Virus record (IMG/VR): IMGVR_UViG_3300009788_000013
Location: 1-61,153 of that record
Length of the DNA: 61,153 nucleotides
Strand: one strand, 5' to 3'
From: a virus
Shown here in pieces: positions 1 to 61,153 of this stretch (positions are counted from its first letter, which is position 1; every line of letters starts with the position of its first letter). The position numbers and the translations under genes are program-made. The notes beneath the pieces were generated by a model that saw only the letters and a list, made by a program, of their open reading frames with translations, ran no database searches and was not told the origin of the DNA.

Positions 1-123
1 AACGTGGATAAAGACAAAGCTGGGGCCGATAGTCATTTCCCTACGCATCCGATATTTCGAGAGTTAATTTTGTCATAGTAGATGCACCTCTATGTTATTC
101 CGCCATGAAGAGAATGGGCTCCG
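1..123. repeat. Terminal direct repeat (assembly overlap), left copy
   Basis: Bases 1-123 are identical to bases 61031-61153. The repeat carries the 5' end of the sulfotransferase gene (bases 1-48) and the 3' end of the 69-aa basic protein gene. Such an exact end overlap is what a circular or circularly permuted genome gives when assembled from reads. It could instead be a short true terminal redundancy. The intact sulfotransferase at the right end reads cleanly through it, so the unique length is 61,030 bp. Confidence 0.95.
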
Positions 124-282
124 CCGCTTCGATCCGCGCTTTAGCCCCGGCTTGTGGTGCTTCAACCGAACCTTCTTGAGATGTGGACAGAGTTTATCTA
201 GCATCTGGATCGCTTGATGGGTGTTCTCATGTTCGCGATCAGCTTGCCGTTGTTCGTGTGGTGGACTTTCGTATTCACTCAT
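73..282 (-). CDS. Small basic hypothetical protein, glycan operon
   Basis: This is a 69-residue soluble protein rich in Arg, Lys and His in its second half, with no family I recognise. Its ATG (282-280) overlaps the TGA of the 43-aa membrane protein gene in an ATGA junction. Its own TGA overlaps the ATG of an 11-codon mini-ORF that leads directly into the sulfotransferase gene across the circular junction. The coupling argues that it is translated as part of the glycan operon (TU6). Function unknown. Confidence 0.6.
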   Translation of the reverse strand: MSEYESPPHEQRQADREHENTHQAIQMLDKLCPHLKKVRLKHHKPGLKRGSKRRSPFSSWRNNIEVHLL

Positions 283-410
283 GGCTTAGTATCTCTATCA
301 TCTTCGTCTAATACTCCGAAAACTAATAGTATGAAAAACACTACTAGGAAAGCCATACCAACAAGTAGAAGAATAAGCCACCAGGGAGACATGGGGTATT
401 CGCTCATCAT
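279..410 (-). CDS. 43-aa single-pass membrane protein
   Basis: This short ORF encodes a 43-residue protein with one hydrophobic segment (about residues 9-32) followed by an acidic, charged tail. The start ATG at 410-408 overlaps the TGA of the aldolase gene (ATGA), and its TGA overlaps the ATG of the next gene (ATGA), so both junctions support translation. A second in-frame ATG lies directly after the first. It is one of at least five tiny membrane proteins placed between the sugar enzymes of TU6. It could anchor an enzyme at the membrane or act in exclusion, but that is inference. Confidence 0.65.
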   Translation of the reverse strand: MMSEYPMSPWWLILLLVGMAFLVVFFILLVFGVLDEDDRDTKP

Positions 411-1105
411 GCTGCTTCCCAATCATCCATGAACTTCTTGAGCCCACTATATGTCAGTGGGTGATCGAACATCTTCTCCAGTAACTCAGGCGATACCGTA
501 CAGATATCCGCACCAGCAGCAAAAGCATCGATGACTTGGCGAGGTGATCGAAGTGAGCCGCAAAGAATATTTGTCTGTGTCTGTCTACTGAGCGGGCCTT
601 GATTGTATATCTTTCGCACCTTTGCTATTAGTCCATAAGAATCAATACCAATATCCTCACAGCGAGCTACAAAGATACTGATACACCAAGCACCGGCTAA
701 TGCTGCTAGAATCGCCTGTGGTACTGAGCAGCAGAGCGTGAGGTTGCAGCGGGGATAGATATGGATCAGGGAGGCTATAACAGAAGTTGGTGCCTTATCC
801 ATTTCTATAGTGCTCAGTTCAGCACATGCTGCGATTCCTTCTCGCGTACAGGGTAATTTGACGATTACGTTCTGAGAGATTCCAGCAAGTTGCCGCCCTT
901 CGCTGATCATCTTTACAGTATCGGTGCCGACAACTTGAGCAGATACATTTGGCACGAGGTCACAGATTACTGCTATCCGAGGGATCACCATCCCCTCAGC
1001 ATCAGCCATCATCGAACTTGGGTTTGTAGTCACTCCTGTAATGACACCGTATTGCAACGCCTTCTTGATGTCGTCAAGGTTTGCCGTATCAAGGTAGAGT
1101 TCCAT
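407..1105 (-). CDS. talC: Transaldolase / fructose-6-phosphate aldolase (TalC/FSA-like)
   Basis: This is a 232-residue class I aldolase of the TalC/FSA family, close to the usual 215-220 residues. The N-terminus reads as the family's first strand (LYLDTANLDDIK), followed by the GVTTNPS motif. The Schiff-base lysine is Lys83 in VKLP, matching Lys85 of E. coli FSA, and the AALAGA and SPRQVIDAFAAGAD segments also fit. I start it at ATG 1105 because the family begins there and this ATG overlaps the TAA of the upstream gene (TAATG); the longer reading frame is spurious. The enzyme would act on pentose/hexose phosphates. It sits inside a glycosyltransferase operon, so it may feed sugar precursors rather than serve only the pentose phosphate pathway. 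Confidence 0.85.
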   Translation of the reverse strand: MELYLDTANLDDIKKALQYGVITGVTTNPSSMMADAEGMVIPRIAVICDLVPNVSAQVVGTDTVKMISEGRQLAGISQNVIVKLPCTREGIAACAELSTIEMDKAPTSVIASLIHIYPRCNLTLCCSVPQAILAALAGAWCISIFVARCEDIGIDSYGLIAKVRKIYNQGPLSRQTQTNILCGSLRSPRQVIDAFAAGADICTVSPELLEKMFDHPLTYSGLKKFMDDWEAA

Positions 1106-1299
1106 TAGAGCCTCCAGTTCTTCGGCGGTGGCTTCTCGTGTCCCTTGAATCGCCCCCAGGGAGTCATACAGGGACACCACTCGATGATGCAACCACCTTC
1201 GGTATGCGTTGCCATCGTGTGCTGTGGCTCATCGGTCCTCGGCGTGCAGTCTAAGCACGGATCACTAAGCCAGATAAATTTCTGCTTCTCATCAGACAT
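1105..1299 (-). CDS. Cys-rich 64-aa hypothetical protein
   Basis: This is a 64-residue protein starting MSDEKQKF with paired cysteines (PCLDC) and a second Cys pair (WCPC) that could bind a metal. The ATG at 1299 lies just inside the 3' end of the glycosyltransferase gene (8-base overlap), and its TAA shares a base with the aldolase ATG. The longer upstream frame is antisense noise. No family recognised. Its position suggests co-expression with the sugar enzymes. Confidence 0.55.
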   Translation of the reverse strand: MSDEKQKFIWLSDPCLDCTPRTDEPQHTMATHTEGGCIIEWCPCMTPWGRFKGHEKPPPKNWRL

Positions 1300-2107
1300 T
1301 TCGGTATTTGCTCCCTGCCTCTGGATTGTATTCAACCCGCAGCCCATCCTGATAAAATAACTGCGGGTACAGATCTCTATCTTCCTGGTGCCCCTCACCG
1401 AACTGGCAAGCCTCTCGGTGGAGCTTCCATTCAAATTTCGCACAGAGCAACGAGAAGATCGATTGCTCAGAGCGGGATTCTCGAAAATCTGGTAACTCCT
1501 CCCCGAGAACCGATTTCTCAAAAGTCGTTGCTAAGCGATGTAGACAAAACGTCAGCCACTCCATTAAAAATTGCTGTACTTGCCAAGGACCTTTCTGGAA
1601 TAGCATGAAGCGCCCGACACCGTGGTCGGCATTCGCATACCGTCTAAACCATTCGTTTACTGCAACCCCATCCAAGCCGCCGACTATGCGATAAGTATCA
1701 TGCTTCACCCACCATCGATTTACATGCCCGCTAGCAGCGAAGACCATTGCTCCACCTAGTTTTATGCAATGCTTGTACAGGATAGACAGATCAGCGATCG
1801 GATATGTATCCGCATCCGTATAGAGCACCACGTCCCCAGGCTCACAGAAATGCTCCAACGCATGGAGGATCACAAATGGCTTCCAGCAGAACCAGCCAAA
1901 ACCACGAGGATATTTGCCGGTATTGCCAATCCCTCGGTGCTCCCAGATCCAGCGATTAGCTGGCAGCTTGTAGAACTCTGTCTTCATCAACCAAGCATCA
2001 TCATATACTCGCACCTCATCGACTCCATACCTGGGCGCTCGCTCAACGATCTGCTGCGTTGTTGGGTTCCAGGCATTACCTGAGAAGGTGATGTATAGTT
2101 TCTTCAT
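1292..2107 (-). CDS. Glycosyltransferase-like protein (GT-A fold)
   Basis: This is a 271-residue cytosolic protein resembling GT-A glycosyltransferases seen in phages and capsule loci. An early strand MKKLYITFSG is followed by a nucleotide-sugar type DxD site (YTDADTYP, near residue 100) that would bind metal and sugar nucleotide. The rest is rich in Trp and aromatic residues. I prefer ATG 2107, which has AGG five bases upstream. A GTG at 2113 overlaps the previous TGA (GTGA) and is the alternative start. The sugar and acceptor cannot be told. It is the last glycosyltransferase before the aldolase. Confidence 0.7.
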   Translation of the reverse strand: MKKLYITFSGNAWNPTTQQIVERAPRYGVDEVRVYDDAWLMKTEFYKLPANRWIWEHRGIGNTGKYPRGFGWFCWKPFVILHALEHFCEPGDVVLYTDADTYPIADLSILYKHCIKLGGAMVFAASGHVNRWWVKHDTYRIVGGLDGVAVNEWFRRYANADHGVGRFMLFQKGPWQVQQFLMEWLTFCLHRLATTFEKSVLGEELPDFRESRSEQSIFSLLCAKFEWKLHREACQFGEGHQEDRDLYPQLFYQDGLRVEYNPEAGSKYRNV

Positions 2108-2109
2108 GA

Positions 2110-2220
2110 TCACCTGCTTCTAAAAAACAACCAAGCCATGTAACCACCAACACCGCCGGAGATCATGCCCAGTACTATCAACCATATGATGTTCGTCATC
2201 TCGCTAAAAATCTCCAACAT
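2110..2220 (-). CDS. 36-aa single-pass membrane protein
   Basis: ATG 2220 opens a 36-residue ORF with one hydrophobic helix (about residues 10-32) containing a glycine-rich stretch (GGVGG) and ending in Arg-Ser-Arg. Its TGA overlaps the GTG/ATG start region of the glycosyltransferase downstream. The pattern of a microprotein coupled to a sugar enzyme recurs in this operon. Topology and function are inferred only from hydrophobicity. Confidence 0.55.
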   Translation of the reverse strand: MLEIFSEMTNIIWLIVLGMISGGVGGYMAWLFFRSR

Positions 2221-2405
2221 GGTGGCCCAAGACAAGAATCGTCGGGACGATAACAAGGATCGCCTTCAGTTCTAGTGCGAGAACGTTCTAAGCCGATGAA
2301 TCTGTAATTGCTGTATTGCTTCTGGATTTCTATACCGATCCTACGGATACATGTACTCCACCCGCCAGCCCATCCTTCGCTCCAAAGATGAATAGTGATT
2401 CTCAT
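2196..2405 (-). CDS. 69-aa ORF, possible truncated glycosyltransferase N-terminus
   Basis: The ATG at 2405 overlaps the TGA of the upstream glycosyltransferase (ATGA), which supports translation. The first 40 residues (MRITIHLWSEGWAGGW and onward) resemble the first strand and glycine loop of a GT-B glycosyltransferase. The remainder is Arg/Cys-rich and does not look like a folded domain. A shift of one base near 2255 would open a hydrophobic continuation ending at a TAG near 2206. It may be a decayed gene or a frameshift; I am unsure. Confidence 0.4.
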   Translation of the reverse strand: MRITIHLWSEGWAGGWSTCIRRIGIEIQKQYSNYRFIGLERSRTRTEGDPCYRPDDSCLGPPCWRFLAR

Positions 2406-3124
2406 CCTTCCCTTACTCCTTTCGCTCCCAGGATCACATCATCTGGAATAGGGCCAGCTACATCGAGGTAGGCAAAGAATTGTGGAAAGTCAATTAGCGG
2501 CATTCCAAGTCGCCAAGCCACTACGCTCATAACTGTCTGATCGTGGCGGTGGCCGAGTACCTGCTTATCGGCTGAGGCTTCCCCATCATCGTTCCGCCAG
2601 GGTCCACAGTACGCCTCTTGCGGAACATCGAGAAGGTTATTCAGGAATGTCATCCCGAGCCCGTGGCTGAGATCAAGCGCGAAGGCTCCACCTGTACAGA
2701 GCTTGATACCAAACGCCTGCTGCCTGTTAATCCTGAGAGGGCCTAGCGCCGAATCAGTGCACCACTGTCCGACACTCCATCCGTTATTCGCAAGCCAGTA
2801 GCCGTGCTCATCGATGTATTCAAGCAGCGGCTCCAGTGGCTTCAGTGCAACGATAGAGGCATCACACCAAATCACATATCGATATCCCTGTACGCGAGCT
2901 GCTGCAATTGCATGTCGCTTGAATGCATAAGGAATCATTCCAGGGCCGTGCGGCCACTGATGTCCCTTGTGCCATGGTGAATCAGGTGGAAATTTATTCC
3001 GCCATAGCAGTAGGCTTCCCTTATACCCAACCTGCTGAAGCGTGGCTTGGAGCCGTAATTGCCCCCGCACGAAGTGTCGAGTAGCGACATTCACGATGAC
3101 GGTATTGTTCTCGTTGAATTTCAT
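2402..3124 (-). CDS. Glycosyltransferase-like protein
   Basis: This is a 240-residue cytosolic protein with an N-terminal strand (NTVIVNVATRHF), a Trp-rich centre, a WCDAS motif near residue 85 in the place of a DxD, and a late HDQTVMS helix. All are typical of the donor-site half of GT-A type enzymes acting on surface glycans. I start at ATG 3124 (MKFNENNT) because it overlaps the TGA of the 22-aa peptide gene; 14 extra codons upstream are not needed. Its TGA overlaps the next ATG. Donor and acceptor unknown. Confidence 0.65.
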   Translation of the reverse strand: MKFNENNTVIVNVATRHFVRGQLRLQATLQQVGYKGSLLLWRNKFPPDSPWHKGHQWPHGPGMIPYAFKRHAIAAARVQGYRYVIWCDASIVALKPLEPLLEYIDEHGYWLANNGWSVGQWCTDSALGPLRINRQQAFGIKLCTGGAFALDLSHGLGMTFLNNLLDVPQEAYCGPWRNDDGEASADKQVLGHRHDQTVMSVVAWRLGMPLIDFPQFFAYLDVAGPIPDDVILGAKGVREG

Positions 3125-3189
3125 CTCAATCGCCGAAGTATATTTCGCCTCCGCCGCCAGTGCCATAGTCGATAAATCCAGTTGATCAT
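3121..3189 (-). CDS. 22-aa Trp/Arg-rich micropeptide
   Basis: This 22-codon ORF encodes a peptide with a Trp/aromatic first half and a run of arginines (MINWIYRLWHW then RRRR), amphipathic and strongly basic. Both ends are ATGA junctions, with the previous gene's TGA and the glycosyltransferase ATG. It may be a coupling leader or a membrane-active peptide. Only the exact overlaps support it. Confidence 0.4.
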   Translation of the reverse strand: MINWIYRLWHWRRRRNILRRLR

Positions 3190-3335
3190 TGGAGTTCCAG
3201 TAACTGTGTGAGGGTGTGTATCAATAATCTTCTCTGCCGCTCTAGTCGCATCCAGTCGGCATCAGGATCACCTTGTGATTCCTCGATTTGATCAAGTCGC
3301 CTTTCTATAGCATTAATGATCTCTATCGAGTTCAC
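3186..3335 (-). CDS. 49-aa helical hypothetical protein
   Basis: A GTG start at 3335 overlaps the TGA of the preceding ORF (GTGA). The product is 49 residues, charged and helical (INAIERRLDQIEESQ; ERQRRLLI), probably a short coiled coil. Its TGA overlaps the ATG of the 22-aa peptide. No family recognised. The frame is convincing mainly because it fills the gap with overlaps at both ends. Confidence 0.5.
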   Translation of the reverse strand: MNSIEIINAIERRLDQIEESQGDPDADWMRLERQRRLLIHTLTQLLELQ

Positions 3336-3463
3336 TTTGCCCACCTCCCTTGCTTCTCGCGCCTCCCTGCCTCGGTTGATACATGCCCCTTCTTTCCAGT
3401 TGGCGCACAGACGTATTTCTTCTTGCGTATCCGGCCCTTGCGGCTATGTGTTGATTTCGGCAT
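3332..3463 (-). CDS. 43-aa highly basic hypothetical protein
   Basis: From ATG 3463 the ORF encodes 43 residues (MPKSTHSRKGRIRKKK and onward) with about one third Lys/Arg, no hydrophobic segment and one Cys. It overlaps the end of the upstream gene by 20 bases. Its TGA forms a GTGA junction with the next gene. It could bind nucleic acid or an acidic polymer. Function unknown. Confidence 0.45.
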   Translation of the reverse strand: MPKSTHSRKGRIRKKKYVCAPTGKKGHVSTEAGRREKQGRWAK

Positions 3464-4145
3464 GTTTCCTCTCACTTCCAGGAAAACCAGCTCTGACACG
3501 AGATTCGAACAGTAACTTTGCCTCATTCCATAACTCAGGGCGATCCTTGTTCAAGAGATGTGCTGGCCGCTTGCCACCTGGTTCCCTTTGCCAATGGTTA
3601 TGTTTTTGAGTGAGTTCCTTGCGTTGCCAGAATACATCTTGTTTCAGTGCTACCCGCTGCAGCTCCTCGTCTACAAAGAAATGTGGGTATCCCTCCCACA
3701 ATGGGCCGTGTCCCTCATTCGCTTCCATGATCCAAGCTCGCCCCATCCATGGCGAATAGGCAACTCGCTCTGAACACGAGAGGCCATTCTCTACCATCCA
3801 GTAATCACCAGTGGGTTGCATGATGCCGTAGAGATCTTCGAACTCCTCGGCAAACTCACGTTGGACTTCTAGAGGATCAGCATCAGGTGGCTCGATATCA
3901 TCACCACCCGTAACTACTATCATCGTCTCTGGGTATACTTTGAGGATGTGCTGAGCCAGTGCATTCACTGTCTTCGCATAGCCTTCATATTCCTCCTGCC
4001 AGCAGATATCCGCCACCTCGACAGGATCAGCTCCGAAGTCTACCTGACAGGCGATCTTGTAGCCACGCTCTCTCCAGAGCGGAAGCGTACCGCCCTTGGG
4101 CCGGGCTGATGGAATTGCATACCAGACTTTAGGGAGGTTATCCAT
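3444..4145 (-). CDS. Phage glycosyltransferase-like protein
   Basis: This 233-residue protein belongs, from memory of its pattern, to a family of phage and bacterial GT-A-like proteins that begin with VWYAIPSARP and an early WRERGY. They continue with a VTGGDDIEP metal-site motif (about residue 80), a MQPTGDYW segment and a SPWMGRAW/WEGYPHFFVDEEL segment. It lacks membrane segments. It lies three bases downstream of the FkbM gene. The combination suggests transfer of a sugar from a nucleotide donor. Substrate unknown. Confidence 0.6.
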   Translation of the reverse strand: MDNLPKVWYAIPSARPKGGTLPLWRERGYKIACQVDFGADPVEVADICWQEEYEGYAKTVNALAQHILKVYPETMIVVTGGDDIEPPDADPLEVQREFAEEFEDLYGIMQPTGDYWMVENGLSCSERVAYSPWMGRAWIMEANEGHGPLWEGYPHFFVDEELQRVALKQDVFWQRKELTQKHNHWQREPGGKRPAHLLNKDRPELWNEAKLLFESRVRAGFPGSERKHAEINT

Positions 4146-4148
4146 CTC

Positions 4149-4757
4149 TCACATCCTCCTCACATATATCGCATTCTCTCCAGCAATCCACCCCTGGCCA
4201 TATCCCTTGTCCCCCATGAATTGGCCCAGCTCTACCACGCGCTTGCCGTTATGCTCGACTACAATAGCCTTGGACTGAATAGCTCCAGATTCCCACGGCA
4301 TTCGCAATAGGATGTCTACGCTCAACCCTTCGGCGTCAATACTGATCAGGTCGAAGCCTCCACCAAACTGAAGGAATATCTGCTCAACTGTCATCGTATG
4401 GACAAAGCAGTCCTGATATTGCCCCCGTGATTTCCATGTCTCGTAATGTTCTTCGTCCATCGTGGAAACTTGATCTGGCGAATGATGGAACGGAACAAGT
4501 GCACATTCACACCCAACGGCACAATTGATTATTTTTAATCGTGCTTTCTGCTCTGGGGTGAGCTTAGCAATATTACGGAGTAGGCCAGCGAATGGAACTG
4601 CGGCTGGCTCGATCATGATGCCACTCCAGCCATACTCCAGTGTCCACCAGACATTTGAGTTCGTCTTGCCATCGAATGATCCAATATCCAGGAACCGTCC
4701 TGGGGTATCACCGAAGATCGTTTTCAGATATTCATCTTCTCCGCGCTGACTATACAT
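4149..4757 (-). CDS. FkbM-family SAM-dependent methyltransferase
   Basis: This 202-residue protein has the FkbM methyltransferase signature. After MYSQRGEDEYL comes FLDIGSFDGKTNS (SAM motif I), then GWSGIMIEP (motif II acidic end), and later FDLISIDAEGLSVDIL, the family's hallmark DxEG segment. FkbM enzymes O-methylate sugars or small molecules, so here it probably caps a glycan. I start at ATG 4757, which has AAGG six bases upstream; the ORF extends 17 codons further without support. It follows the first membrane protein of TU6. Confidence 0.85.
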   Translation of the reverse strand: MYSQRGEDEYLKTIFGDTPGRFLDIGSFDGKTNSNVWWTLEYGWSGIMIEPAAVPFAGLLRNIAKLTPEQKARLKIINCAVGCECALVPFHHSPDQVSTMDEEHYETWKSRGQYQDCFVHTMTVEQIFLQFGGGFDLISIDAEGLSVDILLRMPWESGAIQSKAIVVEHNGKRVVELGQFMGDKGYGQGWIAGENAIYVRRM

Positions 4758-4770
4758 TTTTACCTTATTC

Positions 4771-4830
4771 CTATGTAGTTTCTGCAAGCCGCAACCAAAG
4801 CTCTTCACGGATCAATGTAGAGATGCTCAT
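4771..4830 (-). CDS. 19-aa micro-ORF
   Basis: ATG 4830 overlaps the TGA of the upstream membrane protein gene (ATGA) and opens 19 codons (MSISTLIREELW and onward) ending in TAG, 14 bases before the FkbM ATG. It may serve to hand ribosomes on to the FkbM gene, or it may be chance. The only support is its exact overlap. Confidence 0.3.
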   Translation of the reverse strand: MSISTLIREELWLRLAETT

Positions 4831-5039
4831 CTCGCCACCTCAATAATCCATAGCGTCCAGCCGATGATGGCGAGGATAATCATACCCTCCAGCGCACCAA
4901 ACGTAATCGTCCAAGCCCGGTACCAATCTGGTTTTGTTTGGGGGGGGCCTCTGTCTTCCCGCTTCCCTCCTCCCCCGAGATCGAGAGCAGGAGCAGAGGT
5001 CCCCATATTGGATCTCTCACGGTTCCGCTGCCACGTCAT
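4827..5039 (-). CDS. Single-pass membrane protein, first gene of glycan operon
   Basis: The ORF encodes up to 70 residues: a polar, Gly/Pro-rich N-terminal half and a C-terminal transmembrane helix (ALEGMIILAIIGWTLWII). ATG 5039 lies about two bases from the start site predicted from the TATAAT at 5053-5048, so the mRNA may be leaderless. ATG 5006 with GAGAG seven bases upstream is the alternative. An eight-base G:C tract (4940-4947) lies within the coding part, so slippage would shift the frame of this operon-leading gene. Confidence 0.6.
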   Translation of the reverse strand: MTWQRNRERSNMGTSAPALDLGGGGKREDRGPPQTKPDWYRAWTITFGALEGMIILAIIGWTLWIIEVAR

Positions 5040-5047
5040 ATGGCTCC

Positions 5048-5076
5048 ATTATATAACGTTCAGCGGCAGATGTACA
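5048..5076 (-). promoter_or_regulatory. Sigma70-type promoter of the glycan operon (TU6)
   Basis: On the minus strand TGTACA (5076-5071) is followed by a 17-base spacer and a perfect TATAAT (5053-5048). The -10 region (GTTATATAATGG) is identical to that of the TU1 promoter at 41.8 kb. It lies between the end of the late head operon and the first membrane protein gene, so it would drive 4827 onward and across the circular junction. Confidence 0.65.
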
Positions 5077-5096
5077 GAATGGTGGGCTGGCCGCCC

Positions 5097-5146
5097 CTTA
5101 GATCGCCCGAGAGAGGACGCTATGGTGGGCTAGGGGCATTCCTGGA
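5097..5146 (-). terminator. Operon-boundary element (copy G)
   Basis: This GC-rich non-coding stretch starts five bases after the TAA of the 5147-5908 gene. It shares GATCGCCC, GACGCTATGG and a GGGCTAGGGGCATT tail with elements at 20.2, 23.0, 24.7, 34.4, 41.9 and 57.5 kb. It is less regular than the others and its stems are short. I infer an end of transcription for the head operon just ahead of the TU6 promoter. Confidence 0.4.
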
Positions 5147-5908
5147 TTATATGGCGCAGATTCCCATGTTCTTGCTCAAGGGATGCCGTTGCAGCGATCC
5201 TCGGGCCATCTTGGCATGCTCCTCGTCTAGGATCTCATCAAGGGGCCGGATCGGCCAGCAGGGCAACGCGGAACCAGGCGAGCAGTTCACCACCTCCACC
5301 CCAGCCTTTCGAAGCGGCTGGACTAGTGACCAGAACATCGGTATCCAGTACTTCACCCGTCTACTATAGCTCGCTATGGTTTCGCGACCGTGGCCAGAGT
5401 GCCAGTAGATTTGCCCACTATATCGCCCTCTAGTGTCCCTGATGTGCCCTTGATCATCCTGGTAGGTCATAGGTACTACCCGCATGTCGTAGCCCAGGAG
5501 CACGATTCTACAAGCCCCGAATAGATATGCTAGATTGATTGCCTGGTAACCGGAGTTCCCTCCGTGACACAATGTCCCCGGATCATGTGATAATCCGAGC
5601 TGAGTCCCCTGTCTCAGTGATCGGCAGCATTCCAGTTTCGGGTGTCCCATAGTGATCTGCCAGCCGAGAAAACAACGTCTCACCTCGGAGCGATGATCAT
5701 CCCACCACTTGGTATCCGAGAAATACAAAATATCGGCATTGTACAACAACCGATATGATGTATTGATGACGATCACCTTACCGAGGCGCGAAATGGCAAC
5801 CGTATCTATACCAGTAATAGAAGGCCCTCCTGCTAGAATAAAGCAGGTTTTATCCGTCCACATGCCACTAGGGACAGTCCACCAACGCTCCTTTGCCTGG
5901 GTTTTCAT
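5147..5908 (-). CDS. DUF115/MptE-like protein (glycan-associated), paralogue 1
   Basis: This 253-residue protein contains CFILAGGPSI, which resembles the nucleotide-binding start of the DUF115/6-hydroxymethylpterin pyrophosphokinase MptE-like fold. It continues with VIVINTSYRLL, a GNSGYQAINLA helix and IVLLGYDM. Members of this fold occur in phages and in flagellin glycosylation clusters. A paralogue lies at 7700-8413. Its ATG overlaps the TGA of the tail terminator gene (ATGA), so it is the last gene of the head operon and directly precedes the glycan operon. Confidence 0.6.
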   Translation of the reverse strand: MKTQAKERWWTVPSGMWTDKTCFILAGGPSITGIDTVAISRLGKVIVINTSYRLLYNADILYFSDTKWWDDHRSEVRRCFLGWQITMGHPKLECCRSLRQGTQLGLSHDPGTLCHGGNSGYQAINLAYLFGACRIVLLGYDMRVVPMTYQDDQGHIRDTRGRYSGQIYWHSGHGRETIASYSRRVKYWIPMFWSLVQPLRKAGVEVVNCSPGSALPCWPIRPLDEILDEEHAKMARGSLQRHPLSKNMGICAI

Positions 5909-6324
5909 ACCTTCGCCAGCTTGACGCTGAACGTCGTTGTCATGTGGATACGATCGCCTTTATCGCTACTGACGAGTGGGCCACCGTCTGGGCTGTGGAT
6001 AAATAAGAATTCCTCGGTTGTATTCGCATCAGCTGTGATCGCTTCGGCTTGATCCTGAAGCGCATCAAGAACAGCATAGAATTTCGTTCTTATCATCTCG
6101 TAGTCATGCTGTTTGCCCCTAACGAGAAGACGGAACCCTTGATTACGATTATCATCAGTGTGGGTATCGGCAGCTTCGCCTGATGTATCCTGTACTGCGA
6201 TCACCTGTTGAGCAGAGCTGACTCGTGGGGGCATGGGATCAATCCCTATATTGGACTTCCAGTTGATCTCATCGATCTGGCCGATACTGGTGAGATAGGC
6301 GATGATGTCAGCGGTAAGGCTCAT
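5905..6324 (-). CDS. Tail terminator-like protein
   Basis: This 139-residue protein starts MSLTADIIAYL at ATG 6324 (the frame extends eight codons further). It has the alpha/beta layout of siphovirus tail terminators: an N-terminal helix, a strand with GFRLLVRG, a YEMIRTKFYAVLDAL helix, and a C-terminal strand (MTTTFSVKLAKV). Its place after the gp10-like gene is the usual one for a tail terminator. The expected next gene, the tail tube, is displaced to 56 kb by the glycan operon. Confidence 0.55.
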   Translation of the reverse strand: MSLTADIIAYLTSIGQIDEINWKSNIGIDPMPPRVSSAQQVIAVQDTSGEAADTHTDDNRNQGFRLLVRGKQHDYEMIRTKFYAVLDALQDQAEAITADANTTEEFLFIHSPDGGPLVSSDKGDRIHMTTTFSVKLAKV

Positions 6325-6527
6325 TTCAGTGCCTTCTGTATTCTCCAATAGGCTTCAAGCGAAGAGCATCCCATCTCTTCTGCTATAGTTTGGTAGGTGC
6401 AACCATTTTCCATTAATGCGAGCAAGAAAGCAGTATCTACCTCGTCTTCTGTAATAGTTCCACGAAGACACCGCCACCACAACCAGAGAAATCGTAGCCT
6501 GTGTCGTGTCTGCTTCAGCCAATTCAC
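6321..6527 (-). CDS. 68-aa protein with helix-turn-helix-like segment
   Basis: This 68-residue protein has an aromatic/Arg-rich N-terminus and a segment CTYQTIAEEMGCSSLEAYWR that reads as a helix-turn-helix. It overlaps both neighbours by a few bases within the connector genes. Such small HTH-like proteins are occasionally found among phage head-completion genes. Role unknown. Confidence 0.5.
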   Translation of the reverse strand: MNWLKQTRHRLRFLWLWWRCLRGTITEDEVDTAFLLALMENGCTYQTIAEEMGCSSLEAYWRIQKALK

Positions 6528-7012
6528 TTCAGCGCATCCTTGATATGCGGCCCGATGATCTCTGTAATCTTCTTCTCCATGTAGTTCACCGGCCCGCGTA
6601 GATAGTCCGTACCCCTAGGATTAGGCCCCCCGAGTCCTTGATTATAGTTTTTGTTGATCTCGTGAACGAAGGTTGCATAACCCACATCCTTTGTATTCGT
6701 GCCGCCAGCACCAGCAGGCCCTCCGTAGGCCAGCGTGAATACTATCTTCCCAGATTGTCGGATTACAAATGTCGCGCCCTTAATTGGTACCCCGTTCCAT
6801 TGAACGTGTCCACTGTTCATTAGGTTCAATGTGTCACGAGGAACAATATTGCCGCCATAGCCTTCGCCACCGTCCTTACTGACAGCCATTGTACGTTCAG
6901 CCCATTCGAAGCCCCCTTTAGCCGCAGCTTCGCGGATGTCCTTAGTCCACGCCTTGAGCTTTCGCTGGAATGCAGCTGCACCAAGGAGGGCTCCTCCGCT
7001 ATGAAGTGCCAT
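6524..7012 (-). CDS. HK97 gp10-like head-tail connection protein
   Basis: This 162-residue protein has the order expected of gp10/neck-type proteins: an N-terminal helix (FQRKLKAWTKDIREAA), a VPRDTLNLMNS segment, a strand-rich middle with Gly-rich loops, and a YATFVHEINKNYNQ motif followed by a C-terminal helix (MEKKITEIIGPHI). The FVHE motif near residues 110-115 is typical of gp10-like proteins. The ATG shares its A with the TAA of the upstream gene. It lies upstream of the tail terminator as expected. Confidence 0.6.
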   Translation of the reverse strand: MALHSGGALLGAAAFQRKLKAWTKDIREAAAKGGFEWAERTMAVSKDGGEGYGGNIVPRDTLNLMNSGHVQWNGVPIKGATFVIRQSGKIVFTLAYGGPAGAGGTNTKDVGYATFVHEINKNYNQGLGGPNPRGTDYLRGPVNYMEKKITEIIGPHIKDALK

Positions 7013-7194
7013 TACCTTTGCCTCCTATCCCATCCAACAAGGAGTATTCCAATGCCTATACCTACGAGTAGTAGCCATCCATGTTGTGCTAAATAGAGGT
7101 GGAAAGGGAGCGGCGGGCTGGCTACACCTTGAAACGCGGCAACGTTAGAGGCAAACACCAGCCCACCGATGAGCATGACGACTCTTGCTCTCAT
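7012..7194 (-). CDS. 60-aa protein with two hydrophobic segments
   Basis: This 60-residue protein has an N-terminal signal-like helix (VVMLIGGLVFASNVAAF) and a C-terminal membrane helix (WLLLVGIGIGILLVGW) ended by Arg residues. GAGG lies five bases before the ATG. A small membrane protein inside the connector gene cluster is unusual; holin-like or exclusion roles are possible but not shown. Confidence 0.5.
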   Translation of the reverse strand: MRARVVMLIGGLVFASNVAAFQGVASPPLPFHLYLAQHGWLLLVGIGIGILLVGWDRRQR

Positions 7195-7208
7195 TATACC
7201 TCAATTCA

Positions 7209-7637
7209 TCAGAGATCGTCTTCGCGGGTGAATGCCGACGTACCAGTCATCACATGCTGGCCTCGGCTGAATCGCGGGCTGATCCTGTCGGTATCATCTA
7301 GCGTGGCATCTTTCGCACTGATCGATCGGGATGGCAATGATGGCGTGAATCCCTCAGCGCTCATCTCGCGCAGGATCTCATCAGCCGTTTTCCGGTAGGC
7401 GGATGCGATCTCCATCATGTCTTCGTTCGATGCCTTGAGAGCGAAAATCTGATATCGCCTGGTAATTGAGAGAGCGATCGCATGGGCTGCTGGCCATTTA
7501 TTGCCTTTCTCCACCAGCATCGCGGCGATCTCTTCGTCACTAACTACAGCATCTTCACCAGTGACGATCGTGTCACCTATCTTGAATCGTACCCAATCGG
7601 AATCGCTATTATCAGGACTGGTGTAGGTTGCGGACAT
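7209..7637 (-). CDS. Head-tail connector-like protein
   Basis: This 142-residue soluble protein starts MSATYTSPDNSD. It contains ITRRYQIFALKASNEDMMEIASAYRKTADEI in its middle, which resembles the helical core of phage head-tail adaptor proteins, and a polar C-terminus. It lies between the capsid gene and the gp10-like gene, as connectors do. AGAGG precedes the ATG. Confidence 0.5.
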   Translation of the reverse strand: MSATYTSPDNSDSDWVRFKIGDTIVTGEDAVVSDEEIAAMLVEKGNKWPAAHAIALSITRRYQIFALKASNEDMMEIASAYRKTADEILREMSAEGFTPSLPSRSISAKDATLDDTDRISPRFSRGQHVMTGTSAFTREDDL

Positions 7638-7699
7638 TTAAGCACCTCTTCAACAATCCGGAGGAAGATGGCATCCTGCAACGTTTGCTTTGCATCCAG

Positions 7700-8413
7700 C
7701 TACGAACCTGCCATCTTCGGAAATGCATCGATAGCCGAAGCCACCGAAGCATTCACTACGGTTATACACCGATCTTCTAGAAAAGGCAAGGTAGTCTGGA
7801 ACAGCTGCGCCCAGCTTCTGTACATCTGCCGCTGCTCTGGATGCTCGGATGCGAATGCTCGCCCTGGTACTAGATCGTAGCCATACAGGGTGATGTGCTG
7901 CGCTCCCAATAGCACAGCTACATTCAGAGCGCCGTATCCCGAACAGCCTCCGATGCAGACTGTAGATGGATCAGCACTGAGCCCAGGCTCTCGTGATCGA
8001 TTGAGGTAGACGACTCCCGGCATATCCCAAAGATCAGCATGGCACTTCGGGATAGCTATATATTTCCGCCCAGTGAATTTACCGAGGAGTGAAAGGCGGG
8101 ATCTGATCCAGCGATGATCATGTGAATACAAAGCAGCGGCCCAGGGAACTTGTAGCACGGCGTCATTGATGGCCAATACTACCTGTCCCCTGAGCCGCTC
8201 AAAGTCAAAACTACAGAGCGATGGGCCGCTACCGACTATTACGCAGCGGCCCCATCGTTTTCGGTCTCCGGTAATACGGGATCGATTTTTTTCATCTTCC
8301 AGAGCCCGAAGAGATTGTTCTTCGGAAAGTGCTTCTTCGGCACTCGATCGCCAGGATGGAGAACTCGCACTCGACGCTTGCCTGACAGCTCCTGGTAGGA
8401 GATATCCTGACAT
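7700..8413 (-). CDS. DUF115/MptE-like protein, paralogue 2
   Basis: This ORF of up to 237 residues shares its order of motifs with the 5147-5908 protein: CVIVGSGPSL, VVLAINDAV, GGCSGYGALNVAVLLGA, ITLYGYDLV. The first 55 residues overlap the neighbouring gene and look non-domain-like, so the true start is probably nearer 8250, though no ATG or GTG is available there. The fold is that of MptE-like pyrophosphokinases and DUF115 glycan-linked proteins. It sits between capsid and connector genes. Confidence 0.55.
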   Translation of the reverse strand: MSGYLLPGAVRQASSASSPSWRSSAEEALSEEQSLRALEDEKNRSRITGDRKRWGRCVIVGSGPSLCSFDFERLRGQVVLAINDAVLQVPWAAALYSHDHRWIRSRLSLLGKFTGRKYIAIPKCHADLWDMPGVVYLNRSREPGLSADPSTVCIGGCSGYGALNVAVLLGAQHITLYGYDLVPGRAFASEHPEQRQMYRSWAQLFQTTLPFLEDRCITVVNASVASAIDAFPKMAGS

Positions 8414-8457
8414 GCTACAAATTCTCCATCATGGCAATTAGCCCATGTGATCAGCAT
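8239..8457 (-). CDS. 72-aa hypothetical protein downstream of capsid
   Basis: The ATG at 8457 follows the capsid stop with one base between. The 72-residue product is basic with a HPGDRVPKKHF segment and an acidic tail. It resembles small proteins often found just after the major capsid gene, but I recognise no family. It overlaps the extended frame of the DUF115-like gene. Confidence 0.5.
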   Translation of the reverse strand: MLITWANCHDGEFVACQDISYQELSGKRRVRVLHPGDRVPKKHFPKNNLFGLWKMKKIDPVLPETENDGAAA

Positions 8458-8458
8458 C

Positions 8459-9475
8459 CTACGTGCTCACCGTGTGAATAAAGTAGCCTAGATCGGCTCC
8501 CGTCACCACGAACGTATAGGCTAATTCGATCTCCTGAATATCGGCCTTACGTGAGGGCTCAAACCATGACGTAATCCGCCCGCCAAGAGCATTCGCCCCC
8601 AGCAGCCCGGACCATGAGTAAGTGTACCCCGCACTCGGAGTCCTCCTTCCTGGACGCGCTGGTCGATGGAGCAACAGCACAGCATCAGTATCACCGATGA
8701 AGGCATAAGTTCCTGACTGGCCTACATCGTCTGTGTTCTGCACCGAGCCCATCACCAGGACTTCATCCAGTTCCAGTAGCGCTGCAACCGTTTGGCGGGT
8801 AACAAGCGCCGTCCCGGTTGTCTGGCCACGATCAGTCCGGCCAACTAGATCAGCATGATCAACGATGATGTCCCATGCCTGCTGACCGAAGATGGCGATG
8901 TTCGGACGGATGCCGGTATTCTGCTGAACAGTACGAAGCCCTGTCCTCATCTCGGAAATCGGACTTGAGCTTGACTGATCCCACTTCGTACCTGGGGTAG
9001 CATCTGTACCCCAAATACTCTGAGCGAAGTAAGCCGCTGCCCATTCGATCTCTTTGAAAAGCAGCGCTTGTTGTGTCATGAATTCCTGATTGTCCCGCGC
9101 TGGTTCGTATGGAGCCTGAGCATTCGCTGCTGTCTGCTCATCGAGCGGCATGTGGCCAGCCATTACATTGCAGGTATAGCTGTTGGTGTTATCCACGCCG
9201 TAATGCAGTTCAGCACTTCCAGCACCAGGAGCACGTCGGAGCATTTGTGATTTGAGCCAGAACGATTTCGTATAGAGAGCATACAGGTTACTTCTGTCCT
9301 GACTTGGAATGTTTGGAAACGCACGGCCCGCAACAAAGTTCTCAGCGAGTTGCATGTAGGCCATACTTTGGGTCGTTTCGAGGCGATCAACGTGTACATC
9401 GGCAGCAGTCAAACGCTTGCCGATCTTCACTCGTGGGTTGGGAGCGTTGACTCTGTGAATACCTGAGAATTCCAT
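8459..9475 (-). CDS. Major capsid protein
   Basis: The 338-residue protein begins MEFSGIHRVN at ATG 9475 with GGAG seven bases upstream; an extra 25 codons in frame are unsupported. It follows scaffold and decoration genes and has the composition of HK97-fold or capsid protein E-type shells: an N-terminal arm, a long middle with an NIAIFGQQAWDIIVDH segment and FIGDTDAVLLLHR late in the chain, and a beta-rich end. Identification rests on position and overall pattern. Confidence 0.7.
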   Translation of the reverse strand: MEFSGIHRVNAPNPRVKIGKRLTAADVHVDRLETTQSMAYMQLAENFVAGRAFPNIPSQDRSNLYALYTKSFWLKSQMLRRAPGAGSAELHYGVDNTNSYTCNVMAGHMPLDEQTAANAQAPYEPARDNQEFMTQQALLFKEIEWAAAYFAQSIWGTDATPGTKWDQSSSSPISEMRTGLRTVQQNTGIRPNIAIFGQQAWDIIVDHADLVGRTDRGQTTGTALVTRQTVAALLELDEVLVMGSVQNTDDVGQSGTYAFIGDTDAVLLLHRPARPGRRTPSAGYTYSWSGLLGANALGGRITSWFEPSRKADIQEIELAYTFVVTGADLGYFIHTVST

Positions 9476-9491
9476 TTCATGTCTCCTTTCC

Positions 9492-9857
9492 CTAGCTCGC
9501 CTGTCCACCGCGCAGCTTGACGTAGCAGCGAACGATAGAACCGGCGCCACTCGCGTCAGCTAGTGCCACAGCAAACACCTCATCACCAGAGGTTGCTAAG
9601 TGCGCTCTGCTGACGGAGTTCGGTGCTAGTTCATCGCCTGCGGTAAATGCGGCGCCGGCCACTACTAGCGACTCGCCAGCGATCCGCAATGATCCAGATC
9701 TCGCGGCTGCGGCTGGTTTGTTCTGTAGGATTCCGCCTGCTGACTCGCCGTCGATGCAGGGCTCCAGTCGTCCAAGGGCGTTAATTCGTACCGGGTGAAA
9801 TTGGTGGGAGCTGAGATCCTCCCCAGCATCCACACTAATGTCGATGACTTGAGACAT
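9492..9857 (-). CDS. Head decoration-like protein (DUF2190 type)
   Basis: The 121-residue protein from ATG 9857 (MSQVIDISVDAGEDLSS) is beta-rich with VRINALGRLEPC, ESAGGILQNKP and AGDELAPNSVSR segments. These are the usual marks of capsid decoration proteins of the DUF2190 kind, encoded directly upstream of the major capsid gene. It would cap capsomers on the outside of the head. Confidence 0.6.
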   Translation of the reverse strand: MSQVIDISVDAGEDLSSHQFHPVRINALGRLEPCIDGESAGGILQNKPAAAARSGSLRIAGESLVVAGAAFTAGDELAPNSVSRAHLATSGDEVFAVALADASGAGSIVRCYVKLRGGQAS

Positions 9858-9859
9858 AT

Positions 9860-10477
9860 CTATGACTCCTCTTCCTGGTAGATCTTGTACAGCCCCGGAT
9901 TCTGTTCGCAAGCTAGATTCAGCGCTTCAGCTTCGGAGAGTTTGGCATTGTTCTTCCTGATCTCAACAGCCTTCGCCACGAGCTGAGGATAAGCCTCATC
10001 CGCATCCTGGTTACCCCCGGCATCGCTGCCGAGAGGAGTAGTCAGGCCGCTGATCTTGAGGTTATTGATTTCGAGCATCTTCTCAAGTCGCTTGCGCTCG
10101 TCGGAGTCAGCATCGAATTTCAGGATCAGCTTTGCCCACTCGCGCGGTTCGTCGCTGATGTTCGGCCATTTCTTCTCAATCCGGGATTCCTCCCGATCAA
10201 GGGCTCGCTCACTGTTGATCTTTGTGATCTGCTCACGAGCATCCTTCAATTCCGTCGCCTGTTTCACAACAGCCTCGCGGCTAGTCGCGGACAGCGCTTC
10301 CAGATCCGCCTTTGTCAGCGGTGTCCTGTCCGGTTCTGGCGGAGTACCGGCAAGCCGCTTGCGCAGCTCGTCATTCTCCGTCGTTAGGGTATCGAGCTTT
10401 TTCTGAAACTCGGTGCCTTGCTTATCGAGCTTTTCCATCAATGAAGTCAATTGATCCTCAATGGTTTGCTTGGGCAT
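9860..10477 (-). CDS. Nested scaffold protein from an internal start
   Basis: Inside the 357-residue gene and in the same frame, ATG 10477 (MPKQTIEDQL) is preceded by AGGAGG (within 10485-10491) at a spacing of eight bases, the best Shine-Dalgarno in this region. It would yield a 205-residue protein consisting only of the coiled-coil scaffold part, as lambda Nu3 is made within gene C. This is inferred from sequence alone. Confidence 0.5.
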   Translation of the reverse strand: MPKQTIEDQLTSLMEKLDKQGTEFQKKLDTLTTENDELRKRLAGTPPEPDRTPLTKADLEALSATSREAVVKQATELKDAREQITKINSERALDREESRIEKKWPNISDEPREWAKLILKFDADSDERKRLEKMLEINNLKISGLTTPLGSDAGGNQDADEAYPQLVAKAVEIRKNNAKLSEAEALNLACEQNPGLYKIYQEEES

Positions 10478-10933
10478 AGGCTTACCCTCCTTTCTGTTCT
10501 TTAGCGTTGCCTGACATTTCGCAATGTCGCTGGCTGTGATACTTGATTTGCCGATCGTTGATAGTCGTGTCTTAATCTCTTTGACAAACTGGGTGACGCT
10601 GGCTTTGAGCTTAGCTTTCAATGGCTGGCCAGCTTCATTCTCGTAGATTGAGCGAAGACTGGAATGAAGCGCATCAACTAGCGGATGAACCTCGTCCATG
10701 ATCTCCCAGACTTTCATCCGAGCTTCTGTCTCAGCTAGAGCCTCATCAAAACTACGGGCCTCCTCGTGCTCGTCTTTGAGTAGCGGCTCACAAAGGAATT
10801 CAGCTGCATCCTGATCGCCGCTGTTAGAGTCCCGCTTGAACAGCACGACACGAGCGCCGCTATTGGCGGGCACATCAACGAGATCGATCTTGTCAATCTG
10901 TAAATCTGTGATGACGTACTGTTTCTCAGCCAT
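9860..10933 (-). CDS. Scaffold protein with N-terminal protease-linked extension
   Basis: This is a 357-residue protein. Residues 1-35 (ITDLQIDKIDLVDVPAN) match the tail that follows XkdF-type maturation proteases. Residues 60-130 are helical. From residue 153 on, a long coiled coil (EDQLTSLMEKLDKQG and onward) and an acidic C-terminus look like a capsid scaffold. It lies between the protease and the decoration/capsid genes. It contains a strong internal start described separately. It probably forms the core around which the prohead assembles. Confidence 0.6.
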   Translation of the reverse strand: MAEKQYVITDLQIDKIDLVDVPANSGARVVLFKRDSNSGDQDAAEFLCEPLLKDEHEEARSFDEALAETEARMKVWEIMDEVHPLVDALHSSLRSIYENEAGQPLKAKLKASVTQFVKEIKTRLSTIGKSSITASDIAKCQATLKNRKEGKPMPKQTIEDQLTSLMEKLDKQGTEFQKKLDTLTTENDELRKRLAGTPPEPDRTPLTKADLEALSATSREAVVKQATELKDAREQITKINSERALDREESRIEKKWPNISDEPREWAKLILKFDADSDERKRLEKMLEINNLKISGLTTPLGSDAGGNQDADEAYPQLVAKAVEIRKNNAKLSEAEALNLACEQNPGLYKIYQEEES

Positions 10934-11090
10934 GATCTTGCTCCACTACGAATATTGCTGATCTGAAGATCTCCTCAGCCAGTAACGTAGCTGCTTCATC
11001 CTCCGTTAAGAGTTGATCGAATATTGCTAGGGCTAGATGCGGTAAATAGTCTCTAGCCTTCTTCCCATCTACTATGACTGTCGCCTTCAT
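10926..11090 (-). CDS. 54-aa hypothetical protein between protease and scaffold
   Basis: ATG 11090 overlaps the TGA of the protease gene (ATGA) and opens a 54-residue acidic, helical protein (MKATVIVDGKKARDYL; LLTEDEAATLLAEEIF). Its TGA overlaps the start of the scaffold gene. The coupling at both ends makes it a likely real gene. Function unknown. Confidence 0.6.
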   Translation of the reverse strand: MKATVIVDGKKARDYLPHLALAIFDQLLTEDEAATLLAEEIFRSAIFVVEQDHG

Positions 11091-11743
11091 TCGACTTCGG
11101 TTCGAGCCGCTGAGCCCTCTATTGAGAATGCGGGCCGCTCACCTGATTTCACCAGCGCCCACAGCTCCGGATCGTCTACGCGAAAACCAGCCCAATGTCC
11201 TTCCATTCCGAGATCGATTCCTAGTGCTTCCTGTTTGGCCTTCGTGAACACAATCGATTCGACTAATCTAGAGGTACCGCCGCGCTCGTGCATATCTCCC
11301 CCTTCACGAGAATCAAGGACGAACTGATAGGCAGCTTTCTCATAGATTACGACTGGGATAATATCCCCCTGGGTATCCACGATCGGTTTACCGTCCTTGG
11401 TTAGCTCACTCATCCATCCAAAGACGAGCTGCTGTTCTGCATCGAACTTGACGATACGATATTTTGCCGTGAATCGGCGATCCCCCGCTTGGCTGGTCAC
11501 TACACCGCCTGGAGGGTTTGGGTGGGACTTGGGGGGATCGCCGAACTTGCGGATGACCTTCTCTGACCAAAGCCGTGTGGAATCAGAGATCTCTGATATC
11601 CTCTTAACCTCTGGTATTGTCAGTCTAGATCCATCAGCAGCTTTCCTGACTGCTTCAGGGAGAGTATCTTCGACCTCTAACCAAACCTCAGAGAAGCTCT
11701 GGCAATCCTTCGCCACGGCCATCGGAACCTGGAAATCTTCCAT
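11087..11743 (-). CDS. XkdF-like prohead serine protease
   Basis: This is a 218-residue protein. From about residue 95 it has the XkdF family pattern: LVFGWMSE, a VDTQGDII segment, YEKAAYQFVLD, a MHERGG motif with the likely catalytic His (about residue 151), LVESIVFTK, GHWAGFRVDDPELW and AFSIEGSA. XkdF-type enzymes mature the capsid and scaffold. It lies upstream of the scaffold, decoration and capsid genes, as expected. The N-terminal 90 residues are less conserved. Confidence 0.75.
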   Translation of the reverse strand: MEDFQVPMAVAKDCQSFSEVWLEVEDTLPEAVRKAADGSRLTIPEVKRISEISDSTRLWSEKVIRKFGDPPKSHPNPPGGVVTSQAGDRRFTAKYRIVKFDAEQQLVFGWMSELTKDGKPIVDTQGDIIPVVIYEKAAYQFVLDSREGGDMHERGGTSRLVESIVFTKAKQEALGIDLGMEGHWAGFRVDDPELWALVKSGERPAFSIEGSAARTEVE

Positions 11744-11801
11744 CTCGATTGCAGTTTACGGCCATGGTCGTCAAATCTCCAAACGGGTACCTGGCAAGTA
11801 T

Positions 11802-12170
11802 CTAGTTTTCTGTGTTGTTAATCTTCCGCTCAAGGCGACGGATCGAATCACTCTGTCTCTGTATACGATCCCGAAAATCATCTAGCCGCCCTGTCGTTGC
11901 ATGAGCTGTTATCTCACATGTCGCCTTTCGGACAAAGCCCCCATCTCCATTCATTGTCTCCAGCAACTTCAGCATGAAACTATCAGCGAATGCAGTCAAT
12001 GCTGCATCTAGTTCCTTGCTAGTAACGAATCCCTGTTCCTCATGCCATTCCCTAATCTCTAGGCGAAAGTGAGCTTGAGAACTCCTGATCCACAGTCCGA
12101 TTCCGGTTGTGATCGAAGCCGATAATCCAGCTACACCAAAGAGCGCAATTTGAACGATAGTGGCATCCAC
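11802..12170 (-). CDS. 122-aa membrane-anchored coiled-coil protein
   Basis: The N-terminus is a membrane helix (IVQIALFGVAGLSASITTGIGLWI). It is followed by a charged region and a C-terminal coiled coil (FRDRIQRQSDSIRRLERKI). The layout of one membrane anchor plus coiled coil is reminiscent of phage holin/spanin-type or Mu-like small head-module proteins, but no motif decides. It lies between MuF and the protease. Confidence 0.5.
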   Translation of the reverse strand: MDATIVQIALFGVAGLSASITTGIGLWIRSSQAHFRLEIREWHEEQGFVTSKELDAALTAFADSFMLKLLETMNGDGGFVRKATCEITAHATTGRLDDFRDRIQRQSDSIRRLERKINNTEN

Positions 12171-12183
12171 GGTTTTGCTCCTC

Positions 12184-13266
12184 TCAGAAGTTTCTCCCGA
12201 CCGGTCTTGGTGCTGCTCTCGATCTCGGGAAATGCAATACTAGCCCACAACGGCACATGACATGAATCGGTGGATGTTCAGCTACTGATTGCAGGCTAGT
12301 GAACTCCTCACCGAAAGCAACGATTGTGCCATGCAGCGGCCCACAGATTGGGCATACGCGCTCATCTCTAGCCGTTATCCAGCGGCGCTGCACTATCCGA
12401 GGATCGATCAATCCATCATCTATCGACTGCTGCCAAAGCTCATGCTGGCCGGCGTTGCTGGCGCGGATCGTTTCGGTTCTAGCAATCGCCTCAGATCGAT
12501 GCTTCAAGAAGCGCTCAAAATAGCGATCAGTCATCCTCTGGATCTGCTCTGGGGTAAAAGGTGTTCGATCAGCAATCAATCCGCCCTCCGAGATGTGCGC
12601 TCTCAATGTTGCGTCGAATCTCCGATCGCGGAGCTTGAACCTCATCGCTGTAGCAGCATCCCCATCAATTAGCGCCTGCTGGAATCTCCGAACTGCGGCT
12701 GTCTGGTGTTCCGTCAATCCGATGTGCTGCCTGATCTCGCGTGCAGCTACTCGCGGGTGCATCCCCTCCTCGAAAGCCCGGATCATCACATCACGGATAG
12801 ACTCCCGCGTACCGACGCTAATATCCCGGATCAGATCGAATTCATAATCTCGGAGAAACTGAACTGCCCGAGGATTTACCAAATCGAAGGTGATGTCTGC
12901 CTGAAGCCCTTTCGGCAGCTTCGACATCGCGGCTTTTGCGCCTGCCGCAAAAGTAGCCGTGACAGCCTCTCTAAGTGATTCCACCTCCGCAGGTAGTCCT
13001 ACCCCTTTGAACGCCTCGGCAAACGCCTCTGACAGCCGTAGGATGCGCTCAACGGCCATTGTGTCGCCAGTAAGGATCGCCTCCGATAGCTCTCTCATAC
13101 TGATGTTGCTTTTGATTGAAGCTATGGCTGCCTCAAACGCTGCGATGAATCTCGACTCCATCTTCCCAGCAGCAATCGAAACCGGATCTAGATCTGAATC
13201 CGTAATCCGAACTTTGAGGATGGGCGGATACCCCGGCATTGGTCGCCGCCTGATACGGCAAACCAT
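12184..13266 (-). CDS. MuF-like head morphogenesis protein
   Basis: This 360-residue protein ends in the classic MuF (SPP1 gp7/Mu F) domain: ARTETIRASNAGQ, a RRWITARDERVCPICGPLHG zinc motif, and HPPIHVMCRCGL with paired Cys near the C-terminus. The N-terminal two thirds are helical. I start at ATG 13266, with GGAG eight bases upstream, since the longer frame overlaps the neighbouring gene. MuF proteins are minor capsid components placed near the portal. Here ten genes separate it from the portal, which is unusual. Confidence 0.8.
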   Translation of the reverse strand: MVCRIRRRPMPGYPPILKVRITDSDLDPVSIAAGKMESRFIAAFEAAIASIKSNISMRELSEAILTGDTMAVERILRLSEAFAEAFKGVGLPAEVESLREAVTATFAAGAKAAMSKLPKGLQADITFDLVNPRAVQFLRDYEFDLIRDISVGTRESIRDVMIRAFEEGMHPRVAAREIRQHIGLTEHQTAAVRRFQQALIDGDAATAMRFKLRDRRFDATLRAHISEGGLIADRTPFTPEQIQRMTDRYFERFLKHRSEAIARTETIRASNAGQHELWQQSIDDGLIDPRIVQRRWITARDERVCPICGPLHGTIVAFGEEFTSLQSVAEHPPIHVMCRCGLVLHFPRSRAAPRPVGRNF

Positions 13267-13310
13267 CCGAGCCGCTCCGCCCCTGCGGGTTGAATTGATC
13301 AGCGGCAAAC

Positions 13311-13769
13311 CTACTCCGCTGCTGGCGGTGTCTCCTCGCCGGGGCCTGGCACCCATTCGGAATCGATTGCGATATCCCGATGGGCGGCAGATTGGAGATT
13401 GAGCAGATTGTCATAGCCTGCCGCGTTGTTCGAGATTCTCGACAACACCTTTTGTTGTTCGGACAACGTCGTCACCACCAGGTTGTTCAGTGCTGACAGA
13501 TGATTGTTTGCCTGATCGCGCTGCCGGGCGAGGGCTTCCGAGTGATCATCGAATCCTCGCTTCGTATTGAGGAACAAGACGCCTGATCGATCAGTCGTCT
13601 CTACCTGCATCCGCTCTCCGGTGAATGTTTCCTCTACCCGAGACTCGGTGCTTGAGACACCTGTTTGCTGACCCTGAGTCTGCAAGATTTTCTGAACTGC
13701 GCTAGTCGCAGCTTGAGTTGCGATCTGCTCAATTTCTTGAGCTGTTAATTTTCCTTCGACTGCTGCCAT
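13311..13769 (-). CDS. 152-aa virion-region protein
   Basis: This protein is 152 residues, soluble, helical and Gln/Ala-rich at the N-terminus (EIEQIATQAATSAVQKIL), with a middle helical segment (LSALNNLVVTTLSEQQKVL) and an acidic Pro-rich end. The pattern suggests a trimeric coiled-coil head or fibre component. No family recognised. Confidence 0.5.
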   Translation of the reverse strand: MAAVEGKLTAQEIEQIATQAATSAVQKILQTQGQQTGVSSTESRVEETFTGERMQVETTDRSGVLFLNTKRGFDDHSEALARQRDQANNHLSALNNLVVTTLSEQQKVLSRISNNAAGYDNLLNLQSAAHRDIAIDSEWVPGPGEETPPAAE

Positions 13770-13793
13770 TAGTTTAGTACTCCTTTTCCTTGT

Positions 13794-14087
13794 TTAGTTT
13801 ACTTGCCGCGTCCGAACCGTCACACTATCTTCCTGTGCTGCTATCAGTGCACCAACACCATCCCAACGATGCCGCCATAGTCCTGACTCGTCCATCGTGC
13901 GATCAACGTAAAAGATCCCGGTGGAGGCTTTGATCACATCCCCATCGACACCGAACTCCAGTGCTTCCTGATTTCCGCTAGGATCTTCGATCACGACCGT
14001 TATCGTAGTCGGATCAGCCAATGCCAAGTCAAGATCCCGGAATGTCACTTTGAATCTAACTCCATCGCCGATGTCGAATGTGGGCAT
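13794..14087 (-). CDS. 97-aa beta-sandwich-like virion protein
   Basis: This 97-residue protein resembles a single Ig-like domain: FDIGDGVRFKVTF, TITVVIEDPSGN, GIFYVDRTMDESGLWRHRW, and a final strand VTVRTRQV. The GxWxxRW pattern is common in small phage structural proteins involved in head decoration. It overlaps the upstream TGA by a base. Confidence 0.5.
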   Translation of the reverse strand: MPTFDIGDGVRFKVTFRDLDLALADPTTITVVIEDPSGNQEALEFGVDGDVIKASTGIFYVDRTMDESGLWRHRWDGVGALIAAQEDSVTVRTRQVN

Positions 14088-14311
14088 TACGGTTGCTCCT
14101 CTAATGTCGCTGTTGCCGATTCCGTCATGAGCGTTGCGGTTCCTGTCTCTGCCACTAGCGTAGCTGATCCTGTTTCTGTTAGCAAAACGGCAGTTGCTAT
14201 TGAGGTGCTAAGGATTAGCAGCGGTGCCAGTTCCTCCAGGGTCGCCGTCCCCGGTACAGCACTCCCCCAATCAATCGCATGGCTAAACCACTTGGCGGAT
14301 GCTCCTGGCAT
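14087..14311 (-). CDS. 74-aa protein with ATLxxETG repeats
   Basis: The second half is a tandem array of short Thr/Ala/Leu-rich units: TETGSATL, AETGTATL, TESATATL, about eight residues each. It forms a regular beta-like or fibrous stretch. The N-terminus (AKWFSHAIDWGSAVPGTA) looks like a small attachment region. Probably a short fibre or spacer of the virion; this is inference. Confidence 0.45.
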   Translation of the reverse strand: MPGASAKWFSHAIDWGSAVPGTATLEELAPLLILSTSIATAVLLTETGSATLVAETGTATLMTESATATLEEQP

Positions 14312-14314
14312 TGA

Positions 14315-15412
14315 TCATCTCGCAAACGGGATTACACCGACTCCGATAATATCTTTCACGACCGCTCCACCTACTGCCGGTACATGATCAACCATCACCC
14401 AATGCTCATAGCAAAAAAATTCCCGCCCTCCAGCATTCCTCCATGCACCAGCCTGAAAGTTATCTATCTCACTCTGATTCGTTGGTACGGTGCTAGGATT
14501 AAATGTTTTGTACCGAGAAGTTCCGTCTAGCGCCAGATCGGCGCTATTCTCTGAGGTCGAAACTTTCGCACGTAGCCGATGCTCTGTCCCGCTTCCATTC
14601 CCTCTAGCAGCTTGGCAAGATACCGTGACAAGGTTAATAGTGCCAACGTTCGGAATTGAAGTAAGCCCCCACAGCTGCTGATGGTTGGCATCTACCTGGG
14701 AACTCTCTATCGCATATTCTGTTTCGTCAATCGGATCTTGGTTGACTGCACTGAATGTCTCCGCATTCGCCGCCTCATCTTCGAATTCATCTTCTCCGCT
14801 ATCACCAGAGTCCTCATCAGCTCGCTGAGCATCAATCTGTCCAGCTCCTAAAAATGTGAATACATCCTTTGCAAATATGTCATCAAACCAAATGTTTTCT
14901 GCTCCGTTGGCGTTGTCCATTTTGAGTTCATCAGGTTGTTGACCAGCACCCCCATTCGTTACATCAGCAGTAGTTCCTCCGTCTACTCTACAGTGGATTT
15001 CACCATTGCTTCCTCCTCCTGAAGGATCTTTTTTGACTGTTACTTCTATGAGGTGCCATTCATCTTTTGATACTGATGATTCAACTTGTGTCCAATCCGT
15101 TCCATCATTATTTGTAATTAGGATTTCAAAATTATTAGTATCTACATGTTTAATTCCGACAGCTCCAGTAGATTGACCAGTATCAGATCTGACATCAGAA
15201 ATCTTTTCCTCTGTTGATCCAACTGTTCCGTTAACTCGTACATAATAACGGACTGATACTTCATCTGCTGCAAAGATTGCGAGAGGAGAGAAACAGTTGC
15301 CTGTGCACTTTAAAGCATAATTCCCTGTCCGCTTTGTAGTGCTGTCAACTGATCCTGTAGCAGTGATAAACTCACCGAGGTTCCCAGATTCAATTCCAGC
15401 TAGCCAGGCCAT
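14315..15412 (-). CDS. 365-aa concanavalin-like virion protein
   Basis: The N-terminal 190 residues have the strand and Asp/Trp pattern of LamG/concanavalin A-like lectins: VRYYVRVNG, NFEILITNNDG, DEWHLIEVTVKK, IWFDDIFA. An acidic linker (about residues 195-215, DEDSGDSGEDEFEDE) leads to a second beta domain with FCYEHWVMVD. It may bind carbohydrate on the host or support the head. The region coding for the first domain is visibly richer in A+T than its neighbours, suggesting transfer. Confidence 0.55.
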   Translation of the reverse strand: MAWLAGIESGNLGEFITATGSVDSTTKRTGNYALKCTGNCFSPLAIFAADEVSVRYYVRVNGTVGSTEEKISDVRSDTGQSTGAVGIKHVDTNNFEILITNNDGTDWTQVESSVSKDEWHLIEVTVKKDPSGGGSNGEIHCRVDGGTTADVTNGGAGQQPDELKMDNANGAENIWFDDIFAKDVFTFLGAGQIDAQRADEDSGDSGEDEFEDEAANAETFSAVNQDPIDETEYAIESSQVDANHQQLWGLTSIPNVGTINLVTVSCQAARGNGSGTEHRLRAKVSTSENSADLALDGTSRYKTFNPSTVPTNQSEIDNFQAGAWRNAGGREFFCYEHWVMVDHVPAVGGAVVKDIIGVGVIPFAR

Positions 15413-15413
15413 G

Positions 15414-15938
15414 CTAATCTAGCCACCACTGCGCCCCAGGCGAGACATCGCTCAAACGCATCAGGTAATCCTGTACTGCCGGGCTGGGATCGTAAAGTCC
15501 ATCATTCCGATAGCGGAAGATCTTAGCGTTAACGAAAAAATTCCGTAGAGTGATTGTCTGGCCGAAATCCGGATCAGTAGGATCAGTAATAGATTGCTCG
15601 TTCTTATAGATGTTCTCCAGTGCAGCGTCGAGAGCATCCTGGAGCTTCTCAGCGCGAGCCTCTGGATTCCCTGTCTGTGTTGGGAATGCACTCCTATGGA
15701 TTGCTAGATGAGGAGTGCTCTGGCCACTGCCGCTAACAAAGATCCCAATCAATGGCCAACCGTGGATGGCAACCAGATCAGTAATTAGCTCTCTAGCCGT
15801 TTTACCAGTATCAACATCAGTGAACGGATCAATCTCAGTTACACCGCGAAGGCGAAAATGAAGCGGGTTTCCATCTGGCGCAAGAGCATCGAACTCTGAC
15901 TGTTTCAGTGTCAAAAATATCCCTGTTGTTGATGGCAT
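15414..15938 (-). CDS. 174-aa virion-region protein
   Basis: From ATG 15938 (MPSTTGIFLTLKQ), with GAGAG eight bases upstream, this protein has FRLRGVTEIDPFTD, HGWPLIGIFVSGS and FFVNAKIFRYRNDGLYD segments. The sequence looks globular and mixed alpha/beta with no family recognised. Its location between two beta-rich virion proteins suggests a structural role. Confidence 0.5.
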   Translation of the reverse strand: MPSTTGIFLTLKQSEFDALAPDGNPLHFRLRGVTEIDPFTDVDTGKTARELITDLVAIHGWPLIGIFVSGSGQSTPHLAIHRSAFPTQTGNPEARAEKLQDALDAALENIYKNEQSITDPTDPDFGQTITLRNFFVNAKIFRYRNDGLYDPSPAVQDYLMRLSDVSPGAQWWLD

Positions 15939-15942
15939 GTTT

Positions 15943-16488
15943 TTAGCTCTCAATTGTAAAGTAGGATACTACTACGTCAATTGATCCAGTGGTAGGCACT
16001 TCGCTCGTTATTCGGAGATCCTCATCGTCAGCGCCTACGCCGAGCATACCGCTGCCGTCCCCCTCTACCACGCCAGAGCCCGGCGCTATCCCAGGATGTG
16101 AGAGCACAACTCCAGTAGTAGTCGGCGTCGTCGCGGTAGCGAATCCTATCCGTACCTGCACATCTACCGTATTCGCATTATCGGCCATCACCGAGCAGCG
16201 AGTAACCACAATCTTCAGGCCAGCGGCAACAGTTACAACAGCGGCATTCGTTTGGGCACCGGTGTAATTAGCCCGCACGGTTACAATGTTGGGGTGCCCC
16301 CCGATGACAAAAGGCACCCCTGCTCGATTAGTATATAAATCAGTAACGTCTGCTGCGGCTACAGCAGTCGGATTCGTGCCATGAGCAATCGCCTTTCCAC
16401 CGATCTTTACCGGAAAGTTAGCATCAGGCCCATCATGGGCCACGCTGCCTTCGACATTGGGGGCCGGATCTTGTGATTGATCAGCCAT
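15943..16488 (-). CDS. 181-aa beta-rich virion protein
   Basis: The protein is Gly/Ala/Val-rich with a short N-terminal extension (DGPDANFPVKIGGKA) common in phage decoration proteins. It continues with VTVRANYT, LKIVVTRCSVMADNA, and a final strand pair ending SIDVVVSYFTIES. It resembles a trimeric beta-barrel head-fibre or decoration protein. Neighbours of similar composition support a common structural role. Confidence 0.55.
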   Translation of the reverse strand: MADQSQDPAPNVEGSVAHDGPDANFPVKIGGKAIAHGTNPTAVAAADVTDLYTNRAGVPFVIGGHPNIVTVRANYTGAQTNAAVVTVAAGLKIVVTRCSVMADNANTVDVQVRIGFATATTPTTTGVVLSHPGIAPGSGVVEGDGSGMLGVGADDEDLRITSEVPTTGSIDVVVSYFTIES

Positions 16489-16489
16489 C

Positions 16490-17641
16490 CTAGTCCTCGG
16501 CGTAGATCACAGCATGGACATCAGCAGCCAGTACTCCGAGATTCTTGAACTTTACGCGAAAGGCATCCAAGCCCGCTGCCGCCCCTAGCGTGATGAAGTT
16601 ACGATGAGGTGCCTTGAAGAAGAAACCCTGTCCTGCCTGCCCGCCGAAGATGCCTTTAATACCAGACTCGACGGCATCGTCTACGGTATAGATTGCGGCC
16701 TTCCACCGCTGTGAGCACCAGCACCATATACCGCTAAGTTTCTTGTTTGCGGCTTCTGAGCCGGTCAGATCAACCTCAGCGTCTACCGCCAACGCGGCGG
16801 AGGTTAACGCCTCTGTCGTTGGGCTCGTTGGAGTGTCAACACCACCACCAGTAAGAACATCGATCTGCAAGTGACCGGCGTCATCGACCTCGGCCCGATT
16901 CCAGTTTGTGTTACCACTATCCCAACCCATCAAAAATGCGCCGACCGCTGGAACAGTTGGATTAGCCACGTCATCAGCAAGAGCCGCAGCTGCCGGTAGT
17001 TCTGTGTCCACAGAGCCGGTAATACTGACATCATTATTAGTGCCGAGGTTAACGAGTAGGCCATCTGTGGCATCCCCTAGAGCCCTATCCCAAGTCGCTC
17101 CATCCCAGGCCATCATGAACGCTCCGACACCGGGGGCCGTGGGGTTGGCGAAATTGTCTGCCAGTGCTGCCGCCAATGGGAAATTGTTGTCGTGAGTCCA
17201 TAGAGCACCGTTGGCATCAACGAACATATTCACGACATCAGCCGCAGCAGGAGTCAAGGCGCTCAACACATCGTCGCGGACTGCCAGAGACAGCACGCCT
17301 GTATCGGTTCCCCCGATCGGCGTATCGATTGCCTTGCCTAAGTTCGTAGCACCAACACCAGGGATCACCGATGTCACATCGACATCCCCGATATCAATCC
17401 CCGAATTCGCCGCCAGCGTGAATGAGCCATCATCGGTGACTGTCACCGTCGAGGCGGAAACGTCTAGTGCGCTCTGATCCGAAGCGATCACCACTGGTAT
17501 TGATAGAGCCATCGTTGTCTGGGCCTTCGCTTCCGCCGAAGTTCCGGCGGCGCTGATCCTCAGACTAACTCCGAGAACGTACTCCGTTCCGCCACCTGTG
17601 TCTAGATCAAATGGTAGTAGTTGACTTGGTACATCAGCCAT
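16490..17641 (-). CDS. 383-aa repeat-containing virion protein
   Basis: It contains two copies of an approximately 55-residue unit (LAAALADNFANPTAPGVGAF and AAALADDVANPTVPAVGAF, each followed by a Trp-Asp segment) and an early Ser/Thr-rich beta region. The C-terminus (AFRVKFKNLGVLAADVHAV) is homologous to the C-terminus of the 18194-18754 protein. Such repeats are typical of fibres and spikes. It probably projects from the head or tail connector. Confidence 0.55.
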   Translation of the reverse strand: MADVPSQLLPFDLDTGGGTEYVLGVSLRISAAGTSAEAKAQTTMALSIPVVIASDQSALDVSASTVTVTDDGSFTLAANSGIDIGDVDVTSVIPGVGATNLGKAIDTPIGGTDTGVLSLAVRDDVLSALTPAAADVVNMFVDANGALWTHDNNFPLAAALADNFANPTAPGVGAFMMAWDGATWDRALGDATDGLLVNLGTNNDVSITGSVDTELPAAAALADDVANPTVPAVGAFLMGWDSGNTNWNRAEVDDAGHLQIDVLTGGGVDTPTSPTTEALTSAALAVDAEVDLTGSEAANKKLSGIWCWCSQRWKAAIYTVDDAVESGIKGIFGGQAGQGFFFKAPHRNFITLGAAAGLDAFRVKFKNLGVLAADVHAVIYAED

Positions 17642-17873
17642 CGCTAGATCCTCCCTTCATTGTTGCAATCTCTTTGCCTATCAGCGCGATCCTCTCTGCG
17701 TTCACAGCCACCTGTTCTCGCTGTCGTAAGATCTCGACTTCCATCTCATCTGCTCGTAGTAAGGCGATCGCGCTCTGATACTCCAGGTTCTTGATCTCTA
17801 GCTCCTTGCGCCTGATATGCAGTGCCTTCGTTCGATGATCGGAAACCTTTCCGCCTTCTGACGCATCACCCAT
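17634..17873 (-). CDS. 79-aa coiled-coil protein
   Basis: From ATG 17873 (MGDASEGGKVSDHRTK) the protein is one long charged helix (RRKELEIKNLEYQSAIALL and onward) with heptad-like hydrophobics. The ATG shares an A with the TAA of the upstream gene (TAATG). It may assemble with the adjacent structural proteins. Confidence 0.55.
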   Translation of the reverse strand: MGDASEGGKVSDHRTKALHIRRKELEIKNLEYQSAIALLRADEMEVEILRQREQVAVNAERIALIGKEIATMKGGSSDG

Positions 17874-18193
17874 TAATTCACCTGCTTTACGGCCTGCCGT
17901 TGCTGTTGGCGCGTATAGAGCGTCCCCGTCTTCGGATCGATGTCCAGTACAGAGTCCTGATCGATCTTGTATTTCAACTTGATGCCTCGTGTCCACAATA
18001 CCAGTGCATCCCGAGCAGTCGCATGTTGGATCATCCGAACCTTATAATCCAGCAGCTCATCCGCTGTCAGCGTTGCTCCCACGGGTGGAGGCATCTCTGC
18101 AACTTCCTTATTCGAAGCAAAGATGAACTGAGTGCTGGGCTTCTTTCGAGTTCCAGTGGCTTTTTTCGCCGGTACCTTTTTCACTGTTGCCAC
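17873..18193 (-). CDS. 106-aa hypothetical protein
   Basis: The N-terminus is Lys/Ala-rich (VKKVPAKKATGTRKK), flexible and DNA- or capsid-binding in type. It is followed by a helical middle (ADELLDYKVRMIQHATARDALVLW) and an Arg/Gln-rich tail. It starts directly after the stop of the upstream gene. No family recognised. Confidence 0.5.
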   Translation of the reverse strand: MATVKKVPAKKATGTRKKPSTQFIFASNKEVAEMPPPVGATLTADELLDYKVRMIQHATARDALVLWTRGIKLKYKIDQDSVLDIDPKTGTLYTRQQQRQAVKQVN

Positions 18194-18754
18194 TTATGTC
18201 ACCTCATCCCAGAATATCGTTGCATTCACATCCGCCGCTACGATCCACTGATTTGTCACTTTTACGCGGAAGTTCTCATCACCGCCAACATAGGCCAGTG
18301 TATCGTAGTATTTATCTGGTGGCACGTACTCGCCATCCGACCCTCCCGCATATCCACCTGTTCGAATCACACCGATAATAGTCTCTACTGCCCCATCGCG
18401 TTTGATGATTGACCAGCTACATGGGACTGAACTGGACACTTGTACCCGTTTCAGTTTCCCTGTCGCTCCCACTGCAATCGTAGCAGCATCTAGATCAACG
18501 CTCGCATCCGCCGCCAAACTAGCTGATACCCTGTAATTGGAAACCGGATTAACCGGCCCCAAGATTTTCACCACCAGCCCGTGATCAGTACCAGGCGTCG
18601 GATCAGTATCGGTGACTACCGCAATGTCATCAGCACCTACACCGGCAATCTGATCCCGTTCTCGTTGGACAGTATTAGCGCCTACCGTGAGCTGCTCTGT
18701 GTCGAGCTTCTTACCGACGCCATCAGTCGGCAGCTGGATAATTGAATTAGACAC
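18194..18754 (-). CDS. 186-aa beta-rich virion protein
   Basis: The N-terminus (GVGKKLDTEQLTVGANTVQRER) is a common start of phage head-decoration proteins. The middle has SASLAADASVDLDAATI, and the C-terminal domain ends ENFRVKVTNQWIVAADV, homologous to the C-terminus of the 383-aa protein at 16490-17641. The gene overlaps the end of the portal gene by eight bases. Probably part of a multi-protein head decoration. Confidence 0.55.
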   Translation of the reverse strand: MSNSIIQLPTDGVGKKLDTEQLTVGANTVQRERDQIAGVGADDIAVVTDTDPTPGTDHGLVVKILGPVNPVSNYRVSASLAADASVDLDAATIAVGATGKLKRVQVSSSVPCSWSIIKRDGAVETIIGVIRTGGYAGGSDGEYVPPDKYYDTLAYVGGDENFRVKVTNQWIVAADVNATIFWDEVT

Positions 18755-20093
18755 CCGGCTGCTCCTCTACCCGCTCAGGGAGTCGCATCCTGGCACGTAG
18801 GTGATTCTCTAGATTATCGTCTGGGAATATTGCTGCTCCCGATTGGGCAAGATTCTTGAGCGCCGCTGTCAGCCTCTCAATATCCTCACGTGCTACGCTC
18901 GCCGGTCGAATCCTCGGCAGGCCCGCTGCTGGATGCCAAGCATTAACGGCGAACAATCGAGGGACAGCATGGATGTTGATCACATCAGCTATCGACTCCA
19001 TCCACCCATCAAGAGACGCTTCAAATATCGATGTCTTGTCCGTAGACAGCGCTCTACTGCCAACCGACTCGTGTCCGAGTAGAATCCAGTCAGCAAGCAC
19101 CACGCCTGCGATAGCGCCGTTCTCACGGCGAATTACAACGGTCGTATCAAACTGCTTAGCACCTGGAGCTTTCACTAGCTCGAATTTATAGCTCGGCTCG
19201 TTCGAGTCCTCCTGAATATCAGAGGGTAGAACTATTCCCTCTTGATCATCACGGCGGATGTCTTTGATTATCCTCTTCCATTCAGCTAGCTCAGTCGCTT
19301 TCCCTGGAGCGTTCGAGTCAAACAGCTCCCCCGGAACTCTCAGCACCGGGTACCCTACTAGATCGCGCTCGATTCCGATAGCCTCAATTTCCCTAATGTG
19401 TTTCTTCGCATACCACGCGATGTATGCCCCTTCCAGCACCGATCGCCCCTCTGGGTTGTTCTTGTGGTGGCTGGTGTTGAACAGCAGCATATTCTCAATT
19501 GGGATCTGTACCAGCTGATTCGAGTTAGCATCCCTCTGCTCGACTCCATTCAATCCCCCTTCATCATCAAAGAGCCAGCGCTCTATCGTCTCAGCACTGC
19601 GAGGTGCAAACTTTCGCCAGCCAATCTTCCGATCAGTATGATTACTGCGCCGGGAGCCATCTGTTTCTTCAGGGCCGGATCTGAGCTTATAGACGATTTC
19701 GAATGTTTGAAATCCGAAAGTCAACATCCAGAGCACCTCCGATATGAAGGCAGTCCAGGTGTGCGACATATCGTCTTTGGCCGATTGGAGGAAGTCTGCC
19801 GCTTCAGTCGATTCTGGTGTCTCATCTACTGCCTCAACCACCCACTGCACCCGACGCATCATCATTTCGATCGCGTGCATAATCGAGGCTACGGTATCGT
19901 CGTAGAGCCTCATCTCACGATACGTTTCCCAGCGCCTAGTTTTTGAGCGTAGTTCACGGAGCGCCGTCTCATCAATCACTCCGAGATGATGTCGCAGCCC
20001 AGTGGATCCGATCTCAGCGGAGATACGTCCAGGTGCTGGAGGCACAGCTGGAGCTAATTTCTCGGTGAGCCATCGGCGAGCGGAATCTAGCAC
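18747..20093 (-). CDS. Portal protein (DUF935/Mu gp29-like)
   Basis: This 448-residue protein matches the DUF935 portal pattern: WETYREMRLYDDTVASIM near residue 60, TFGFQTFEIVYK (about 130), PIENMLLFNTSHHKNNPEGRSVL (about 210), LADWILLGHESVGSRAL (about 345) and a C-terminal helical region. Portals form the dodecameric DNA gate. The start is GTG 20093, about seven bases from a -10-like TACGAT with no Shine-Dalgarno, so it may be leaderless. It opens the late head operon TU5. Confidence 0.8.
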   Translation of the reverse strand: MLDSARRWLTEKLAPAVPPAPGRISAEIGSTGLRHHLGVIDETALRELRSKTRRWETYREMRLYDDTVASIMHAIEMMMRRVQWVVEAVDETPESTEAADFLQSAKDDMSHTWTAFISEVLWMLTFGFQTFEIVYKLRSGPEETDGSRRSNHTDRKIGWRKFAPRSAETIERWLFDDEGGLNGVEQRDANSNQLVQIPIENMLLFNTSHHKNNPEGRSVLEGAYIAWYAKKHIREIEAIGIERDLVGYPVLRVPGELFDSNAPGKATELAEWKRIIKDIRRDDQEGIVLPSDIQEDSNEPSYKFELVKAPGAKQFDTTVVIRRENGAIAGVVLADWILLGHESVGSRALSTDKTSIFEASLDGWMESIADVINIHAVPRLFAVNAWHPAAGLPRIRPASVAREDIERLTAALKNLAQSGAAIFPDDNLENHLRARMRLPERVEEQPGV

Positions 20094-20099
20094 TAGCTA

Positions 20100-20129
20100 A
20101 TCGTAGCCGAGAGGGGGGGGTTTGACCAA
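20100..20129 (-). promoter_or_regulatory. Candidate promoter of the head operon (TU5)
   Basis: On the minus strand TTGGTC (20129-20124), an 18-base spacer and TACGAT (20105-20100) match in spacing the TU7 candidate (TTGGTG, 18, TAGAAT), with CTCTCG just before the -10 in both. The match to sigma70 is weak, so it may need a phage activator. The spacer contains a run of eight G:C pairs (20113-20120). Confidence 0.4.
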
Positions 20130-20158
20130 ACGGATGTATCCAGAGATAGGCCGTGAGG

Positions 20159-20293
20159 GCGCGAGGATGCGCTCTACGCTGTCTCTAGGGATCTAATAGG
20201 GGAAATATACGGGGGCGGCAGCTTTGCGGGCCGCCGCCCTTTTGGGGATGTGTCGGATATGGATGCCTGAAAAACACACCCGACACCTCTATA
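20159..20293 (-). terminator. Operon-boundary element (copy A) with GC hairpin
   Basis: This gap holds GCGCGAGGATGCGCTCT and AATAGGGGAAATA (shared with other boundary copies) and a strong hairpin GGGCGGC (20213-20219) / GCCGCCC (20233-20239) followed on the plus strand by TTTT. An inverted repeat GTGTCGG/CCGACAC spans about 20251-20287. I infer termination of TU4 and possibly a regulatory structure. Confidence 0.45.
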
Positions 20294-20488
20294 CTAGCAC
20301 ATCCGAGGTGAAAATGACGCAGGGCAGTAGAGGAAATGATCTCTGCCGCCCCACTTGCGACTGTTCGCTATCGATCCCATCTTAGCATATCCGAGACAGG
20401 AACGACTCAGGAACAGCGACTCTTTAGCTGTGAGCAATTCTACAACTCCATCAAGAGCGAGCCGCTGTTCCGTGAGGCTTTCCCTCAC
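20294..20488 (-). CDS. 64-aa hypothetical protein
   Basis: The GTG at 20488 overlaps the upstream TGA (GTGA). The product (RESLTEQRLALDGVVELL and onward) is helical at first and aromatic/Arg-rich later, ending in Cys. It is the last gene of TU4. Two partly similar stretches containing ATCCGAG lie within it (about 20298-20326 and 20383-20411), possibly regulatory. No family recognised. Confidence 0.4.
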   Translation of the reverse strand: MRESLTEQRLALDGVVELLTAKESLFLSRSCLGYAKMGSIANSRKWGGRDHFLYCPASFSPRMC

Positions 20489-20697
20489 CCGTCGTTCATA
20501 GGCACCTCCTCTCCTGTTACCCTCTTGGTAGAGAGCTTGTGCCATGCTCCAGGCACGCGCTCAGACTTAGCGATTCCAGGACCGGGATAAGGAGCCTTAT
20601 ATGGCCAATGGTAATTCCAGACTCCGCCATCTTCGTCGAGAGCATACGGATCTTCGTTCGCTCCGCAGGTAATCTGGACGAACTTCGGTTGTTTCAC
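20485..20697 (-). CDS. 70-aa hypothetical protein
   Basis: This 70-residue protein has VQITCGANEDPYALDEDGGVWNY. It resembles small phage proteins with a short beta-propeller-blade-like or SH3-like repeat, since LDEDGGVWNY is reminiscent of regulator-of-chromosome-type blades. The ATG overlaps the upstream stop. Role unknown. Confidence 0.5.
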   Translation of the reverse strand: MKQPKFVQITCGANEDPYALDEDGGVWNYHWPYKAPYPGPGIAKSERVPGAWHKLSTKRVTGEEVPMNDG

Positions 20698-21023
20698 CGC
20701 TCCCTCCCATCGGCTGCCACAAGCACACGCTCTAGTTGCGGTATGAATTCACCGAAATCGTAAATTCCCCCTTCGGGCGAGTCTACAAACCGTAGCGCCT
20801 GAATGGCTCGCTCCAGCGCCTCATACATGGCCGGGGCCTGCGCGATCAGCCGGGCATTGTTGCGCTGCCATTTATTGTGGATTCTTTCATCCAGTACGGT
20901 TGCAATATGGTGCGGGGTGATGTCCCAGTTTCGTTTGTCCGGGGTGATGTACGCGCAGTGGCACTCGTCGTCTCTCTCTATGTGCCACGGCCCCGGCGTC
21001 CACTTCGGCTTGTCAGTGCTCAT
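20694..21023 (-). CDS. 109-aa phage accessory protein (WTPGPW family)
   Basis: The protein carries KWTPGPWHIE at its start and NARLIAQAPAMYEALERAI in its middle. This is a layout I know from many lytic and temperate phage accessory regions as an uncharacterised family. There are no catalytic motifs. It is coupled to its neighbours by four-base overlaps. Confidence 0.6.
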   Translation of the reverse strand: MSTDKPKWTPGPWHIERDDECHCAYITPDKRNWDITPHHIATVLDERIHNKWQRNNARLIAQAPAMYEALERAIQALRFVDSPEGGIYDFGEFIPQLERVLVAADGRER

Positions 21024-21328
21024 CTTTTCTCCCTTCGTATCCTGTATTCAAACAGTCCACCATCCCCTATCCTGCGGCGCTCTATGTCATACCCTCCGAA
21101 GCGGCTCTTACGGAAATCTCGCAGCCGCGCCGAAACACTCGCCTCCGGGTATCCGAGCTGTAGACTAATCTCCCGCAGCGTGCGCCAATCCCCATCGATC
21201 ATCAAATCAAAGACTGCCTGAGCCTGCCGTCCGAGTCTAACTTGATCCTTTTCTGGCTCGTAGGTTGCGCCATCAAAATTCATATCATGGAATTGCTCAG
21301 ACCATGGAAATAGGCTGGGTTGCCTCAT
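21020..21328 (-). CDS. Winged-helix protein
   Basis: From ATG 21328 (MRQPSLFPW), after an AAGGGG stretch, the 102-residue protein contains a winged-helix domain: VFDLMIDGDWRTLREIS, then LGYPEASVSARLRDFRK as recognition helix, then a wing (GYDIERRRIGDGGLFEYRI). This resembles phage-borne wHTH proteins that accompany recombination or accessory genes. It may regulate phage promoters. ATG 21283 is an alternative start. Confidence 0.6.
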   Translation of the reverse strand: MRQPSLFPWSEQFHDMNFDGATYEPEKDQVRLGRQAQAVFDLMIDGDWRTLREISLQLGYPEASVSARLRDFRKSRFGGYDIERRRIGDGGLFEYRIRREKR

Positions 21329-21587
21329 GCTTCCCCTTCTGCTTCGCTCTCCAAGCCGCAACCGCTAACCGATTCTTGCACTTCGGGCAGGTTCCGCATT
21401 CGCACGTCCGGGGACGCCCACCCCCTCGGCGTCTCTTCGGCGTCCGGAGGTAGAGCGAGCGGATCTCGTGACAGATAGACTTGACTGTCCGGGCTGGGCC
21501 AAAAGGCCCGCCATCGCGCTGGAGCCCAACCTTTACAGCTTTCTCTAGATACGGCGCCTCTAATGCCGGTGGTAGTTTAGTTTTCAT
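21297..21587 (-). CDS. Cys-cluster (CxCGxCxxC) protein
   Basis: The 96-residue protein has a C-terminal zinc-type cluster TCECGTCPKCKNR followed by WRAKQKGK, a motif shared with the 41942-42178 protein and common in small phage proteins. The N-terminus is mixed. It may bind nucleic acid. The gene overlaps both neighbours. Confidence 0.5.
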   Translation of the reverse strand: MKTKLPPALEAPYLEKAVKVGLQRDGGPFGPARTVKSICHEIRSLYLRTPKRRRGGGRPRTCECGTCPKCKNRLAVAAWRAKQKGKHEATQPISMV

Positions 21588-21822
21588 ATTGGTTCCTCAC
21601 GTTACCATTCAATATTCGAAATAATCTAGTCAGTACTTGAATGGTAACCTCCGCTCCTTTGATCGATTTAAGCGCCAGATCTAGAGCCACTGCCGCCTCA
21701 TCTAGCTCCACCTCTAGTGCAGTGATACTCCGAGCCTGTGCTCCCTGGCCGTAGCAGTCACAGCCAGCATCGACGTTGCCGCAGCACGGACAGTATGGTT
21801 TGCTGTTGCTCATCGATTCCAA
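21577..21822 (-). CDS. 81-aa Cys-rich hypothetical protein
   Basis: The N-terminal CPCCGNVDAGCDCYG forms a small zinc-ribbon-like knuckle. The rest is helical (LEVELDEAAVALDLALKSI). It lies in the accessory operon TU4. No family recognised. Confidence 0.5.
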   Translation of the reverse strand: MESMSNSKPYCPCCGNVDAGCDCYGQGAQARSITALEVELDEAAVALDLALKSIKGAEVTIQVLTRLFRILNGNVRNQYEN

Positions 21823-22115
21823 GCCTCCTTCGTCCCGTAGCCGAGCTGGTGGCCCTCTATGAGGTAGAAGGCATCCTCGGGCGCTTCGTTGCTATAGCGC
21901 CGGGGCTTTGGCTGGTAGTGGCCGGGATTAACATATGGGGGGGGATCACCTTCGCCATCCCATTCCTCTTCGTTCTCCTCTTCGATGTCAGAGGCACAGA
22001 GCATATTGGCGACGGTGTTCTCAAACGGCCAGTTGTCCTGACTCATGATCCGAACTTCCATGCCCTCGTCCAAACCCTCAATAGCGTCTTTTAGATCTCT
22101 AATCGTCATGTTCAT
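21810..22115 (-). CDS. Acidic phage accessory protein
   Basis: From about ATG 22115 (MNMTIRDLKDAIEGL) this resembles a family of small phage proteins with TIxDLxxAIEGLDxxxEVR, a NWPFENT segment and a C-terminal AFYLIEGHQLGYG. These are frequently found in actinophage and proteobacterial phage accessory regions; function unknown. An eight-base G:C tract lies in the gene at 21937-21944. Confidence 0.55.
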   Translation of the reverse strand: MNMTIRDLKDAIEGLDEGMEVRIMSQDNWPFENTVANMLCASDIEEENEEEWDGEGDPPPYVNPGHYQPKPRRYSNEAPEDAFYLIEGHQLGYGTKEAWNR

Positions 22116-22182
22116 TTCCTTTCGGCTTCCTCCTACCCACCGGGTTTCGGGCGGGGGCCACCCGCCCATCATCAGGGAGGAT

Positions 22183-22878
22183 TTAGGCTGCTACCCCTTC
22201 GGCTATCCGTGCGAGCTTCTTATTTCTACCGGCATGAGATCTCATCTTCTGAGCCGCACCGATCGCACGATACCACCCGCAACCATCCAGATACTCGCTG
22301 AAATCACCAGGCCGCAGGTATTCGCCCGCTCGCTTCATGGCGAAGAATCGCTCATAGCGTTGTTCTACAGCAGTTCGTGCAGCTTCTACCAGATCCCAGT
22401 ACTGCTCCGCTTTGCCAGCAGCGTCGTGTGGTGTCTGCACGATCGGGATACCGCCAGCATCGACTACCACCCGCACCCAGGCTTGCGAACCATGATTGGC
22501 ACCGCCACATCGGCAGTCGCAGTTTGGCCCTCTCGCGAAAGTGCATCGGGCATCACATGGGCAGCGGTCCTCGTCACGAACTAACCGTGTCCGCTGTGTT
22601 CGCCCGAGGTATTCAATCCAACCATCACAAGCCCCACATTTCCCTTTCCGCCCGATACCCTGCTCATCGACGTACCAGGGTAACTCCTCATCGACGGTAA
22701 CGACTGACAAACAGTCATTGCAGCGATAGAAGTGGCGGGTTGTCATCTTTACTGGCGGAACGGGAGCTGCAACACTATCCTCAGTCCCCGCATCTGAAAA
22801 CAGGATGTCCAACAAGTCCTGTTGCGTGGGGCCAACTACTACTGGCCGTTTTACCTTTGCCGCGTTTACTTTTTCCAT
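22183..22878 (-). CDS. 231-aa zinc-ribbon protein, first gene of TU4
   Basis: The protein has a CNDC...CGAC zinc ribbon (about residues 53-84), then a second cysteine-dense region (CPCDARC, CDCRCGGANHG, about residues 105-130) and a helical C-terminus. It probably binds nucleic acid or nucleotides. The ATG lies at the predicted transcription start of the TTTACA/TAAAGT promoter with no leader. Function otherwise unknown. Confidence 0.6.
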   Translation of the reverse strand: MEKVNAAKVKRPVVVGPTQQDLLDILFSDAGTEDSVAAPVPPVKMTTRHFYRCNDCLSVVTVDEELPWYVDEQGIGRKGKCGACDGWIEYLGRTQRTRLVRDEDRCPCDARCTFARGPNCDCRCGGANHGSQAWVRVVVDAGGIPIVQTPHDAAGKAEQYWDLVEAARTAVEQRYERFFAMKRAGEYLRPGDFSEYLDGCGWYRAIGAAQKMRSHAGRNKKLARIAEGVAA

Positions 22879-22884
22879 ACTCTA

Positions 22885-22942
22885 ACTTTACTACATCCCT
22901 GTGTCATTGTAAAGCAAAATCGTACAATGCTAGCAAAATAAT
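22885..22942 (-). promoter_or_regulatory. TU4 promoter with 19-bp operator
   Basis: On the minus strand TTTACA (22913-22908), a 17-base spacer and TAAAGT (22890-22885) form a promoter whose start would be at the ATG (22878). Just upstream lies ACAATGCTAGCAAAATAAT on the plus strand (22924-22942). The same 19-mer occurs at the TU3 promoter and, inverted, inside the TU2 promoter. A repressor or activator binding site is likely. Confidence 0.55.
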
Positions 22943-22970
22943 TCCAAACTGCCCTGTCAACACGAATCCC

Positions 22971-23136
22971 GGGGGTACCCCCCCCCTTTCAGGTTGACGC
23001 TACAGGGGAGCTGAGGATCGCCCAGGGGAGCTTGCCTGTGCGAGGTAGACGGGAAACACTACCGAGGGGCCGAATGCCCCATACAGGCGATCCTGGGGCC
23101 TCTATCGCTATTCTGTAAGGCCCCAGGGATGGGTGA
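22971..23136 (-). terminator. Operon-boundary element (copy D), multi-hairpin
   Basis: Starting ten bases after the stop of the 23137 gene there is a 9-bp perfect hairpin, CCTGGGGCC (23092-23100) with GGCCCCAGG (23119-23127). GGGGC/GCCCC follows at about 23066-23080, and GGATCGCC/GGCGATCC pair over a longer distance. GGGAAACACTACCG matches copy E. A run of nine C (22978-22986) lies at the promoter-proximal end. No ORF fits here. Confidence 0.55.
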
Positions 23137-23655
23137 TCAGGCACCCAACAGCGTAGCCACGCGACCAGCAATCCGTACCGCCTGATCCCAGTCCCAACAT
23201 TTTGCCAGCGCGAGTACCTGGCGAATAGGCTCTTTCGGCTTCAGAGCATCCCCACGGTTAATCGCATCCACATGGATATAATATCCCTCACTCCCGCCCG
23301 TGACTGGATACACTGCAATCCAGCTAGCGCGATGGGGCCATGGCGAGTCAGCGCCAACAGATTGAACAGGCCCGTATGTGGAAGTCTCACCATAGCTGTT
23401 ATCGAATCCGTATTCATCAGGTGTGTTGCCCTCTGCTTCCAGGATTGCGTTTAGCTGCCCTAGCACGTTCCGCACGGTTCGATGATCTTCGCGTACCGTG
23501 ATCATCAATTCTGGATCAAAGTCACACTGGCGACATCTACCAGCTGCTTCCTCCCACTGCTCAAAACAGCCCATCGGTGTCTCATACCAGACTTCCGACA
23601 GGATCACTTTCGCAGCATCAATCCGGGAGCCGCTACCGGTACAAGTTACGATCAT
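23137..23655 (-). CDS. 172-aa hypothetical protein following ArdC
   Basis: The protein has an early CTGSGSRIDAA, a Cys pair (CRQCDFDPE), a helical region (DHRTVRNVLGQLNAILEAEG) and a beta-rich segment (RASWIAVYPVTGGSEGYYIHVD). It is the second and last gene of TU3 with ArdC, so it may share a role in early host takeover. No family recognised. Confidence 0.5.
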   Translation of the reverse strand: MIVTCTGSGSRIDAAKVILSEVWYETPMGCFEQWEEAAGRCRQCDFDPELMITVREDHRTVRNVLGQLNAILEAEGNTPDEYGFDNSYGETSTYGPVQSVGADSPWPHRASWIAVYPVTGGSEGYYIHVDAINRGDALKPKEPIRQVLALAKCWDWDQAVRIAGRVATLLGA

Positions 23656-23711
23656 TTCTGATCACCTCCACCCACTGCGCGCCCCCAGTCAAGCGCAGTC
23701 GGCGCGGGCGA

Positions 23712-24611
23712 TCAGGCTGCTACCGCCTTCACTGCGGCCCGCTTCTGCATCCAGTCACATGCCTGCTGCGCCTTCGATGCTGCTATAAAGATGGCCTTCT
23801 TATCGGCCTTCAGAACTCGGAGCCAGTGCTGGATGTACTGGGCGTGATCTTCCCGAGGCTCGCTGCTCAGGCCGAGGTGATTACAAGTGAAGGCCGCGCC
23901 TAACTCTGCAATCAACTCCTCAGCTGCGTAAGCGTCATCCCCGAACCGCTTTCCAAGCTGCCGATCGCATCGACTCGCCTCTGATGTCCAGTGCACTATT
24001 TCGTGCGCCAGAGTCGAGTAGTAGTCAGTATTTGAATTGAAATCATTGAATGCCGGCATCGTGATCTCATCCAGCATCTCTGAGTAGCAGGCTCGGCCCC
24101 CACCATGCTGCACCGGAGCGCCTGTAGCGGAGAAGAATTCGTCGGCCTCGGCGATGTGCTCGTTGGGCTCTTTCTCGATCCGCTCCGGTGCTTCATACCC
24201 GTCTACCTGGGCTGCGTTGAAAACTGAGTAGCCGCGCACGAATAGGAGCCGAGATCGGGACTGAACCTCTTCACTATCCTCGGCCTCATCCTTCGTCTTC
24301 GTATCGGCGAACTTCCAGAGCACTATGAGCGTGGCTTTCTCTCCCTTACGAACCTGAGCGCCTTTCGTTTTCCACTGCTTATACGTCCCCCATTCGCCGC
24401 TGTCGTAGCCCTTGGCTGCTGCTGCTGCCATCAGGCAGAGAGTGTTGATCCCTCGGTAGGGGTGCTTGCTCGTGACGTTGGCCGGGGCCATCGCCCCAGT
24501 CGAGTGCCAGGGCATCTTCCATTTGCCTACGCCGTTCTCAATCGCTGCGATGATCTGATCGGTGACTCGCTGGTAGACATCCTGTTTGCTTGCCGCGTTT
24601 CGTTGTTCCAT
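23712..24611 (-). CDS. ArdC-like antirestriction protein with zincin domain
   Basis: The 299-residue protein starts with the ArdC N-terminal domain (KQDVYQRVTDQIIAAIENG, WHSTG, NPYRGIN-like KHPYRGINTLCL). Then comes GTYKQWKTKGAQVRKGEKAT. The C-terminal metallopeptidase-like half holds HEIVHW (HExxH, about residue 200) and EELIAELGAAF. ArdC proteins bind single-stranded DNA and protect incoming DNA from restriction, which fits an early gene. The ATG coincides with the predicted start of transcription, so the mRNA may be leaderless. Confidence 0.85.
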   Translation of the reverse strand: MEQRNAASKQDVYQRVTDQIIAAIENGVGKWKMPWHSTGAMAPANVTSKHPYRGINTLCLMAAAAAKGYDSGEWGTYKQWKTKGAQVRKGEKATLIVLWKFADTKTKDEAEDSEEVQSRSRLLFVRGYSVFNAAQVDGYEAPERIEKEPNEHIAEADEFFSATGAPVQHGGGRACYSEMLDEITMPAFNDFNSNTDYYSTLAHEIVHWTSEASRCDRQLGKRFGDDAYAAEELIAELGAAFTCNHLGLSSEPREDHAQYIQHWLRVLKADKKAIFIAASKAQQACDWMQKRAAVKAVAA

Positions 24612-24617
24612 ATTTAT

Positions 24618-24675
24618 ATATTACAATATGGCTCAGGAGATGTAAAGCGAAAAACAACAATGCTAGCAAAATAAA
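24618..24675 (-). promoter_or_regulatory. TU3 (ardC) promoter with 19-bp operator
   Basis: TTTACA (24646-24641), a 17-base spacer and TAATAT (24623-24618) on the minus strand place the start at about the ardC ATG (24611). TGTAAT with a 15-base spacer is an alternative -10. The plus strand carries ACAATGCTAGCAAAATAAA at 24657-24675, the same operator as at TU4. Confidence 0.55.
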
Positions 24676-24679
24676 TCTA

Positions 24680-24775
24680 GATCGCTGAGAATCGCCCAGG
24701 GACGTTCGCCTATGGTAGGGTATGGGAAACCACTACCGAGAAGTCAGAATCGCTCTAGGAGTGATCCTAGGGGCT
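24680..24775 (-). terminator. Operon-boundary element (copy E)
   Basis: Five bases after the TerL stop there is a perfect hairpin CTAGGA-GTGA-TCCTAG (24755-24770). Next comes a GGTAG/CTACC hairpin around GGGAAACCACTACCG, then GCTGAGAATCGCCCAGGG, matching copy D along most of its length. No coding frame is visible. Confidence 0.55.
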
Positions 24776-26098
24776 CTAGCGGCGCTCGTAGCCGGACTGA
24801 TGATCATCTTTGGGGATGAACAGCGGCCCAACTACCACTGGCCGGCGACGGCGCACGAGGAGCTTTGACAGCGCGTACACCATGGCGTCTACCCGATCCG
24901 GGGATTTCCCATCAACGTGGGGCTGCCACGTGCACATCTGAGCTTCGAGCATCGGCATCGATCCGATATGGTGGATTCTTCCCTGCTCGTAGAGCATCTG
25001 GATCGGTTCAGCCCTTGCCTGTTTTCCTCTGCTCGCATGGATCAACGATATTGGCAGTTTGCCGCCCGCCCCATTGATCGTGTCGCGTACCATTTCCCCA
25101 CCCTGATTTTTTTCCGCTACGATCACATCAGCATCCCAGCTCTCATAGAGATCACGAGTCCGACGCCCCCATGCTGACGGCATCATTTTGCCGCTCGCGT
25201 CGTGCAGGATATACCCGTCCCCGTCCACGCCTTCACCCGCTACGATGATCCCTGCCTCATCCGCCCCTTCCCCGTCGCTCAGGCTCGGATCAACAGCGAT
25301 TACGATCCTCTTCAGCTCCGGGGCTTGATTCACTCGATACCGATCAATTAGGGCATTACTCCACAAGGCCCCCGGCATATCCTCTAGCAGCTCTCCAAGG
25401 AGTTCCTGCTGAGCAAGGCTCGTCCCCTCATATTGCTCGATGAACTCCGCGAAGCTCGCGCCCAGGTTCGCCAGATTCTCGTAGGTGGTTCCCCTAGTGG
25501 TGACAGTGTGAGGTGAGTCTAGGATAGCTCTCAGCTTCGGAATCGGCTTTGGTGTCGTCGCTACCATACACTGGGCCTTGCCAAGTCGCAGGGCCAACAT
25601 CAGCGTGTCCCAGAGGTTATTTGCTCCGGGGCTCGCTAGATACCGACACGCCGCCAGCTCATCGATCCATGCCCAGTGGAACTGAGGACCGCGAAGGCGC
25701 TCTGGTGTATCGCCCGAGTAGATCTTCGCCAGTGATCCATTCTTGAATTTCAATTCCCCCAATGAGCGGTTCCAGTCTGTAATCATCCCAGGAGCGAGTA
25801 CTGACAGCAGCCCAGATGATCCTTCCACACACACATCACGGGCCGAGGTAAATGTGGGTGCGACGATTGCTGCTCGCTGCTCAGGCTCACCGACTAACCG
25901 GAGAGCAGTCTCCTCAGCCCCGCTTCGGGTTTTTCCGGTTCCCCTTCCCGCTAAGAAGATCCACGTGCGCCACGGCTGTTCCGTTCGTGGGGGGAGCTGA
26001 TTCGACCTTGCCTGTAATCTCCAGCGGAGGCGGTATTTTGCCTGGGTGTCCAGGTTGCGCCAGTCCTTGCTCGGCGAAGAGTCTGGTGATCTGGGCAT
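24776..26098 (-). CDS. terL: Terminase large subunit
   Basis: This 440-residue packaging motor has the order of Terminase_6/gp17-like enzymes: RARSNQLPP-like QARSNQLPPRTEQ, then WIFLAGRGTGKTRSG (Walker A, about residue 55), AIVAPTF, FHWAWIDELAA (Walker B, about 145) and VATTPKP (motif III). The nuclease domain has VIAVDPSLS (about 265), a DADVIVAEKN acidic site and DRVDAMVYAL near the end. The start codon lies 185 bases inside the small terminase gene, but the Walker A region itself overlaps that gene, so the overlap is real or the upstream frame ends early. Confidence 0.9.
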   Translation of the reverse strand: MPRSPDSSPSKDWRNLDTQAKYRLRWRLQARSNQLPPRTEQPWRTWIFLAGRGTGKTRSGAEETALRLVGEPEQRAAIVAPTFTSARDVCVEGSSGLLSVLAPGMITDWNRSLGELKFKNGSLAKIYSGDTPERLRGPQFHWAWIDELAACRYLASPGANNLWDTLMLALRLGKAQCMVATTPKPIPKLRAILDSPHTVTTRGTTYENLANLGASFAEFIEQYEGTSLAQQELLGELLEDMPGALWSNALIDRYRVNQAPELKRIVIAVDPSLSDGEGADEAGIIVAGEGVDGDGYILHDASGKMMPSAWGRRTRDLYESWDADVIVAEKNQGGEMVRDTINGAGGKLPISLIHASRGKQARAEPIQMLYEQGRIHHIGSMPMLEAQMCTWQPHVDGKSPDRVDAMVYALSKLLVRRRRPVVVGPLFIPKDDHQSGYERR

Positions 26099-26558
26099 CT
26101 ATGTCTACCTGTCCAGCGTGAACTGTCACATCTAGTCTACCGCCAGCGTCTAGGCCCAGCAATGTGGCCCGCCTGGCTTCAGCGGCAATCACTGCCATTG
26201 CAGCTCGGATCTGCTCAGAGGGCGTCCCACTCCGAACGATCGCCATCATGTCCAGCTCAATCCGCAGGAGCCTCATGTCCATCATTTGAACGATCTGCTC
26301 TGCTGTCTCCCTGGTATGCCGGATCACGTTGTCCAACTGGCGAGTGACTCGCTGGTAAGCGGTGGATAATGAGCAGTTCTGGGTGGAGGCGATCTCCTGA
26401 AATGAGGCCCCGTCTCGGCGGTGGTTGAGGGCTTGAAGTTCCAGCTCAACCTTCGTGATCAGTTTTTCTTTGATGCGGCCCTTGACCTTGGGCTGGTTTT
26501 TCTTCTTGCCCTTATCAGCACCGGGCTTCGGCTTTGGGCTGGCTCGTTTTTTAGTCAC
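25914..26558 (-). CDS. Terminase small subunit-like protein
   Basis: The 214-residue protein has a very basic N-terminus (KKRASPKPKPGADKGKKK), an HTH-like segment (DGASFQEIASTQNCSLSTAYQRV), a helical oligomerisation region (HTRETAEQIVQMMDMRLLRIELDMM) and a polar tail. This is the usual layout of small terminases, encoded just upstream of TerL. Its last 61 codons overlap TerL in another frame. It would recognise the packaging site. Confidence 0.65.
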   Translation of the reverse strand: MTKKRASPKPKPGADKGKKKNQPKVKGRIKEKLITKVELELQALNHRRDGASFQEIASTQNCSLSTAYQRVTRQLDNVIRHTRETAEQIVQMMDMRLLRIELDMMAIVRSGTPSEQIRAAMAVIAAEARRATLLGLDAGGRLDVTVHAGQVDIDAQITRLFAEQGLAQPGHPGKIPPPLEITGKVESAPPTNGTAVAHVDLLSGKGNRKNPKRG

Positions 26559-26620
26559 TACGCCATTCCCCTAGGTATACCGGTAATAGTAGCATATACC
26601 GGATATCGTAGGGAAACGGT

Positions 26621-27130
26621 TCAATCATCGCTAGCCGATGCTAATAGCGCCATCTCCCATCGGACCTTCGGCGCTGCATCTACTTCGATGCTGTTGATGT
26701 TCCAGCGGTACTTCCTCTGTGTTCCCGCCCGATTCCCGCTTCGATCCCGTATCCGAGGCTTGGAGACGAACGCCTTTCTCCACCCAGCCGCTCTATAAAT
26801 CGTCCCAGTGTGAACTTCAAGATCCTGATACGCAATACACATCTCTCGCTCCGGGTGCGAACGGCGAAACCAGCGCACCATCCAACCGAGAAACCGCGAG
26901 GCCGTGTTTTTAGGAGCATCAGGCGCACAGGCCATTCGCCTTAGTTCAAGCCAGTGCTGCGGAAGACATCGTCCGCTTGGTGTGTTCCATAGAGCTACAG
27001 CGTAAGTGAGATCACCGCGCCGTGCGTGAAACGCAAACTGCCACGGCCCGTCTTGCACATTCGGTAGGCGTGAATGCCACAATCTGACCAGGGAGGTCGC
27101 ATGGGGCCTCGGGCAACGCTCAAAGACCAA
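26621..27130 (-). CDS. Mom-like DNA adenine modification acyltransferase
   Basis: The protein matches the Mom/GNAT-like family in LVRLWHSRLPN, GDLTYAVALWNTPSGRCLP, ELRRMACAPDAPKNTASRF and HTGTIYRAAGW. Mom converts adenines in phage DNA to a bulky carbamoylmethyl form and blocks restriction. The open frame extends to 27220, but those codons lie within the tRNA gene, so I place the start near TTG 27130; no clear ribosome binding site is seen. Phage Mu needs both Mom and Dam regulation; here the gene sits beside a methyltransferase and upstream of the terminase genes. Confidence 0.65.
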   Translation of the reverse strand: MVFERCPRPHATSLVRLWHSRLPNVQDGPWQFAFHARRGDLTYAVALWNTPSGRCLPQHWLELRRMACAPDAPKNTASRFLGWMVRWFRRSHPEREMCIAYQDLEVHTGTIYRAAGWRKAFVSKPRIRDRSGNRAGTQRKYRWNINSIEVDAAPKVRWEMALLASASDD

Positions 27131-27140
27131 ATCCCGAGCA

Positions 27141-27216
27141 TGGAGCGTGGAGGTTGGACTCGAACCACCATCCCCCGTCTGGAATAACGGGAATGCTACC
27201 CTTGCACCATCCACGC
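27141..27216 (-). tRNA. tRNA-Gly (UCC-like anticodon), atypical
   Basis: The minus strand folds as a tRNA with a perfect 7-bp acceptor stem (GCGTGGA/TCCACGC), D stem GTGC/GCAT around AAGGGTA, anticodon stem CCCGT/ACGGG, T loop TTCGAGT, discriminator T and encoded CCA. The discriminator and anticodon point to glycine. Two oddities are an eight-base anticodon loop (TATTCCAG) and one unpaired base in the T stem. It is co-directional with TU2 and lies between the methyltransferase and Mom-like genes. Confidence 0.65.
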
Positions 27217-27249
27217 TCATATACCCCTCATCTGATCCGCAACTGCTAA

Positions 27250-28254
27250 CTATTCAGCTTCGGTTTTCGTCTTGGCATCTTCCTGCCCCGATACTAGCGC
27301 GAGTTCGTATTGATCGTCTTCGCTGATGGCCTCGATCTCTACCAGATTCTTGAGCGCTTGTCGGTAGTAGCTCTCTTTGAGTTCGACACCGATCGCCCGC
27401 CGTCCATTCTTCACCGCTCCATATACCTCGGAGCCGACGCCCATGAACGGAGTCAGCATCGTTTCACCGGGATTTGACCAGAGCACCATCGCCCGGTCGA
27501 TAACGTCGAGCTGTAGCGGATGGACGTGCTTTTCATCTTCCTGATCGCGAGCTGGTTTATATTTCAGCACTCGATCAAGCCGTACATCATCCCAGAATGC
27601 CGAGGCGTACTGCCGCCATATCCAATGCGAGTAGCGATTCTCTGTCTGCTTACCAGTCCATCCTTTGTATCGCATCAGTTCAGCTGGAATCTGACGCGAT
27701 CCCGCATAACGCGTCAATCCTTTCGGATGAGCGATTGGGATCTTGTTCTCACCCTTGCACCGGAATGCCAATAGGTAATCCGCACTGGCAACTGTACATC
27801 GGGAGGAGTCGTCCACTATCGTCTTGTGAGCCAGTGATTTCATCATCGTGCGATTCCTTACGGTAAGAGGTTCTTTCCAGACGTGGTATCGAGCCACATA
27901 GCGGAATCCAATCTTCTCGTGCATTCGAATAATATCACCGGAGAAGTCTATCAGATAGTCATTCTTACCGGAGTTACTGCTCGGCACGTCGGCGCAATGG
28001 ACAAGAGTCATTCGCCCCGGCATCGTTAGTCGGAATAGCTCATTAACAACGAATCTGTAGTGTTCGAAGAATTCTCCGTAGTCGCGGCTGTTCGAGAGAT
28101 CTCGCGCCGAAGAACTGTAGTGATACAGGCCAGCGAATGGCGGTGAGTAGATCGAGAGATGGATCGATCCGTCCGGTAGAGTCGGCATCACCTCTAGGCA
28201 GTCGCCGCAATAGGCGGCATATCGATCATTAATCTTTTGATGTTTCACAGCCAT
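27250..28254 (-). CDS. DNA methyltransferase (SPPF-type, amino-group)
   Basis: The 334-residue protein carries the catalytic motif IV as YSPPFAGL (about residue 38), HCADVPS, and the SAM-binding motif I late in the chain as LTPFMGVGSEVYGAV (about 275), then RAIGVELKESYY. This order (IV before I) is that of beta-class N6-adenine or N4-cytosine methyltransferases. Its ATG overlaps the end of the helicase gene by ten bases. It may protect phage DNA from host restriction. Target sequence unknown. Confidence 0.8.
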   Translation of the reverse strand: MAVKHQKINDRYAAYCGDCLEVMPTLPDGSIHLSIYSPPFAGLYHYSSSARDLSNSRDYGEFFEHYRFVVNELFRLTMPGRMTLVHCADVPSSNSGKNDYLIDFSGDIIRMHEKIGFRYVARYHVWKEPLTVRNRTMMKSLAHKTIVDDSSRCTVASADYLLAFRCKGENKIPIAHPKGLTRYAGSRQIPAELMRYKGWTGKQTENRYSHWIWRQYASAFWDDVRLDRVLKYKPARDQEDEKHVHPLQLDVIDRAMVLWSNPGETMLTPFMGVGSEVYGAVKNGRRAIGVELKESYYRQALKNLVEIEAISEDDQYELALVSGQEDAKTKTEAE

Positions 28255-29657
28255 GTTGGCACCTCCACTTCGTTGTCATATTTCCTCCCTGTATCTACTC
28301 TCAGAGCATCGTTCATGTGAGACACCAGCGCGGTAAACATTCGATCCGCCGCCTGTGATTTGCGCCTGAGATTGTCCTTAACTCCACGTTCACCCTCAGT
28401 CACCACCAGATCCACTGTCACTTGGTTCTGTTGGCCAAACCGCCAGCAGCGCCGGACGGCCTGATAGTATTGCTCATAGCTGTGGCTGGCGAACGTCACC
28501 ACATGCGAGCAGTGTTGCCAGTTCAGGCCCCATGCTCCGATCTTCGGCTTGATGATTGCCACGCGAAGTTTACCGCTCCCGAAGTCTGTATAAATCTCTT
28601 CCTTCTCATCGTCTGGAGTAGCGCCGGCAATCTCGCGGGCCTCCGGAAGCAATCCTTTTAGGATCTTCCCCTCATCGTTGAGGTGGCACCAGATCACGGC
28701 TGGACGTTTCGTGCCAGATATTAGTTCCGCCACCATCTCACAGCGCTCCTGTATCGTTCGACGGCGCTCCTCTCGCTCTTCGTGGAAACTTCTAGCCGGT
28801 AGAGCAAACAACATTCCATCAGCCAGAGTTCTGGTCTCAACTATATGCTCGACCTCAACCAGTGGCGGGAGAATGAATCCGTCATCATCGCAACCAATAT
28901 CGGATGGCTTGCGGAGCGCTCGCGCCCACGAACATACCCAACGCCAGAACCCTTCTTCGGCATGGCCTTTGAATCGCCAGCGTTGACCAGCCCATTGCCG
29001 AGGTGCTGCGTAACCTTTCCATCTACCTTTCACATCAATGGTGTTATTGTCGTTCACGAAGAACCGATTGAGCATGTCCATATGCCCTAGCTCACCAAGG
29101 GCCTCGCTCGATGTCCCTAGCTCGATGTAATCATTAGGGGCCGCTGTCGCCGTACACAGCAAGCGATATGGCAGCGTCCTGAGAAATTCGGTAACCTGAG
29201 CTTTCCGCACACCATCGAAGTTTTTCAAGATGCTCGATTCATCGCATACCACACCCGCGAAATCGGCTGGCTCGAACATGTGCAGCTTCTCGTAGTTCGT
29301 CACCACAATACCGATAGTCGGATCCCATTCCCCATCTCGTGAGCGCTGGGCCTCAATACCGAACTTCTCAGCCTCCGTAATTGTCTGTGGACCTACCGCT
29401 AGTGGCGTTAGAATCAGGACTGGACGACCAGTCTTGCGGACAATGTTCTCAGCCCATACTAGCTGCATGGGAGTCTTACCGAGTCCGCAATCCGCGAAGA
29501 TCGCCGCCTTGCCCTTTCGGAGCGCCCAATCTACAAGGGCCTTCTGGAAGTCAAAAAGGAACTCCGGCATCCAGAGCGGATCAAATCCGGAGAACTGATC
29601 AGCCTGGGCTTTGTTATCAAGAAACTTCTGGTAATCACCGTTACTGCTCATCATCAT
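28245..29657 (-). CDS. SNF2/SF2-type helicase, methyltransferase partner
   Basis: This 470-residue protein has the helicase motifs in order: FADCGLGKTPMQL (Walker A), VVCDESSILKNF (DESS variant of DEAH, about residue 150), LLCTATAAPND (motif III), then the C-terminal lobe with VIWCHLNDEG, KIGAWGLNWQHC and YQAVRRCWRFGQ (motif VI). It is a phage type usually found beside an SPPF methyltransferase, as here. It may remodel DNA for replication or for modification. Confidence 0.8.
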   Translation of the reverse strand: MMMSSNGDYQKFLDNKAQADQFSGFDPLWMPEFLFDFQKALVDWALRKGKAAIFADCGLGKTPMQLVWAENIVRKTGRPVLILTPLAVGPQTITEAEKFGIEAQRSRDGEWDPTIGIVVTNYEKLHMFEPADFAGVVCDESSILKNFDGVRKAQVTEFLRTLPYRLLCTATAAPNDYIELGTSSEALGELGHMDMLNRFFVNDNNTIDVKGRWKGYAAPRQWAGQRWRFKGHAEEGFWRWVCSWARALRKPSDIGCDDDGFILPPLVEVEHIVETRTLADGMLFALPARSFHEEREERRRTIQERCEMVAELISGTKRPAVIWCHLNDEGKILKGLLPEAREIAGATPDDEKEEIYTDFGSGKLRVAIIKPKIGAWGLNWQHCSHVVTFASHSYEQYYQAVRRCWRFGQQNQVTVDLVVTEGERGVKDNLRRKSQAADRMFTALVSHMNDALRVDTGRKYDNEVEVPTWL

Positions 29658-29910
29658 CTCCGCGTTCCAGTTTACATAATGGCAATCCGGCGTAATGTGT
29701 TCCCTCTGTCCCTGGGAACCAGTTTGGCTCCAATTCTCTCAGGATCAATAACTCTTCCATCAGATTGTCCTCGGCTCCGCGCTTTGCACCTTCGCAATCA
29801 CCGAGCCATTCTGGATAGTTCCGGAATGCTCGGATGTAGTCGCCACACTTCTGCTGGTTCTTTCTTGCGTCCTCAAGATCGCTTATCAGCTTTGATTTTC
29901 GTCTTGGCAT
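29641..29910 (-). CDS. 89-aa hypothetical protein
   Basis: The protein begins with a basic helix (MPRRKSKLISDLEDARKNQQKC) and has a Trp/Tyr-containing middle (YPEWLGDCEGAKRGAED) and acidic end. It overlaps the nuclease and helicase genes. No family recognised. Confidence 0.5.
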   Translation of the reverse strand: MPRRKSKLISDLEDARKNQQKCGDYIRAFRNYPEWLGDCEGAKRGAEDNLMEELLILRELEPNWFPGTEGTHYAGLPLCKLERGDDDEQ

Positions 29911-30443
29911 CTAACTCCTGTAATCGTGGAAAGATCGATGATATCAGACAGTGGACAAATGAGGCTCAGCTCATCATATGAAAAGAACACCATCCCATCC
30001 TTCCCCATCTTGTCGCCGAGGTATAGTCTATGATGGCCGGGCCGGGCTAGTAGTGACAGCAGCCCGCGCCGAAGCTCGTTCTCCTGGCCATGCGCGAAAA
30101 CGATCCAAGTCGCTATCCCAGTGGCTTGCTCTACCTGTTGGTAGTGTTCCCATAGGCGCTTATTAATTCCAGTTTCTCGTCGCTGTACCACCCGCGTCCA
30201 ATCGCACCGCTCTTTGTATTTCACCTCACACCATCGAATCAAGCCGTTTTTAGCGCACAGTAAATCAGGGCAGATCAATGAGTCCTCGGATTCGCGGGCT
30301 GTCAGCTTCGGTGGCTTGCCCTCACCGAGCCCGCTGTAATCATAGACTGGTAGAATCAGCCAACCACGCATCATTAGATATGCAGCCACTGCTATTTCCA
30401 CTAGCCTCCCCAGCTCCAGCCTATCTTTAAATATGCGCTTCAA
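29886..30443 (-). CDS. PD-(D/E)XK-type nuclease-like protein
   Basis: The 185-residue protein has an N-terminal helix (LGRLVEIAVAAYLMMRGW), a strand ending at SLICPDLLCAKNGLIRWCEVKYK, which supplies the D and ExK of a PD-(D/E)XK site (about residues 60-78), and later VFAHGQENEL. This is the Hjc/VRR-NUC-like layout. It may cut branched or foreign DNA. It lies among the helicase and methyltransferase genes. Confidence 0.55.
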   Translation of the reverse strand: MKRIFKDRLELGRLVEIAVAAYLMMRGWLILPVYDYSGLGEGKPPKLTARESEDSLICPDLLCAKNGLIRWCEVKYKERCDWTRVVQRRETGINKRLWEHYQQVEQATGIATWIVFAHGQENELRRGLLSLLARPGHHRLYLGDKMGKDGMVFFSYDELSLICPLSDIIDLSTITGVRCQDENQS

Positions 30444-30793
30444 GACCTCTCGCAGCGCCTATTCATTACCACGACCGCCTCTGGAATATTCAAAAGGCCA
30501 CTGATGACTGCTTCAAACAAATCTGGCCATTCCTCACGTAACTTGTTCACATCTGCGGCGGGAGTTGCCTCCATGCCAAAGCTCTTCGCCCACTGCGTGA
30601 TATATTGATCACATTCGTCCCCTCTTATTGGAATCGTCTTGCGCTGTTCGTCTATTTCAGTGTGTTCCTCTCTTCGCGCACTAGCTCTACTCGCCATATC
30701 TGAGAATTGCTGGATAGCATCCTCCGGAGTGGTCCCTAGCTCGCGTGCAAAATCAGCGAGAATCTGATTCCGTTGTTTCTTGTCCATCATCAT
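30440..30793 (-). CDS. 117-aa hypothetical protein
   Basis: The protein starts with several Met codons (MMMDKKQRNQI) so the precise start is unclear. It is soluble, helical (DFARELGTTPEDAIQQFSDM) with a C-terminal helix (DLFEAVISGLLNIPEAVVVM). It is coupled to the nuclease gene by an ATGA overlap. No family recognised. Confidence 0.5.
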   Translation of the reverse strand: MMMDKKQRNQILADFARELGTTPEDAIQQFSDMASRASARREEHTEIDEQRKTIPIRGDECDQYITQWAKSFGMEATPAADVNKLREEWPDLFEAVISGLLNIPEAVVVMNRRCERS

Positions 30794-31073
30794 CCCCTTT
30801 CAGATTAGTTACTCCATAGCAGCAGTCCAGGATCGTGGCGCTCAGATCGCTCAGTTGATCAGCACAGAGCGTCCGCGCACGATCTACACCTACCAGCGCC
30901 GCCCGCGCCTTCATCAATTCTAGATCCTTGCGGAGCAGTACCTCAGCATGTTGGCTGACTACCTGATCCATCGCGGTCAACTTGCGCCCCTCGATCGTCA
31001 GGAGTATAGATGCTCCGATCACCAGCAGCGGCCACAAGAATAGCAGAAAATCGTCCCATGTTTTAAATATCAT
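30753..31073 (-). CDS. 106-aa membrane protein with helical tail
   Basis: From ATG 31073 (MIFKTWDDFLLFLW) a hydrophobic helix (FLWPLLVIGASILLTIEG) is followed by a long charged helix (MDQVVSQHAEVLLRKDLELMKARAAL) and two Cys pairs. The longer open frame overlaps another gene. The overall plan resembles small phage Rz-like or exclusion proteins, but nothing decides. Confidence 0.5.
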   Translation of the reverse strand: MIFKTWDDFLLFLWPLLVIGASILLTIEGRKLTAMDQVVSQHAEVLLRKDLELMKARAALVGVDRARTLCADQLSDLSATILDCCYGVTNLKGDDDGQETTESDSR

Positions 31074-31287
31074 CACAACACTGCGCTGGCTCCTCCGGGG
31101 CGGGGCAGTCATCGCAATAGTGCTTGCCGGATTGCTCTCGCCATCCCACCGTCCGCAGTACTGACTCATCGCTGTGATCATACCTCCCCGCCGTGTGCAT
31201 CGGGCCAGCGAAAACGAACCGGAGTTTGACCTGCTTGAAGGCCTCGCAACCGTCGCAAACAATCTCTACCGTAGCGTCTGATATCAT
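31063..31287 (-). CDS. 74-aa zinc-ribbon protein
   Basis: Two Cys pairs, VCDGCEAF (about residue 11) and CDDCPAP (about 58), are spaced like a zinc ribbon, with a beta segment KLRFVFAGPMH between. It ends in CCDDI. Probably nucleic-acid binding. The TAA overlaps the start of the membrane protein. Confidence 0.55.
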   Translation of the reverse strand: MISDATVEIVCDGCEAFKQVKLRFVFAGPMHTAGRYDHSDESVLRTVGWREQSGKHYCDDCPAPEEPAQCCDDI

Positions 31288-31288
31288 C

Positions 31289-31615
31289 CTACGAACTCCT
31301 TCGTACTCTAACTACCTCTTCTTTCAACTCGGCGATGATTGATCTCAAGCGCCAACAGTCGCTCCGGTGATTCTGATCCATGCTCTCGCGAATCCGGTCG
31401 AATACACGCTGCTGCTCTCCCATCTTTGTGGCGTGTTCTTTCTTTATCGCCTTCACTGGATCGTACCCGATCTCGATGGGTGGCCCAGTCACCATGTGAT
31501 GATTTTCTTCCGATACCTCGCAGTCCCCCGCGATCATTTGAATCTGCTCTTTGGATGCGGCGATGCCCGCCTCGTCCAAGCTGGACTCGATCGTCTCAAG
31601 CCAATAGTCGCTCAC
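31289..31615 (-). CDS. 108-aa hypothetical protein
   Basis: A helical, charged protein (ETIESSLDEAGIAASKEQIQM; MGEQQRVFDRIRESM; LRSIIAELKEEVVRVRR) containing a CEVSEENHH segment. It has the look of a small coiled-coil protein of phage accessory operons. No family recognised. It starts one base from its neighbour. Confidence 0.5.
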   Translation of the reverse strand: MSDYWLETIESSLDEAGIAASKEQIQMIAGDCEVSEENHHMVTGPPIEIGYDPVKAIKKEHATKMGEQQRVFDRIRESMDQNHRSDCWRLRSIIAELKEEVVRVRRSS

Positions 31616-31806
31616 GGCGCCACCCCTTCCTCGTAGCTGGCTATCGTCCCACCCGACTCCAGCGTGCTCACATAATCATCAATCATCTCGGCACTGTAGG
31701 CGGATGATAAGTGTTCCATTTGCCTAGCCTGGTTCATGGCCAACGCCTTCACAGCCATTATCAGGGCTGAGAGTCTGTAGAGTATTTCATTCTCAAACTG
31801 AGTCAT
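31612..31806 (-). CDS. 64-aa hypothetical protein
   Basis: A small helical protein (ENEILYRLSALIMAVKALAMNQARQM) with an acidic end. It overlaps both neighbours by four to fourteen bases and lies in the middle of TU2. Function unknown. Confidence 0.45.
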   Translation of the reverse strand: MTQFENEILYRLSALIMAVKALAMNQARQMEHLSSAYSAEMIDDYVSTLESGGTIASYEEGVAP

Positions 31807-32020
31807 TCTTCACTTCCTCCTCTATGTGTTTACATCGCAGGGCTTTACTTGCCGATTCATGCTGCTGGCCGCAGCGCTTACATTTCGTCGGGATTTTCTT
31901 CCGTGCACCATGCGGCATCTGTCGTTGCTGGTTGAGCCTGCCTCGAAGAGAACGTAGCTCCGCCGCTGTGATCGGGCCGTCACATCGTGGGCAGGAGACA
32001 GTTATGTCATTCTCTTTCAT
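31793..32020 (-). CDS. Zinc-ribbon protein (75 aa)
   Basis: From ATG 32020 (MKENDITVSCPRCDGPI) the protein has two CxxC pairs, CPRCD and CKRCG, and an Arg/Lys-rich stretch between. It ends in a helix with an extra Cys. This is a treble-clef/zinc-ribbon type nucleic-acid binder, common in helicase neighbourhoods. Confidence 0.55.
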   Translation of the reverse strand: MKENDITVSCPRCDGPITAAELRSLRGRLNQQRQMPHGARKKIPTKCKRCGQQHESASKALRCKHIEEEVKNDSV

Positions 32021-32243
32021 CGGTGTCTCTGTTAGCTCTTTCTCCTTGTCTTGATCTCCAGGGCCGGTCTCGTGGATCATAGAACATACCCTCCTCTAGA
32101 GTTCCATGGCCCTGCCGGTGTCCCCTTGCGTTGATAACATTAATTCCCCACCAGATCTCCCGATCAGTCAAATCGACTAGGAATGTTCCGGGAGCGGCGA
32201 ACTTTACCATCATCCCGTCTTGATTGCTTTGTTCTATCCTCAT
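32007..32243 (-). CDS. 78-aa hypothetical protein
   Basis: The protein has a beta-rich start (MVKFAAPGTFLVDLTDREIWWGI) and a basic Arg-rich tail. It overlaps the SNF2 helicase stop and the zinc-ribbon gene. It could be a small accessory to the helicase. No family recognised. Confidence 0.5.
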   Translation of the reverse strand: MRIEQSNQDGMMVKFAAPGTFLVDLTDREIWWGINVINARGHRQGHGTLEEGMFYDPRDRPWRSRQGERANRDTDERE

Positions 32244-34090
32244 GCTCTGATCACCTCCATCAGTTCGTCTGGGAGTTGCCGTTTATATTTCCACACGATA
32301 CGCCGACCGAGTTGCGCCTGTCTAATGCTCAGCTCGTCCCGTCCAGCGAGCGATTTCCCGATATACGTATCAAATTTGTTATAGCCGTGCCCATCGAGAG
32401 CCTGCGCACCGTCACAAGCCTCTGCCAGTAGCCTCAGGGCCTCGTGTATGGCGTTGATCTGCTCTGGGGTGAGTGAGACTACCTTGCCGTTCACCTCATC
32501 GCTCCTAGCCCCCTTACGGCGCGGCAACACCGGCTCCTGCTCCTCTTCCCGATCCAAGGCCCGATCAATCACCTCCTGTTTCTCAATTAGTGTATGGGCC
32601 ATCCGGCAATCCAGCGATCCAGCGAGTACCAGATGCTGCACCATCACCGAATCTTTCTGTCCGATCCGATGGCAGCGATCCTCGGCCTGCGTGATATTGC
32701 CGGGCACCCAATCAAGTTCCGCGAATATGACATGACTAGCAGCAGTGAGCGTTATACCGACTCCTGCGGCCTGGATGTTGCCAATGAATACCTGAATGCT
32801 AGGATCAGTCTGGAACCGATCAACAGCCTCCCGTCGCTTCAGCATCGGTGTCTCACCCGTGAGCTTCACAGCCCGATCACCGAACAGCTCCATCAATCCC
32901 GCCACCATATCTTTGTGATGAGCAAAAACCACCACTTTGCCACTATCCCCTATGGCATTCTCAACATGTTCTACGACGTGCGGGATTTTCGCCATCGCTA
33001 CTTCGTGGCGCTTTGCGGACATCTCGGTAAATGCTGTTCGTCCCGCCTCTCTGAGCCTGTCAACGGCGAGCTTGTAGGCGCTCCCATCCTCATCTGCCTT
33101 CGCCAGCTCAACCTCGGCCTTCAGAAGTTCCAGCTTTTCCTCGTGGGCTTCGTACGCTTTGGCCTCAGCTGCTACTACTCGGCTCGCTCCGTTCGGTGGA
33201 ATCTCCACAACCTGCCGTCGCTTGGCGGGCAGCTCAGGCAGCACATCGGCCTTCAGTCTACGAACCATCACCCGCTCCCGCATATAGCTCTGGAGTTGAT
33301 CCAAATTTGATGCACCGTCCGTTTCCCATCCCCAGCGGCTCCGATATCCAGCACAGTAGGTTTCCACGAAGTATAGCCAGCCTCTAAACAGCCCTAGCGC
33401 CTTGAGTACCGGCAGAACCTCGATCGGCCTGTTCGGGATCGGTGTACCACTGAGAAACATCTGCCGAGTAGCACCCTCCACCAGCCCCTTATTGTCCCGA
33501 TCACCCAGGACTGCAACCGTTCGTTTCGTTTTCGGGTTTTTGAGATAGTGGCACTCATCGATGATCACACCATCCCATTTCACCGAGGACAGCTTCTCGC
33601 GGTGTTTCCCTATGATGTCGTAATTGATGATCAGCACCTCGGAGGTGTCTACATCGCACTGTTTGCCGATCGCTACAGAGATCCGCATCGGCCTCACGAG
33701 CCAGCGCTTCAGCTCCCGCTCCCAGTTCAATCGGAGCGAAGCCGGACAGATCACCAGCACTCGCTTCATTGCCGGATCGGCATTCAGGACGCCGATGGCT
33801 TCAATGGTTTTCCCCAATCCCATCTCATCCCCGAACAGTACACCGGTACGTTTCAGAGCATAGTTGATACCAGCGATCTGGTAGGGGAGGTAGGCAAGTC
33901 CATCGGGGCAAGGGATATTGATATCGGCTGTGGTGGTGGCCGCTCTCGATTCGGCGACGGCCTCTTTGCGCTCCACGTCCGCTGTGCAAGATGCTGCCCA
34001 GCGCCCGGCCTCGGTTTTCACGAGCTTACCATGCTTCGGGGCCACGCGCTCGCCGCAATCGACGCAGTGGATTTCGTACTTGTTCGTCAT
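32240..34090 (-). CDS. SNF2-family helicase (SMARCAL1-like)
   Basis: The 616-residue protein starts with a zinc knuckle (CVDCG near residue 9). Its helicase core has FGDEMGLGKTIEAIGV (Walker A, about residue 88), LVICPASLRLNWERE, IIDECHYLKNP (DECH, about 178), FLSGTPIPNRP, and a second lobe with VVFAHHKD, VFIGNIQAAGVGITLTAASHV and AEDRCHRIGQKDSV (motif VI). A C-terminal segment (SIRQAQLGRRIVWKYKRQLP) follows. Proteins like this anneal or remodel DNA at replication forks. It is the second gene of TU2. Confidence 0.85.
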   Translation of the reverse strand: MTNKYEIHCVDCGERVAPKHGKLVKTEAGRWAASCTADVERKEAVAESRAATTTADINIPCPDGLAYLPYQIAGINYALKRTGVLFGDEMGLGKTIEAIGVLNADPAMKRVLVICPASLRLNWERELKRWLVRPMRISVAIGKQCDVDTSEVLIINYDIIGKHREKLSSVKWDGVIIDECHYLKNPKTKRTVAVLGDRDNKGLVEGATRQMFLSGTPIPNRPIEVLPVLKALGLFRGWLYFVETYCAGYRSRWGWETDGASNLDQLQSYMRERVMVRRLKADVLPELPAKRRQVVEIPPNGASRVVAAEAKAYEAHEEKLELLKAEVELAKADEDGSAYKLAVDRLREAGRTAFTEMSAKRHEVAMAKIPHVVEHVENAIGDSGKVVVFAHHKDMVAGLMELFGDRAVKLTGETPMLKRREAVDRFQTDPSIQVFIGNIQAAGVGITLTAASHVIFAELDWVPGNITQAEDRCHRIGQKDSVMVQHLVLAGSLDCRMAHTLIEKQEVIDRALDREEEQEPVLPRRKGARSDEVNGKVVSLTPEQINAIHEALRLLAEACDGAQALDGHGYNKFDTYIGKSLAGRDELSIRQAQLGRRIVWKYKRQLPDELMEVIRA

Positions 34091-34296
34091 TTGATCCTCC
34101 GAAATCGGAAGATCGGAGATGCCCCACCACCAAACGATGCGTCTTGCCCAATTTCCAGCACTTGCAGAGCTGCTATCGTCTCTGGTTCATCAAAATCTGA
34201 CAGCGCGAAAGTACCGATGATCTCGGGCTCGCTACCATCAGCCTTCTCGATGACTCCCCGGAACCACCATTCCTTCTGTCTGATTACGCTTTTCAT
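34087..34296 (-). CDS. 69-aa hypothetical protein, first gene of TU2
   Basis: A mixed alpha/beta small protein (SVIRQKEWWFRGVIEKADG; FALSDFDEPETIAALQVLEIG). It has a proper leader with AAGGAA ahead of the ATG, unlike the first genes of TU3 to TU5. It is coupled to the SNF2 gene by an ATGA overlap. Function unknown. Confidence 0.5.
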   Translation of the reverse strand: MKSVIRQKEWWFRGVIEKADGSEPEIIGTFALSDFDEPETIAALQVLEIGQDASFGGGASPIFRFRRIK

Positions 34297-34320
34297 TGCC
34301 GCGTTTCCTTTCTACCTGCT

Positions 34321-34349
34321 ACTATATATTATTTTGCTAGCAATGTAAA
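34321..34349 (-). promoter_or_regulatory. TU2 promoter with embedded operator palindrome
   Basis: TTTACA (34349-34344), a 17-base spacer and TATAGT (34326-34321) on the minus strand. The spacer contains the perfect 10-bp palindrome TTGCTAGCAA (34334-34343). The wider 19-mer (34328-34346) is the inverted form of the operator at TU3 and TU4. A protein bound here would occlude the promoter. Confidence 0.6.
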
Positions 34350-34393
34350 GCGAAAACTGGAAGCGATGGTGATTTTTTTTCGCAGGATGGAAA

Positions 34394-34580
34394 TAGCGCG
34401 AGGATACGCTCTGTGGGACTTCTGAGTTTCTGGGGAGGGTGGAACTACCGGCGAAGGCGCACAATCGCCGTAGCGGCTACCTGTGGCGCTCTCTCAGGGA
34501 TCTGTGTCCGACTCCCATCCCTACTCTGCCAGCTTGTTATCGGCGGAGCACCTCTCGGAAAACGCGGCTTCGTTCGGCGT
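34394..34580 (-). terminator. Operon-boundary element (copy B)
   Basis: A 187-base gap with no ORF. It begins on the plus strand with GCGCGAGGATACGCTCT and TTCTG, followed by GGGGAGGGTGGAACTACCG, as in copies A, D and E. CGAAGGCG...CGCCGTAGCG stems follow. It lies between the end of TU1 and the TU2 promoter. A T8 run near 34372 lies on the promoter side. Confidence 0.45.
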
Positions 34581-35021
34581 TCAGGCGTCCTCGGAAGCGA
34601 CTACCATGATTACCTTATCGTCCCCTTTTATTGCCCCGGCCTCCTCTAGCGCATCTATATGCGTGTGTTCACCCTCGGGCATCTCGTAGACCGGCAGATG
34701 CTCTGGAACCCGTAGAGCTATCCGCGCCGACGTGACGAAATGGGCGCAGGTAGCCTCCCTCCCTTCTTTTGACTCCACTAATTCCAAGCTGACCGCTAAG
34801 CCAGAGAGCAGCACTTTCATCACCGCGTTGTCCGGAAAGAACGCCGGAAACTGTGTCCGCAGCCACGGCTCACATTCCCTCATGGCCCTCGGAAGCTGGT
34901 GAGTGAGTAGTTCGTCCCCCGTGAGGAAGTTGAGAATGTCGTACACGCCATCCATGTGCCGATCAGAGACAAGTCCGCCCGTCGTGATGGAAAGAATATC
35001 ACTAATGTGGAAAGTTTTCAT
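34581..35021 (-). CDS. Conserved phage protein (DUF7736-like)
   Basis: The 146-residue protein begins with a motif I know from many phages: FHISDILSITTGGLVS, then HMDGVYDILNFLTGDELLTHQLPRAMREC, and ends in an acidic stretch with DKVIMVVASEDA. The family's function is unknown; it is often near replication genes. It is the last gene of TU1. Confidence 0.65.
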   Translation of the reverse strand: MKTFHISDILSITTGGLVSDRHMDGVYDILNFLTGDELLTHQLPRAMRECEPWLRTQFPAFFPDNAVMKVLLSGLAVSLELVESKEGREATCAHFVTSARIALRVPEHLPVYEMPEGEHTHIDALEEAGAIKGDDKVIMVVASEDA

Positions 35022-35066
35022 TGTGTGTCTTTTTCTTAGGAGTTTGAGGTGTTGGTGTTCCAGTGC

Positions 35067-36407
35067 CTATATCGTCTCATCGTCTCCGTCTTCAGTAATC
35101 ATCTGGAACCGAACGCTGCGCGGATTGAATTGCAGCTCGGCCTTCCCTTTCGGCCCATTGCGCTGCTTTCGGATCAGGATGCTGATCGGGCATGGGTTGC
35201 CCGTTCTGATACTCGATTTCTCAGCGTCTCGATCTACATGTAAAAAGAGCACCGTATCGGCATCCTGCTCCAGTGATCCCGAATCGCGGAGGTGATGTAG
35301 ATCGGGTTGCCCACCAGATTTCGCAATCTCTCGATTCAGTTGTGAGAGGGCCAATATCGGTACATCGAATTCTCGGGCCATCAATTTTAGCGCCCGGCTA
35401 ATCTCTGAGATCTCCTCGACCCGTTTGTCCATTTGCCGCGCAGTCCTCATCAGCTGTAGATAGTCGATGATCACCAGCCCTGGCGGTGTACCGTCCGCCG
35501 TTAGACGTTGGAGCGCAGCAAACTGAGCCGATGGTGTGCTGGTGGTCGAATGATCTATCAGTAGAGGCGTCTTATGAATCCGTTCGAGAGCTATCTGTGC
35601 ACTAGCAACTTCGTCGTCACTCAATTGCCCCGCCCTCATCTCCTGTAGGCTAAGCCCTGTCTCGACGCACACAAGCCGCTGGATGATCTCAGTTGCTCGC
35701 ATCTCCAGTGAAAACCAGACGACTCTAATATTCCGCTTCACTGCTACTAATGCGATCTGGCCTGCTGCCGCCGATTTCCCGACACTCGGCCTAGCTGCCA
35801 GGATGATCAATTCCCCAGGAGTGAATGCGGTAATCGTATTATTCAGGTTACTCCACGGGCTCGGTACTGCACCACGAGCTAAACCCGGATTCAGAATCTG
35901 CCCTACACCCCCGGCCACCTCTACCATCTGCTCGATAGAGAGAAGCCCCCCTTTTTTATCCTCGCTAGATAACTGCTGGTAGAATCGTGCCGCTGCTGCC
36001 ACCGTGGCTCGCTCAGCTCCGCGTTCACAGCAGGCTAGAATCAGCTCTTGTGCTTTCCTTGCCGCACGTCGTAGAATAGCCTTGTCGCGCAGCAGAATCA
36101 GGTATTCATCGATGGCGTAGACTTTGGGCAACTGATCATCCATCGATACGAGATAACCGATACCACCTATAGAATTCAGCTGGCCTCGCTTCATCAATTC
36201 CTTGGCCACCAGCACTCTGTCGATCTCACTACCCCTACTGCTCAGGACCCGCATACAGTCCCAGATTCGCTGATGAGTGATCAATGAGAAATCGTCTTGT
36301 TCTAGTTCTCCCATCACAGGGATGCGAGTATCAGGGTATCGGAGCAATGAGCCTAGCACTAAACATTCAACATCCACGGCTGCTGGTAGTTCTATTTCTC
36401 CCTTCAT
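35067..36407 (-). CDS. dnaB: Replicative DNA helicase (DnaB family)
   Basis: This 446-residue protein has the DnaB N-terminal domain (EAAVLGSLL-like VECLVLGSLLRYPD, residues 13-26) and the RecA core: LAARPSVGKSA (Walker A, about 204-214), WFSLEM, VIIDYLQLM (Walker B), ALSQLNRE, LRDSGSLEQDADTVLFLHVDRD and a final LIRKQRNGPKG arginine-finger region. The hexamer unwinds DNA at the phage fork. It follows the replication organiser gene with a four-base overlap, as in many siphoviruses. Confidence 0.92.
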   Translation of the reverse strand: MKGEIELPAAVDVECLVLGSLLRYPDTRIPVMGELEQDDFSLITHQRIWDCMRVLSSRGSEIDRVLVAKELMKRGQLNSIGGIGYLVSMDDQLPKVYAIDEYLILLRDKAILRRAARKAQELILACCERGAERATVAAAARFYQQLSSEDKKGGLLSIEQMVEVAGGVGQILNPGLARGAVPSPWSNLNNTITAFTPGELIILAARPSVGKSAAAGQIALVAVKRNIRVVWFSLEMRATEIIQRLVCVETGLSLQEMRAGQLSDDEVASAQIALERIHKTPLLIDHSTTSTPSAQFAALQRLTADGTPPGLVIIDYLQLMRTARQMDKRVEEISEISRALKLMAREFDVPILALSQLNREIAKSGGQPDLHHLRDSGSLEQDADTVLFLHVDRDAEKSSIRTGNPCPISILIRKQRNGPKGKAELQFNPRSVRFQMITEDGDDETI

Positions 36408-37270
36408 CTCACCGGCAAATAGTCATCGTCATCATCGAATATCAAACCGCCCTTCGCCCGCGTGGCCTTCTTCGCATCATCCAGTAGCGCCTTCAAGTCT
36501 TCGGGATCATCCTCCCATCGGCCCTGATTCAGCCATGTCTGAGGCCATAGCTCAGAATGCCCGCGAATCTGAGCGAGCTGCTTCTGGATCTTCCCTTGCT
36601 CCTTCGCAGCAGTGATGATCTGTCTAGCGATCGATTCGTTCTTAGCTGCCTTGTTCCAGGATTTCCTACATGTCCCCTTGCCGATCTTTCGCCAGACAGC
36701 CTCAGCCCAGAACTCGTTGAACATGCGCTCTTTCCAGTCGATGGTATTGCCAGGAGAAACGGGGATCAATTGCTGCTGCGATTGATCAAGTCTTTTTGAT
36801 GCACTATCACCAGCACCAGCACCAGCAAGAGCAAAAGCACGGTGCGCAGTTTTGCGCAAATTTTCGCAAAAAAACTGAAGTGCTTTAGATTCTAGGAGTT
36901 TGGCCCTACATCGCCAATCTTGATACGTATCATCGGGAGGAGCTGGTGATAGCAGATCTCTAGCAAAAGCGTATCGAGGCAGGCAGTTTCGCGGTATATC
37001 AAACTGTGCCCACCACGTCCCCTCTGATGACTGGTACAGAAACACCAGGAACGCTCTGTGGTACTCCACCAGAAACCGAGGGATCTCCTCTTCAGTCGGC
37101 GGATGATCTAGCGCCACGAAACACCGGGCGACAAGCAACCGTGGATCTACCTCCATTCGCCCAAGCGAATTAGCTGCCGCTAACAGGAAGGGAAATGATA
37201 GAGCTGCTTGATCAGAGCACCTGCGGAGGCGCTTATCGTTGAGTAGAAAATCAGAATGTATTACGGGCAT
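36404..37270 (-). CDS. Replication organiser / helicase loader-like protein
   Basis: The 288-residue protein starts with a winged-helix domain (HSDFLLNDKRLRRCSDQAALSFPFLL; RMEVDPRLLVARCF; YHRAFLVFLYQ). It has a central linker and a C-terminal domain (FNEFWAEAVWRKIGKGTCRKSWNKA; WPQTWLNQGRWEDDP) typical of phage O/DnaD-like initiators. It ends with an acidic patch. It is directly upstream of dnaB. The ATG is preceded by GGGGAG at four bases. Confidence 0.65.
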   Translation of the reverse strand: MPVIHSDFLLNDKRLRRCSDQAALSFPFLLAAANSLGRMEVDPRLLVARCFVALDHPPTEEEIPRFLVEYHRAFLVFLYQSSEGTWWAQFDIPRNCLPRYAFARDLLSPAPPDDTYQDWRCRAKLLESKALQFFCENLRKTAHRAFALAGAGAGDSASKRLDQSQQQLIPVSPGNTIDWKERMFNEFWAEAVWRKIGKGTCRKSWNKAAKNESIARQIITAAKEQGKIQKQLAQIRGHSELWPQTWLNQGRWEDDPEDLKALLDDAKKATRAKGGLIFDDDDDYLPVR

Positions 37271-37293
37271 TCATCTCCCCATTCTAGAGATGC

Positions 37294-37347
37294 GGGGCGG
37301 TGGGTACCGTGAGAATGGCACGTCACCACTTTGGGGCTTACCGCCCC
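37294..37347 (-). promoter_or_regulatory. GC hairpin ahead of the replication organiser gene
   Basis: Arms GGGGCGGT (37294-37301) and ACCGCCCC (37340-37347) are perfect complements. A second, tighter hairpin GGGGC-GGTAA-GCCCC forms on the minus strand at one end. It lies in the 79-base gap between two co-directional genes in TU1 and has no T-run. It may attenuate or pause transcription; role not shown. Confidence 0.4.
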
Positions 37348-37349
37348 GC

Positions 37350-37553
37350 TCAGATCGGGTCGCGTTCCTGATCTGATGATTTCATTGTACTACAAAACTT
37401 CTTTCCGGCGTCGATGGCTTGCTGCCTCCGCCGCTCATCACATTCCTCGCACCCATCTCCGGGCTCGCAAGGGCCGTGATCCATCTCTTGCAGCATCCAG
37501 AAAGCGTCTCGACGGGCAATCCATCTGTCGTATGCGGCCGCTTGCTTATCCAC
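37350..37553 (-). CDS. 67-aa hypothetical protein with Cys pair
   Basis: A GTG start at 37553 overlaps the upstream TAA. The protein is helical with CEPGDGCEECDERRRQQ, a potential metal site. It lies just before the hairpin at 37294-37347. No family recognised. Confidence 0.5.
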   Translation of the reverse strand: MDKQAAAYDRWIARRDAFWMLQEMDHGPCEPGDGCEECDERRRQQAIDAGKKFCSTMKSSDQERDPI

Positions 37554-37785
37554 TCTTCACCTCCCCGGCGTCAAGGTCATCGAGGGCTCTGGTGGCTACA
37601 CCGGAACGACGCGCATAGTACTCCAGTGCCGCTCGCGCCGTGGCAAGCTTATCCCATGCCGCCAGTAGCTCGTCTGCTAGGGCTGGGATGTCATCGTTCA
37701 CAAGGTTCGCCACGTGTTCAACTTCGCAGTAGACGCCTGCTCCTTGCGCCATCTCTTTAATAGCTTTGATATCGGCGCGTGTCAT
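37546..37785 (-). CDS. 79-aa helical hypothetical protein
   Basis: From ATG 37785 (MTRADIKAIKEMAQ), which overlaps the TGA of the resolvase gene (ATGA), the protein is mostly helical (VEHVANLVNDDIPALADELLAAWDK; ARAALEYYARRSG). Small helical proteins of this kind are common in phage accessory regions. Function unknown. Confidence 0.55.
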   Translation of the reverse strand: MTRADIKAIKEMAQGAGVYCEVEHVANLVNDDIPALADELLAAWDKLATARAALEYYARRSGVATRALDDLDAGEVKSG

Positions 37786-38276
37786 GATCCCTGTATCTCC
37801 TCTCGGTGGATCTCCCACCACGTTACAGCTAATCCGAGAGCCTGCCACACGTGTTTACCTCCTGCCTGACGAACAGGATAGAGCGGCCCGCTTTTCAGCC
37901 ACGGCTTTTCTATACCTGTACGTTCTATCCATCGATCCTTGAGCGCTTGAGTGATCCAGGAATCCTTTGCATTGCCGTTGTGGCAGAGGTGTGTCTTCAC
38001 GGCAACTCTGGGCATTTTAAAGGCCCTGTCGAGGCCGAAGGCATGGCGATATATACCTACCCACTCTTTTGTTTCAAGAGTTGTTTGCCCGATGGGACGG
38101 CCATAGCTAACGATGTCCTCGATAACCATGTGGCTAGCCTTTCCGAAGGTATCGTCCAGATCCCACTCTATTCGGTTCAATAACTCAATGTTTTCTGTTT
38201 GACCACATCTCTGAAGATCCCCATCATAAGTTACCCAGGCACTTGATTTTGGAGCTGGATCAATTGCGAGTATCAT
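37782..38276 (-). CDS. RuvC-like Holliday junction resolvase
   Basis: The 164-residue protein shows an RNase H-fold resolvase pattern: ILAIDPAPKSSAWV (first catalytic Asp, residue 6), MVIEDIVSYG (second acidic, about residue 52), VKTHLC and a C-terminal HVWQALGLAVTWWE where the last catalytic acidic residue normally lies. Length agrees with phage RuvC. It would resolve recombination or replication junctions before packaging. Confidence 0.65.
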   Translation of the reverse strand: MILAIDPAPKSSAWVTYDGDLQRCGQTENIELLNRIEWDLDDTFGKASHMVIEDIVSYGRPIGQTTLETKEWVGIYRHAFGLDRAFKMPRVAVKTHLCHNGNAKDSWITQALKDRWIERTGIEKPWLKSGPLYPVRQAGGKHVWQALGLAVTWWEIHREEIQGS

Positions 38277-38331
38277 ATTGAACTGAATACTGGCTGGCCA
38301 TAGAAAGCACCAGCCAGTAAACCTCCCTCCC

Positions 38332-38826
38332 TTACTCTCCTTCCTCGGCCTCTTGCTCGGCCCCTTCTTCTTCTCCTTCCTCGGCCTCTCCGAGCTTCTG
38401 CTGCTGCGGCGCCCGTGATGTCAGCAGAATGCATTTGGCTGGCACATAGCCAACCGTTCCGAGGTACTCCTCGACGACACCTGCGATTGCAGCAGCAGTT
38501 GAGACGACAAATGACAGTGATACCTTCCCATCGTCCCCGCGCTTTACTTTGAATGTTTTCGCCTCACTCGCCTCAAACTGGATACTGTGTTGCGCCAGCT
38601 CTTTCGTCGGTGTGACTGTCACGCGGGCAAGCCGCAGCGAGTTAGACAGTTTCGCGGACTGCCATTCATCGTCCGAGGCGAACAACTTTCCGCAGTCAAG
38701 CTGCTTCGCTAAAGCTTTGGTCAAATCTCCTGTGATGTGCAAGCGGTTGAACCTAGTTCCACTCCGCTCATCAAGCACTGTTCGGTTGTGCCGAATGTTC
38801 GCATTGTTGATTGTGATAGTTGCCAT
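38332..38826 (-). CDS. SSB-like protein with acidic C-terminal tail
   Basis: The 164-residue protein has a beta-rich core (TITINNANIRHNRT; FNRLHITGDLTKAL; IQFEASEAKTFKVKRGDDGKVSLSFVV). The tail is almost all Glu/Gly (last 20 residues), as in single-stranded DNA-binding proteins whose acidic tip recruits partners. It lies between RecT and RuvC. I infer an SSB analogue; no OB-fold motif can be proven by eye. Confidence 0.5.
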   Translation of the reverse strand: MATITINNANIRHNRTVLDERSGTRFNRLHITGDLTKALAKQLDCGKLFASDDEWQSAKLSNSLRLARVTVTPTKELAQHSIQFEASEAKTFKVKRGDDGKVSLSFVVSTAAAIAGVVEEYLGTVGYVPAKCILLTSRAPQQQKLGEAEEGEEEGAEQEAEEGE

Positions 38827-38834
38827 AGGTTTCC

Positions 38835-39422
38835 TTAGGTTTGCTTGGGTTTGCGTTTCGGTAAGTCGTCATCCTCGATCTCTTGGTACTCTGGAGCTAC
38901 ATATTCCGGATCAAGCGGCTTGTCGTCCTCTGGATCGAATTCTACATCGACCACCTGAGCCGTTGGTTCTCCACGTTCGAAGGCATTATCTACCTCGATG
39001 GCCCCTGTGATCCTTCGGTGGTTTCGTGGGATCGTGTGAAATTGCCGTTTCACAATACTTTTCATATACATCCTCTCGCCCCACGAAAACCATGGGCCAT
39101 CTTGGCGCTTGAGTTTCGCCGTAGCCATCTCTCTGATCTTGATCAGTTCCACTGCCCATACTGGCTTTACTGGCCAGATGACACCAGAGGTAAGCCTGGT
39201 GCGACAATACCCCGCAATCACTCCATCGGTGAGATCGGCTGGGTTTGGCGGTGCCTGGGGATCATGCTCTGCAATGCCATTACGGAAGGAATATTCTTCG
39301 CCCTCATAGACGAGGAATGGTTCCGTATAGCTGAGCACGCCATCCTGATAAGCTATCGTGATCAGGCCCTTGTAGTCATAGATCAGCGTACAGACGTTTT
39401 TGCCGCTCGATTTAAACGGCAC
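38835..39422 (-). pseudogene. recT: RecT-like recombinase, C-terminal part (frameshifted)
   Basis: The frame from GTG 39422 (PFKSSGKNVCTLIYDYKGL) carries the central RecT core, including the DYKGLITIAYQDG strand and the basic YMKSIVKRQFHTIP region, and ends in an acidic tail. RecT normally has the preceding 80-90 residues in the same chain; here they are in the overlapping frame at 39383-39685. Removing one base of shift restores AILVPFKSSG exactly. Either a real frameshift, a programmed one or a sequence error. Confidence 0.7.
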
Positions 39423-39685
39423 AAGATGGCTTCGTTCGGGCCGATCTCCAGTCCGTCACGATAGCAAGTTGCCAGTGCATTGAAAACCGACATCGTTGTA
39501 CATCCAGCGATCTGATAGTTCCGCCGGATAGCATTCTCTAGGGCCATCTTGATCCGTCGCTTTTCGCACGGTTTCTCCATCACCGCCACGATTGCTAGAT
39601 AGTTCTTATCGAGATAGTCAACCAAACGCGCTTTGCCCTTCAGTGTCAAAGCTGTTGAGGAGCTGCTATTCTGCTTTGTCGCCAT
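39383..39685 (-). pseudogene. recT: RecT-like recombinase, N-terminal part (frameshifted)
   Basis: This 100-residue frame has the RecT N-terminal layout (YLDKNYLAIVAVMEKPCEKRR; CTTMSVFNALATCYRDGLEIGP). It then runs out of frame after GPNEAIL, ending in an unrelated CRLNRAAKTSVR. The continuation is in the -1 frame at 38835-39422. RecT anneals single strands with its exonuclease partner, which is present at 40830-41468. Confidence 0.7.
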
Positions 39686-39905
39686 CAGTAATTTCCTCCA
39701 AGGATAGACAGGGCGGAATACAGTCGTTGTTGATGAGTGATCCTCCTATCGCTAGACATGCCTCACTACGGAGGCGAAGAGCATTCAATTCCGCCTGGTG
39801 GTCAAGCCGGCAACCAAGGTGTCCCGCTGTAAACGTGAGCATCACTACGACGATAATCGTTAAGGCAACCCCGGTGTCATTGCCTGTCCATGTTTCCTCA
39901 GTCAT
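39666..39905 (-). CDS. 79-aa single-pass membrane protein
   Basis: From ATG 39905 (MTEETWTGNDTGVAL) a hydrophobic helix (ALTIIVVVMLTFTAGHL) is followed by a soluble, Cys-containing region (LRLRSEACLAIGG; CIPPCLSLEE). It overlaps the next gene and lies in the recombination operon. The function of a membrane protein here is unknown. Confidence 0.5.
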   Translation of the reverse strand: MTEETWTGNDTGVALTIIVVVMLTFTAGHLGCRLDHQAELNALRLRSEACLAIGGSLINNDCIPPCLSLEEITDGDKAE

Positions 39906-40095
39906 CAGCCTTTTCCTCCACCGGATCAGTGAAATGATCCTCAAGTGCTTTCATAATATCGCTCGTGCTGTAACCTTTGTCTTCTCCAGCAGCGACGAGC
40001 AATCCGGTATCGCCAAACAGATATAGCGCCCACGATAACTTGTCCTTGTTCTTAACGACATTAAGAATATAGGACTTCTGTTTCACTTTATCCAT
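39898..40095 (-). CDS. 65-aa hypothetical protein
   Basis: A small, mixed alpha/beta protein (KQKSYILNVVKNKDKLSWALYLF; GYSTSDIMKALEDHF) with an acidic tail. It may assist recombination proteins. It overlaps the membrane protein gene by eight bases. Confidence 0.5.
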   Translation of the reverse strand: MDKVKQKSYILNVVKNKDKLSWALYLFGDTGLLVAAGEDKGYSTSDIMKALEDHFTDPVEEKADD

Positions 40096-40104
40096 CTCAT
40101 CTCC

Positions 40105-40833
40105 TTATCTGAATCTCAGGTGCCCAGACTGATAAGCTGTCAGGCCGGGAATTGAGTCTGTGCCCTTCGTGGATTTCGCCCACTGGTTTATGGCGACTTG
40201 ATCGACTTTCACGAACGTCCACGGTGCGGCCCCCTTGGCTATTGCCGTTACCAACTGGGCCAATGATCGTCTTTGCTCCGTCTCAGTATCTCCGGTGAGC
40301 CGTGCCATCCACGGTTTAGCTGTGGATATCCCCTTCGGAGCAGGCGGCGGTACAACAGTTGGCGTTATGATCGGCTCGTCTCGCATCTGTTGGCGCAGAA
40401 CCTTCACATCGTCCTTATCAGCGCCTTCCTTCTTCGCTGCTGCTGCCGCTCGGCGGATTTCCAGATCACGGGCTTTCTGTGCCTCCTCATCGATCTTGCG
40501 TTGCTTCTCTCTGGCGATACGCTGCATCTCAGCCTCGTATGTCATGATCTGGTTAGCAACACTTCTGCCTGCCTGATCGAGTGGATGCAGCATCTCATCG
40601 CGCTTTGCCACCGTGCCCTTCCACGCCCGGTATGCGAGCGCTACAGGCCCAGAGCTTTTGTCATCCCAGTATTGCTTCACAGCCTTTTTCAGCTGGGAGA
40701 TTTCCTTGCCAACACCAGCCGCGAATTCGTAGCTAACGTGAGAGGTGATCTCTATGCTCAGTGCACGTGTTACGAGATCTGTGCTTTTGGTTTCCAGTCT
40801 AGCGACTGGTAATACTTCTGTGCTCATACTCAT
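40105..40833 (-). CDS. Helical protein of the RecT/exonuclease module
   Basis: The 242-residue protein has a coiled-coil core (MTYEAEMQRIAREKQRKIDEE and onward; KARDLEIRRAAAAAKKEG) and a C-terminal globular part (QRRSLAQLVTAIAKGAAPWTFVKVDQVAINQWAK). This family is common next to RecB-like nucleases and RecT in phages, but its function is unknown. It is coupled to the nuclease gene by ATGA. Confidence 0.6.
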   Translation of the reverse strand: MSMSTEVLPVARLETKSTDLVTRALSIEITSHVSYEFAAGVGKEISQLKKAVKQYWDDKSSGPVALAYRAWKGTVAKRDEMLHPLDQAGRSVANQIMTYEAEMQRIAREKQRKIDEEAQKARDLEIRRAAAAAKKEGADKDDVKVLRQQMRDEPIITPTVVPPPAPKGISTAKPWMARLTGDTETEQRRSLAQLVTAIAKGAAPWTFVKVDQVAINQWAKSTKGTDSIPGLTAYQSGHLRFR

Positions 40834-41468
40834 CTCCTATACCTTGCTTCGTAGATTTTGAGACAGGCCATCCAAACCTGCACGTCTTGTTCCCAGGAGT
40901 TCTGGTACCATGGCCCCTCAATCTTCGCTCCGTCTGGCGTCAGGCCGACTGCGACGCGAGCGAACTTCCTGTGCTCAGGAAAACATAATAGATATGCGGT
41001 GAGTTGATAGCGAGTCCACCATGAAGGGGTCCCAGTCTTAATCTCTCGGAGAGCTGGATAGTCATGATCTTTGATAGTGATCATACCGAGATCATCCAGC
41101 CGCCCTGCGTAGCGGTAGAGGGGATGCATGATCTTAACCTCTTGCGCCAGCGATCGCCAGTTGTGCCGCTCGCGGAATTCCCGATCAGCATTGAGGTATG
41201 GTTGATCCTGCTGGCGGATGCTGGTTTCATCGAGATCGCCCTCTTGATCCAGCGCGATGGCCAGATGCACCCGGGTACCCCGGCGCATGGCGATTTTAGA
41301 ATCAGCAGTCCAGTCATATTTCATCCCGGCTGCCGCCAGAATTTGAGTCACCGAGGCAAGGGGATCGCCAGTCTGGGGATCTCGGTACCGGTGATCTTTC
41401 GATTCGAAATCTGGTTTAGGAGGTAGAGCGATCTGGAACTCCCCCACCGTTAACGTTGCCGCTGCCAT
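40830..41468 (-). CDS. PD-(D/E)XK exonuclease, RecT partner
   Basis: The 212-residue protein shows the RecB-family nuclease order: RGTRVHLAIALD (His, about residue 68), YRYAGRLDDLGMI (Asp, about 122), YPALREIKTGTPS (ExK, about 142) and WTRYQLTAYLLCF (QxxxY, about 155). Such enzymes resect double-strand ends for RecT-mediated annealing. Located two genes upstream of recT. Confidence 0.75.
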   Translation of the reverse strand: MAAATLTVGEFQIALPPKPDFESKDHRYRDPQTGDPLASVTQILAAAGMKYDWTADSKIAMRRGTRVHLAIALDQEGDLDETSIRQQDQPYLNADREFRERHNWRSLAQEVKIMHPLYRYAGRLDDLGMITIKDHDYPALREIKTGTPSWWTRYQLTAYLLCFPEHRKFARVAVGLTPDGAKIEGPWYQNSWEQDVQVWMACLKIYEARYRR

Positions 41469-41667
41469 TGAGTGTTTGCCTTATATTGCCGCGATTGAAT
41501 CCCAGGCCCGTCATAATCGTTTCTTCGGCCTCCGCCTGGGCGCCACATGCTCGGCAGATGCGCTGAGCGAAACCGATAGGAGCCGAGAGCACAACTCTCC
41601 TCGTGGTGCCACCACCGCACAGGCACAGCGCCTCATTCGCTCGGATCATCTGCCTCGTATCCGTCAT
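41416..41667 (-). CDS. 83-aa zinc-finger-like protein
   Basis: CLCGGG (about residue 15) and CRACGA (about 38) form a CxC/CxxC site around an RRVVLSAPIGFAQRI strand-helix. The rest is Gly/Asn-rich. It overlaps the nuclease gene by 53 bases. A regulatory or structural zinc protein is likely. Confidence 0.5.
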   Translation of the reverse strand: MTDTRQMIRANEALCLCGGGTTRRVVLSAPIGFAQRICRACGAQAEAEETIMTGLGFNRGNIRQTLNGSGNVNGGGVPDRSTS

Positions 41668-41809
41668 CTGCTAGTTTTTTCAACACTGCTTCAGTTAACC
41701 ATGCTCGCTTCGATTGTCCGCTGTCCTCGACGGCGCGCTGCACGAGCGCCCAGAGTTCCTCCGAAATCTGAAACATTAGAGCTGGCCGTCCGCGACTCGT
41801 TCGATGCAA
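41633..41809 (-). CDS. Ribbon-helix-helix-like regulator, first gene of TU1
   Basis: The protein has a ribbon-helix-helix pattern: a strand RPALMFQIS, helix ELWALVQRAVEDSGQ and helix SKRAWLTEAVLKKLADDG. RHH proteins bind DNA through the strand. The ORF extends to ATG 41827, but that codon overlaps the -10 box. TTG 41809 lies at the predicted transcription start; ATG 41776 would cut the strand. It heads the replication operon and may autoregulate. Confidence 0.6.
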   Translation of the reverse strand: MHRTSRGRPALMFQISEELWALVQRAVEDSGQSKRAWLTEAVLKKLADDGYEADDPSE

Positions 41810-41815
41810 AAAACC

Positions 41816-41844
41816 ATTATATAACATCTGGCGAAAATTGTCTA
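41816..41844 (-). promoter_or_regulatory. Strong sigma70-type promoter of TU1
   Basis: TAGACA (41844-41839), 17-base spacer and TATAAT (41821-41816) on the minus strand make the best sigma70 match in the window. Its -10 region (GTTATATAATGG) is shared with the TU6 promoter. It would drive the recombination and replication genes early. Confidence 0.7.
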
Positions 41845-41879
41845 GAGGATTCTGAAACGGGCGATCGATCAGATGGAGA

Positions 41880-41941
41880 GAGGGCCGCTAAGGGTTCCAG
41901 GATCGCCCCTACGGGGCTTCTGCACTCCTGGTGATGGGATT
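41880..41941 (-). terminator. Operon-boundary element (copy F), nested hairpin
   Basis: Two nested stems: CCAGGA (41897-41902) / TCCTGG (41926-41931) around GCCCC-TAC-GGGGC (41905-41917). It begins ten bases after the TAG of the last tail-operon gene and shares CAGGATCGCCC and GGCTTCTG with other copies. It would end TU7 and separates it from the TU1 promoter. Confidence 0.55.
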
Positions 41942-42178
41942 CTATGGCCTGATCAGGCGAGCGCCACAGGGCCGATTCTCGGCTGTTCGGCATCTCAGCT
42001 CATCTCGGTACAGCAATCTGATCTCAAGATTCCGAGTCTGATCCCTGATCCGATTCCAGCGGTTAACACGATCCAACCGCCACTGCCGCATGTAGACCCG
42101 GCGCCGGCATTTGCGGCAATCGCCACAGCAACAAGTGGCCAATCGGCCCCCTGGTGGATTCCGTCTACCGCCCCTCAT
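41942..42178 (-). CDS. Cys-cluster (CCCGDCRKC) basic protein
   Basis: The 78-residue protein has a CCCGDCRKCRRR cluster near residue 16 followed by QWRLDRVNRW, like the CECGTCPKCKNR/WRAK region of the 21297-21587 protein, and is Arg-rich throughout. Probably nucleic-acid binding. It is the last gene of TU7, coupled by ATGA to the upstream gene. Confidence 0.5.
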   Translation of the reverse strand: MRGGRRNPPGGRLATCCCGDCRKCRRRVYMRQWRLDRVNRWNRIRDQTRNLEIRLLYRDELRCRTAENRPCGARLIRP

Positions 42179-42639
42179 CGCTGGTAGTGGAAATCAAGCA
42201 CATCACCCTCTCTCGGAATGTTGCCGCCCAAAAACGTCACCGTCTGGCCAGCGATTTCCCAATCCTCACCGGGTACCAGATTTAATCCGTTTCGGCTGAT
42301 ACTGAGAGATCCAGTGATGGGAGGATTCATCAACACCCAGGATGCCTGCGGCCTCAGCACCACCTCAGCCCGTTTCACCCACACTGCTGGAGCCGCTCCG
42401 GTCACCAGCAATAGAAGCTGGCCATCAACATCCGCGATTTCGAGACCAGTACCCGGCCCCACCTTCCCCCAGCCAGTCAAGCCCCGGTAGCTGATCATCA
42501 CACAATCGCCCGGGCAGGGGAGGATTTGACTGCCGTTGAGCTGAGTGTCACCAATCACCGGCACTACAATAAACAGCACTGAGAGGATGATCACAAGCCA
42601 AAACCAACCAAACCAACCAAACCAATTGTAGGTGTTCAT
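42175..42639 (-). CDS. 154-aa secreted or membrane-anchored protein
   Basis: The N-terminus is a Trp/Phe-rich membrane helix (FWLVIILSVLFIVVPVIGD) followed by a beta-rich extracytoplasmic domain with a Cys pair (ILPCPGDCVM), VWVKRAEVVLRP and a final DVLDFHYQR. It lies after the tail-fibre genes, where lysis genes usually are. A role in lysis or in the cell envelope is possible. No catalytic motif seen. Confidence 0.5.
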   Translation of the reverse strand: MNTYNWFGWFGWFWLVIILSVLFIVVPVIGDTQLNGSQILPCPGDCVMISYRGLTGWGKVGPGTGLEIADVDGQLLLLVTGAAPAVWVKRAEVVLRPQASWVLMNPPITGSLSISRNGLNLVPGEDWEIAGQTVTFLGGNIPREGDVLDFHYQR

Positions 42640-42667
42640 TAATGCTATCCTTTCCGAACCGCCTTAT

Positions 42668-42904
42668 TTAGAAATTCGGTGGCTTCGTCTTCGGGATGGG
42701 TGGCCTCATCTCGGGATGTGAGTATTCTTTCTGCTTGTCGAGCTTTGAAGTGGCGGCACCCCACATCGACCGAAGCACAAGTGTCATTCCCGCTGTGGTT
42801 AACTCACGGCCATACGCCATCCCGAGGTACTCTTCTGCTTGGCCTCCAATCACAAACAGTAGACCGACGAAAATATGACCACCTGGTGTGTTTAGCCAAT
42901 TCAT
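42668..42904 (-). CDS. 78-aa membrane protein, holin candidate
   Basis: From ATG 42904 (MNWLNTPGGHIFVGLLF), preceded by AAGGAGG, there is a hydrophobic segment (GGHIFVGLLFVIGG) and a second weaker one, then a charged Pro-rich tail. The size, membrane segment and position after fibre genes fit a holin, but only by pattern. Confidence 0.45.
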   Translation of the reverse strand: MNWLNTPGGHIFVGLLFVIGGQAEEYLGMAYGRELTTAGMTLVLRSMWGAATSKLDKQKEYSHPEMRPPIPKTKPPNF

Positions 42905-42933
42905 GGAGCACCTCCTTATCCGCAGCTTCACCT

Positions 42934-43473
42934 TCACTGTGGGACAGCGAGCATCGTATATTCCACGCAGCCTCCGCCACCTGGCACAGAAACGAACGTC
43001 GGAAGCAGATCACCGGGTAGCTTCTCCTCCGGTGGCGCATGCCGTGCTGTGAGTGTTGTAGCTAGGCGAATCACCCCAGCGCCGATGACAGGTAAGGTGC
43101 GCTGCCATTTCGCCGCGGGCTGCCAGATCGCATCGCCCGCAACGAGAGCGGACAGCACCCAGCCCCCAGCCTCGGCAATAGATAATACAATTCGAGGTGC
43201 GCTCATCTGTTTCGATTTGGCGAGTGTCCTCTGGATCACCGAGAATCCAGCAGGTGACAACCCCTGTACAGCCGCCGCATTCCTTATCAGTCCGGAGTGG
43301 AAATCAGAATCTACCTCCGACTTATTGCAGAGGAGTACAAGGTAGGCGTCGAATCCTCCCCATTGTCCCTGAGCGGAGAACTGTATCGTAATATTCTCCT
43401 GTGCTATCAGTGGTGCGAGGCACAACAGAAGTGCGAGTAACAGTCTCACAATCAGCCCCCGATCGGTACCCAC
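42934..43473 (-). CDS. 179-aa protein with signal peptide
   Basis: Residues 8-25 (IVRLLLALLLCLAPLIAQ) form a typical Sec signal with an AQE cleavage region. The mature part includes a Cys, helical and small-residue-rich segments (PRIVLSIAEAGGWVLSALVAG) and a C-terminal GGGGCVEY. It is exported. It could be a lysis or surface-exclusion factor; I see no endolysin motif. Confidence 0.5.
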   Translation of the reverse strand: MGTDRGLIVRLLLALLLCLAPLIAQENITIQFSAQGQWGGFDAYLVLLCNKSEVDSDFHSGLIRNAAAVQGLSPAGFSVIQRTLAKSKQMSAPRIVLSIAEAGGWVLSALVAGDAIWQPAAKWQRTLPVIGAGVIRLATTLTARHAPPEEKLPGDLLPTFVSVPGGGGCVEYTMLAVPQ

Positions 43474-43988
43474 ATTTTGCGATATACTAGCGTCCCGAGA
43501 CGGCCAATAATGATGAACACATACTCCTTGCCATCCTTCATCGCATGAGTACCAGGGTGAACGGTATTAGTCGGGCCGGTGTAGTAGCTGCCAGTTCCGT
43601 CATCGACTGCGAAACCAAAAGCTACGATACCATCGGGTAACGTCGGCTTCACTGGAGGGCTATAAGGCTCGGCTACCAACTCCGGACCTTCGATAACACG
43701 CGGTTCACCTTCTCCCGCATCCTCGATATACAGATAGTGGAGCATTTGCGGAGGTTGGGGTATTGGAAACCGTTTTCCTTTTTCAAAGAAGTTGCGCTCC
43801 CAATTCGAGACGGCCCGTAGAAAGTGCTGTCGCCTGTTGTGGTTGTGCCTATCCTCCATCTCCTGGAGTTGCCGGATCGCAGCAGCCCGAACCACGTTGG
43901 CGTCGAAGATTGAACCGGGCACGTCAAGGATGGTCCTGATGGTACTATTAGCCGTCGTTGCTTTCTTCTCTCTAGTCTTAGTTGCCAT
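43452..43988 (-). CDS. 178-aa structural-region protein
   Basis: The protein has a basic N-terminus (KTREKKATTANSTIRT), a helical section (VVRAAAIRQLQEMEDRHNHNRR) and a beta-rich C-terminus (IVAFGFAVDDGTGSYYTGP; YVFIIIGRLGTLVYRK). It follows the propeller protein. Possibly a tail-fibre assembly or attachment factor; no family recognised. Confidence 0.45.
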   Translation of the reverse strand: MATKTREKKATTANSTIRTILDVPGSIFDANVVRAAAIRQLQEMEDRHNHNRRQHFLRAVSNWERNFFEKGKRFPIPQPPQMLHYLYIEDAGEGEPRVIEGPELVAEPYSPPVKPTLPDGIVAFGFAVDDGTGSYYTGPTNTVHPGTHAMKDGKEYVFIIIGRLGTLVYRKMWVPIGG

Positions 43989-43995
43989 GGTGATC

Positions 43996-45204
43996 CTATT
44001 GTATCGAATATCGTGATGCTGTTGCAGCTCTCGTCAATTCGATGAGATCGTAGGTTGGATTGCCGCTTAAGCCGTCCTGCCAAATCAAGCCAATCCCATC
44101 TGGGGTTGGGGCAGCATGGAGATAGGCTAAAGACTCCGATGCACCGAAGGCTCGATGCAGTACTGGATCAGTCCACGAGGGCGGGCTACCGAGCACGCGC
44201 CTGCTGTAGTAGATTTTATCTGGCGTATCATGAGATGTCCAGACGGCATACAGATCCTCTGGTGCACCAAAAGCAACCGCTGATATGGTGGCAATCTTGC
44301 TCCCCATCACGCCAGGATTGTATTCTGGGCTGGTGGCAAACTGCTCGATCGTCCATGTCGGATTGCGGTTCTCCTCAGCGACAGCCATTACCAGGTGCCC
44401 GCCTGTCTGAGCATAGGGGAAGGCGATTAGAAGATTATCGACCGACGCATCCTCCTCGAAATAGGACGTGGGAGCCCCCACCGTCGCAACGACACCAGTT
44501 GTAGCGCCAGCCTCCAGATCAGCAGTAGCAAGAGTCTGTAGCGTTTGGTTCCCCAGCACGGGCGACCATGTTTGCTGTAGAATATCTCCATCAGGTGTCC
44601 CAAGGAAGACATGTACCCGATCTATCACAGAGCCGTGGATGCGAACTGCTAGACTCCCGATCATCGCATGAGATTTAGCATGGCCTGATCCGTGCTCTAC
44701 CGCCGATCCCCAGGTGTCACTGTCATAACCATAGGATGATCTATAGATACGTTGCAGCCCCCCGACATCCGCCCCCCGATGAAATACGTCGAAACCGGCT
44801 GGATTGGAGTTCTTGAAAATGCTCCATTTCCGTGGAAGCAACGAGCCAGCAGTAACTGGTACTGGCCCATTCAGCAATTCTGTCGCTCCACCGGCGAGCC
44901 AACCGTTACCGAATCTCCACACTTCAAGTTCACCGCTAACAACTTCGTGGAGCACAGCCTGAATCGGCGGCCCCCTTTTAGTTACTCCTATCAAACTGAG
45001 ATTTGCTGCCGAAGAAATTGTAGAACCAATAGCTACCCAAGTCAGGCCCCCGTCTTTACTCCTCCATGTTTCCAGTTTGAGTGATGACTTGTCTAGGAAA
45101 ACAGTCCATAAAGCTCCTGAGTCGTACCAGAGGGAAGCATCTAGGGCAAATGAAGGGAATACTATTCCATTCGCGCCATCGATCTGAACAGGAGTGAATG
45201 CCAT
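43996..45204 (-). CDS. Beta-propeller (BNR/Asp-box) tail protein
   Basis: The 402-residue protein has an Asp-box WRSKDGGLTWVAIG near residue 50 and a run of similar blades (SIFKNSNPAGFDVFHRG; RVHVFLGTPDGDIL; DLYAVWTSHDTPDKIYYSR; TPDGIGLIWQDG) typical of sialidase-like six-bladed propellers. It probably binds a surface sugar; catalytic residues for hydrolysis cannot be assigned. It lies among tail tip and fibre genes. Confidence 0.6.
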   Translation of the reverse strand: MAFTPVQIDGANGIVFPSFALDASLWYDSGALWTVFLDKSSLKLETWRSKDGGLTWVAIGSTISSAANLSLIGVTKRGPPIQAVLHEVVSGELEVWRFGNGWLAGGATELLNGPVPVTAGSLLPRKWSIFKNSNPAGFDVFHRGADVGGLQRIYRSSYGYDSDTWGSAVEHGSGHAKSHAMIGSLAVRIHGSVIDRVHVFLGTPDGDILQQTWSPVLGNQTLQTLATADLEAGATTGVVATVGAPTSYFEEDASVDNLLIAFPYAQTGGHLVMAVAEENRNPTWTIEQFATSPEYNPGVMGSKIATISAVAFGAPEDLYAVWTSHDTPDKIYYSRRVLGSPPSWTDPVLHRAFGASESLAYLHAAPTPDGIGLIWQDGLSGNPTYDLIELTRAATASRYSIQ

Positions 45205-45205
45205 G

Positions 45206-47284
45206 TCATCCTTCGATGATTAAATCTAGCCAGCCATTCTTCGCTGTGCTATCTGTCGTCAGTGATTCAGCAGTGATCTTATCGCCACGCGCTACTTCCA
45301 GGTTATCGGTGACGAAAGTGAAGCCAACTATTATTCCAGTATCACCGGCTTCGTATACCGCTTTTGTCGCTGGGAAGATAGTCGTTCCATTCAGCTTGAT
45401 ATCAATCGAGATGTCAGCGGCAAATGGTGCACCGGTTTCCCACCCCATATGCCACTCACGAATCCAGCCCGACTCCTCAACCGTCCGAGCACCAGGAACA
45501 AGACGGGTTACCAGTCCAGGATTAGTTGAGCCATCAATGTCTTCCGCCAGCGCAATATGTATACTGAATCGATTACGAGGCACTGGTTGCCGATCCCTCT
45601 GGATCATCTCAGCCATGAATGTGTTGAGTGAATCTGGCTTTTGAAGCTGAGAGTTCGTGGCTTTGATTGTCCATTTCATGTACTTGCCCTTAACCATCGT
45701 ACCCCTCACGCTTTTCACCACCAATGTATCGTCTAGCAGCGGTTGAGATGTGTTGATCGTCAATAGCTGTCCAGGCCAGACTCCGCTGATGCGAGTCACT
45801 GCTGTGGCATCAATCGGATTGGTCTTCTTTCGCAGCAGTTCCCCGTCCCCTAATACCTTCATCTCATCGAAGCCTGCTAAGTCCTTGCCTTCGACTATCG
45901 CTTCCCAGAGCCCATCTGCCGCTATAGCAGCGGTATCCTCAGCGATATACACAAACTGTAGCGGGCTCGGATATATGATCTCAATTGTATCGCCTCCACC
46001 GAGAGGAGCATCAGCCAGGTTTTGGAATACCCCGGTCCCGCCCGAGATGTAATACCATTGCCACCCCGGAACGCTCCAGTCCCCGATCAGAACAACTATC
46101 TGCACTACAGAGTTGACTTTGACTATTGGCTTGACTACCTGGAAGTATGTTGTCGGAAAGGCGGTACCACTAGCAGGACCTGGGAACTCATCTCCCGCCC
46201 AACTGTCTATCCAAAGCCCCTTCATCGGCCTGGAGTTCTTGACGTAGATGCGATTAGCGCGGAGAGCCACATTACGCTCTACTGATAGCGATTCAAAATT
46301 TCCATCGTCATCGGTAAGAGTGAATGGGGCTGCCTCGAAGCCTGTACTCTTCGGAAAGACTTGGATCACCTTATCGTGGTCAACCCAAAAATCCGCATTG
46401 ATCATTCGCATCAATGTCCGAAAGGCTTCACTCACCTTCTGGGCATAGACTTCATACTCCCCGATCGTTCCACCAGCACTCCCACTGAGAATAACTGAGA
46501 GCCCCGTATCGTCACCCGAATCGCTACCCAGAAAATCACGAGTGATACTTGCTAACAGAATCGATGCCACCCCGCCTTGAAATGTCGTGTAGAATTTATG
46601 TCCCACCCTCCGTTCCATGTAGACGCCCCATCCTGCACAAGTGATATCAATCTCCATTGCCGTCTGGCCAGTATAGAATCGCTCAACTAATTTTGTGATT
46701 AGTCCACCAAAGATCCGAAGGTTGCTGTTATCGGTATCAATGATAATTACTTCCTCATCTTGTAATGGCCGCGTAGCTCCAGCCGGATCGAACCAAGCCA
46801 TCTTGCAAGATCCGAATGAGCCTGCCTCAAGAGAGATTGAGATTGGCTTACGTGATTTTAGAATGAAATCATTGCGAAGAATACCATTGATATAGATTCG
46901 ATAGATTGATCCAGGCGCATCCGGCAATGTTGCCAACACAAGTACTGGAGTGCCAAACGCCTCTCTGCTTATGATGCCAGATGGCCCGATGGCTCCACTG
47001 AAAGCAGGAGTACCAAACGCTTCAGCGCTAGCAATTCCTGTGGGGCTGATAACTTGTACATGGAGGAGGGTTGGAGATCCAAACGCTTCGGCGCTAGCAA
47101 TTGCTCCTGCTCCGGTGATCTCTAGATCTAACTGGGCTGTGCCAAATGCTTCAGCACTAGCAATTCCCGTGGCAGTAATTGTTTGTGTACCGCCACCAGA
47201 TCCACCAACGGTATTTTCTGCTGAAGCTGTCCACGCAGCACCAGTAATTCGTCTTCCGGACTGGGATGTTTTAGTGAAAGCCAC
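45206..47284 (-). CDS. Tail tip/hub-like protein with GIASAEAFG repeats
   Basis: The 692-residue protein opens with four copies of a roughly 24-residue unit carrying IASAEAFG (or IISREAFG; about residues 41-115). A hub-like domain follows (YRIYINGILRNDF; MEIDITCAGWGVYMERR; CAGWGVY typical of tail-hub proteins; TLMRMINADFWVDHDKVIQVF), then a C-terminal beta domain (IDIKLNGTTIFPATK). It probably forms part of the baseplate hub. The repeats are a known phage tail feature. Confidence 0.6.
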   Translation of the reverse strand: MAFTKTSQSGRRITGAAWTASAENTVGGSGGGTQTITATGIASAEAFGTAQLDLEITGAGAIASAEAFGSPTLLHVQVISPTGIASAEAFGTPAFSGAIGPSGIISREAFGTPVLVLATLPDAPGSIYRIYINGILRNDFILKSRKPISISLEAGSFGSCKMAWFDPAGATRPLQDEEVIIIDTDNSNLRIFGGLITKLVERFYTGQTAMEIDITCAGWGVYMERRVGHKFYTTFQGGVASILLASITRDFLGSDSGDDTGLSVILSGSAGGTIGEYEVYAQKVSEAFRTLMRMINADFWVDHDKVIQVFPKSTGFEAAPFTLTDDDGNFESLSVERNVALRANRIYVKNSRPMKGLWIDSWAGDEFPGPASGTAFPTTYFQVVKPIVKVNSVVQIVVLIGDWSVPGWQWYYISGGTGVFQNLADAPLGGGDTIEIIYPSPLQFVYIAEDTAAIAADGLWEAIVEGKDLAGFDEMKVLGDGELLRKKTNPIDATAVTRISGVWPGQLLTINTSQPLLDDTLVVKSVRGTMVKGKYMKWTIKATNSQLQKPDSLNTFMAEMIQRDRQPVPRNRFSIHIALAEDIDGSTNPGLVTRLVPGARTVEESGWIREWHMGWETGAPFAADISIDIKLNGTTIFPATKAVYEAGDTGIIVGFTFVTDNLEVARGDKITAESLTTDSTAKNGWLDLIIEG

Positions 47285-47295
47285 AAACTAGATCT

Positions 47296-48285
47296 CTATC
47301 CTTCCACCCAATGCAACGCCCATAGATTTGCATCACCGGTAGCTTGTCCGGCTTCTGCGTAAAAACCTACTTGATCTGCTGTTAGGAAATCTGTCCTGCC
47401 AACACTGTGGAATTCCTTCCATGATTTGCCATCAGTGCTCCAGTGACTCTTGCGGCTAGTATTATCGTCCTCTATTCGGAGCCACACTACCGGAGTTCCA
47501 GCCAGCATCTCAAGAGCAAAATTACTAGAGCTGTAAGCTGCTGAGAAGGTAGTAGCGTTCGTCATCTTATTTACAACGAACTGGAGATTTGTGCCATTGA
47601 AGGACAACGCCCAGGTAACAAGTTTCCCATCTGAAGATTGCCGGAAGCACAAACCACAGCTTGGCGTAGTGGTAGTAAATAGATTCGGGATGAAAGCGAG
47701 ATCGATAGTGTACGGAGCACTAGGAGCGGATTTATGTCGCACCCGCATGCTTGATCCCGCTGTCGCTGGGGCTGTAAGATACACTCCCCCAAATGTAGTT
47801 ACTGCGGATGCGCCGCCTTGGTTATCCCAAGCAAAATCCCCATCAACGGGCTCTGTGAATGGGAATATCGGCCCCCATGGAACACCTATGGAGCCATTGT
47901 CCCTTCTGGCGTATATTCCATTAGTCGGTAGATATAAATTGCCGGCCTTGTTCAGAGCAAAGCTTGCATCGACTCCACTTCCACAGATATCCGCGTACAT
48001 CTGCTCATACGATGCCTCTCCGATGATTGAGCCCTTCACTACTGCCGAAGAAGCATGATTACTTGCCGCTGTACCGAACTGAGCGCCCGTGACAGTCAAC
48101 GTGGTTCCACTACGAGTTGTAACCTTGAAGCACTCTTCAGTATTCCCCCCTTCGGCTTCGACCACAATCCAATAAGGGAATACGGAACTATCAGTCGGAG
48201 CAGTGGCGACAACTAGCGATCCTCCCCCAGATGTATAGCCGCTGTTCACTGTACTCTCGTAGCGATCGATGAACTTCAGTGGCAT
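47296..48285 (-). CDS. Concanavalin-like receptor-binding protein candidate
   Basis: The 329-residue protein begins with VNSGYTSGGGSLVVATAP, a typical attachment start. The second half has a lectin/LamG pattern (GDFAWDNQGG; YTIDLAFIPNLF; VWLRIEDDNTSRKSHWSTDGKSWKEFHSV; DQVGFYAEAG). The layout is that of phage tail fibres that bind carbohydrate. It lies next to the hub protein. Confidence 0.6.
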   Translation of the reverse strand: MPLKFIDRYESTVNSGYTSGGGSLVVATAPTDSSVFPYWIVVEAEGGNTEECFKVTTRSGTTLTVTGAQFGTAASNHASSAVVKGSIIGEASYEQMYADICGSGVDASFALNKAGNLYLPTNGIYARRDNGSIGVPWGPIFPFTEPVDGDFAWDNQGGASAVTTFGGVYLTAPATAGSSMRVRHKSAPSAPYTIDLAFIPNLFTTTTPSCGLCFRQSSDGKLVTWALSFNGTNLQFVVNKMTNATTFSAAYSSSNFALEMLAGTPVVWLRIEDDNTSRKSHWSTDGKSWKEFHSVGRTDFLTADQVGFYAEAGQATGDANLWALHWVEG

Positions 48286-48288
48286 GGT

Positions 48289-48618
48289 TTATTTGCCCGG
48301 TTCTCCCACTACCTCGGCGCTGATGACTCCAAGAGGTTTCAGCTGCTGTAGCAACGCCCGCCGCTCAGGCTCACTTAATCGAGCCATCATCTTTACAGCC
48401 TTCTCCTCAGCGGCTTTTCGATCTATCTCCGCAATGATCGGTAGCTGTTTCGCTTTCAGTTTGTCACGTTGTTGACTGAGATCGTCTCGCATCTTGCGAA
48501 GATCAATTAGCGTTTTGCTTTTTAGATCACCCATGGTGTTTACCACTCCTTCATCTGTCCAATCGATTTCACCTTTCATCCAGCGGCCTGGAGACGGATC
48601 ATCACCGTAATTTGCCAT
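48289..48618 (-). CDS. 109-aa coiled-coil protein, tail region
   Basis: From ATG 48618 (MANYGDDPSPGRWMK) the protein has a coiled-coil middle (KTLIDLRKMRDDLSQQRDKLKAKQ) and C-terminal helix (EPERRALLQQLKPLG). It overlaps the next gene by 17 bases. It may be a small tail assembly factor. Confidence 0.5.
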   Translation of the reverse strand: MANYGDDPSPGRWMKGEIDWTDEGVVNTMGDLKSKTLIDLRKMRDDLSQQRDKLKAKQLPIIAEIDRKAAEEKAVKMMARLSEPERRALLQQLKPLGVISAEVVGEPGK

Positions 48619-48994
48619 TACTCTCCTTCGGTTTCGCATGCCTGACTGTCGGAGTCCCTAGCTTCTCTTGAGATTTCACACCACCAGGCAGATAACGCCG
48701 AAGGCTCCGATTCCACGCTGCCTTATGCTCTCCAATCTGTCGAATCGCCCGGTTGAATGCCAAACCAAACGGAGCCCCAGTACGCTGCATGAGCCCATGA
48801 TCGAACGATACCTGTTCGTGTTTCTCAATCTCCTCTGCTCGCCTTGCCTGGATCGTCAGAGCCCGTGCTAGTTGTAGGCCGTGGCCCCACGGTAGCGAGC
48901 AGACTCTCCGGCCATTGAGCAGCAGCAGCACCTCTGTACCGTTCTGCCGAACCGTCAACCGCTCTAGCTTCGGTATGTAGATCTGTCCCATCAT
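48602..48994 (-). CDS. 130-aa tail-region protein
   Basis: The protein has a beta start (MGQIYIPKLERLTVRQNGTEVLLLLNGRRV), then a helix (LARALTIQARRAEEIEKHEQV) and basic tail. It is coupled to the upstream gene by an ATGA overlap. No family recognised. Confidence 0.5.
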   Translation of the reverse strand: MMGQIYIPKLERLTVRQNGTEVLLLLNGRRVCSLPWGHGLQLARALTIQARRAEEIEKHEQVSFDHGLMQRTGAPFGLAFNRAIRQIGEHKAAWNRSLRRYLPGGVKSQEKLGTPTVRHAKPKESNGKLR

Positions 48995-49398
48995 AGCTTG
49001 AATATCTTATTGGCTCCCGAATCCCACAGTACATCGATGTCCCCACTGTTCGGAGTGATCGGAAGCCCTGTCGCGGTATCAATATTGCAGATCAGCGGTG
49101 ATGTGCCTTCCACCGCAGTATCCCGATCGATCACCAGCTCCTCGGAAATGTCGCCACTAACAGCCGTGAATGTGATATCAGCCGCATCAGCAACACCGAG
49201 CGTCTTTGTCTTTGATGCGAGATCGGAGAACTGAGCAACTCTCCCGCCGACTGTGAGGATACTGCGCCACTCATCTGTAGTAAGATTCTTCACATAGTCG
49301 GCAGCATCCATCAACCATACGTCAAGAGCATGGGCGTCCCAGTCGAGATCGCCACCGAGGAATTTCTCGCGACCTAGATCATATAGAGCATTTGCCAT
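48991..49398 (-). CDS. Conserved phage tail protein (135 aa)
   Basis: I recognise the pattern of a widespread phage protein: MANALYDLGREKFLGGDLDWD, LMDAADYV, ILTVGGRVAQ, VADAADITFTAVSGD, and the ending TPNSGDIDVLWDSGANKIFKL in parts. Members lie between tape measure and tip genes and are thought structural. Beta-rich; function unknown. Confidence 0.65.
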   Translation of the reverse strand: MANALYDLGREKFLGGDLDWDAHALDVWLMDAADYVKNLTTDEWRSILTVGGRVAQFSDLASKTKTLGVADAADITFTAVSGDISEELVIDRDTAVEGTSPLICNIDTATGLPITPNSGDIDVLWDSGANKIFKL

Positions 49399-49406
49399 TT
49401 GTTTGT

Positions 49407-49553
49407 TTACCTCTCAATAATCCGACAGGAATACCGGAAAGACTTCATTACTCCACACAACTGGCAGATGATAAGATGCCCACATTTCTTCCCAATACCC
49501 GTAAGCGAACATATATCCATTGTCACCGAACGACAAAAATTACAATAACTCAT
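49407..49553 (-). CDS. 48-aa Cys-rich zinc-ribbon protein
   Basis: ATG 49553 shares its A with the TGA of the tape measure gene (TGATG). The 48-residue product has seven cysteines, including CNFC (residues 4-7) and CGHLIICQLC (about residues 24-33), a small zinc-ribbon pattern. It ends ten bases before the next ATG, whose SD (GAGAGG) lies over its stop. Function unknown. Confidence 0.55.
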   Translation of the reverse strand: MSYCNFCRSVTMDICSLTGIGKKCGHLIICQLCGVMKSFRYSCRIIER

Positions 49554-52500
49554 CACGGAGTAACCCCCACGTCATTCAGATCCGCTATCAGAGCTTCTCC
49601 AACGACGGAACTTTCCATCAGCACCTGTACCAGTAAAGGTTGACGCACAGTAGCGACAGGTTGTTCTAATGGCCTAATCTTATTCGAGATCCCACGAAGA
49701 GCAGGAACCACATCAGTACCGATCAGATCTGTATTCGCAATTATCTTTCTCAGCCGATCACTGATCTGTTCCGAGATAGCCAAGCCTTCTCTACTGAATG
49801 CAAGTAGGCCCATCAACGTCTCATTGATACCTACTATTCCGACAGGTTCCGAATCCTCGGGCTGAGTATCAGTCTCGCTAGCAGAAACATCAATAAGAGC
49901 ATCCGTGCCTCGCTGAATCTGATTTAAAAGATCCCTCACTCTTTCTGTGCTATTCTCACCGATACCGAGTAGTCTTGTAATGCCCAACCGAATCTGATCC
50001 AGTATCCCGGTCTTCGTATCCCCAGTGATGCGGATAATGCTGAGATGCTGATTTACATCGCTGATGCTGTCTTCGATCCGAGCCAGTTCCGCTACACCTT
50101 GAGAATCGACTATAATCCTCTGGCTGCTTAGGAGTGTTAACCGTTGCAAGCTATCGTGGATATCTGAGAGGATATCTGGTATACCAATCTCAACATCTAG
50201 GTTACGGATCTTCTCTGCTACCTGATCGATACTCTGTTTGATCCTAGAGAGCATTACAACGACTCGATCAGTGTCCTGACCTAATACCTTGATCTCAATT
50301 GGGGGAATGACAGGAGACTCTAGCGGCGACAGCTCGACAGTAGAAGAAACCTCATCCGGGGTTTGCTCAGTTGGTGATGTGCCTCCGGCAGCAGTTCGCA
50401 GTAATGTCCTTAATCGATCACTGATATCCCGTAGCGCGGGGGCTATGTCGGTGTGGAGAAAATCAGCACTTCGGTTTACCTCAATCAACCTGTCGTGGAC
50501 TTGCCCTAGAATGTCCGCATTGTTTTTACTAGTACTGCTAGCGATCTCAATCAGCCTGTCATGGATCTGTGCAAGGATGTCAGTCTGGACTGTATGTAGA
50601 TAATTGCGAATACTCTCCAGCTTAGGGAGCCACAGTAATTGAGTTGCTAGGACGTTGAGAGTATGTATCATCCCGAAGCGTGTATTCTCTTCTATCGCAT
50701 TCAGTGTGCTCTCCCGCCGACGATTTCCAAAAATGCTAGTCACTAATTTAGCTACCTGGATACCGAGATCTACAGCTGCTCCTATTGCTGTCCCGATACC
50801 TGGAGCTATCAACGTCCCTAATACTGTTGCTCCACCAGCCCCAGCGCCTGGGAAACCACCACCGCCACCAGTGCCGCTACCACCACCAGGGGTAGGAACA
50901 CCTGGAACAGTAGGAGCCCCAGGAATCGGTATCCCTCCAAGTTGTATTCCGCCTCCGCCTCCAATCCCAAATAGCCCTCCGAGACTCTTGAGAATGCCAC
51001 TGTCCCCGAACAGCCACCCCATCAGCTTCTTAATGCCGCCCTCGATCAATCCATTGATAGCTTTCGATATCGGCTCCAGGAATGTTCCCAGAATACTCTC
51101 AGTACTAAACCGAACCAATGAGCGAATGAAACCATCAGGGCCAAAGAGCATGTCCTGGAATGCGCCCTTCAGTTTGCCGAAGAATGTTAACCCCGCTTCA
51201 TCCTGGCCGATCTGTTCCAGTTCCTTATTGACATCAATCCGATATGCTTCCCAGTCTTTTCTCTGATCGAGCAGTTCCGCCTCAAGCTCTGCCTCTTGCT
51301 GTTGCACTTTGGCTAGAGCAGTTGCACGTATCTGCTCCAGTTTCCCGCCTTCTCCGATAAGCGAATCCCTATAGGTGTTCCATGCGGTATCCGCTTTGCC
51401 TAGCTCCTCTTTCAGTTTCCCGGTTTGGGCCTCCGACTCCGTTGTGTGCTTCAGAGTGATGGCGGCAATCTTGTCCTCGGCATTCTTTTGAAAAAGTGCC
51501 CACTCCTCTGCCTGATCACCTAACCTCCCCTGTAGATCAGCCGTTTGCTTCTCTAGCTGCCTGTCAGCGTCACTGGTGGCCTTCTCACGAGCTTCCTGGT
51601 TCTCGGCGAGGAATTGATCATGATCGCGCTTGCGGCGCTCTAGAGACTCCTCAAGATCCCTCTGTTGTCGCTCCAGTTTGCGCTTATGATCAGCAGTCCA
51701 GTCCTCTAGATCTTCTTTCAGCCGGCGGATATTCTCTCTGTGATCATCCCGCTTCCGTTTCAACTTGGTGTTTAGATTTTTGATCTCGCGTGAGTCAGCT
51801 GTCTTGCCTTCTTTCTCTAGCCTCTTGATCTGTTTTTTTATGTCCTCCTCTTCTCGCTTGAGCCGCTTATCTGCATCAGCTACCCGCCTATCATTCGATC
51901 GTTTCCGATCCTTGATACTGTCAGCAGAATCTTCACTCAGAGCATCAAGCCGCTGTTGGGTGTCAGTAACGAAATCATCATAACGCTCTGTCTGATCACG
52001 AAGATTATCGTCTAGGTTCTCAAGCCGCTCCGCCAAGGCTCTCCGGTTGGCCTTTGTCACCCTATCTATCCGAGCGATGATGTCAGCCCGGCTCTCTTCG
52101 TATTTCTGCCGTCGCTTCTCTAGCCCATCGACCACAGCCTGAACTTCTTTCTCTGCTGCCTCTCGATGTTTCTTCTCTACCTCGCCGATTTCAGCTAGGA
52201 TATCGTCTCGGTGCTTTTGCCACTTCCCACGGCGCTTATCAAGAGAGTCGAATACATCCTGTGTAGCTGCCTCCAAGTCCCCTTTATTCTTCGCTCTGAT
52301 AGCTGTAAGCTGTTCAGCTACTGATGCCTGATGATCAATCCATGCCTGTTCCCGCTCCTGAAGCGACTGCTCTAGTTCCTCGCGCTGCTCGGCCAGCTTC
52401 CGTTTCTCATCACCACCACCAAAGAATAACCCGACAATGTTGTCAGCGATGTTCTTCCCGAAGTCACTGATGATGGTAGAGACTTGCCGCCCAAAGTCTT

Positions 52501-54868
52501 TCCATTTATCTACTTGCTTGGCGGTGCTCTTGCCGAGCATCTCTTCTAGTTCATCCAGGCGGCGCTGCTGCTCCTCTGTGATATCACCGCCCGTTGATTG
52601 ATGGGCAACCTTCAACTTCCGAAGATGATTCAGTTCGAACTCAAGGATAACTGTTCTATTCCCTTTGAACTCCTCTTCTATTGTTTTAAGTGCTTCTCCA
52701 GATTTTCTAGCGATCTCAGCAAGCACTTCGGGATTCTTGATGCCAGCCTCGGCGAAGATCTCATCTAGATTCCTCATCGCTTCGCCAGCAGCATCGACAG
52801 TTGCACATGCTGCTTGGAGAATAAAATCCGGTACCGGCCCCCATGCCGCTATGATCTTGGGCGGAATCTGGCTAATCAGTATTCCTGCATTCTTAGCAGC
52901 CTCGGCTAGTTGATCGGTAGCTCTCTGAGCATGGCCCATGAGCACCGATGTATTACGCATAGCCTCTTCCCAGTCTAGTTGTCGCTGTGTCAGCTGCTCT
53001 ATTTCAACCTTTGCCCCTCTCGTCTCCTTACCGAATATCGCCGTAGCAAGTCCGAGCCGCTTCTGTGCATCTTTCAAATCATCAGCAGCCATACTTGCTT
53101 TTTGCTTTGCATCGGTGAGCTTATCTGCATCTGCTGTGCCTTGCAGGAATGCTTCTGATACTGCGATCAGTTCTTTGTTAGCTGCTTTCCAGGCTTCTCT
53201 TGCCTCTTCAACGCCCCTTGTTGTACCAGCTAGAGAAATCCCAGACTCCTTAATAGCCTTATCTAGTCTCACCTGTGCTACTCGTAGCCGTTCAGCAGCT
53301 TCACCTAGCTTGTCTGACACAATCCCAGTCTGTTGAAACGTACTGAAGAGCTTGTCGTATTCTCGCTTAGCATCAACTGCTGATTTCTTTGCCCCTTCAA
53401 GCGTCTCAGCAAGGCGTCCTGTCGCAGTGGTGAGATCAATCATCCTGACTTTTCCTGTACCGCCAACACCACCAAGTACTGCATCAACACTACCTAATGC
53501 CGCAATATCACGTAATGATTGCAAGATCGCTGGTAGCGGCCCAAGTGACATCCTGTCTAGTGCTTCACGAACGAGATCAAGGCCAGGAACTTTGGCTGTG
53601 AATTCATCGATGCGGCTATTTATCTCGATCCATCCAGCTACCGATTGGGCGACGACTGATGCTAGTGATCCGAGACCTTCAATAGCCTCCACAGTAGCAT
53701 CTGTTATTTCTGTTAATGAATCTGCAACCGCTATGAATGCGGGCTCGGCATCTTCACTGCCTTCTAACGCCTTCACCATCTCACTAGTGAATTCAGTCAT
53801 GCTCTCGGCGTTATCAGTGAGAGCTGGTAGCAGCCGTTCACCTAGAGCGATTCGGAAGCCCTCCGTAGCAGAAGATAGCTTCGTCATCTGGCCCTTGTAG
53901 CCTTCCATTTGGATCTCGGCTACTCGCTGGGCTGTTCCACCAGCATTCTCTAGTTCCCTGGTGAAATCACGTAGTTTGTCGGCCCCTCCCTGTACCAGCT
54001 TGATCATCCCTGTACCGCGCTTACCGAAGATCTCTAATAGTTCCCCAGCAGTCGCGCCACTATCCCCCAATTCTTGGATGATGTCTGACAATGGACGCAT
54101 CTTGCCAGCTCCATCTAATGCGGTAACGCCTAGCCTCTCTAGCAGGTCAGCAGCTTCCTTTGATGGATTCAATAGTTCTGCAATCGATCCGCGTAACGAA
54201 GTCCCGCCTAATGATGCTTGTATGCCAGCATCCCCCAATAGGCCGAGTGCTGCTGATACTTCTTCAAATTGCAAACCAGCAGCACTCGCTACAGGTGCGA
54301 CAAATTTCATCGCTTCACCGAGTTGTGAAAGTGATGTATTCGAACTAGTGAATGTCTTGGCTAAGACATCGTTCACTCGGCTTAATTCTTCAACCTGAAT
54401 TCCATAGCCGCTTAGAACATTAGAGGTGATGTCAGCAGCTCTAGCCAAGGACAGATTACCAGCCGCTGCGAGATCAAGAACGCCTGGCATAGCGGTTAAT
54501 ATTTCAGTGACTTCGAATCCCGCCATTGCGAGAAAGTTCATTCCTTCGGCTGCTTCTGTCGCTGTGAACTTTGTGGTTGCACCAAGATCCTTAGCCTGGT
54601 TTGTTAGTAGTTCGAAATCCTCACCTGTAGCCCCCGAGACAGCGCGGACTTTATTCATGCTCGCTTCGAACTCACTAGCTGCTTCTACAGCAGCACCCGC
54701 AAAGGCGAATATTTTCGAAATGGCGAGTGCTCCACCGATAGCGATCCCAGCCTTGACTGCGATACCTGATAGAGATTTGAGCGCACCTCCAGCCTGAGCA
54801 GTCCCTGCTGTGAACTGTCCTGTGTTTATATTGAGATTCGCTACGAGATCAGCAACGGTGTTCGCCAC
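49553..54868 (-). CDS. Tail tape measure protein
   Basis: The 1771-residue protein starts at GTG 54868. Residues 30-330 match the TP901-type tape measure core (EFEASMNKVRAVSGATGEDF; LGATTKFTATEAAEGMNFLAMAGF; LGEAMKFVAPVASAAGL; DAGIQASLGGTSLRGSIAELL). Residues about 830-1290 are a long charged coiled coil (Arg/Lys/Glu-rich), then a Gly-rich linker with GGGG and PGAPTVPGVPTPGG, then repeated DILGQVHDRLIE-type helices. By the usual rule its length predicts a tail of about 265 nm. It chaperones tail assembly with the gpG/gpGT pair. Confidence 0.9.
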   Translation of the reverse strand: MANTVADLVANLNINTGQFTAGTAQAGGALKSLSGIAVKAGIAIGGALAISKIFAFAGAAVEAASEFEASMNKVRAVSGATGEDFELLTNQAKDLGATTKFTATEAAEGMNFLAMAGFEVTEILTAMPGVLDLAAAGNLSLARAADITSNVLSGYGIQVEELSRVNDVLAKTFTSSNTSLSQLGEAMKFVAPVASAAGLQFEEVSAALGLLGDAGIQASLGGTSLRGSIAELLNPSKEAADLLERLGVTALDGAGKMRPLSDIIQELGDSGATAGELLEIFGKRGTGMIKLVQGGADKLRDFTRELENAGGTAQRVAEIQMEGYKGQMTKLSSATEGFRIALGERLLPALTDNAESMTEFTSEMVKALEGSEDAEPAFIAVADSLTEITDATVEAIEGLGSLASVVAQSVAGWIEINSRIDEFTAKVPGLDLVREALDRMSLGPLPAILQSLRDIAALGSVDAVLGGVGGTGKVRMIDLTTATGRLAETLEGAKKSAVDAKREYDKLFSTFQQTGIVSDKLGEAAERLRVAQVRLDKAIKESGISLAGTTRGVEEAREAWKAANKELIAVSEAFLQGTADADKLTDAKQKASMAADDLKDAQKRLGLATAIFGKETRGAKVEIEQLTQRQLDWEEAMRNTSVLMGHAQRATDQLAEAAKNAGILISQIPPKIIAAWGPVPDFILQAACATVDAAGEAMRNLDEIFAEAGIKNPEVLAEIARKSGEALKTIEEEFKGNRTVILEFELNHLRKLKVAHQSTGGDITEEQQRRLDELEEMLGKSTAKQVDKWKDFGRQVSTIISDFGKNIADNIVGLFFGGGDEKRKLAEQREELEQSLQEREQAWIDHQASVAEQLTAIRAKNKGDLEAATQDVFDSLDKRRGKWQKHRDDILAEIGEVEKKHREAAEKEVQAVVDGLEKRRQKYEESRADIIARIDRVTKANRRALAERLENLDDNLRDQTERYDDFVTDTQQRLDALSEDSADSIKDRKRSNDRRVADADKRLKREEEDIKKQIKRLEKEGKTADSREIKNLNTKLKRKRDDHRENIRRLKEDLEDWTADHKRKLERQQRDLEESLERRKRDHDQFLAENQEAREKATSDADRQLEKQTADLQGRLGDQAEEWALFQKNAEDKIAAITLKHTTESEAQTGKLKEELGKADTAWNTYRDSLIGEGGKLEQIRATALAKVQQQEAELEAELLDQRKDWEAYRIDVNKELEQIGQDEAGLTFFGKLKGAFQDMLFGPDGFIRSLVRFSTESILGTFLEPISKAINGLIEGGIKKLMGWLFGDSGILKSLGGLFGIGGGGGIQLGGIPIPGAPTVPGVPTPGGGSGTGGGGGFPGAGAGGATVLGTLIAPGIGTAIGAAVDLGIQVAKLVTSIFGNRRRESTLNAIEENTRFGMIHTLNVLATQLLWLPKLESIRNYLHTVQTDILAQIHDRLIEIASSTSKNNADILGQVHDRLIEVNRSADFLHTDIAPALRDISDRLRTLLRTAAGGTSPTEQTPDEVSSTVELSPLESPVIPPIEIKVLGQDTDRVVVMLSRIKQSIDQVAEKIRNLDVEIGIPDILSDIHDSLQRLTLLSSQRIIVDSQGVAELARIEDSISDVNQHLSIIRITGDTKTGILDQIRLGITRLLGIGENSTERVRDLLNQIQRGTDALIDVSASETDTQPEDSEPVGIVGINETLMGLLAFSREGLAISEQISDRLRKIIANTDLIGTDVVPALRGISNKIRPLEQPVATVRQPLLVQVLMESSVVGEALIADLNDVGVTP

Positions 54869-54869
54869 A

Positions 54870-55678
54870 TTATCTCCTCAGTTCCGGTGGTGCTGCCCCA
54901 ACCGCATGCAACATAGCCTGGGCACTCTCTACTGGATCAGTATCGATCTCACTTTCATCGGCCTGTTCCAGATAGGCCAACATTGGGAATATCTCCTCCG
55001 GCTTCATCTTGCTCCCACCCCACACCTGGATTACCCGCAGGAACCGGATCTCCTCACGTTGCTGTTGTTCTTCGTATGCTCGCCACCTCGGGCAGATTCC
55101 CCGGAGGGTGGATCTTCCGAAGTCGTTGTCAGAGAGTCTAAGATAGCCACATCCGATACTATAGATTGCTGTCCACCAGCGCTCTCGTCGCTCGGCGCTT
55201 GAGGTGTCCCTTCCGTAGGGTTTGGCTTTTTCTTGGCTGCCTCTGCTGCATGTAATGGAACATCCTTGGCCTGTGGCATGAAGTTCCCTAAACCATCTAA
55301 CAAGATTGAGAATAAGCTAGCCCACTGCTCGAATGTCAGAGCTGCGCCGAGAACTCCCGGTGTGTAAGTCCACATCGGTTCACCATTCTGATCGTAGCGA
55401 TGTAGAGCGGAGGCAGCGAGATAATGAAGCGTTCTAAGTTTGATCGATTTGATCAGCGATAATCCCCGCTGCTGGTTAGCTCGCTCCTTTTCCTCCTTAC
55501 TTCCTCCTACTGGTGTCGCGGGGAGTAACTCTGCCGCTTTCCAAATGGAGGTAGCCACTTCGATCAGCGATTCATCCGCCAACTCATCAAAGCGGCTCAG
55601 TGTGTTCATGTTCATGTAAACGGGGCAGGGAGTCCCGTTAACTAAGAACTCCCCGACACGTCCAAGTGGTGCGCCCAC
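54870..55678 (-). CDS. Tail assembly chaperone gpGT by -1 frameshift
   Basis: Within the gpG gene the -1 frame is open from before 55226 to TAA 54872-54870. It encodes a typical T-like domain: SSAERRERWWTAIYSIG, then RWRAYEEQQQREEIRFLRV and KMKPEEIFPMLAYLE. The likely slip site is GAAAAAG (55232-55226), read as AAA AAG after Lys-rich AAKKK. The fused product would be about 269 residues. The gpG/gpGT pair chaperones tape measure in siphoviruses. Confidence 0.7.
55031..55678 (-). CDS. Tail assembly chaperone gpG-like protein
   Basis: The 215-residue product of the unshifted frame has an N-terminal strand (FLVNGTPCPVYMNMNTLSRFDEL) and a helical core (LIEVATSIWKAAELL; LRTLHYLAASALHRY; LTFEQWASLFSILLDGLG) followed by a polar tail. 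The last 60 residues of this frame are low-complexity, as the important sequence there is in the shifted frame. Position between tube and tape measure genes is canonical. Confidence 0.65.
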   Translation of the reverse strand: MGAPLGRVGEFLVNGTPCPVYMNMNTLSRFDELADESLIEVATSIWKAAELLPATPVGGSKEEKERANQQRGLSLIKSIKLRTLHYLAASALHRYDQNGEPMWTYTPGVLGAALTFEQWASLFSILLDGLGNFMPQAKDVPLHAAEAAKKKPNPTEGTPQAPSDESAGGQQSIVSDVAILDSLTTTSEDPPSGESARGGEHTKNNSNVRRSGSCG

Positions 55679-55890
55679 TAGATCACCTCTGTCTGTTTGG
55701 TTGCGAAATCGTGGAAGGCATACAGATCATCCGGCCCGTAAAAATGGACACCAACTGGTTCACTTTGCTTCCAGAGAACGCCATCTAAATCTCGCATGGC
55801 TTTCAGCTCTCTGTATGCCACCCTAGTGACTGTAGGGAGAAACGGTAAGCCGAACTTATCACGGTAGCCTTCCGCGATTTCTTGTTGCAT
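55678..55890 (-). CDS. 70-aa tail-region protein
   Basis: A small alpha/beta protein (MQQEIAEGYRDKFGLPFLP; VAYRELKAMRDLDGVLW; YGPDDLYAFHDFATKQ) placed between tail tube and tail chaperone genes. Its TAG shares a base with the next ATG region. No family recognised. Confidence 0.5.
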   Translation of the reverse strand: MQQEIAEGYRDKFGLPFLPTVTRVAYRELKAMRDLDGVLWKQSEPVGVHFYGPDDLYAFHDFATKQTEVI

Positions 55891-55894
55891 CTTC

Positions 55895-56326
55895 CTAGTT
55901 CGTGGCTACGATTGCGCCAGTGATAGCTAGCTCGATATTGGCCTGAAGCACATTATCTGTCGGCATGTCAACGGAGTGAGAGGAGAAGAATCCATCCATC
56001 CCCATCTGTCCCATGCTGGCCGGGAATACGATCTGGCAAGTCTGTTTCACTAGAGCGATCAGATCTACCCAAATGCCAGCGGCAAACTGATGCGTAGCAT
56101 CCTCTGGATCGTAGTTGATTGGCCCACTAATCGTTCCGGGATCAAGCAATACTGCCAGCTTCTCCATCCAGTTTCCGGCTGTGCTATGAGTTGTCACATC
56201 CGGGATGGTTGCAACCGGCCCGCTTTGGGAGAAGCTCCGCAGCTGCCCCAATGTCGCAAACGAGGCCGGTGATCCAACCTCGTCTTGAAATTTCCACAGT
56301 GTTCCCTTTGCGCTACGAATTGCCAT
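55895..56326 (-). CDS. Major tail tube protein
   Basis: The 143-residue protein has the pattern of small tail tube subunits: AKGTLWKFQDEVGS, then FATLGQLRSFSQSGP, TTHSTAGNWMEKLAVLLDPGTISGPINYDPEDATH and ELAITGAIV at the end. The D-x-T-T-H and I-N-Y-D-P segments are characteristic of lambda gpV/TP901-type tubes. It is followed by chaperones and tape measure. Confidence 0.75.
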   Translation of the reverse strand: MAIRSAKGTLWKFQDEVGSPASFATLGQLRSFSQSGPVATIPDVTTHSTAGNWMEKLAVLLDPGTISGPINYDPEDATHQFAAGIWVDLIALVKQTCQIVFPASMGQMGMDGFFSSHSVDMPTDNVLQANIELAITGAIVATN

Positions 56327-57137
56327 GTTGTATTCTCCAGTCTCCTAGTATTTTCTGCTCTCTCCCTGGGGAGGTAGCATTTGCCATCTGTGATCGTAGG
56401 TCACTAAGCTCGCGCTCGGTAGTAACCTTTGATCGATCGATGCGTTTAGGTTGATCGGTAACCTTCACGCTGTATTGCGTTTCTGGGCCATACGCTGGCG
56501 CGGAATTCTTCACTAGCTCGATCACCCGGATAGCCTCACGGGTACGCTCAATATTTCGTCTGAGTTGAGATGGATCTTGCCATCCGGAGTCCTGTAATAG
56601 TCTCTCAACGGATGCTTGAATTCTAAAGCAGACTGCCGACGTATCAATCAGCAAAGCCAGATTACGTGCACTGAATACTAGCCGCCATCGCTGCTGAAAA
56701 CTGTAGAGCTTCAGTAGATTCTTTGTTGCATTCCAGGCAGCGCCGCACGGTACACCGCGCTGTGCTAGCTTAGGAATCTTCTCATATTCAATCTGAATCT
56801 GACGGATGCTGTATCGTAATCGTTCTAGATCATCCTCTAGGTGATCCGACCGAGAGAACTGCTCCTGGCCCTCTCCAAGCCAATCAACGAAGGAATCAAT
56901 ATAGCCGTGTCCATTGCGTCTCTGATGTTTTGGCTCGTACCAGGGATGAGTGACACAAAAATCCTTAAGGAGTGGGAGCATTTGTGGCAGACGGGTAGAG
57001 TAGTCGATGATCCGTGCCACATTGTCAGCAGTCGGTTCGATCTTCTGTCCGGGTTGGGGTTGGAATGAATAGTTACGTGCGACGACGTTTGCCGCGTGTC
57101 GAGCTGCCGCCGTGATCCGGTAACCCCCTGCTTCCAA
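56313..57137 (-). CDS. Helical protein at head of tail operon
   Basis: The frame extends to 57365, but its first part lies antiphase over another gene and looks spurious. I suggest TTG 57137 (then EAGGYRITAAARHAANVVARN). The protein is all-helical and soluble (DYSTRLPQMLPLLKDFC; LEDDLERLRYSIRQIQIEYEKI; LALLIDTSAVCFRIQASVERLL). No family recognised. Its stop overlaps the tail tube start by 14 bases. Confidence 0.5.
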   Translation of the reverse strand: MEAGGYRITAAARHAANVVARNYSFQPQPGQKIEPTADNVARIIDYSTRLPQMLPLLKDFCVTHPWYEPKHQRRNGHGYIDSFVDWLGEGQEQFSRSDHLEDDLERLRYSIRQIQIEYEKIPKLAQRGVPCGAAWNATKNLLKLYSFQQRWRLVFSARNLALLIDTSAVCFRIQASVERLLQDSGWQDPSQLRRNIERTREAIRVIELVKNSAPAYGPETQYSVKVTDQPKRIDRSKVTTERELSDLRSQMANATSPGREQKILGDWRIQHGNS

Positions 57138-57405
57138 TTGCTGCGTTGATGTCTGTTTCTCCGACAATGATGTTCGGCTCCTCTCCCATATCCGCTTCCG
57201 CTGTGGGACTACCATTGAATAGGTGAGTCCTCGTTGCTGCTGCTTCCGCTTCCGCTGTGTGTGTGCTCTGCATGTGCTTGAGTATGAGATTGGCGGAGTA
57301 TGAGTCGAACTCGCAGGGAGTATCAGGCCCGACCATCGCGGGGCATTTGTAGCGCAGTTGCCCACGCCATAAAAACGTTTCGAGCTGTTGAACTTCGATG
57401 GCCAA
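57073..57405 (-). CDS. C2H2-like zinc-finger protein, first gene of TU7
   Basis: The TTG at 57405 has GGGAGG seven bases upstream. The 110-residue product begins MAIEVQQLETFLWRGQLRYKC and has a CxxxxxxxxC...HMQSTH pattern (Cys21, Cys31, His44, His49) that resembles a C2H2 finger. The rest is polar and Arg-rich at the end. It may be a structural or regulatory zinc protein of the tail operon. Confidence 0.5.
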   Translation of the reverse strand: MAIEVQQLETFLWRGQLRYKCPAMVGPDTPCEFDSYSANLILKHMQSTHTAEAEAAATRTHLFNGSPTAEADMGEEPNIIVGETDINAAIGSRGLPDHGGSSTRGKRRRT

Positions 57406-57429
57406 ACCGGAACCTCCCTATCAGTTGCA

Positions 57430-57459
57430 ATTCTAGGCGAGAGATGGAGGAATCACCAA
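57430..57459 (-). promoter_or_regulatory. Candidate promoter of the tail operon (TU7)
   Basis: On the minus strand TTGGTG (57459-57454), an 18-base spacer and TAGAAT (57435-57430), with CTCTCG before the -10. The same spacing and flank occur at the TU5 promoter, so both late structural operons may share an activator. A run of nine G:C pairs (57462-57470) lies just upstream. Confidence 0.45.
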
Positions 57460-57469
57460 ACGGGGGGGG

Positions 57470-57530
57470 GTACAGTAGCGCGAGGATCGCCGCTATGGCG
57501 TTTCTGTCGTCGGGGTAGGGGAAACCGCCT
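57470..57530 (-). terminator. Operon-boundary element (copy C), overlapping a stop codon
   Basis: On the plus strand GCGCGAGGATCGCC, then hairpin CGCC-GCTAT-GGCG (57488-57500), TTTCTG and CGGGGTAGGGGAAACC. It matches copies A, B, D and E in order. The stop codon of the 57493 gene lies within the hairpin loop, so the element overlaps the gene end. It would end TU6. Confidence 0.5.
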
Positions 57531-57678
57531 TGGCAGGTGCTACGGCTTCGTCAGGGTGACGAGAGCGCATTCTCAGGCGATCTATTAATCCATTGCACTC
57601 ACAAACCGTACATGATCCGCCAGAACCGAGGTGCTTATCGACTCCGCAGCCGCAATTAAGGCATGTCTGGAATTTCAT
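57493..57678 (-). CDS. 61-aa zinc-ribbon protein, end of glycan operon
   Basis: Two paired clusters, CLNCGCG (residues 6-12) and CTVCECN (about 23-29), form a likely small zinc ribbon. A Pro/Ala/Thr-rich tail follows. It is the last gene of TU6 and its stop lies inside the boundary hairpin. Its partner or target is unknown. Confidence 0.55.
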   Translation of the reverse strand: MKFQTCLNCGCGVDKHLGSGGSCTVCECNGLIDRLRMRSRHPDEAVAPAKAVSPTPTTETP

Positions 57679-58051
57679 GTGTAGATAACCAAGTATCGAT
57701 GATTTCGTTTTTGTGATCTCGGACTAGCTGTTGCACTCGCCGTCTAGCTAAATAATCTGGGTACCCGTGAACATATTTCAGGAATCGGATCATCGATAGC
57801 CGTGATCGCCGTAGTGCCATATCTCTACGAACCCGTTCACTCCGCTTTTCTGGTTGCGGTAGGCCTTCACCATATGGCCTAAGATAGAGCGTCCTACACT
57901 CCGTATCACAGGCCAGATCCGCTACCGAGATAATGCCGGTGGTCTCTAGTTCATGTTTCCATGAATCATCCGACTCAACCTGCATGTAATCAGGGACTGG
58001 GAAACAGATCCCTTCTCTAACTGGCCTTCCACGTGGATACCCCGGATTCAC
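57656..58051 (-). CDS. 131-aa hypothetical protein, glycan operon
   Basis: A GTG at 58051 overlaps the TGA of the glycosyltransferase (GTGA). The protein has NPGYPRGRPVREGICFPVPDY at its start, a middle Cys pair (ACDTEC) and a basic helical end (RSRLSMIRFLKYVHGYPDYLARRRVQQLV). No family recognised. Its coupling to the enzyme genes argues for a shared role. Confidence 0.5.
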   Translation of the reverse strand: MNPGYPRGRPVREGICFPVPDYMQVESDDSWKHELETTGIISVADLACDTECRTLYLRPYGEGLPQPEKRSERVRRDMALRRSRLSMIRFLKYVHGYPDYLARRRVQQLVRDHKNEIIDTWLSTHEIPDMP

Positions 58052-58779
58052 CAGCGCTCCTTTACCCAGCCGCCACAATCTGCTGGCTTCGGCTCACCAT
58101 GGAAGCAGACGACACGGCAATCATCGGGTGGGCCGTCCTGGGCGTGCATCTTGTAGGATTTTACCCATCGCTGAGGAAATAGATCACAGTAGAGCTTTGG
58201 TTGTCGGCTCGGATGGTACGAGCAATTATCTTGCATGAGCGAGTAGATATATGCCTGGTCACCGTGAAACTGCTTCATGAGCTGGTAGCGGTACACATTG
58301 AAGTGCTCCCAGATCCAAGTATACCTACCGGCATCCAGCACCATCACAGCTGATGCGGGCTTCCATGGTTTCTGGAAATCCGGATGCATCACAAATTGGG
58401 ATGGATAATCAACCAGATCGTCTAGTGGGCCAGTGATCACTACATCAAGATCCAAATAGAGGTATCGTGTTTGTAAATCCCGATCTGAGGAAACAGTATT
58501 GGCCGTCCCCCACGGGCACTGTTGAAACAGGGCCATCTTCTGCCACCAGCCGGAAAGTGTTGGATCAGATGTCAGGATCGAATCATCAGCGATCAGAGCC
58601 ATGCCATCAATAGCGGATATTCGATCAACACCACATCGTACTATGATGCCGTCCGGCTGATCTGTGATACAGGTAAAGCCATACGGTTGCATCAGGTTTC
58701 GCTCTACCGCTGCCGATAGCCGGTTCACGTATTCCGGCCCGTACTTGTTCCCGACCTTGACGCAAATGACATTCAGCAT
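58048..58779 (-). CDS. Glycosyltransferase-like protein (DLD type)
   Basis: The 243-residue protein from ATG 58779 (MLNVICVKVGNKYGPEYVNRL) matches a phage/bacterial GT-A family: TRYLYLDLDVVITGPLDDL (DxD site near residue 107), FVMHPDFQKPW, HGDQAYIYSLM and VCFHGEPKPAD near the end. Such proteins transfer sugars to surface glycans. ATG 58779 shares its A with the TGA of the membrane protein gene (TGATG). Confidence 0.75.
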   Translation of the reverse strand: MLNVICVKVGNKYGPEYVNRLSAAVERNLMQPYGFTCITDQPDGIIVRCGVDRISAIDGMALIADDSILTSDPTLSGWWQKMALFQQCPWGTANTVSSDRDLQTRYLYLDLDVVITGPLDDLVDYPSQFVMHPDFQKPWKPASAVMVLDAGRYTWIWEHFNVYRYQLMKQFHGDQAYIYSLMQDNCSYHPSRQPKLYCDLFPQRWVKSYKMHAQDGPPDDCRVVCFHGEPKPADCGGWVKERW

Positions 58780-58955
58780 CAGATCAACTCCCAGCCAGCC
58801 CTTAGTAATATCCAGCAGACTTTCAATACTACCCCTGTGATCAACATTAATCCGCCCAATGAAGCGGCAATGACTACAATTGCAAAAATACAATTAAAGA
58901 AAACGACGAATGAATGCCCTTCACTGGACTTTACTTCCTGTTTAATGAGCTTCAT
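58779..58955 (-). CDS. 58-aa two-helix membrane protein
   Basis: ATG 58955 overlaps the TGA of the glycosyltransferase (ATGA) and opens a 58-residue protein with a hydrophobic core (FVVFFNCIFAIVVIAASLGG and LITGVVLKVCWILL), probably two short helices. Its TGA shares an A with the next ATG. It sits exactly between two glycosyltransferase genes. Confidence 0.6.
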   Translation of the reverse strand: MKLIKQEVKSSEGHSFVVFFNCIFAIVVIAASLGGLMLITGVVLKVCWILLRAGWELI

Positions 58956-59824
58956 GATTGACTCTTATCCCCTATCATTCCAAATAGATCCAGGCCCATA
59001 AAAGGCTCGCCCCCAAGTTCAGCTATTAGCCGGTGGATCTCTCGCTCGTGCCAAGTTTCACAGTCGTCACTGAAGTCCGCGTACTTCATCAGATGCCTAT
59101 ATGGCTCCCACCATGAGGCTGGTACAGTGTATAGGATCTTTTCCAAGCGGAACCACCAGCTATATTTCCGTCGGATCTTTTCCGCTCCCTGTTCTGGCCA
59201 CCTTACCAGCTCCATCATCTCGTAGTGCGCCTGTTTAGCTCGGAATGCCCGCTCTCGAATGAACTGCAAGTGCATGACACCAGCCGCTAGTCCAGTTGGA
59301 ACTTTACTCGGCTTTGATCCGAATGGATGCCGGTGATGGTGCTGATAGGTTCCTCTAGGCTGCCAGCTCAATCCCGATGAATCCCTAAACGCTAAACTGA
59401 ATGATGTATTCCGATGTTCACCATCAACCCGAATCTTGAATTGTGACTCCCATATATTATGCCCTGATACCTGAAGTACTTGACACGGGGTTAACTGTTC
59501 AATCACGGATCTGATACTGACTAAGAAATTACCGGTTAGGATTTCATCAGCATCCACTAGTGCAACATGAGTCGCTTTCTGTGCACGGCATTCGTCCAAT
59601 AGAAGCTGCCGGTGGTTCATCTCATCCCACGGGCCATCTCCGATTTCTATAGGCCATACGCGATCTGGATACTCGTCTAATATCTTGCCCACAATCTCAG
59701 GAGTCCTGTCCTCACAAGCATGTAGGCCAACTACGATTGAATCGCACCATATCAATGCAGCTCTAATAGTGAGTCCACAGATCCACTCCTCGTTTCGAAG
59801 GGGCATCAGAGCAACGAGTTTCAC
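58952..59824 (-). CDS. Family 2 glycosyltransferase
   Basis: The 290-residue protein has the GT2 fold: VALMPLRNEEWICGL (N-terminal nucleotide site), SIVVGLHACEDRTPEIV, THVALVDADEIL (DxD, about residue 95) and a C-terminal region with WQPRGTYQHHHRHPFG. It would transfer a sugar from a nucleotide donor to a growing glycan. ATG overlaps the TylF TGA. Confidence 0.8.
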   Translation of the reverse strand: MKLVALMPLRNEEWICGLTIRAALIWCDSIVVGLHACEDRTPEIVGKILDEYPDRVWPIEIGDGPWDEMNHRQLLLDECRAQKATHVALVDADEILTGNFLVSIRSVIEQLTPCQVLQVSGHNIWESQFKIRVDGEHRNTSFSLAFRDSSGLSWQPRGTYQHHHRHPFGSKPSKVPTGLAAGVMHLQFIRERAFRAKQAHYEMMELVRWPEQGAEKIRRKYSWWFRLEKILYTVPASWWEPYRHLMKYADFSDDCETWHEREIHRLIAELGGEPFMGLDLFGMIGDKSQS

Positions 59825-60426
59825 TTCTGCCCCCTCTGCCAGATCATCGGTGCTCGATCGTCCATTGATATCATCTCGTTAACAGCTCGGACACAACCAG
59901 GTAGGCTATCGTCTACCACACAGATGCCACCTGGAACGATCCGTGGATATAGATACTTCAGCACCAGCTTTGTTGATTCATAAAGATCGCAATCGATCCG
60001 AAGGAATGCGATATCAAACTTTCCAACTTCAGGCAGTGTTGTATGAAACCATCCCGGATGATAGCTGAAATGATGATCAGGGATCTGCCACTCCTTCATG
60101 TGCCCCTTAACCTGCTCAATTGTGCAAACTGATTCCCCTTCAATTATCAAACCACTAGGACCATCTTCGGGGCTGGCTTTAGGGATACCTTGGAATGAAT
60201 CAAACAATCGGATGATGCGGCGTGGCCTCTCGTCCTTATCTATACATGCCTGTGCCATGATAGCCGGATGGACACCAGCGAAAACGCCACACTCAACAAA
60301 GCACCCAGGCACACCGAAGTCAATGCAATGACATGAGAGACTGTAAGTCATCTGTAAAGTCGGTAATTTACATAATGCACGTTCACCGACTTTCTTGATC
60401 CAATACCTCGTTGTTTTTATCTTCAT
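59821..60426 (-). CDS. TylF/MycF-family O-methyltransferase
   Basis: The 201-residue protein from ATG 60426 (MKIKTTRYWIKKV) has the macrocin O-methyltransferase signature: GCFVECGVFAGVHPAIMAQ (SAM motif), RIIRLFDSFQGIP, IAFLRIDCDLYESTKLVLKYLYP (metal/SAM site DxD) and GGICVVDDS. TylF enzymes methylate sugar hydroxyls. With FkbM it makes two sugar methyltransferases in one operon. The ATG overlaps the stop of the 36-aa membrane protein. Confidence 0.85.
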   Translation of the reverse strand: MKIKTTRYWIKKVGERALCKLPTLQMTYSLSCHCIDFGVPGCFVECGVFAGVHPAIMAQACIDKDERPRRIIRLFDSFQGIPKASPEDGPSGLIIEGESVCTIEQVKGHMKEWQIPDHHFSYHPGWFHTTLPEVGKFDIAFLRIDCDLYESTKLVLKYLYPRIVPGGICVVDDSLPGCVRAVNEMISMDDRAPMIWQRGQK

Positions 60427-60533
60427 GATAATAAATAAACAAAATCTAAAATAATAATAGTCCCACAACTAGCAACGAACAAGACCCAGAGCGCCACCAA
60501 GAGCCAGCACAACACCATGTCTAGAGTACTCAT
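60423..60533 (-). CDS. 36-aa single-pass membrane protein
   Basis: ATG 60533 overlaps the sulfotransferase TGA (ATGA). The 36-residue product is almost entirely a hydrophobic helix (MVLCWLLVALWVLFVASCG and on). Its TGA overlaps the TylF ATG (ATGA), so it is translationally coupled on both sides. The coding sequence becomes very A/T-rich toward its end. Confidence 0.6.
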   Translation of the reverse strand: MSTLDMVLCWLLVALWVLFVASCGTIIILDFVYLLS

Positions 60534-61078
60534 GACAGTTTCTTATAACCGAATCTCAAGAAATCGGGGCCGCTGTGCGCTTCAATGATCCTGGCCCACC
60601 GTGGATGATCTCCAATGTCAGATTCCCACCGTGGGCGTCTCTCACTATTCATACGCTCACTAGGCCAGAGGATACCGGTTGTATTAAATGGCAGTAAGAG
60701 AACTTGTTCCGCGATCGCCTCATACCTCGCAAGGAAATCAATCCGCGCCTCCGCTAGAAAGGCAGATTGACTGTATCCACCCTCATCCCAATGATCCATG
60801 ACAAGCTCCATGAACCCAGGGAAACCTATATCTCTGATCCCACGTGTCTGATCATTGCGTCGTAAATGATACCAGCAGGAGAGCATCCTATCATAAGGAT
60901 TCCGTACAACTGTGAATGTAAATTTCCGTTGATGCTCTCCTGGAACAATGCGCTCATGATCCTTCCCGACTAGCTCTCCTCCGAACTGAGGTAGGAACTT
61001 CCGCGCCATCGTAGTACCGGCTGTACGTGGAACGTGGATAAAGACAAAGCTGGGGCCGATAGTCATTTCCCTACGCAT
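60530..61078 (-). CDS. PAPS-dependent sulfotransferase (Sulfotransfer_2-like)
   Basis: The 182-residue protein has both PAPS-binding signatures: FIHVPRTAGTT (5' phosphosulfate loop, residues 13-23, with Arg in place of the usual Lys) and FTVVRNPYDRMLSCWYH (3' phosphate site, about 54-70). This is the pattern of Golgi-type carbohydrate sulfotransferases found also in bacteria and phages. It would add sulfate to a glycan. ATG 61066 is an alternative start. An 11-codon mini-ORF (MTKLTLEISDA) overlaps its start and couples it to the upstream gene. Confidence 0.8.
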   Translation of the reverse strand: MRREMTIGPSFVFIHVPRTAGTTMARKFLPQFGGELVGKDHERIVPGEHQRKFTFTVVRNPYDRMLSCWYHLRRNDQTRGIRDIGFPGFMELVMDHWDEGGYSQSAFLAEARIDFLARYEAIAEQVLLLPFNTTGILWPSERMNSERRPRWESDIGDHPRWARIIEAHSGPDFLRFGYKKLS

Positions 61079-61153
61079 CCGATATTTCGAGAGTTAATTT
61101 TGTCATAGTAGATGCACCTCTATGTTATTCCGCCATGAAGAGAATGGGCTCCG
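61031..61153. repeat. Terminal direct repeat (assembly overlap), right copy
   Basis: Exact copy of bases 1-123. It contains the 5' end of the sulfotransferase (to 61078) and the 3' end of the 69-aa gene (stop at 61103). It marks the join of the circular map. Reading across it keeps the operon intact. Confidence 0.95.

Follow-up and report, generated by a model that had tools for sequence, protein, structure and literature searches.

Gene content and borders of the glycan block

The window, the whole 61,153-nucleotide stretch of DNA from an uncultivated bacterial virus analyzed here (IMG/VR record IMGVR_UViG_3300009788_000013), is a circular contig whose ends share a 123-bp repeat (1-123 = 61031-61153). 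A separate contig, IMGVR_UViG_3300024265_000250, is 99.97% identical to it and reads unbroken through the joined ends, so the minus-strand block of glycan-related genes described in an earlier note does cross the junction (Table 1). All genes named in that note lie on the minus strand where it placed them. Its proposed extent, from 5039 to 57493, requires adjustment: the block begins with a sialyltransferase-like (SiaT-like) gene that the note had missed and that overlaps the putative tail terminator by 4 bp, and the recognizable glycan genes end at 58048. Beyond them, from 58048 to 56327, are ORFs, some of which are tail-linked in relatives.

The left border is a candidate tail terminator, tentatively identified from gene order, and the right border is the tail tube gene. 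Comparison with other phages reveals the empty site: in the Streptomyces phages phiSASD1 and Dubu, the tail terminator and tail tube genes are adjacent, 17 and 11 bp apart, which bears out the proposed insertion between normally neighboring tail genes. The suggestion that the block is self-contained is not supported. Its supposed TATAAT promoter is one of six promoter-like sites, compared with 10.0 +/- 3.6 in shuffles, and was rejected as a match within chance, while the overlap of the first glycan gene with the tail terminator makes late expression probable.

Table 1. Genes and features of the glycan block and its structural surroundings in the window
Feature	Position	Strand	Supporting evidence
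TalC-type transaldolase / fructose-6-phosphate aldolase	407-1105	-	PF00923 (TAL_FSA) E 5e-39
GT_D, predicted GT-A glycosyltransferase (GT), core gene	1292-2113	-	AF2 pLDDT 89.8; invariant DxD, residues 100-102
GT_C, presumed GT, distant GT_D paralog	2402-3166	-	hhalign 98.5%, E 3e-15 with GT_D
GT_B, predicted GT-A (GT2-like) GT, core gene	3444-4145	-	AF2 pLDDT 91.9; invariant GDD
FkbM-type O-methyltransferase, core gene	4149-4808	-	PF05050 E 5.8e-6, above cut-off
70-aa protein, one likely membrane helix	4827-5039	-	hydropathy maximum 1.93
Claimed sigma-70-like promoter (rejected)	5048-5076	-	10/12 match
SiaT-like GT no. 1, first block gene	5147-5908	-	phrog_4603 E 4.4e-39
Putative tail terminator, left border	5905-6324	-	weak connector match E 0.02; gene order as in phiSASD1, Dubu
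Neck1	6524-7012		phrog_5 E 9e-4
SiaT-like GT no. 2, directly downstream of major head protein	7700-8413	-	phrog_4603 alpha-2,3-sialyltransferase E 1.5e-21
Major head protein	8459-9550		phrog_1005 E 3e-64
Major tail (tube) protein, right border	55895-56326	-	phrog_158 E 3.9e-7; 28% identity to phiSASD1 major tail protein
GT with LDLD motif, last recognizable block gene	58048-58893	-	phrog_1962 E 4.5e-22
GT2-family GT, core gene, VDAD motif	58952-59824	-	PF13704 E 7e-4, below Pfam cut-off
TylF-type O-methyltransferase	59821-60468	-	PF05711 E 1.4e-29
Sulfotransfer_2-type sulfotransferase	60530-61078	-	PF03567 E 4.6e-7; 30.7 bits, cut-off 22

Glycosyltransferases and sugar-decorating enzymes

The block holds six GT genes rather than the five originally counted. 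Family searches and structure prediction, the check that the earlier note had suggested, place the transferases in sugar-transferase families or folds, and hydropathy indicates no clear membrane helix in any block GT. The first SiaT-like protein has relatives in Caulobacter phages and a paralog in the window itself, the second SiaT-like protein (28% identity, E 4e-13), which is encoded outside the block. The GT2-family protein is 26% identical to the GT2 of P-SSM2. GT_B has no Pfam or PHROG match, and neither GT_B nor GT_D found a relative when their profiles were searched against PDB sequences, so that predicted folds were needed. For both proteins, the 50 best PDB fold matches (Foldseek) are almost all GT-A sugar transferases, including K4CP, WrtF, hyaluronan synthase and the PBCV-1 capsid GT (2p73) for GT_B, and XXYLT1, GTA/GTB, glycogenin and LARGE1 for GT_D. 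The predicted models show these two Pfam-silent proteins to be GT-A enzymes; the DxD motif of GT_D is invariant in an alignment of 19 sequences.

The remaining enzymes also belong to the families originally named. The sulfotransferase scores above the curated Sulfotransfer_2 cut-off and has both PAPS motifs, FVFIHVPRTAGTT and VRNPYDRMLS, which align with those of heparan sulfate 6-O-sulfotransferase (HS6ST), the whole-chain match to that enzyme being weak. Membership of the TalC protein in the TalC/FSA family is supported by its PF00923 score and by retention of the Schiff-base Lys83, Asp6 and Asn28; a Glu is replaced by Gln near residue 57. Together, these sugar transferases, sugar-type O-methyltransferases and sulfotransferase support the proposed dedicated glycan system, including its capping with methyl and sulfate groups. 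The gene block itself is real, and the original observation is confirmed in part.

Recurrence and changing position of the core

Four of the genes, GT_B, GT_D, FkbM and GT2, constitute a core that occurs at 29 distinct loci, the window included, and related blocks are present in at least 28 other viruses, all of them uncultivated as far as known. The loci are diverged (median GT_B identity 46%), and the core resides inside the structural gene cluster in every one of the 29. It occupies four different junctions: tail terminator and tube, MCP and adaptor, TerL and portal, and adaptor and head closure. The core tree requires at least seven changes of position, with well-supported mixed clades, and the four genes are for the most part kept together as their structural surroundings change.

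The core GT families may be almost confined to viruses. GT_D was found at 59 viral loci compared with one GTDB contig, a Patescibacteria MAG in which FkbM and an ABC-transporter-like gene are its neighbors. On its own, GT_D also occurs in AT-rich phages beside DNA polymerase, SbcC and helicase genes, and the GT_D family as such is therefore not tied to structural genes. GT_B had no match among 50,697 phage records, and 10 kb of the region, compared with the phage collection at near-DNA level, likewise matched nothing; when viral contigs were searched with the single GT_B sequence, the near-copy of the window was the sole match. The gene content of relatives otherwise differs: TalC was not seen in the other core loci examined and Sulfotransfer_2 was present in two of 30 carrier records, one of them the near-copy of the window. 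No description of such a phage cassette with sulfotransferase and FkbM genes was found in the open-licence literature.

Probable function of the block

These features make it probable that the block serves to glycosylate virion proteins, here with sulfation, and that it is a cassette specific to phages that moves horizontally. Decoration of the particle is favored because, in at least 28 other viruses, related blocks occupy four sites within the set of particle-building genes. Late gene regions commonly hold cargo genes, and the position of the block is thus suggestive rather than proof. The earlier note had left open whether the glycan belongs to the virion or to the cell surface; its virion part is favored over its surface part by the structural-cluster position, by the lack of flippase and GtrA genes in 30 carrier records, most of them fragments, and by parts shared with the Che8 operon.

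In the proposed scheme, the enzymes are soluble and probably produced alongside the late structural proteins. Drawing on the nucleotide sugars of the host, they would assemble a short glycan step by step, working directly on an acceptor in the cytosol. The acceptor would most likely be the major tail protein and/or the major head protein, modified before or during assembly. The two SiaT-like transferases, whose genes follow those for the head protein and the tail terminator, respectively, may participate, and GT_B, GT_D/GT_C, GT2 and the phrog_1962 GT would lengthen the chain. FkbM and TylF would O-methylate the glycan, and sulfate, taken from host PAPS, would be attached to it in vivo by the sulfotransferase. 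For TalC, a role in precursor supply is probable, through the redirection of sugar phosphates (F6P or pentose phosphates). Conceivably, the glycan could benefit the phage through shielding, stability or receptor binding.

Phage Gtr-type GTs are known to modify surfaces in other systems, and surface-glycan clusters, too, contain members of the FkbM and TylF families. The enzymes might accordingly act on host surface polysaccharide during infection, causing superinfection exclusion or receptor masking, and both the small membrane protein in the block and a weak GtrB-like match of c2, a sibling gene of the core (E 0.007), would fit this. Such a role is nonetheless unlikely. With positive controls, neither GtrA, as expected of a Gtr serotype-conversion cluster, nor a Wzx/Polysacc_synt flippase, as expected of a Wzx/Wzy surface polysaccharide cluster, was detected in 30 carrier records or among the 59 other window proteins (Pfam), an absence that is only indicative, most carrier records being fragments. 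Surface glycosylation was rejected as the main function on these grounds; in addition, the core tracks structural genes, and exclusion would be of little use if expression is late, as is probable.

It is scarcely probable that the block glycosylates phage DNA as an anti-restriction measure, even though the genome carries other anti-restriction genes, of the Mom type (PF25680 E 8e-12) and ArdC, and a DNA-protection role has been proposed for GTs of the actinophages E7 and F5 (PMC10202952). A ThyA-family pyrimidine hydroxymethylase, as in T4-like base glycosylation, was found in none of the 30 carrier records, for the most part fragments, nor in the Pfam list of the window (controls positive), and DNA glycosylation as the main function was rejected on this account. 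Moreover, Mom would already modify adenine, the neighbors of the block are structural rather than DNA genes, and the mixture of GTs with methyl and sulfate capping better fits protein or polysaccharide glycans. That unrelated cargo genes are simply parked at a permissive spot, with no single pathway, is very unlikely as well. The variable presence of TalC and Sulfotransfer_2 and the gaps of 124-288 bp between some block genes are in keeping with it, but the core genes travel mostly together, unlike unlinked cargo, and all of the enzymes except TalC are of sugar-transfer or sugar-decorating types.

If virion glycosylation is the correct reading, a broader picture can tentatively be drawn, in which the block represents a widespread, unrecognized mobile cassette of uncultivated phages that moves as a unit between structural-cluster junctions, its core GTs almost virus-confined, and furnishes head and tail proteins with methylated glycans, sulfated in the window lineage. 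The core tracks structural genes through four junctions across 29 diverged environmental loci. This points to glycan decoration of phage particles as a transferable trait, and to particles that bear it as a common occurrence in nature. The analysis also supplies named candidates: two GT-A families that neither Pfam nor PHROG models cover, and a possible phage sulfation step. To our knowledge, virion glycosylation is documented in few phages, largely mycobacteriophages, and we know of no phage with a sulfated virion glycan that would precede this one, should the reading hold.

Comparison with known systems

Similar arrangements can be recognized elsewhere. In the chlorovirus PBCV-1, the capsid protein is a substrate of GTs that the virus itself encodes; this is a eukaryotic virus, and its capsid GT resembles GT_B in fold only. 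The Pseudomonas phage PAJU2 (Detrevirus) encodes, in ORF010-ORF012, a homolog of the first SiaT-like protein (profile E 8e-42), and its SiaT-like and methyltransferase genes reside at the neck, between head closure and tail terminator. The PAJU2 block comprises only about four genes, and profiles did not find the GT_B, GT_D and FkbM core there.

There are also likenesses to the operons of Corndog and Che8, with which the block shares multiple phage GT-fold genes (at least two, counting the GT_B and GT_D folds and the SiaT-like and phrog_1962 families, with a weak GT2 match) and sugar-type O-methyltransferases (TylF and FkbM, both above Pfam cut-offs). In Corndog (Cluster O), gp35-gp38 comprise an O-methyltransferase and three GTs between portal and protease, and capsid modification is suspected (PMC4351075); a passage of PMC12363180 names gp38 as an essential capsid GT. 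As published, this block resembles that of the window in lying inside the structural cluster, at another junction, with fewer genes and no sulfotransferase reported.

The operon of the Mycobacterium phage Che8 (Cheoctovirus), in contrast, is located near the right genome end and has three genes, gp108-gp110, without FkbM, sulfotransferase, TalC or SiaT-like genes. Passages in PMC12363180 and PMC11256854 citing Freeman et al. (2023) report capsid glycosylation by this operon, and the former describes gp110, two genes beyond gp108, as essential for it. GT_B, GT_D and GT2 gave no significant match to gp109 or gp110. Like the window, Che8 combines several phage GTs with a TylF-like methyltransferase, and gp108 is itself a fusion of two families of the cassette or its relatives: the profile of the c2 GT, a core GT of relatives, matches it at E 1.5e-11 and that of TylF at E 8e-17, with the window TylF protein being 29% identical to its C-terminal half (E 1.7e-13).

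Glycan genes within the tail gene order

With a 123-bp repeat set aside, the window forms a closed circle of 61,030 bp. Because a second contig, 99.97% identical (L032/L066, IMGVR_UViG_3300024265_000250), crosses the joined ends, the glycan gene block is continuous from 5908 through position 1 to 58048. In the direction of transcription (minus strand), the block encodes a SiaT-like glycosyltransferase (GT), a 70-aa one-helix protein, FkbM, GT_B, GT_C, GT_D, TalC, a 69-aa ORF, a sulfotransferase, TylF, GT2 and a phrog_1962 GT. Of two small ORFs rich in Cys and His that lie upstream of the tail tube gene, one has a relative at the same place in the related locus L024 (37% over 48 aa).

Positions of the block, its borders and other features in the window
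Feature	Position	Strand	Remark
Tail terminator	5905-6324	minus	Border of block, before SiaT-like GT
GT_B	3444-4145	minus
GT_C	2402-3166	minus
GT_D	1292-2113	minus
TalC	407-1105	minus
GT2	58952-59824	minus
Tail tube	55895-56326	minus	Other border, past a few ORFs of no known function
Cys/His-rich ORF	57493-57678
Cys/His-rich ORF	57073-57405		Relative in L024
tRNA-like gene	27141-27216

Support for the block separating normally adjacent tail genes comes from the Streptomyces phages phiSASD1 and Dubu, where the site is empty: the genes for neck, tail terminator and major tail protein are consecutive, the last two spaced by 17 and 11 bp, respectively; their major tail proteins are 27-28% identical to that of the window. 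The earlier note had also proposed a self-contained operon with its own promoter (5048-5076), and neither feature held up. Of the six promoter-like sites in the region this one matches best, but shuffles yield ten. The glycan genes are interwoven with the structural gene order, since the first of them (SiaT-like) begins within the final codons of the tail terminator, no gaps separate the terminator and the first glycan genes in the relatives L024 and L067, and a second SiaT-like gene sits behind the major head protein. They are probably expressed together with the structural genes.

A recurring core

The most interesting trait of the block is a mobile core rather than the single insertion noticed initially. 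Scanning viral contigs with GT_D gave 30 loci, then 59, and profile searches on fetched loci placed GT_B, GT_D, FkbM and GT2 together in 29 distinct loci including the window, usually with a further GT (c2); a few are without one or two core genes (L067, GT_D and FkbM; L050 and L053, FkbM). GT_B identity among these loci has a median of 46% and a maximum of 89%. Structural genes were named from PHROGs representatives, and some loci show only one flank. The core lies between tail terminator and tail tube in the window, L024, L060 and L067, between major head and adaptor in 10 loci, between terminase and portal in 11, and between adaptor and head closure in 4. Because a concatenated GT_B, GT_D and GT2 tree requires seven or more switches of junction, and well-supported clades mix positions (L060 with terminase-portal loci; L041 with L045), the core has probably moved several times, always within virion genes. 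As judged by sequence searches, its families hardly occur in cultivated phages: no match to GT_B or FkbM was obtained in 50,697 phage records, and those to GT_D and GT2, with identities of only 24-30%, were in cyanophages and a small number of uncultured phages.

Enzymes, function and acceptor

TalC, TylF, FkbM and the sulfotransferase score above Pfam curated cut-offs; the last keeps both PAPS motifs of heparan sulfate 6-O-sulfotransferase, its whole-chain match being weak. Neither Pfam nor PHROGs gave a GT family match for GT_B or GT_D. For their AlphaFold models (pLDDT 91.9 and 89.8, from alignments of 25 and 19 relatives), nearly all of the best 50 PDB matches are GT-A sugar transferases, and an acidic motif is invariant in both (GDD in GT_B, DxD in GT_D). 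GT_C is a distant paralogue of GT_D. TalC has an insertion of roughly 20 residues near residues 103-119 and, near residue 57, Gln (SAQVV) in place of the Glu (SAEVV or SGEVV) of its T. maritima, cyanophage and Listeria-phage relatives; as this position separates aldolase from transaldolase chemistry, aldolase-like activity is possible.

A sugar-modifying function for the block is close to certain, and virion proteins are the likely acceptor; for sulfation in vivo, the chances appear even. Counter to a virion acceptor, GT_D without the core adjoins replication genes in AT-rich phages (L012-L021, GC 0.30-0.34), where it stands by itself with helicase on one side and SbcC/DNA polymerase genes on the other, the family apparently serving another purpose there. 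Glycosylation of phage DNA by the block is an unlikely alternative, and would be less needed because the genome already has Mom and ArdC-type anti-restriction genes. The coding sequences for a Mom-family protein (PF25680), an ArdC N-terminal domain and an MPTase-PolyVal domain fall within 7209-49398, and probably more than one anti-restriction device is present. GtrA, Wzx and ThyA families were found in none of 30 carrier records, with positive controls detected; this speaks against the host surface or phage DNA as the target, but is indicative only, many records being fragments.

Elsewhere, a GT_D homologue turned up on a single GTDB contig (L033, JAGWLA010000005.1, labelled Patescibacteria), with FkbM and an ABC-transporter-like gene nearby. 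In locus L044, the major head gene and a SiaT-like gene are followed by a 14-kb same-strand gene run (6763-20786) that includes GT_D twice and also codes for a methyltransferase, a nucleotide-sugar epimerase and an ADP-ribosyltransferase-like protein.

Relation to reported systems

Virion glycosylation is known from other phages, and the block is probably an elaborate new version of it. In Che8, the C-terminal half of gp108 is 29% identical to the window TylF (E 1.7e-13), and its N-terminal half matches the c2 GT of relatives (E 1.5e-11). In Che8, gp110 of the same operon is reported as essential for capsid glycosylation (PMC12363180), and the capsid protein of F1 phages Che8 and Rita as glycan-bearing (PMC11256854). 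In Corndog, O-methyltransferase and GT genes form a block that lies between portal and protease (PMC4351075); in PAJU2, head closure and tail terminator flank a SiaT-like gene together with one for a methyltransferase. TylF, c2 and the SiaT-like genes are homologous to genes of these reported systems; for the remaining block genes the likeness is one of analogy.

Follow-up and report, generated by a model that had tools for sequence, protein, structure and literature searches.

The authors who described HFTV1 proposed that its capsid turrets, which include a carbohydrate-binding domain, are the first to touch surface glycans, in a reversible manner (PMC12494034), and in phage 7-7-1 flexible capsid fibres serve the initial host contact (PMC12796354). 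Trimeric cement proteins are known from KHP40 and KHP30 (PDB 7dou, 7dn2). Among cultured phages, a related gene is carried by Aphanizomenon phage CL131, whose published virion proteome comprises 23 proteins (PMC6293099); its ORF025 and ORF026 are not named in the main text of that paper.

The window analyzed in this work, 61,153 bases long, represents an entire virus record. It carries ten minus-strand ORFs (g1-g10) at 13311-18754, flanked by a Mu-type portal gene and a MuF gene, which confirms the sequence-only reading of ten genes parting portal from MuF; these ORFs are tightly packed on one strand. The features are as follows (L-numbers denote compared loci):

18747..20093, minus strand: Mu-type portal, the left border of the insert (PF06074, E 5.7e-32, above the cut-off; phrog_113, E 2.1e-69)
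18194..18754, minus strand: g1, 186 aa, anchor-like N-terminus (1-57) and predicted C-terminal beta-sandwich domain (67-185)
17873..18193, minus strand: g2, 106 aa, charged; weak same-position homolog in L027 (score 55, shuffle maximum 41)
17634..17873, minus strand: g3, 79 aa, coiled-coil-like, start probably TAATG at 17873; weak counterpart in L027 (score 53, shuffle maximum 58)
16490..17641, minus strand: g4, 383 aa, modular fibre protein (module, repeats, C-terminal domain)
15943..16488, minus strand: g5, 181 aa, PVKIGGKA module (11-63) and predicted 8-strand beta-sandwich (69-180)
15414..15953, minus strand: g6, 179 aa, found by scanning in the near-identical contig alone
14315..15412, minus strand: g7, 365 aa, candidate display protein, with similarity to an L039 protein and a C-terminal tag
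14318..14365, minus strand: C-terminal tag of g7, AVVKDIIGVGVIPFAR-stop; the same tag is on 14 viral C-termini
14087..14311, minus strand: g8, 74 aa, short ATL..ETG repeats and an AKWFxHxxxWG N-terminus
13794..14087, minus strand: g9, 97 aa, probable Ig-like/beta protein (phrog_18294, unknown function, E 7e-4; PF01835 sub-threshold, E 0.046)
13311..13769, minus strand: g10, 152 aa, helical by reading; no matches in profile or sequence searches
12184..13356, minus strand: MuF-type head protein, the right border of the insert (phrog_3517, E 3e-66)

Intergenic spacing within g1-g10 ranges from -11 to +3 bp, with two exceptions, i.e., a gap of 24 bp ahead of g10 and the overlap of g10 with the annotated MuF start (-46 bp). 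As neighbours mostly overlap or sit within 3 bp, we read the ten genes as one operon. The usual head genes follow 3' of MuF, i.e., a protease-like gene, a 357-aa gene, a phrog_673-type small head protein and the major capsid protein. None of g1-g10 matched a curated family above the cut-off in Pfam and phrog profile searches, and tblastn found no relatives of g1, g5, g7, g9, and g10 in isolate phages; with g4, 183 isolate records were matched (181 of them Salinibacter phages), only across short repeats. The description of most products as beta-rich holds, by reading, for g1, g4, g5, g7, g9, and perhaps g8, but not for g2, g3, and g10, which read as charged or helical.

To place this arrangement among its relatives, a comparison set of 16 loci from a portal scan of viral contigs and four isolate/clone records was used; a portal match was present in 22 loci of the comparison. 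The near-identical contig L001 has the same insert, with a portal-MuF gap of 5,391 bp, and among the portal relatives compared the insert is common only to this contig and the window. In all 12 other loci with a detectable MuF (several of these contigs being closely related to one another), the MuF match starts at most 387 bp from the portal stop with nothing intervening, which agrees with the earlier statement that the two genes are normally adjacent, while in nine of the 22 portal loci the MuF match was absent or the locus ended. The window combines a Mu-type portal with a head module in which ten genes intervene between portal and MuF. L080 (MT835491), having the same head order without the insert, serves as the empty-site comparison.

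The modular architecture of g1, g4, and g5 suggests fibre-type proteins. The N-terminal motif of g1, QLPxDGxGKKL (residues 1-57), occurs also in L058 and L073-L075, and a g1 homolog in L027 has 33% identity. In g4, residues 76-161 represent a widespread module, residues 157-217 and 218-277 are repeats of 61 residues each, and the C-terminal domain (271-383) is homologous to the C-terminus of g1 (alignment score 124; 500 shuffles gave a mean of 40.5 and a maximum of 67), so that the two proteins earlier noticed to share a homologous C-terminus are g1 and g4. The motif given for them, FRVKxxNxxVxAADV, exists but correctly reads FRVKxxN..[IV][VL]AADV, and the reported 55-residue repeats are present in g4, but as two copies spaced 61 (score 121, shuffle maximum 55). 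Homologs of g5 are 57% identical in L027 and 68% in L034, and its N-terminal PVKIGGKA module occurs in many viral loci. A scan of bacterial genomes with g5 yielded 596 pattern matches, none of them confirmed, and for this reason the host was not found via g5. Grown from g1, g4, and g5, the fibre family has 63 proteins; outside the window it occupies 53 loci.

Models of g5 and g1 built with AlphaFold2 from shallow alignments (10 and 9 sequences) are of moderate confidence, with mean pLDDT of 65.5 and 66.1, respectively. Both show a multi-stranded sandwich in the C-terminal half (pLDDT 54-88 in most ten-residue blocks of the sandwich regions, about 40 in the g1 loop near 131-150) and are weak elsewhere; g1 and g5 are therefore predicted beta-sandwich/jelly-roll proteins. 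This moderate-confidence g5 model matched the KHP40 phage cement (Foldseek E 9.2e-5; Z 8.9, 109 residues, 3.1 A), the STIV turret (Z 9.3) and Pam1 capsid chains, and its Foldseek matches among predicted viral proteins were mostly unnamed. For g1, the HFTV1 turret gave the best Foldseek row (E 1.2e-3; Z 9.6), and unrelated proteins filled the top rows of a Z-scored list, i.e., beta-sandwich matches are non-specific. Since unrelated sandwiches match besides cement and turrets, the structure matches support a fold type and not a function; equally, the absence of a family from such lists is not evidence of its absence.

The known systems resemble the insert in part. The HFTV1 turret is, like the predicted g1, a beta-sandwich, but HFTV1 is an archaeal virus with no sequence relation to the window shown, and the part of its description considered here mentions no C-terminal tag (PMC12494034). 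The KHP40/KHP30 cement has a jelly-roll similar to that predicted for g5, but it is one chain type, whereas g5 is part of a fibre set made up of several genes and containing repeat modules. Phage 7-7-1 differs in contacting flagella, and the work on it assigns no protein to its fibres (PMC12796354).

A new feature is the C-terminus of g7, VVKDIIGVGVIPFAR. Its last 15 residues are nearly equal to those of an L039 protein, to which g7 residues 238-365 are also similar (E 6.4e-8), and a similar ending was found in L037 and in G001 (the whole record of the L027 contig), in both cases in the vicinity of g5 homologs, the G001 ending being a variant longer by one residue. A degenerate DNA pattern of the tag, including the stop codon, was run on 2.9 million viral contigs and gave 15 stretches, 14 of which are genuine ORF ends, L081 being the exception. 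Run on bacterial and archaeal genomes (257 Gb), the pattern had no true matches, the one stretch found not being an ORF end. Positions left free by the pattern are also conserved, with K/Q at -13 and V/L at -14, each in 14/14, and at -3, where the pattern permitted F or Y, all 14 tagged ends have F. When the 14 tagged proteins were compared in full, homologous bodies were found in two pairs only; judged by sequence, the tagged C-termini appear to sit on at least 12 unrelated bodies. Of ten bodies scanned, those of L092 and L093 matched Laminin_G_3. The body of g7 was found by scanning solely in the near-identical contig, and it gave no Pfam match at E 1 and a single row, not meaningful (E 0.31), in a PDB sequence search, so the lectin-like character once ascribed to it was not confirmed. 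Used as a 24-residue query, the tag retrieved nothing in phages and one chance-like plasmid match, and a literature text search with tag sequence strings found no phage paper.

The tag is linked to fibre genes. In 12 of the 12 readable tag loci, some of which are related to one another (e.g., the L088/L094 bodies) and two of which (L037 and L039) had already been fetched through g5, the tag gene is preceded, at a distance of one to three genes, by a fibre-family gene; outside this count are L085 (truncated) and L086 (the near-identical contig). No fibre-family gene occurs in the 15 portal-selected loci. Across all loci, the tag is borne by 14/197 genes that follow a fibre gene within four positions downstream versus 0/934 others, a comparison in which only the position is informative, because the tag itself had served in part to select the loci. 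The window follows the same rule, g7 lying two genes after g5. Two further endings, in classes defined after examples had been seen, may represent additional types of tag: an LLLGVG-like one downstream (7/197 genes versus 0/934 others) and GxPxGLLLxLT just upstream (4/96 genes, 0 elsewhere). A more general C-terminal regex showed hardly any enrichment (21/543 near versus 5/304 far) and was given up in favour of the specific tag. In the Manatee Spring records ctLwi270, ctMEh928, and ct7ZZ929 and in CL131, a g4-type repeat gene is followed by a lectin-like or other gene, the pair having portal or capsid genes nearby in ctLwi270 and ct7ZZ929; the g7-type tag is absent from all four, and the three Manatee Spring records have other short endings (LLLGVGP, LALLGVG, and LMMTGCGT, respectively).

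A docking tag would be expected to look like this, i.e., a constant peptide at the C-terminus of many unrelated bodies, each encoded close behind a fibre gene of the jelly-roll type. We infer presence in the virion, docking, placement and sugar binding, and consider the chances about even that the insert is a self-contained virion-surface fibre module residing in the head operon, with tag-docked, exchangeable display proteins, probably at the head or neck. In such a module, g1, g4, and g5 would be short fibre or pedestal proteins (N-terminal anchor, repeat modules, jelly-roll-like tip), g7 would be a display protein whose last 16 residues dock to the fibre tip or to the capsid/neck, and g2, g3, g6, g8, g9, and g10 would have accessory or assembly roles. 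As the co-inherited constant, the fibre tip is the most likely partner of the tag, the alternative being the capsid or neck. Such docking would let different bodies, i.e., Laminin-G-type, propeller-like and other beta proteins, plug onto the same holder in different phages, and the module might provide the first reversible contact with sugars of the host surface before the tail tip engages.

Phage receptor-binding proteins usually have a constant N-terminus for attachment and a variable C-terminal tip. In the tagged proteins, as far as their sequences indicate, it is the extreme C-terminus that stays constant while the body varies. We tentatively propose, with a confidence somewhat short of even, a plug-in display in which a 16-residue tag, [VL][KQ]D[IVLM]IGxGx[IV]PFxR-end, mounts unrelated binding domains on a common head/neck jelly-roll fibre. 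If so, surface binding would change via swaps of whole proteins and not of fibre tips. A docking tag would also offer a sequence handle for adhesive head/neck proteins of uncultured phages, the majority of these proteins being without a family match, and would make it testable how the phages alter binding.

The earlier idea of a head or neck decoration is well supported as regards a fibre or decoration module (domains, predicted folds, recurring location), but evidence on its placement is divided. Within the wider fibre family, genomic position favours the head or neck: in 17 of the 53 loci the family precedes the tail module (in 15 between or next to terminase, portal, capsid or scaffold genes and in two ahead of the tape measure by a few genes), in six it follows the tape measure or hub, in two it lies upstream of the terminase, which is ambiguous, and 27 have no landmark. 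Near-duplicates by coordinates among these loci are L064/L065 and L047/L048, and L087 was left out of the position count, its 'Hub' label resting on repeats. Directly after the portal, as in the window, a fibre-family gene is found in L019, L026, and L039. Against this placement, the only relative with the full g1-g5 order, the L027 contig, carries homologs of g1, g2, g4, and g5 in the same order, with the weak g3 counterpart, in a stretch that follows the tape measure and the tail hub and precedes an amidase-like gene (labels partly by reading). As the cassette stands there behind the tail hub, the same cassette occupies different operons in two siphoviruses.

The L027 arrangement, together with the fibre-family genes following the tape measure or hub in L025, L045, L047, L048, and L062, would suit a tail-fibre or tail-tip module relocated to the head operon, with products still assembling on the tail. 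We regard this as unlikely, though it deserves consideration: besides the 17 loci with the family before the tail module, the insert in the window, unlike that of the L027 contig, does not follow a tape measure or hub, and behind its tape measure the window already encodes a tail-tip region of its own, in which a 329-aa protein gave a tail-fibre-like match. Plain capsid cement or decoration, stabilising the shell with no host binding, would agree with the matches of the g5 model to KHP40/KHP30 cement and Pam1 capsid chains, but it is improbable, given that the phrog_673-type small head protein is already encoded beside the capsid gene and that ten genes with repeat modules and variable tagged bodies are ill-suited to simple cement. 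A role as internal or ejected cargo that travels with MuF, such as the portal relatives seem to encode between MuF and protease (L002-L007 and L009 have extra tagged domains fused to or behind MuF), is very improbable, as the NPYHDExGRF motif of those domains is absent from the window proteins and the insert proteins read as beta surface proteins rather than enzymes.

Support for the surface module being a target of the glycan system is only circumstantial. The window encodes two phrog_4603 proteins (sialyltransferase-named), an FkbM-type and a TylF-type methyltransferase and a sulfotransferase match, and in six of the 12 tag loci (L039, L087, L088, L089, L093, and L094) the neighbourhood contains at least one match to a glycosyltransferase, a methyltransferase or, below threshold, a sulfotransferase, the scanned proteins having been picked by eye with no control set.

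Among the accessory genes, g9 has no similarity to its positional partner in the L027 contig (score 26, shuffle mean 27.6). The ATLxxETG repeats described earlier belong to g8 and are real but short, in about three copies; the N-terminal AKWFxHxxxWG of g8 is shared with a 69-aa gene in the L027 contig (score 51, shuffle maximum 39), located further along, after the cassette homologs.

Besides the candidate docking tag, a second short ending, of the LLLGVG type, is carried by genes adjoining members of the fibre family (grown from g1, g4 and g5 of the insert), and GxPxGLLLxLT-type endings were found on the gene immediately upstream of a fibre gene, in the following compared viral loci:

L019:13801-14592, LLLGVG type
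L036:1674-3965, LLLGVG type
L051:10492-11718, LLLGVG type
L050:616-1200, LLLGVG type
L020:12593-13852, LLLGVG type
L023:3273-3662, GxPxGLLLxLT type
L034:8532-9182, GxPxGLLLxLT type
L041:9311-9751, GxPxGLLLxLT type
L092:1084-1350, GxPxGLLLxLT type

In portal relatives L002-L007 and L009, a NPYHDERGRFTS-type motif occurs repeatedly in MuF extensions and in genes behind MuF (e.g., L006:3404-8522 and L003:15594-18525), and may be a mark of packaged or ejected proteins. By reading, metallopeptidase-like (HEIGHH) and ADP-ribosyltransferase-like stretches adjoin this motif in the same loci.

The window also encodes glycan-type genes. Two of them match phrog_4603, named alpha-2,3-sialyltransferase, and are surrounded by head-tail adaptor-like genes. 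Stretches close to either end of the record hold a TylF-type methyltransferase, a sulfotransferase, an FkbM-type methyltransferase and a weak glycosyltransferase-2-like match:

5147-5908, phrog_4603 match
7700-8413, second phrog_4603 match
58952-59824, weak glycosyltransferase-2-like match
58952-61078 and 4149-4808, stretches in which these four end-located matches fall

ARAGORN called a tRNA with an unclear anticodon at 27141-27216, within a predicted protein-coding region. A hub-side protein (45206-47284) contains repeated [SA]xEAFGxPxL units, which the DAFGAP repeats of L087:6997-7611, adjoining a tagged gene, resemble.
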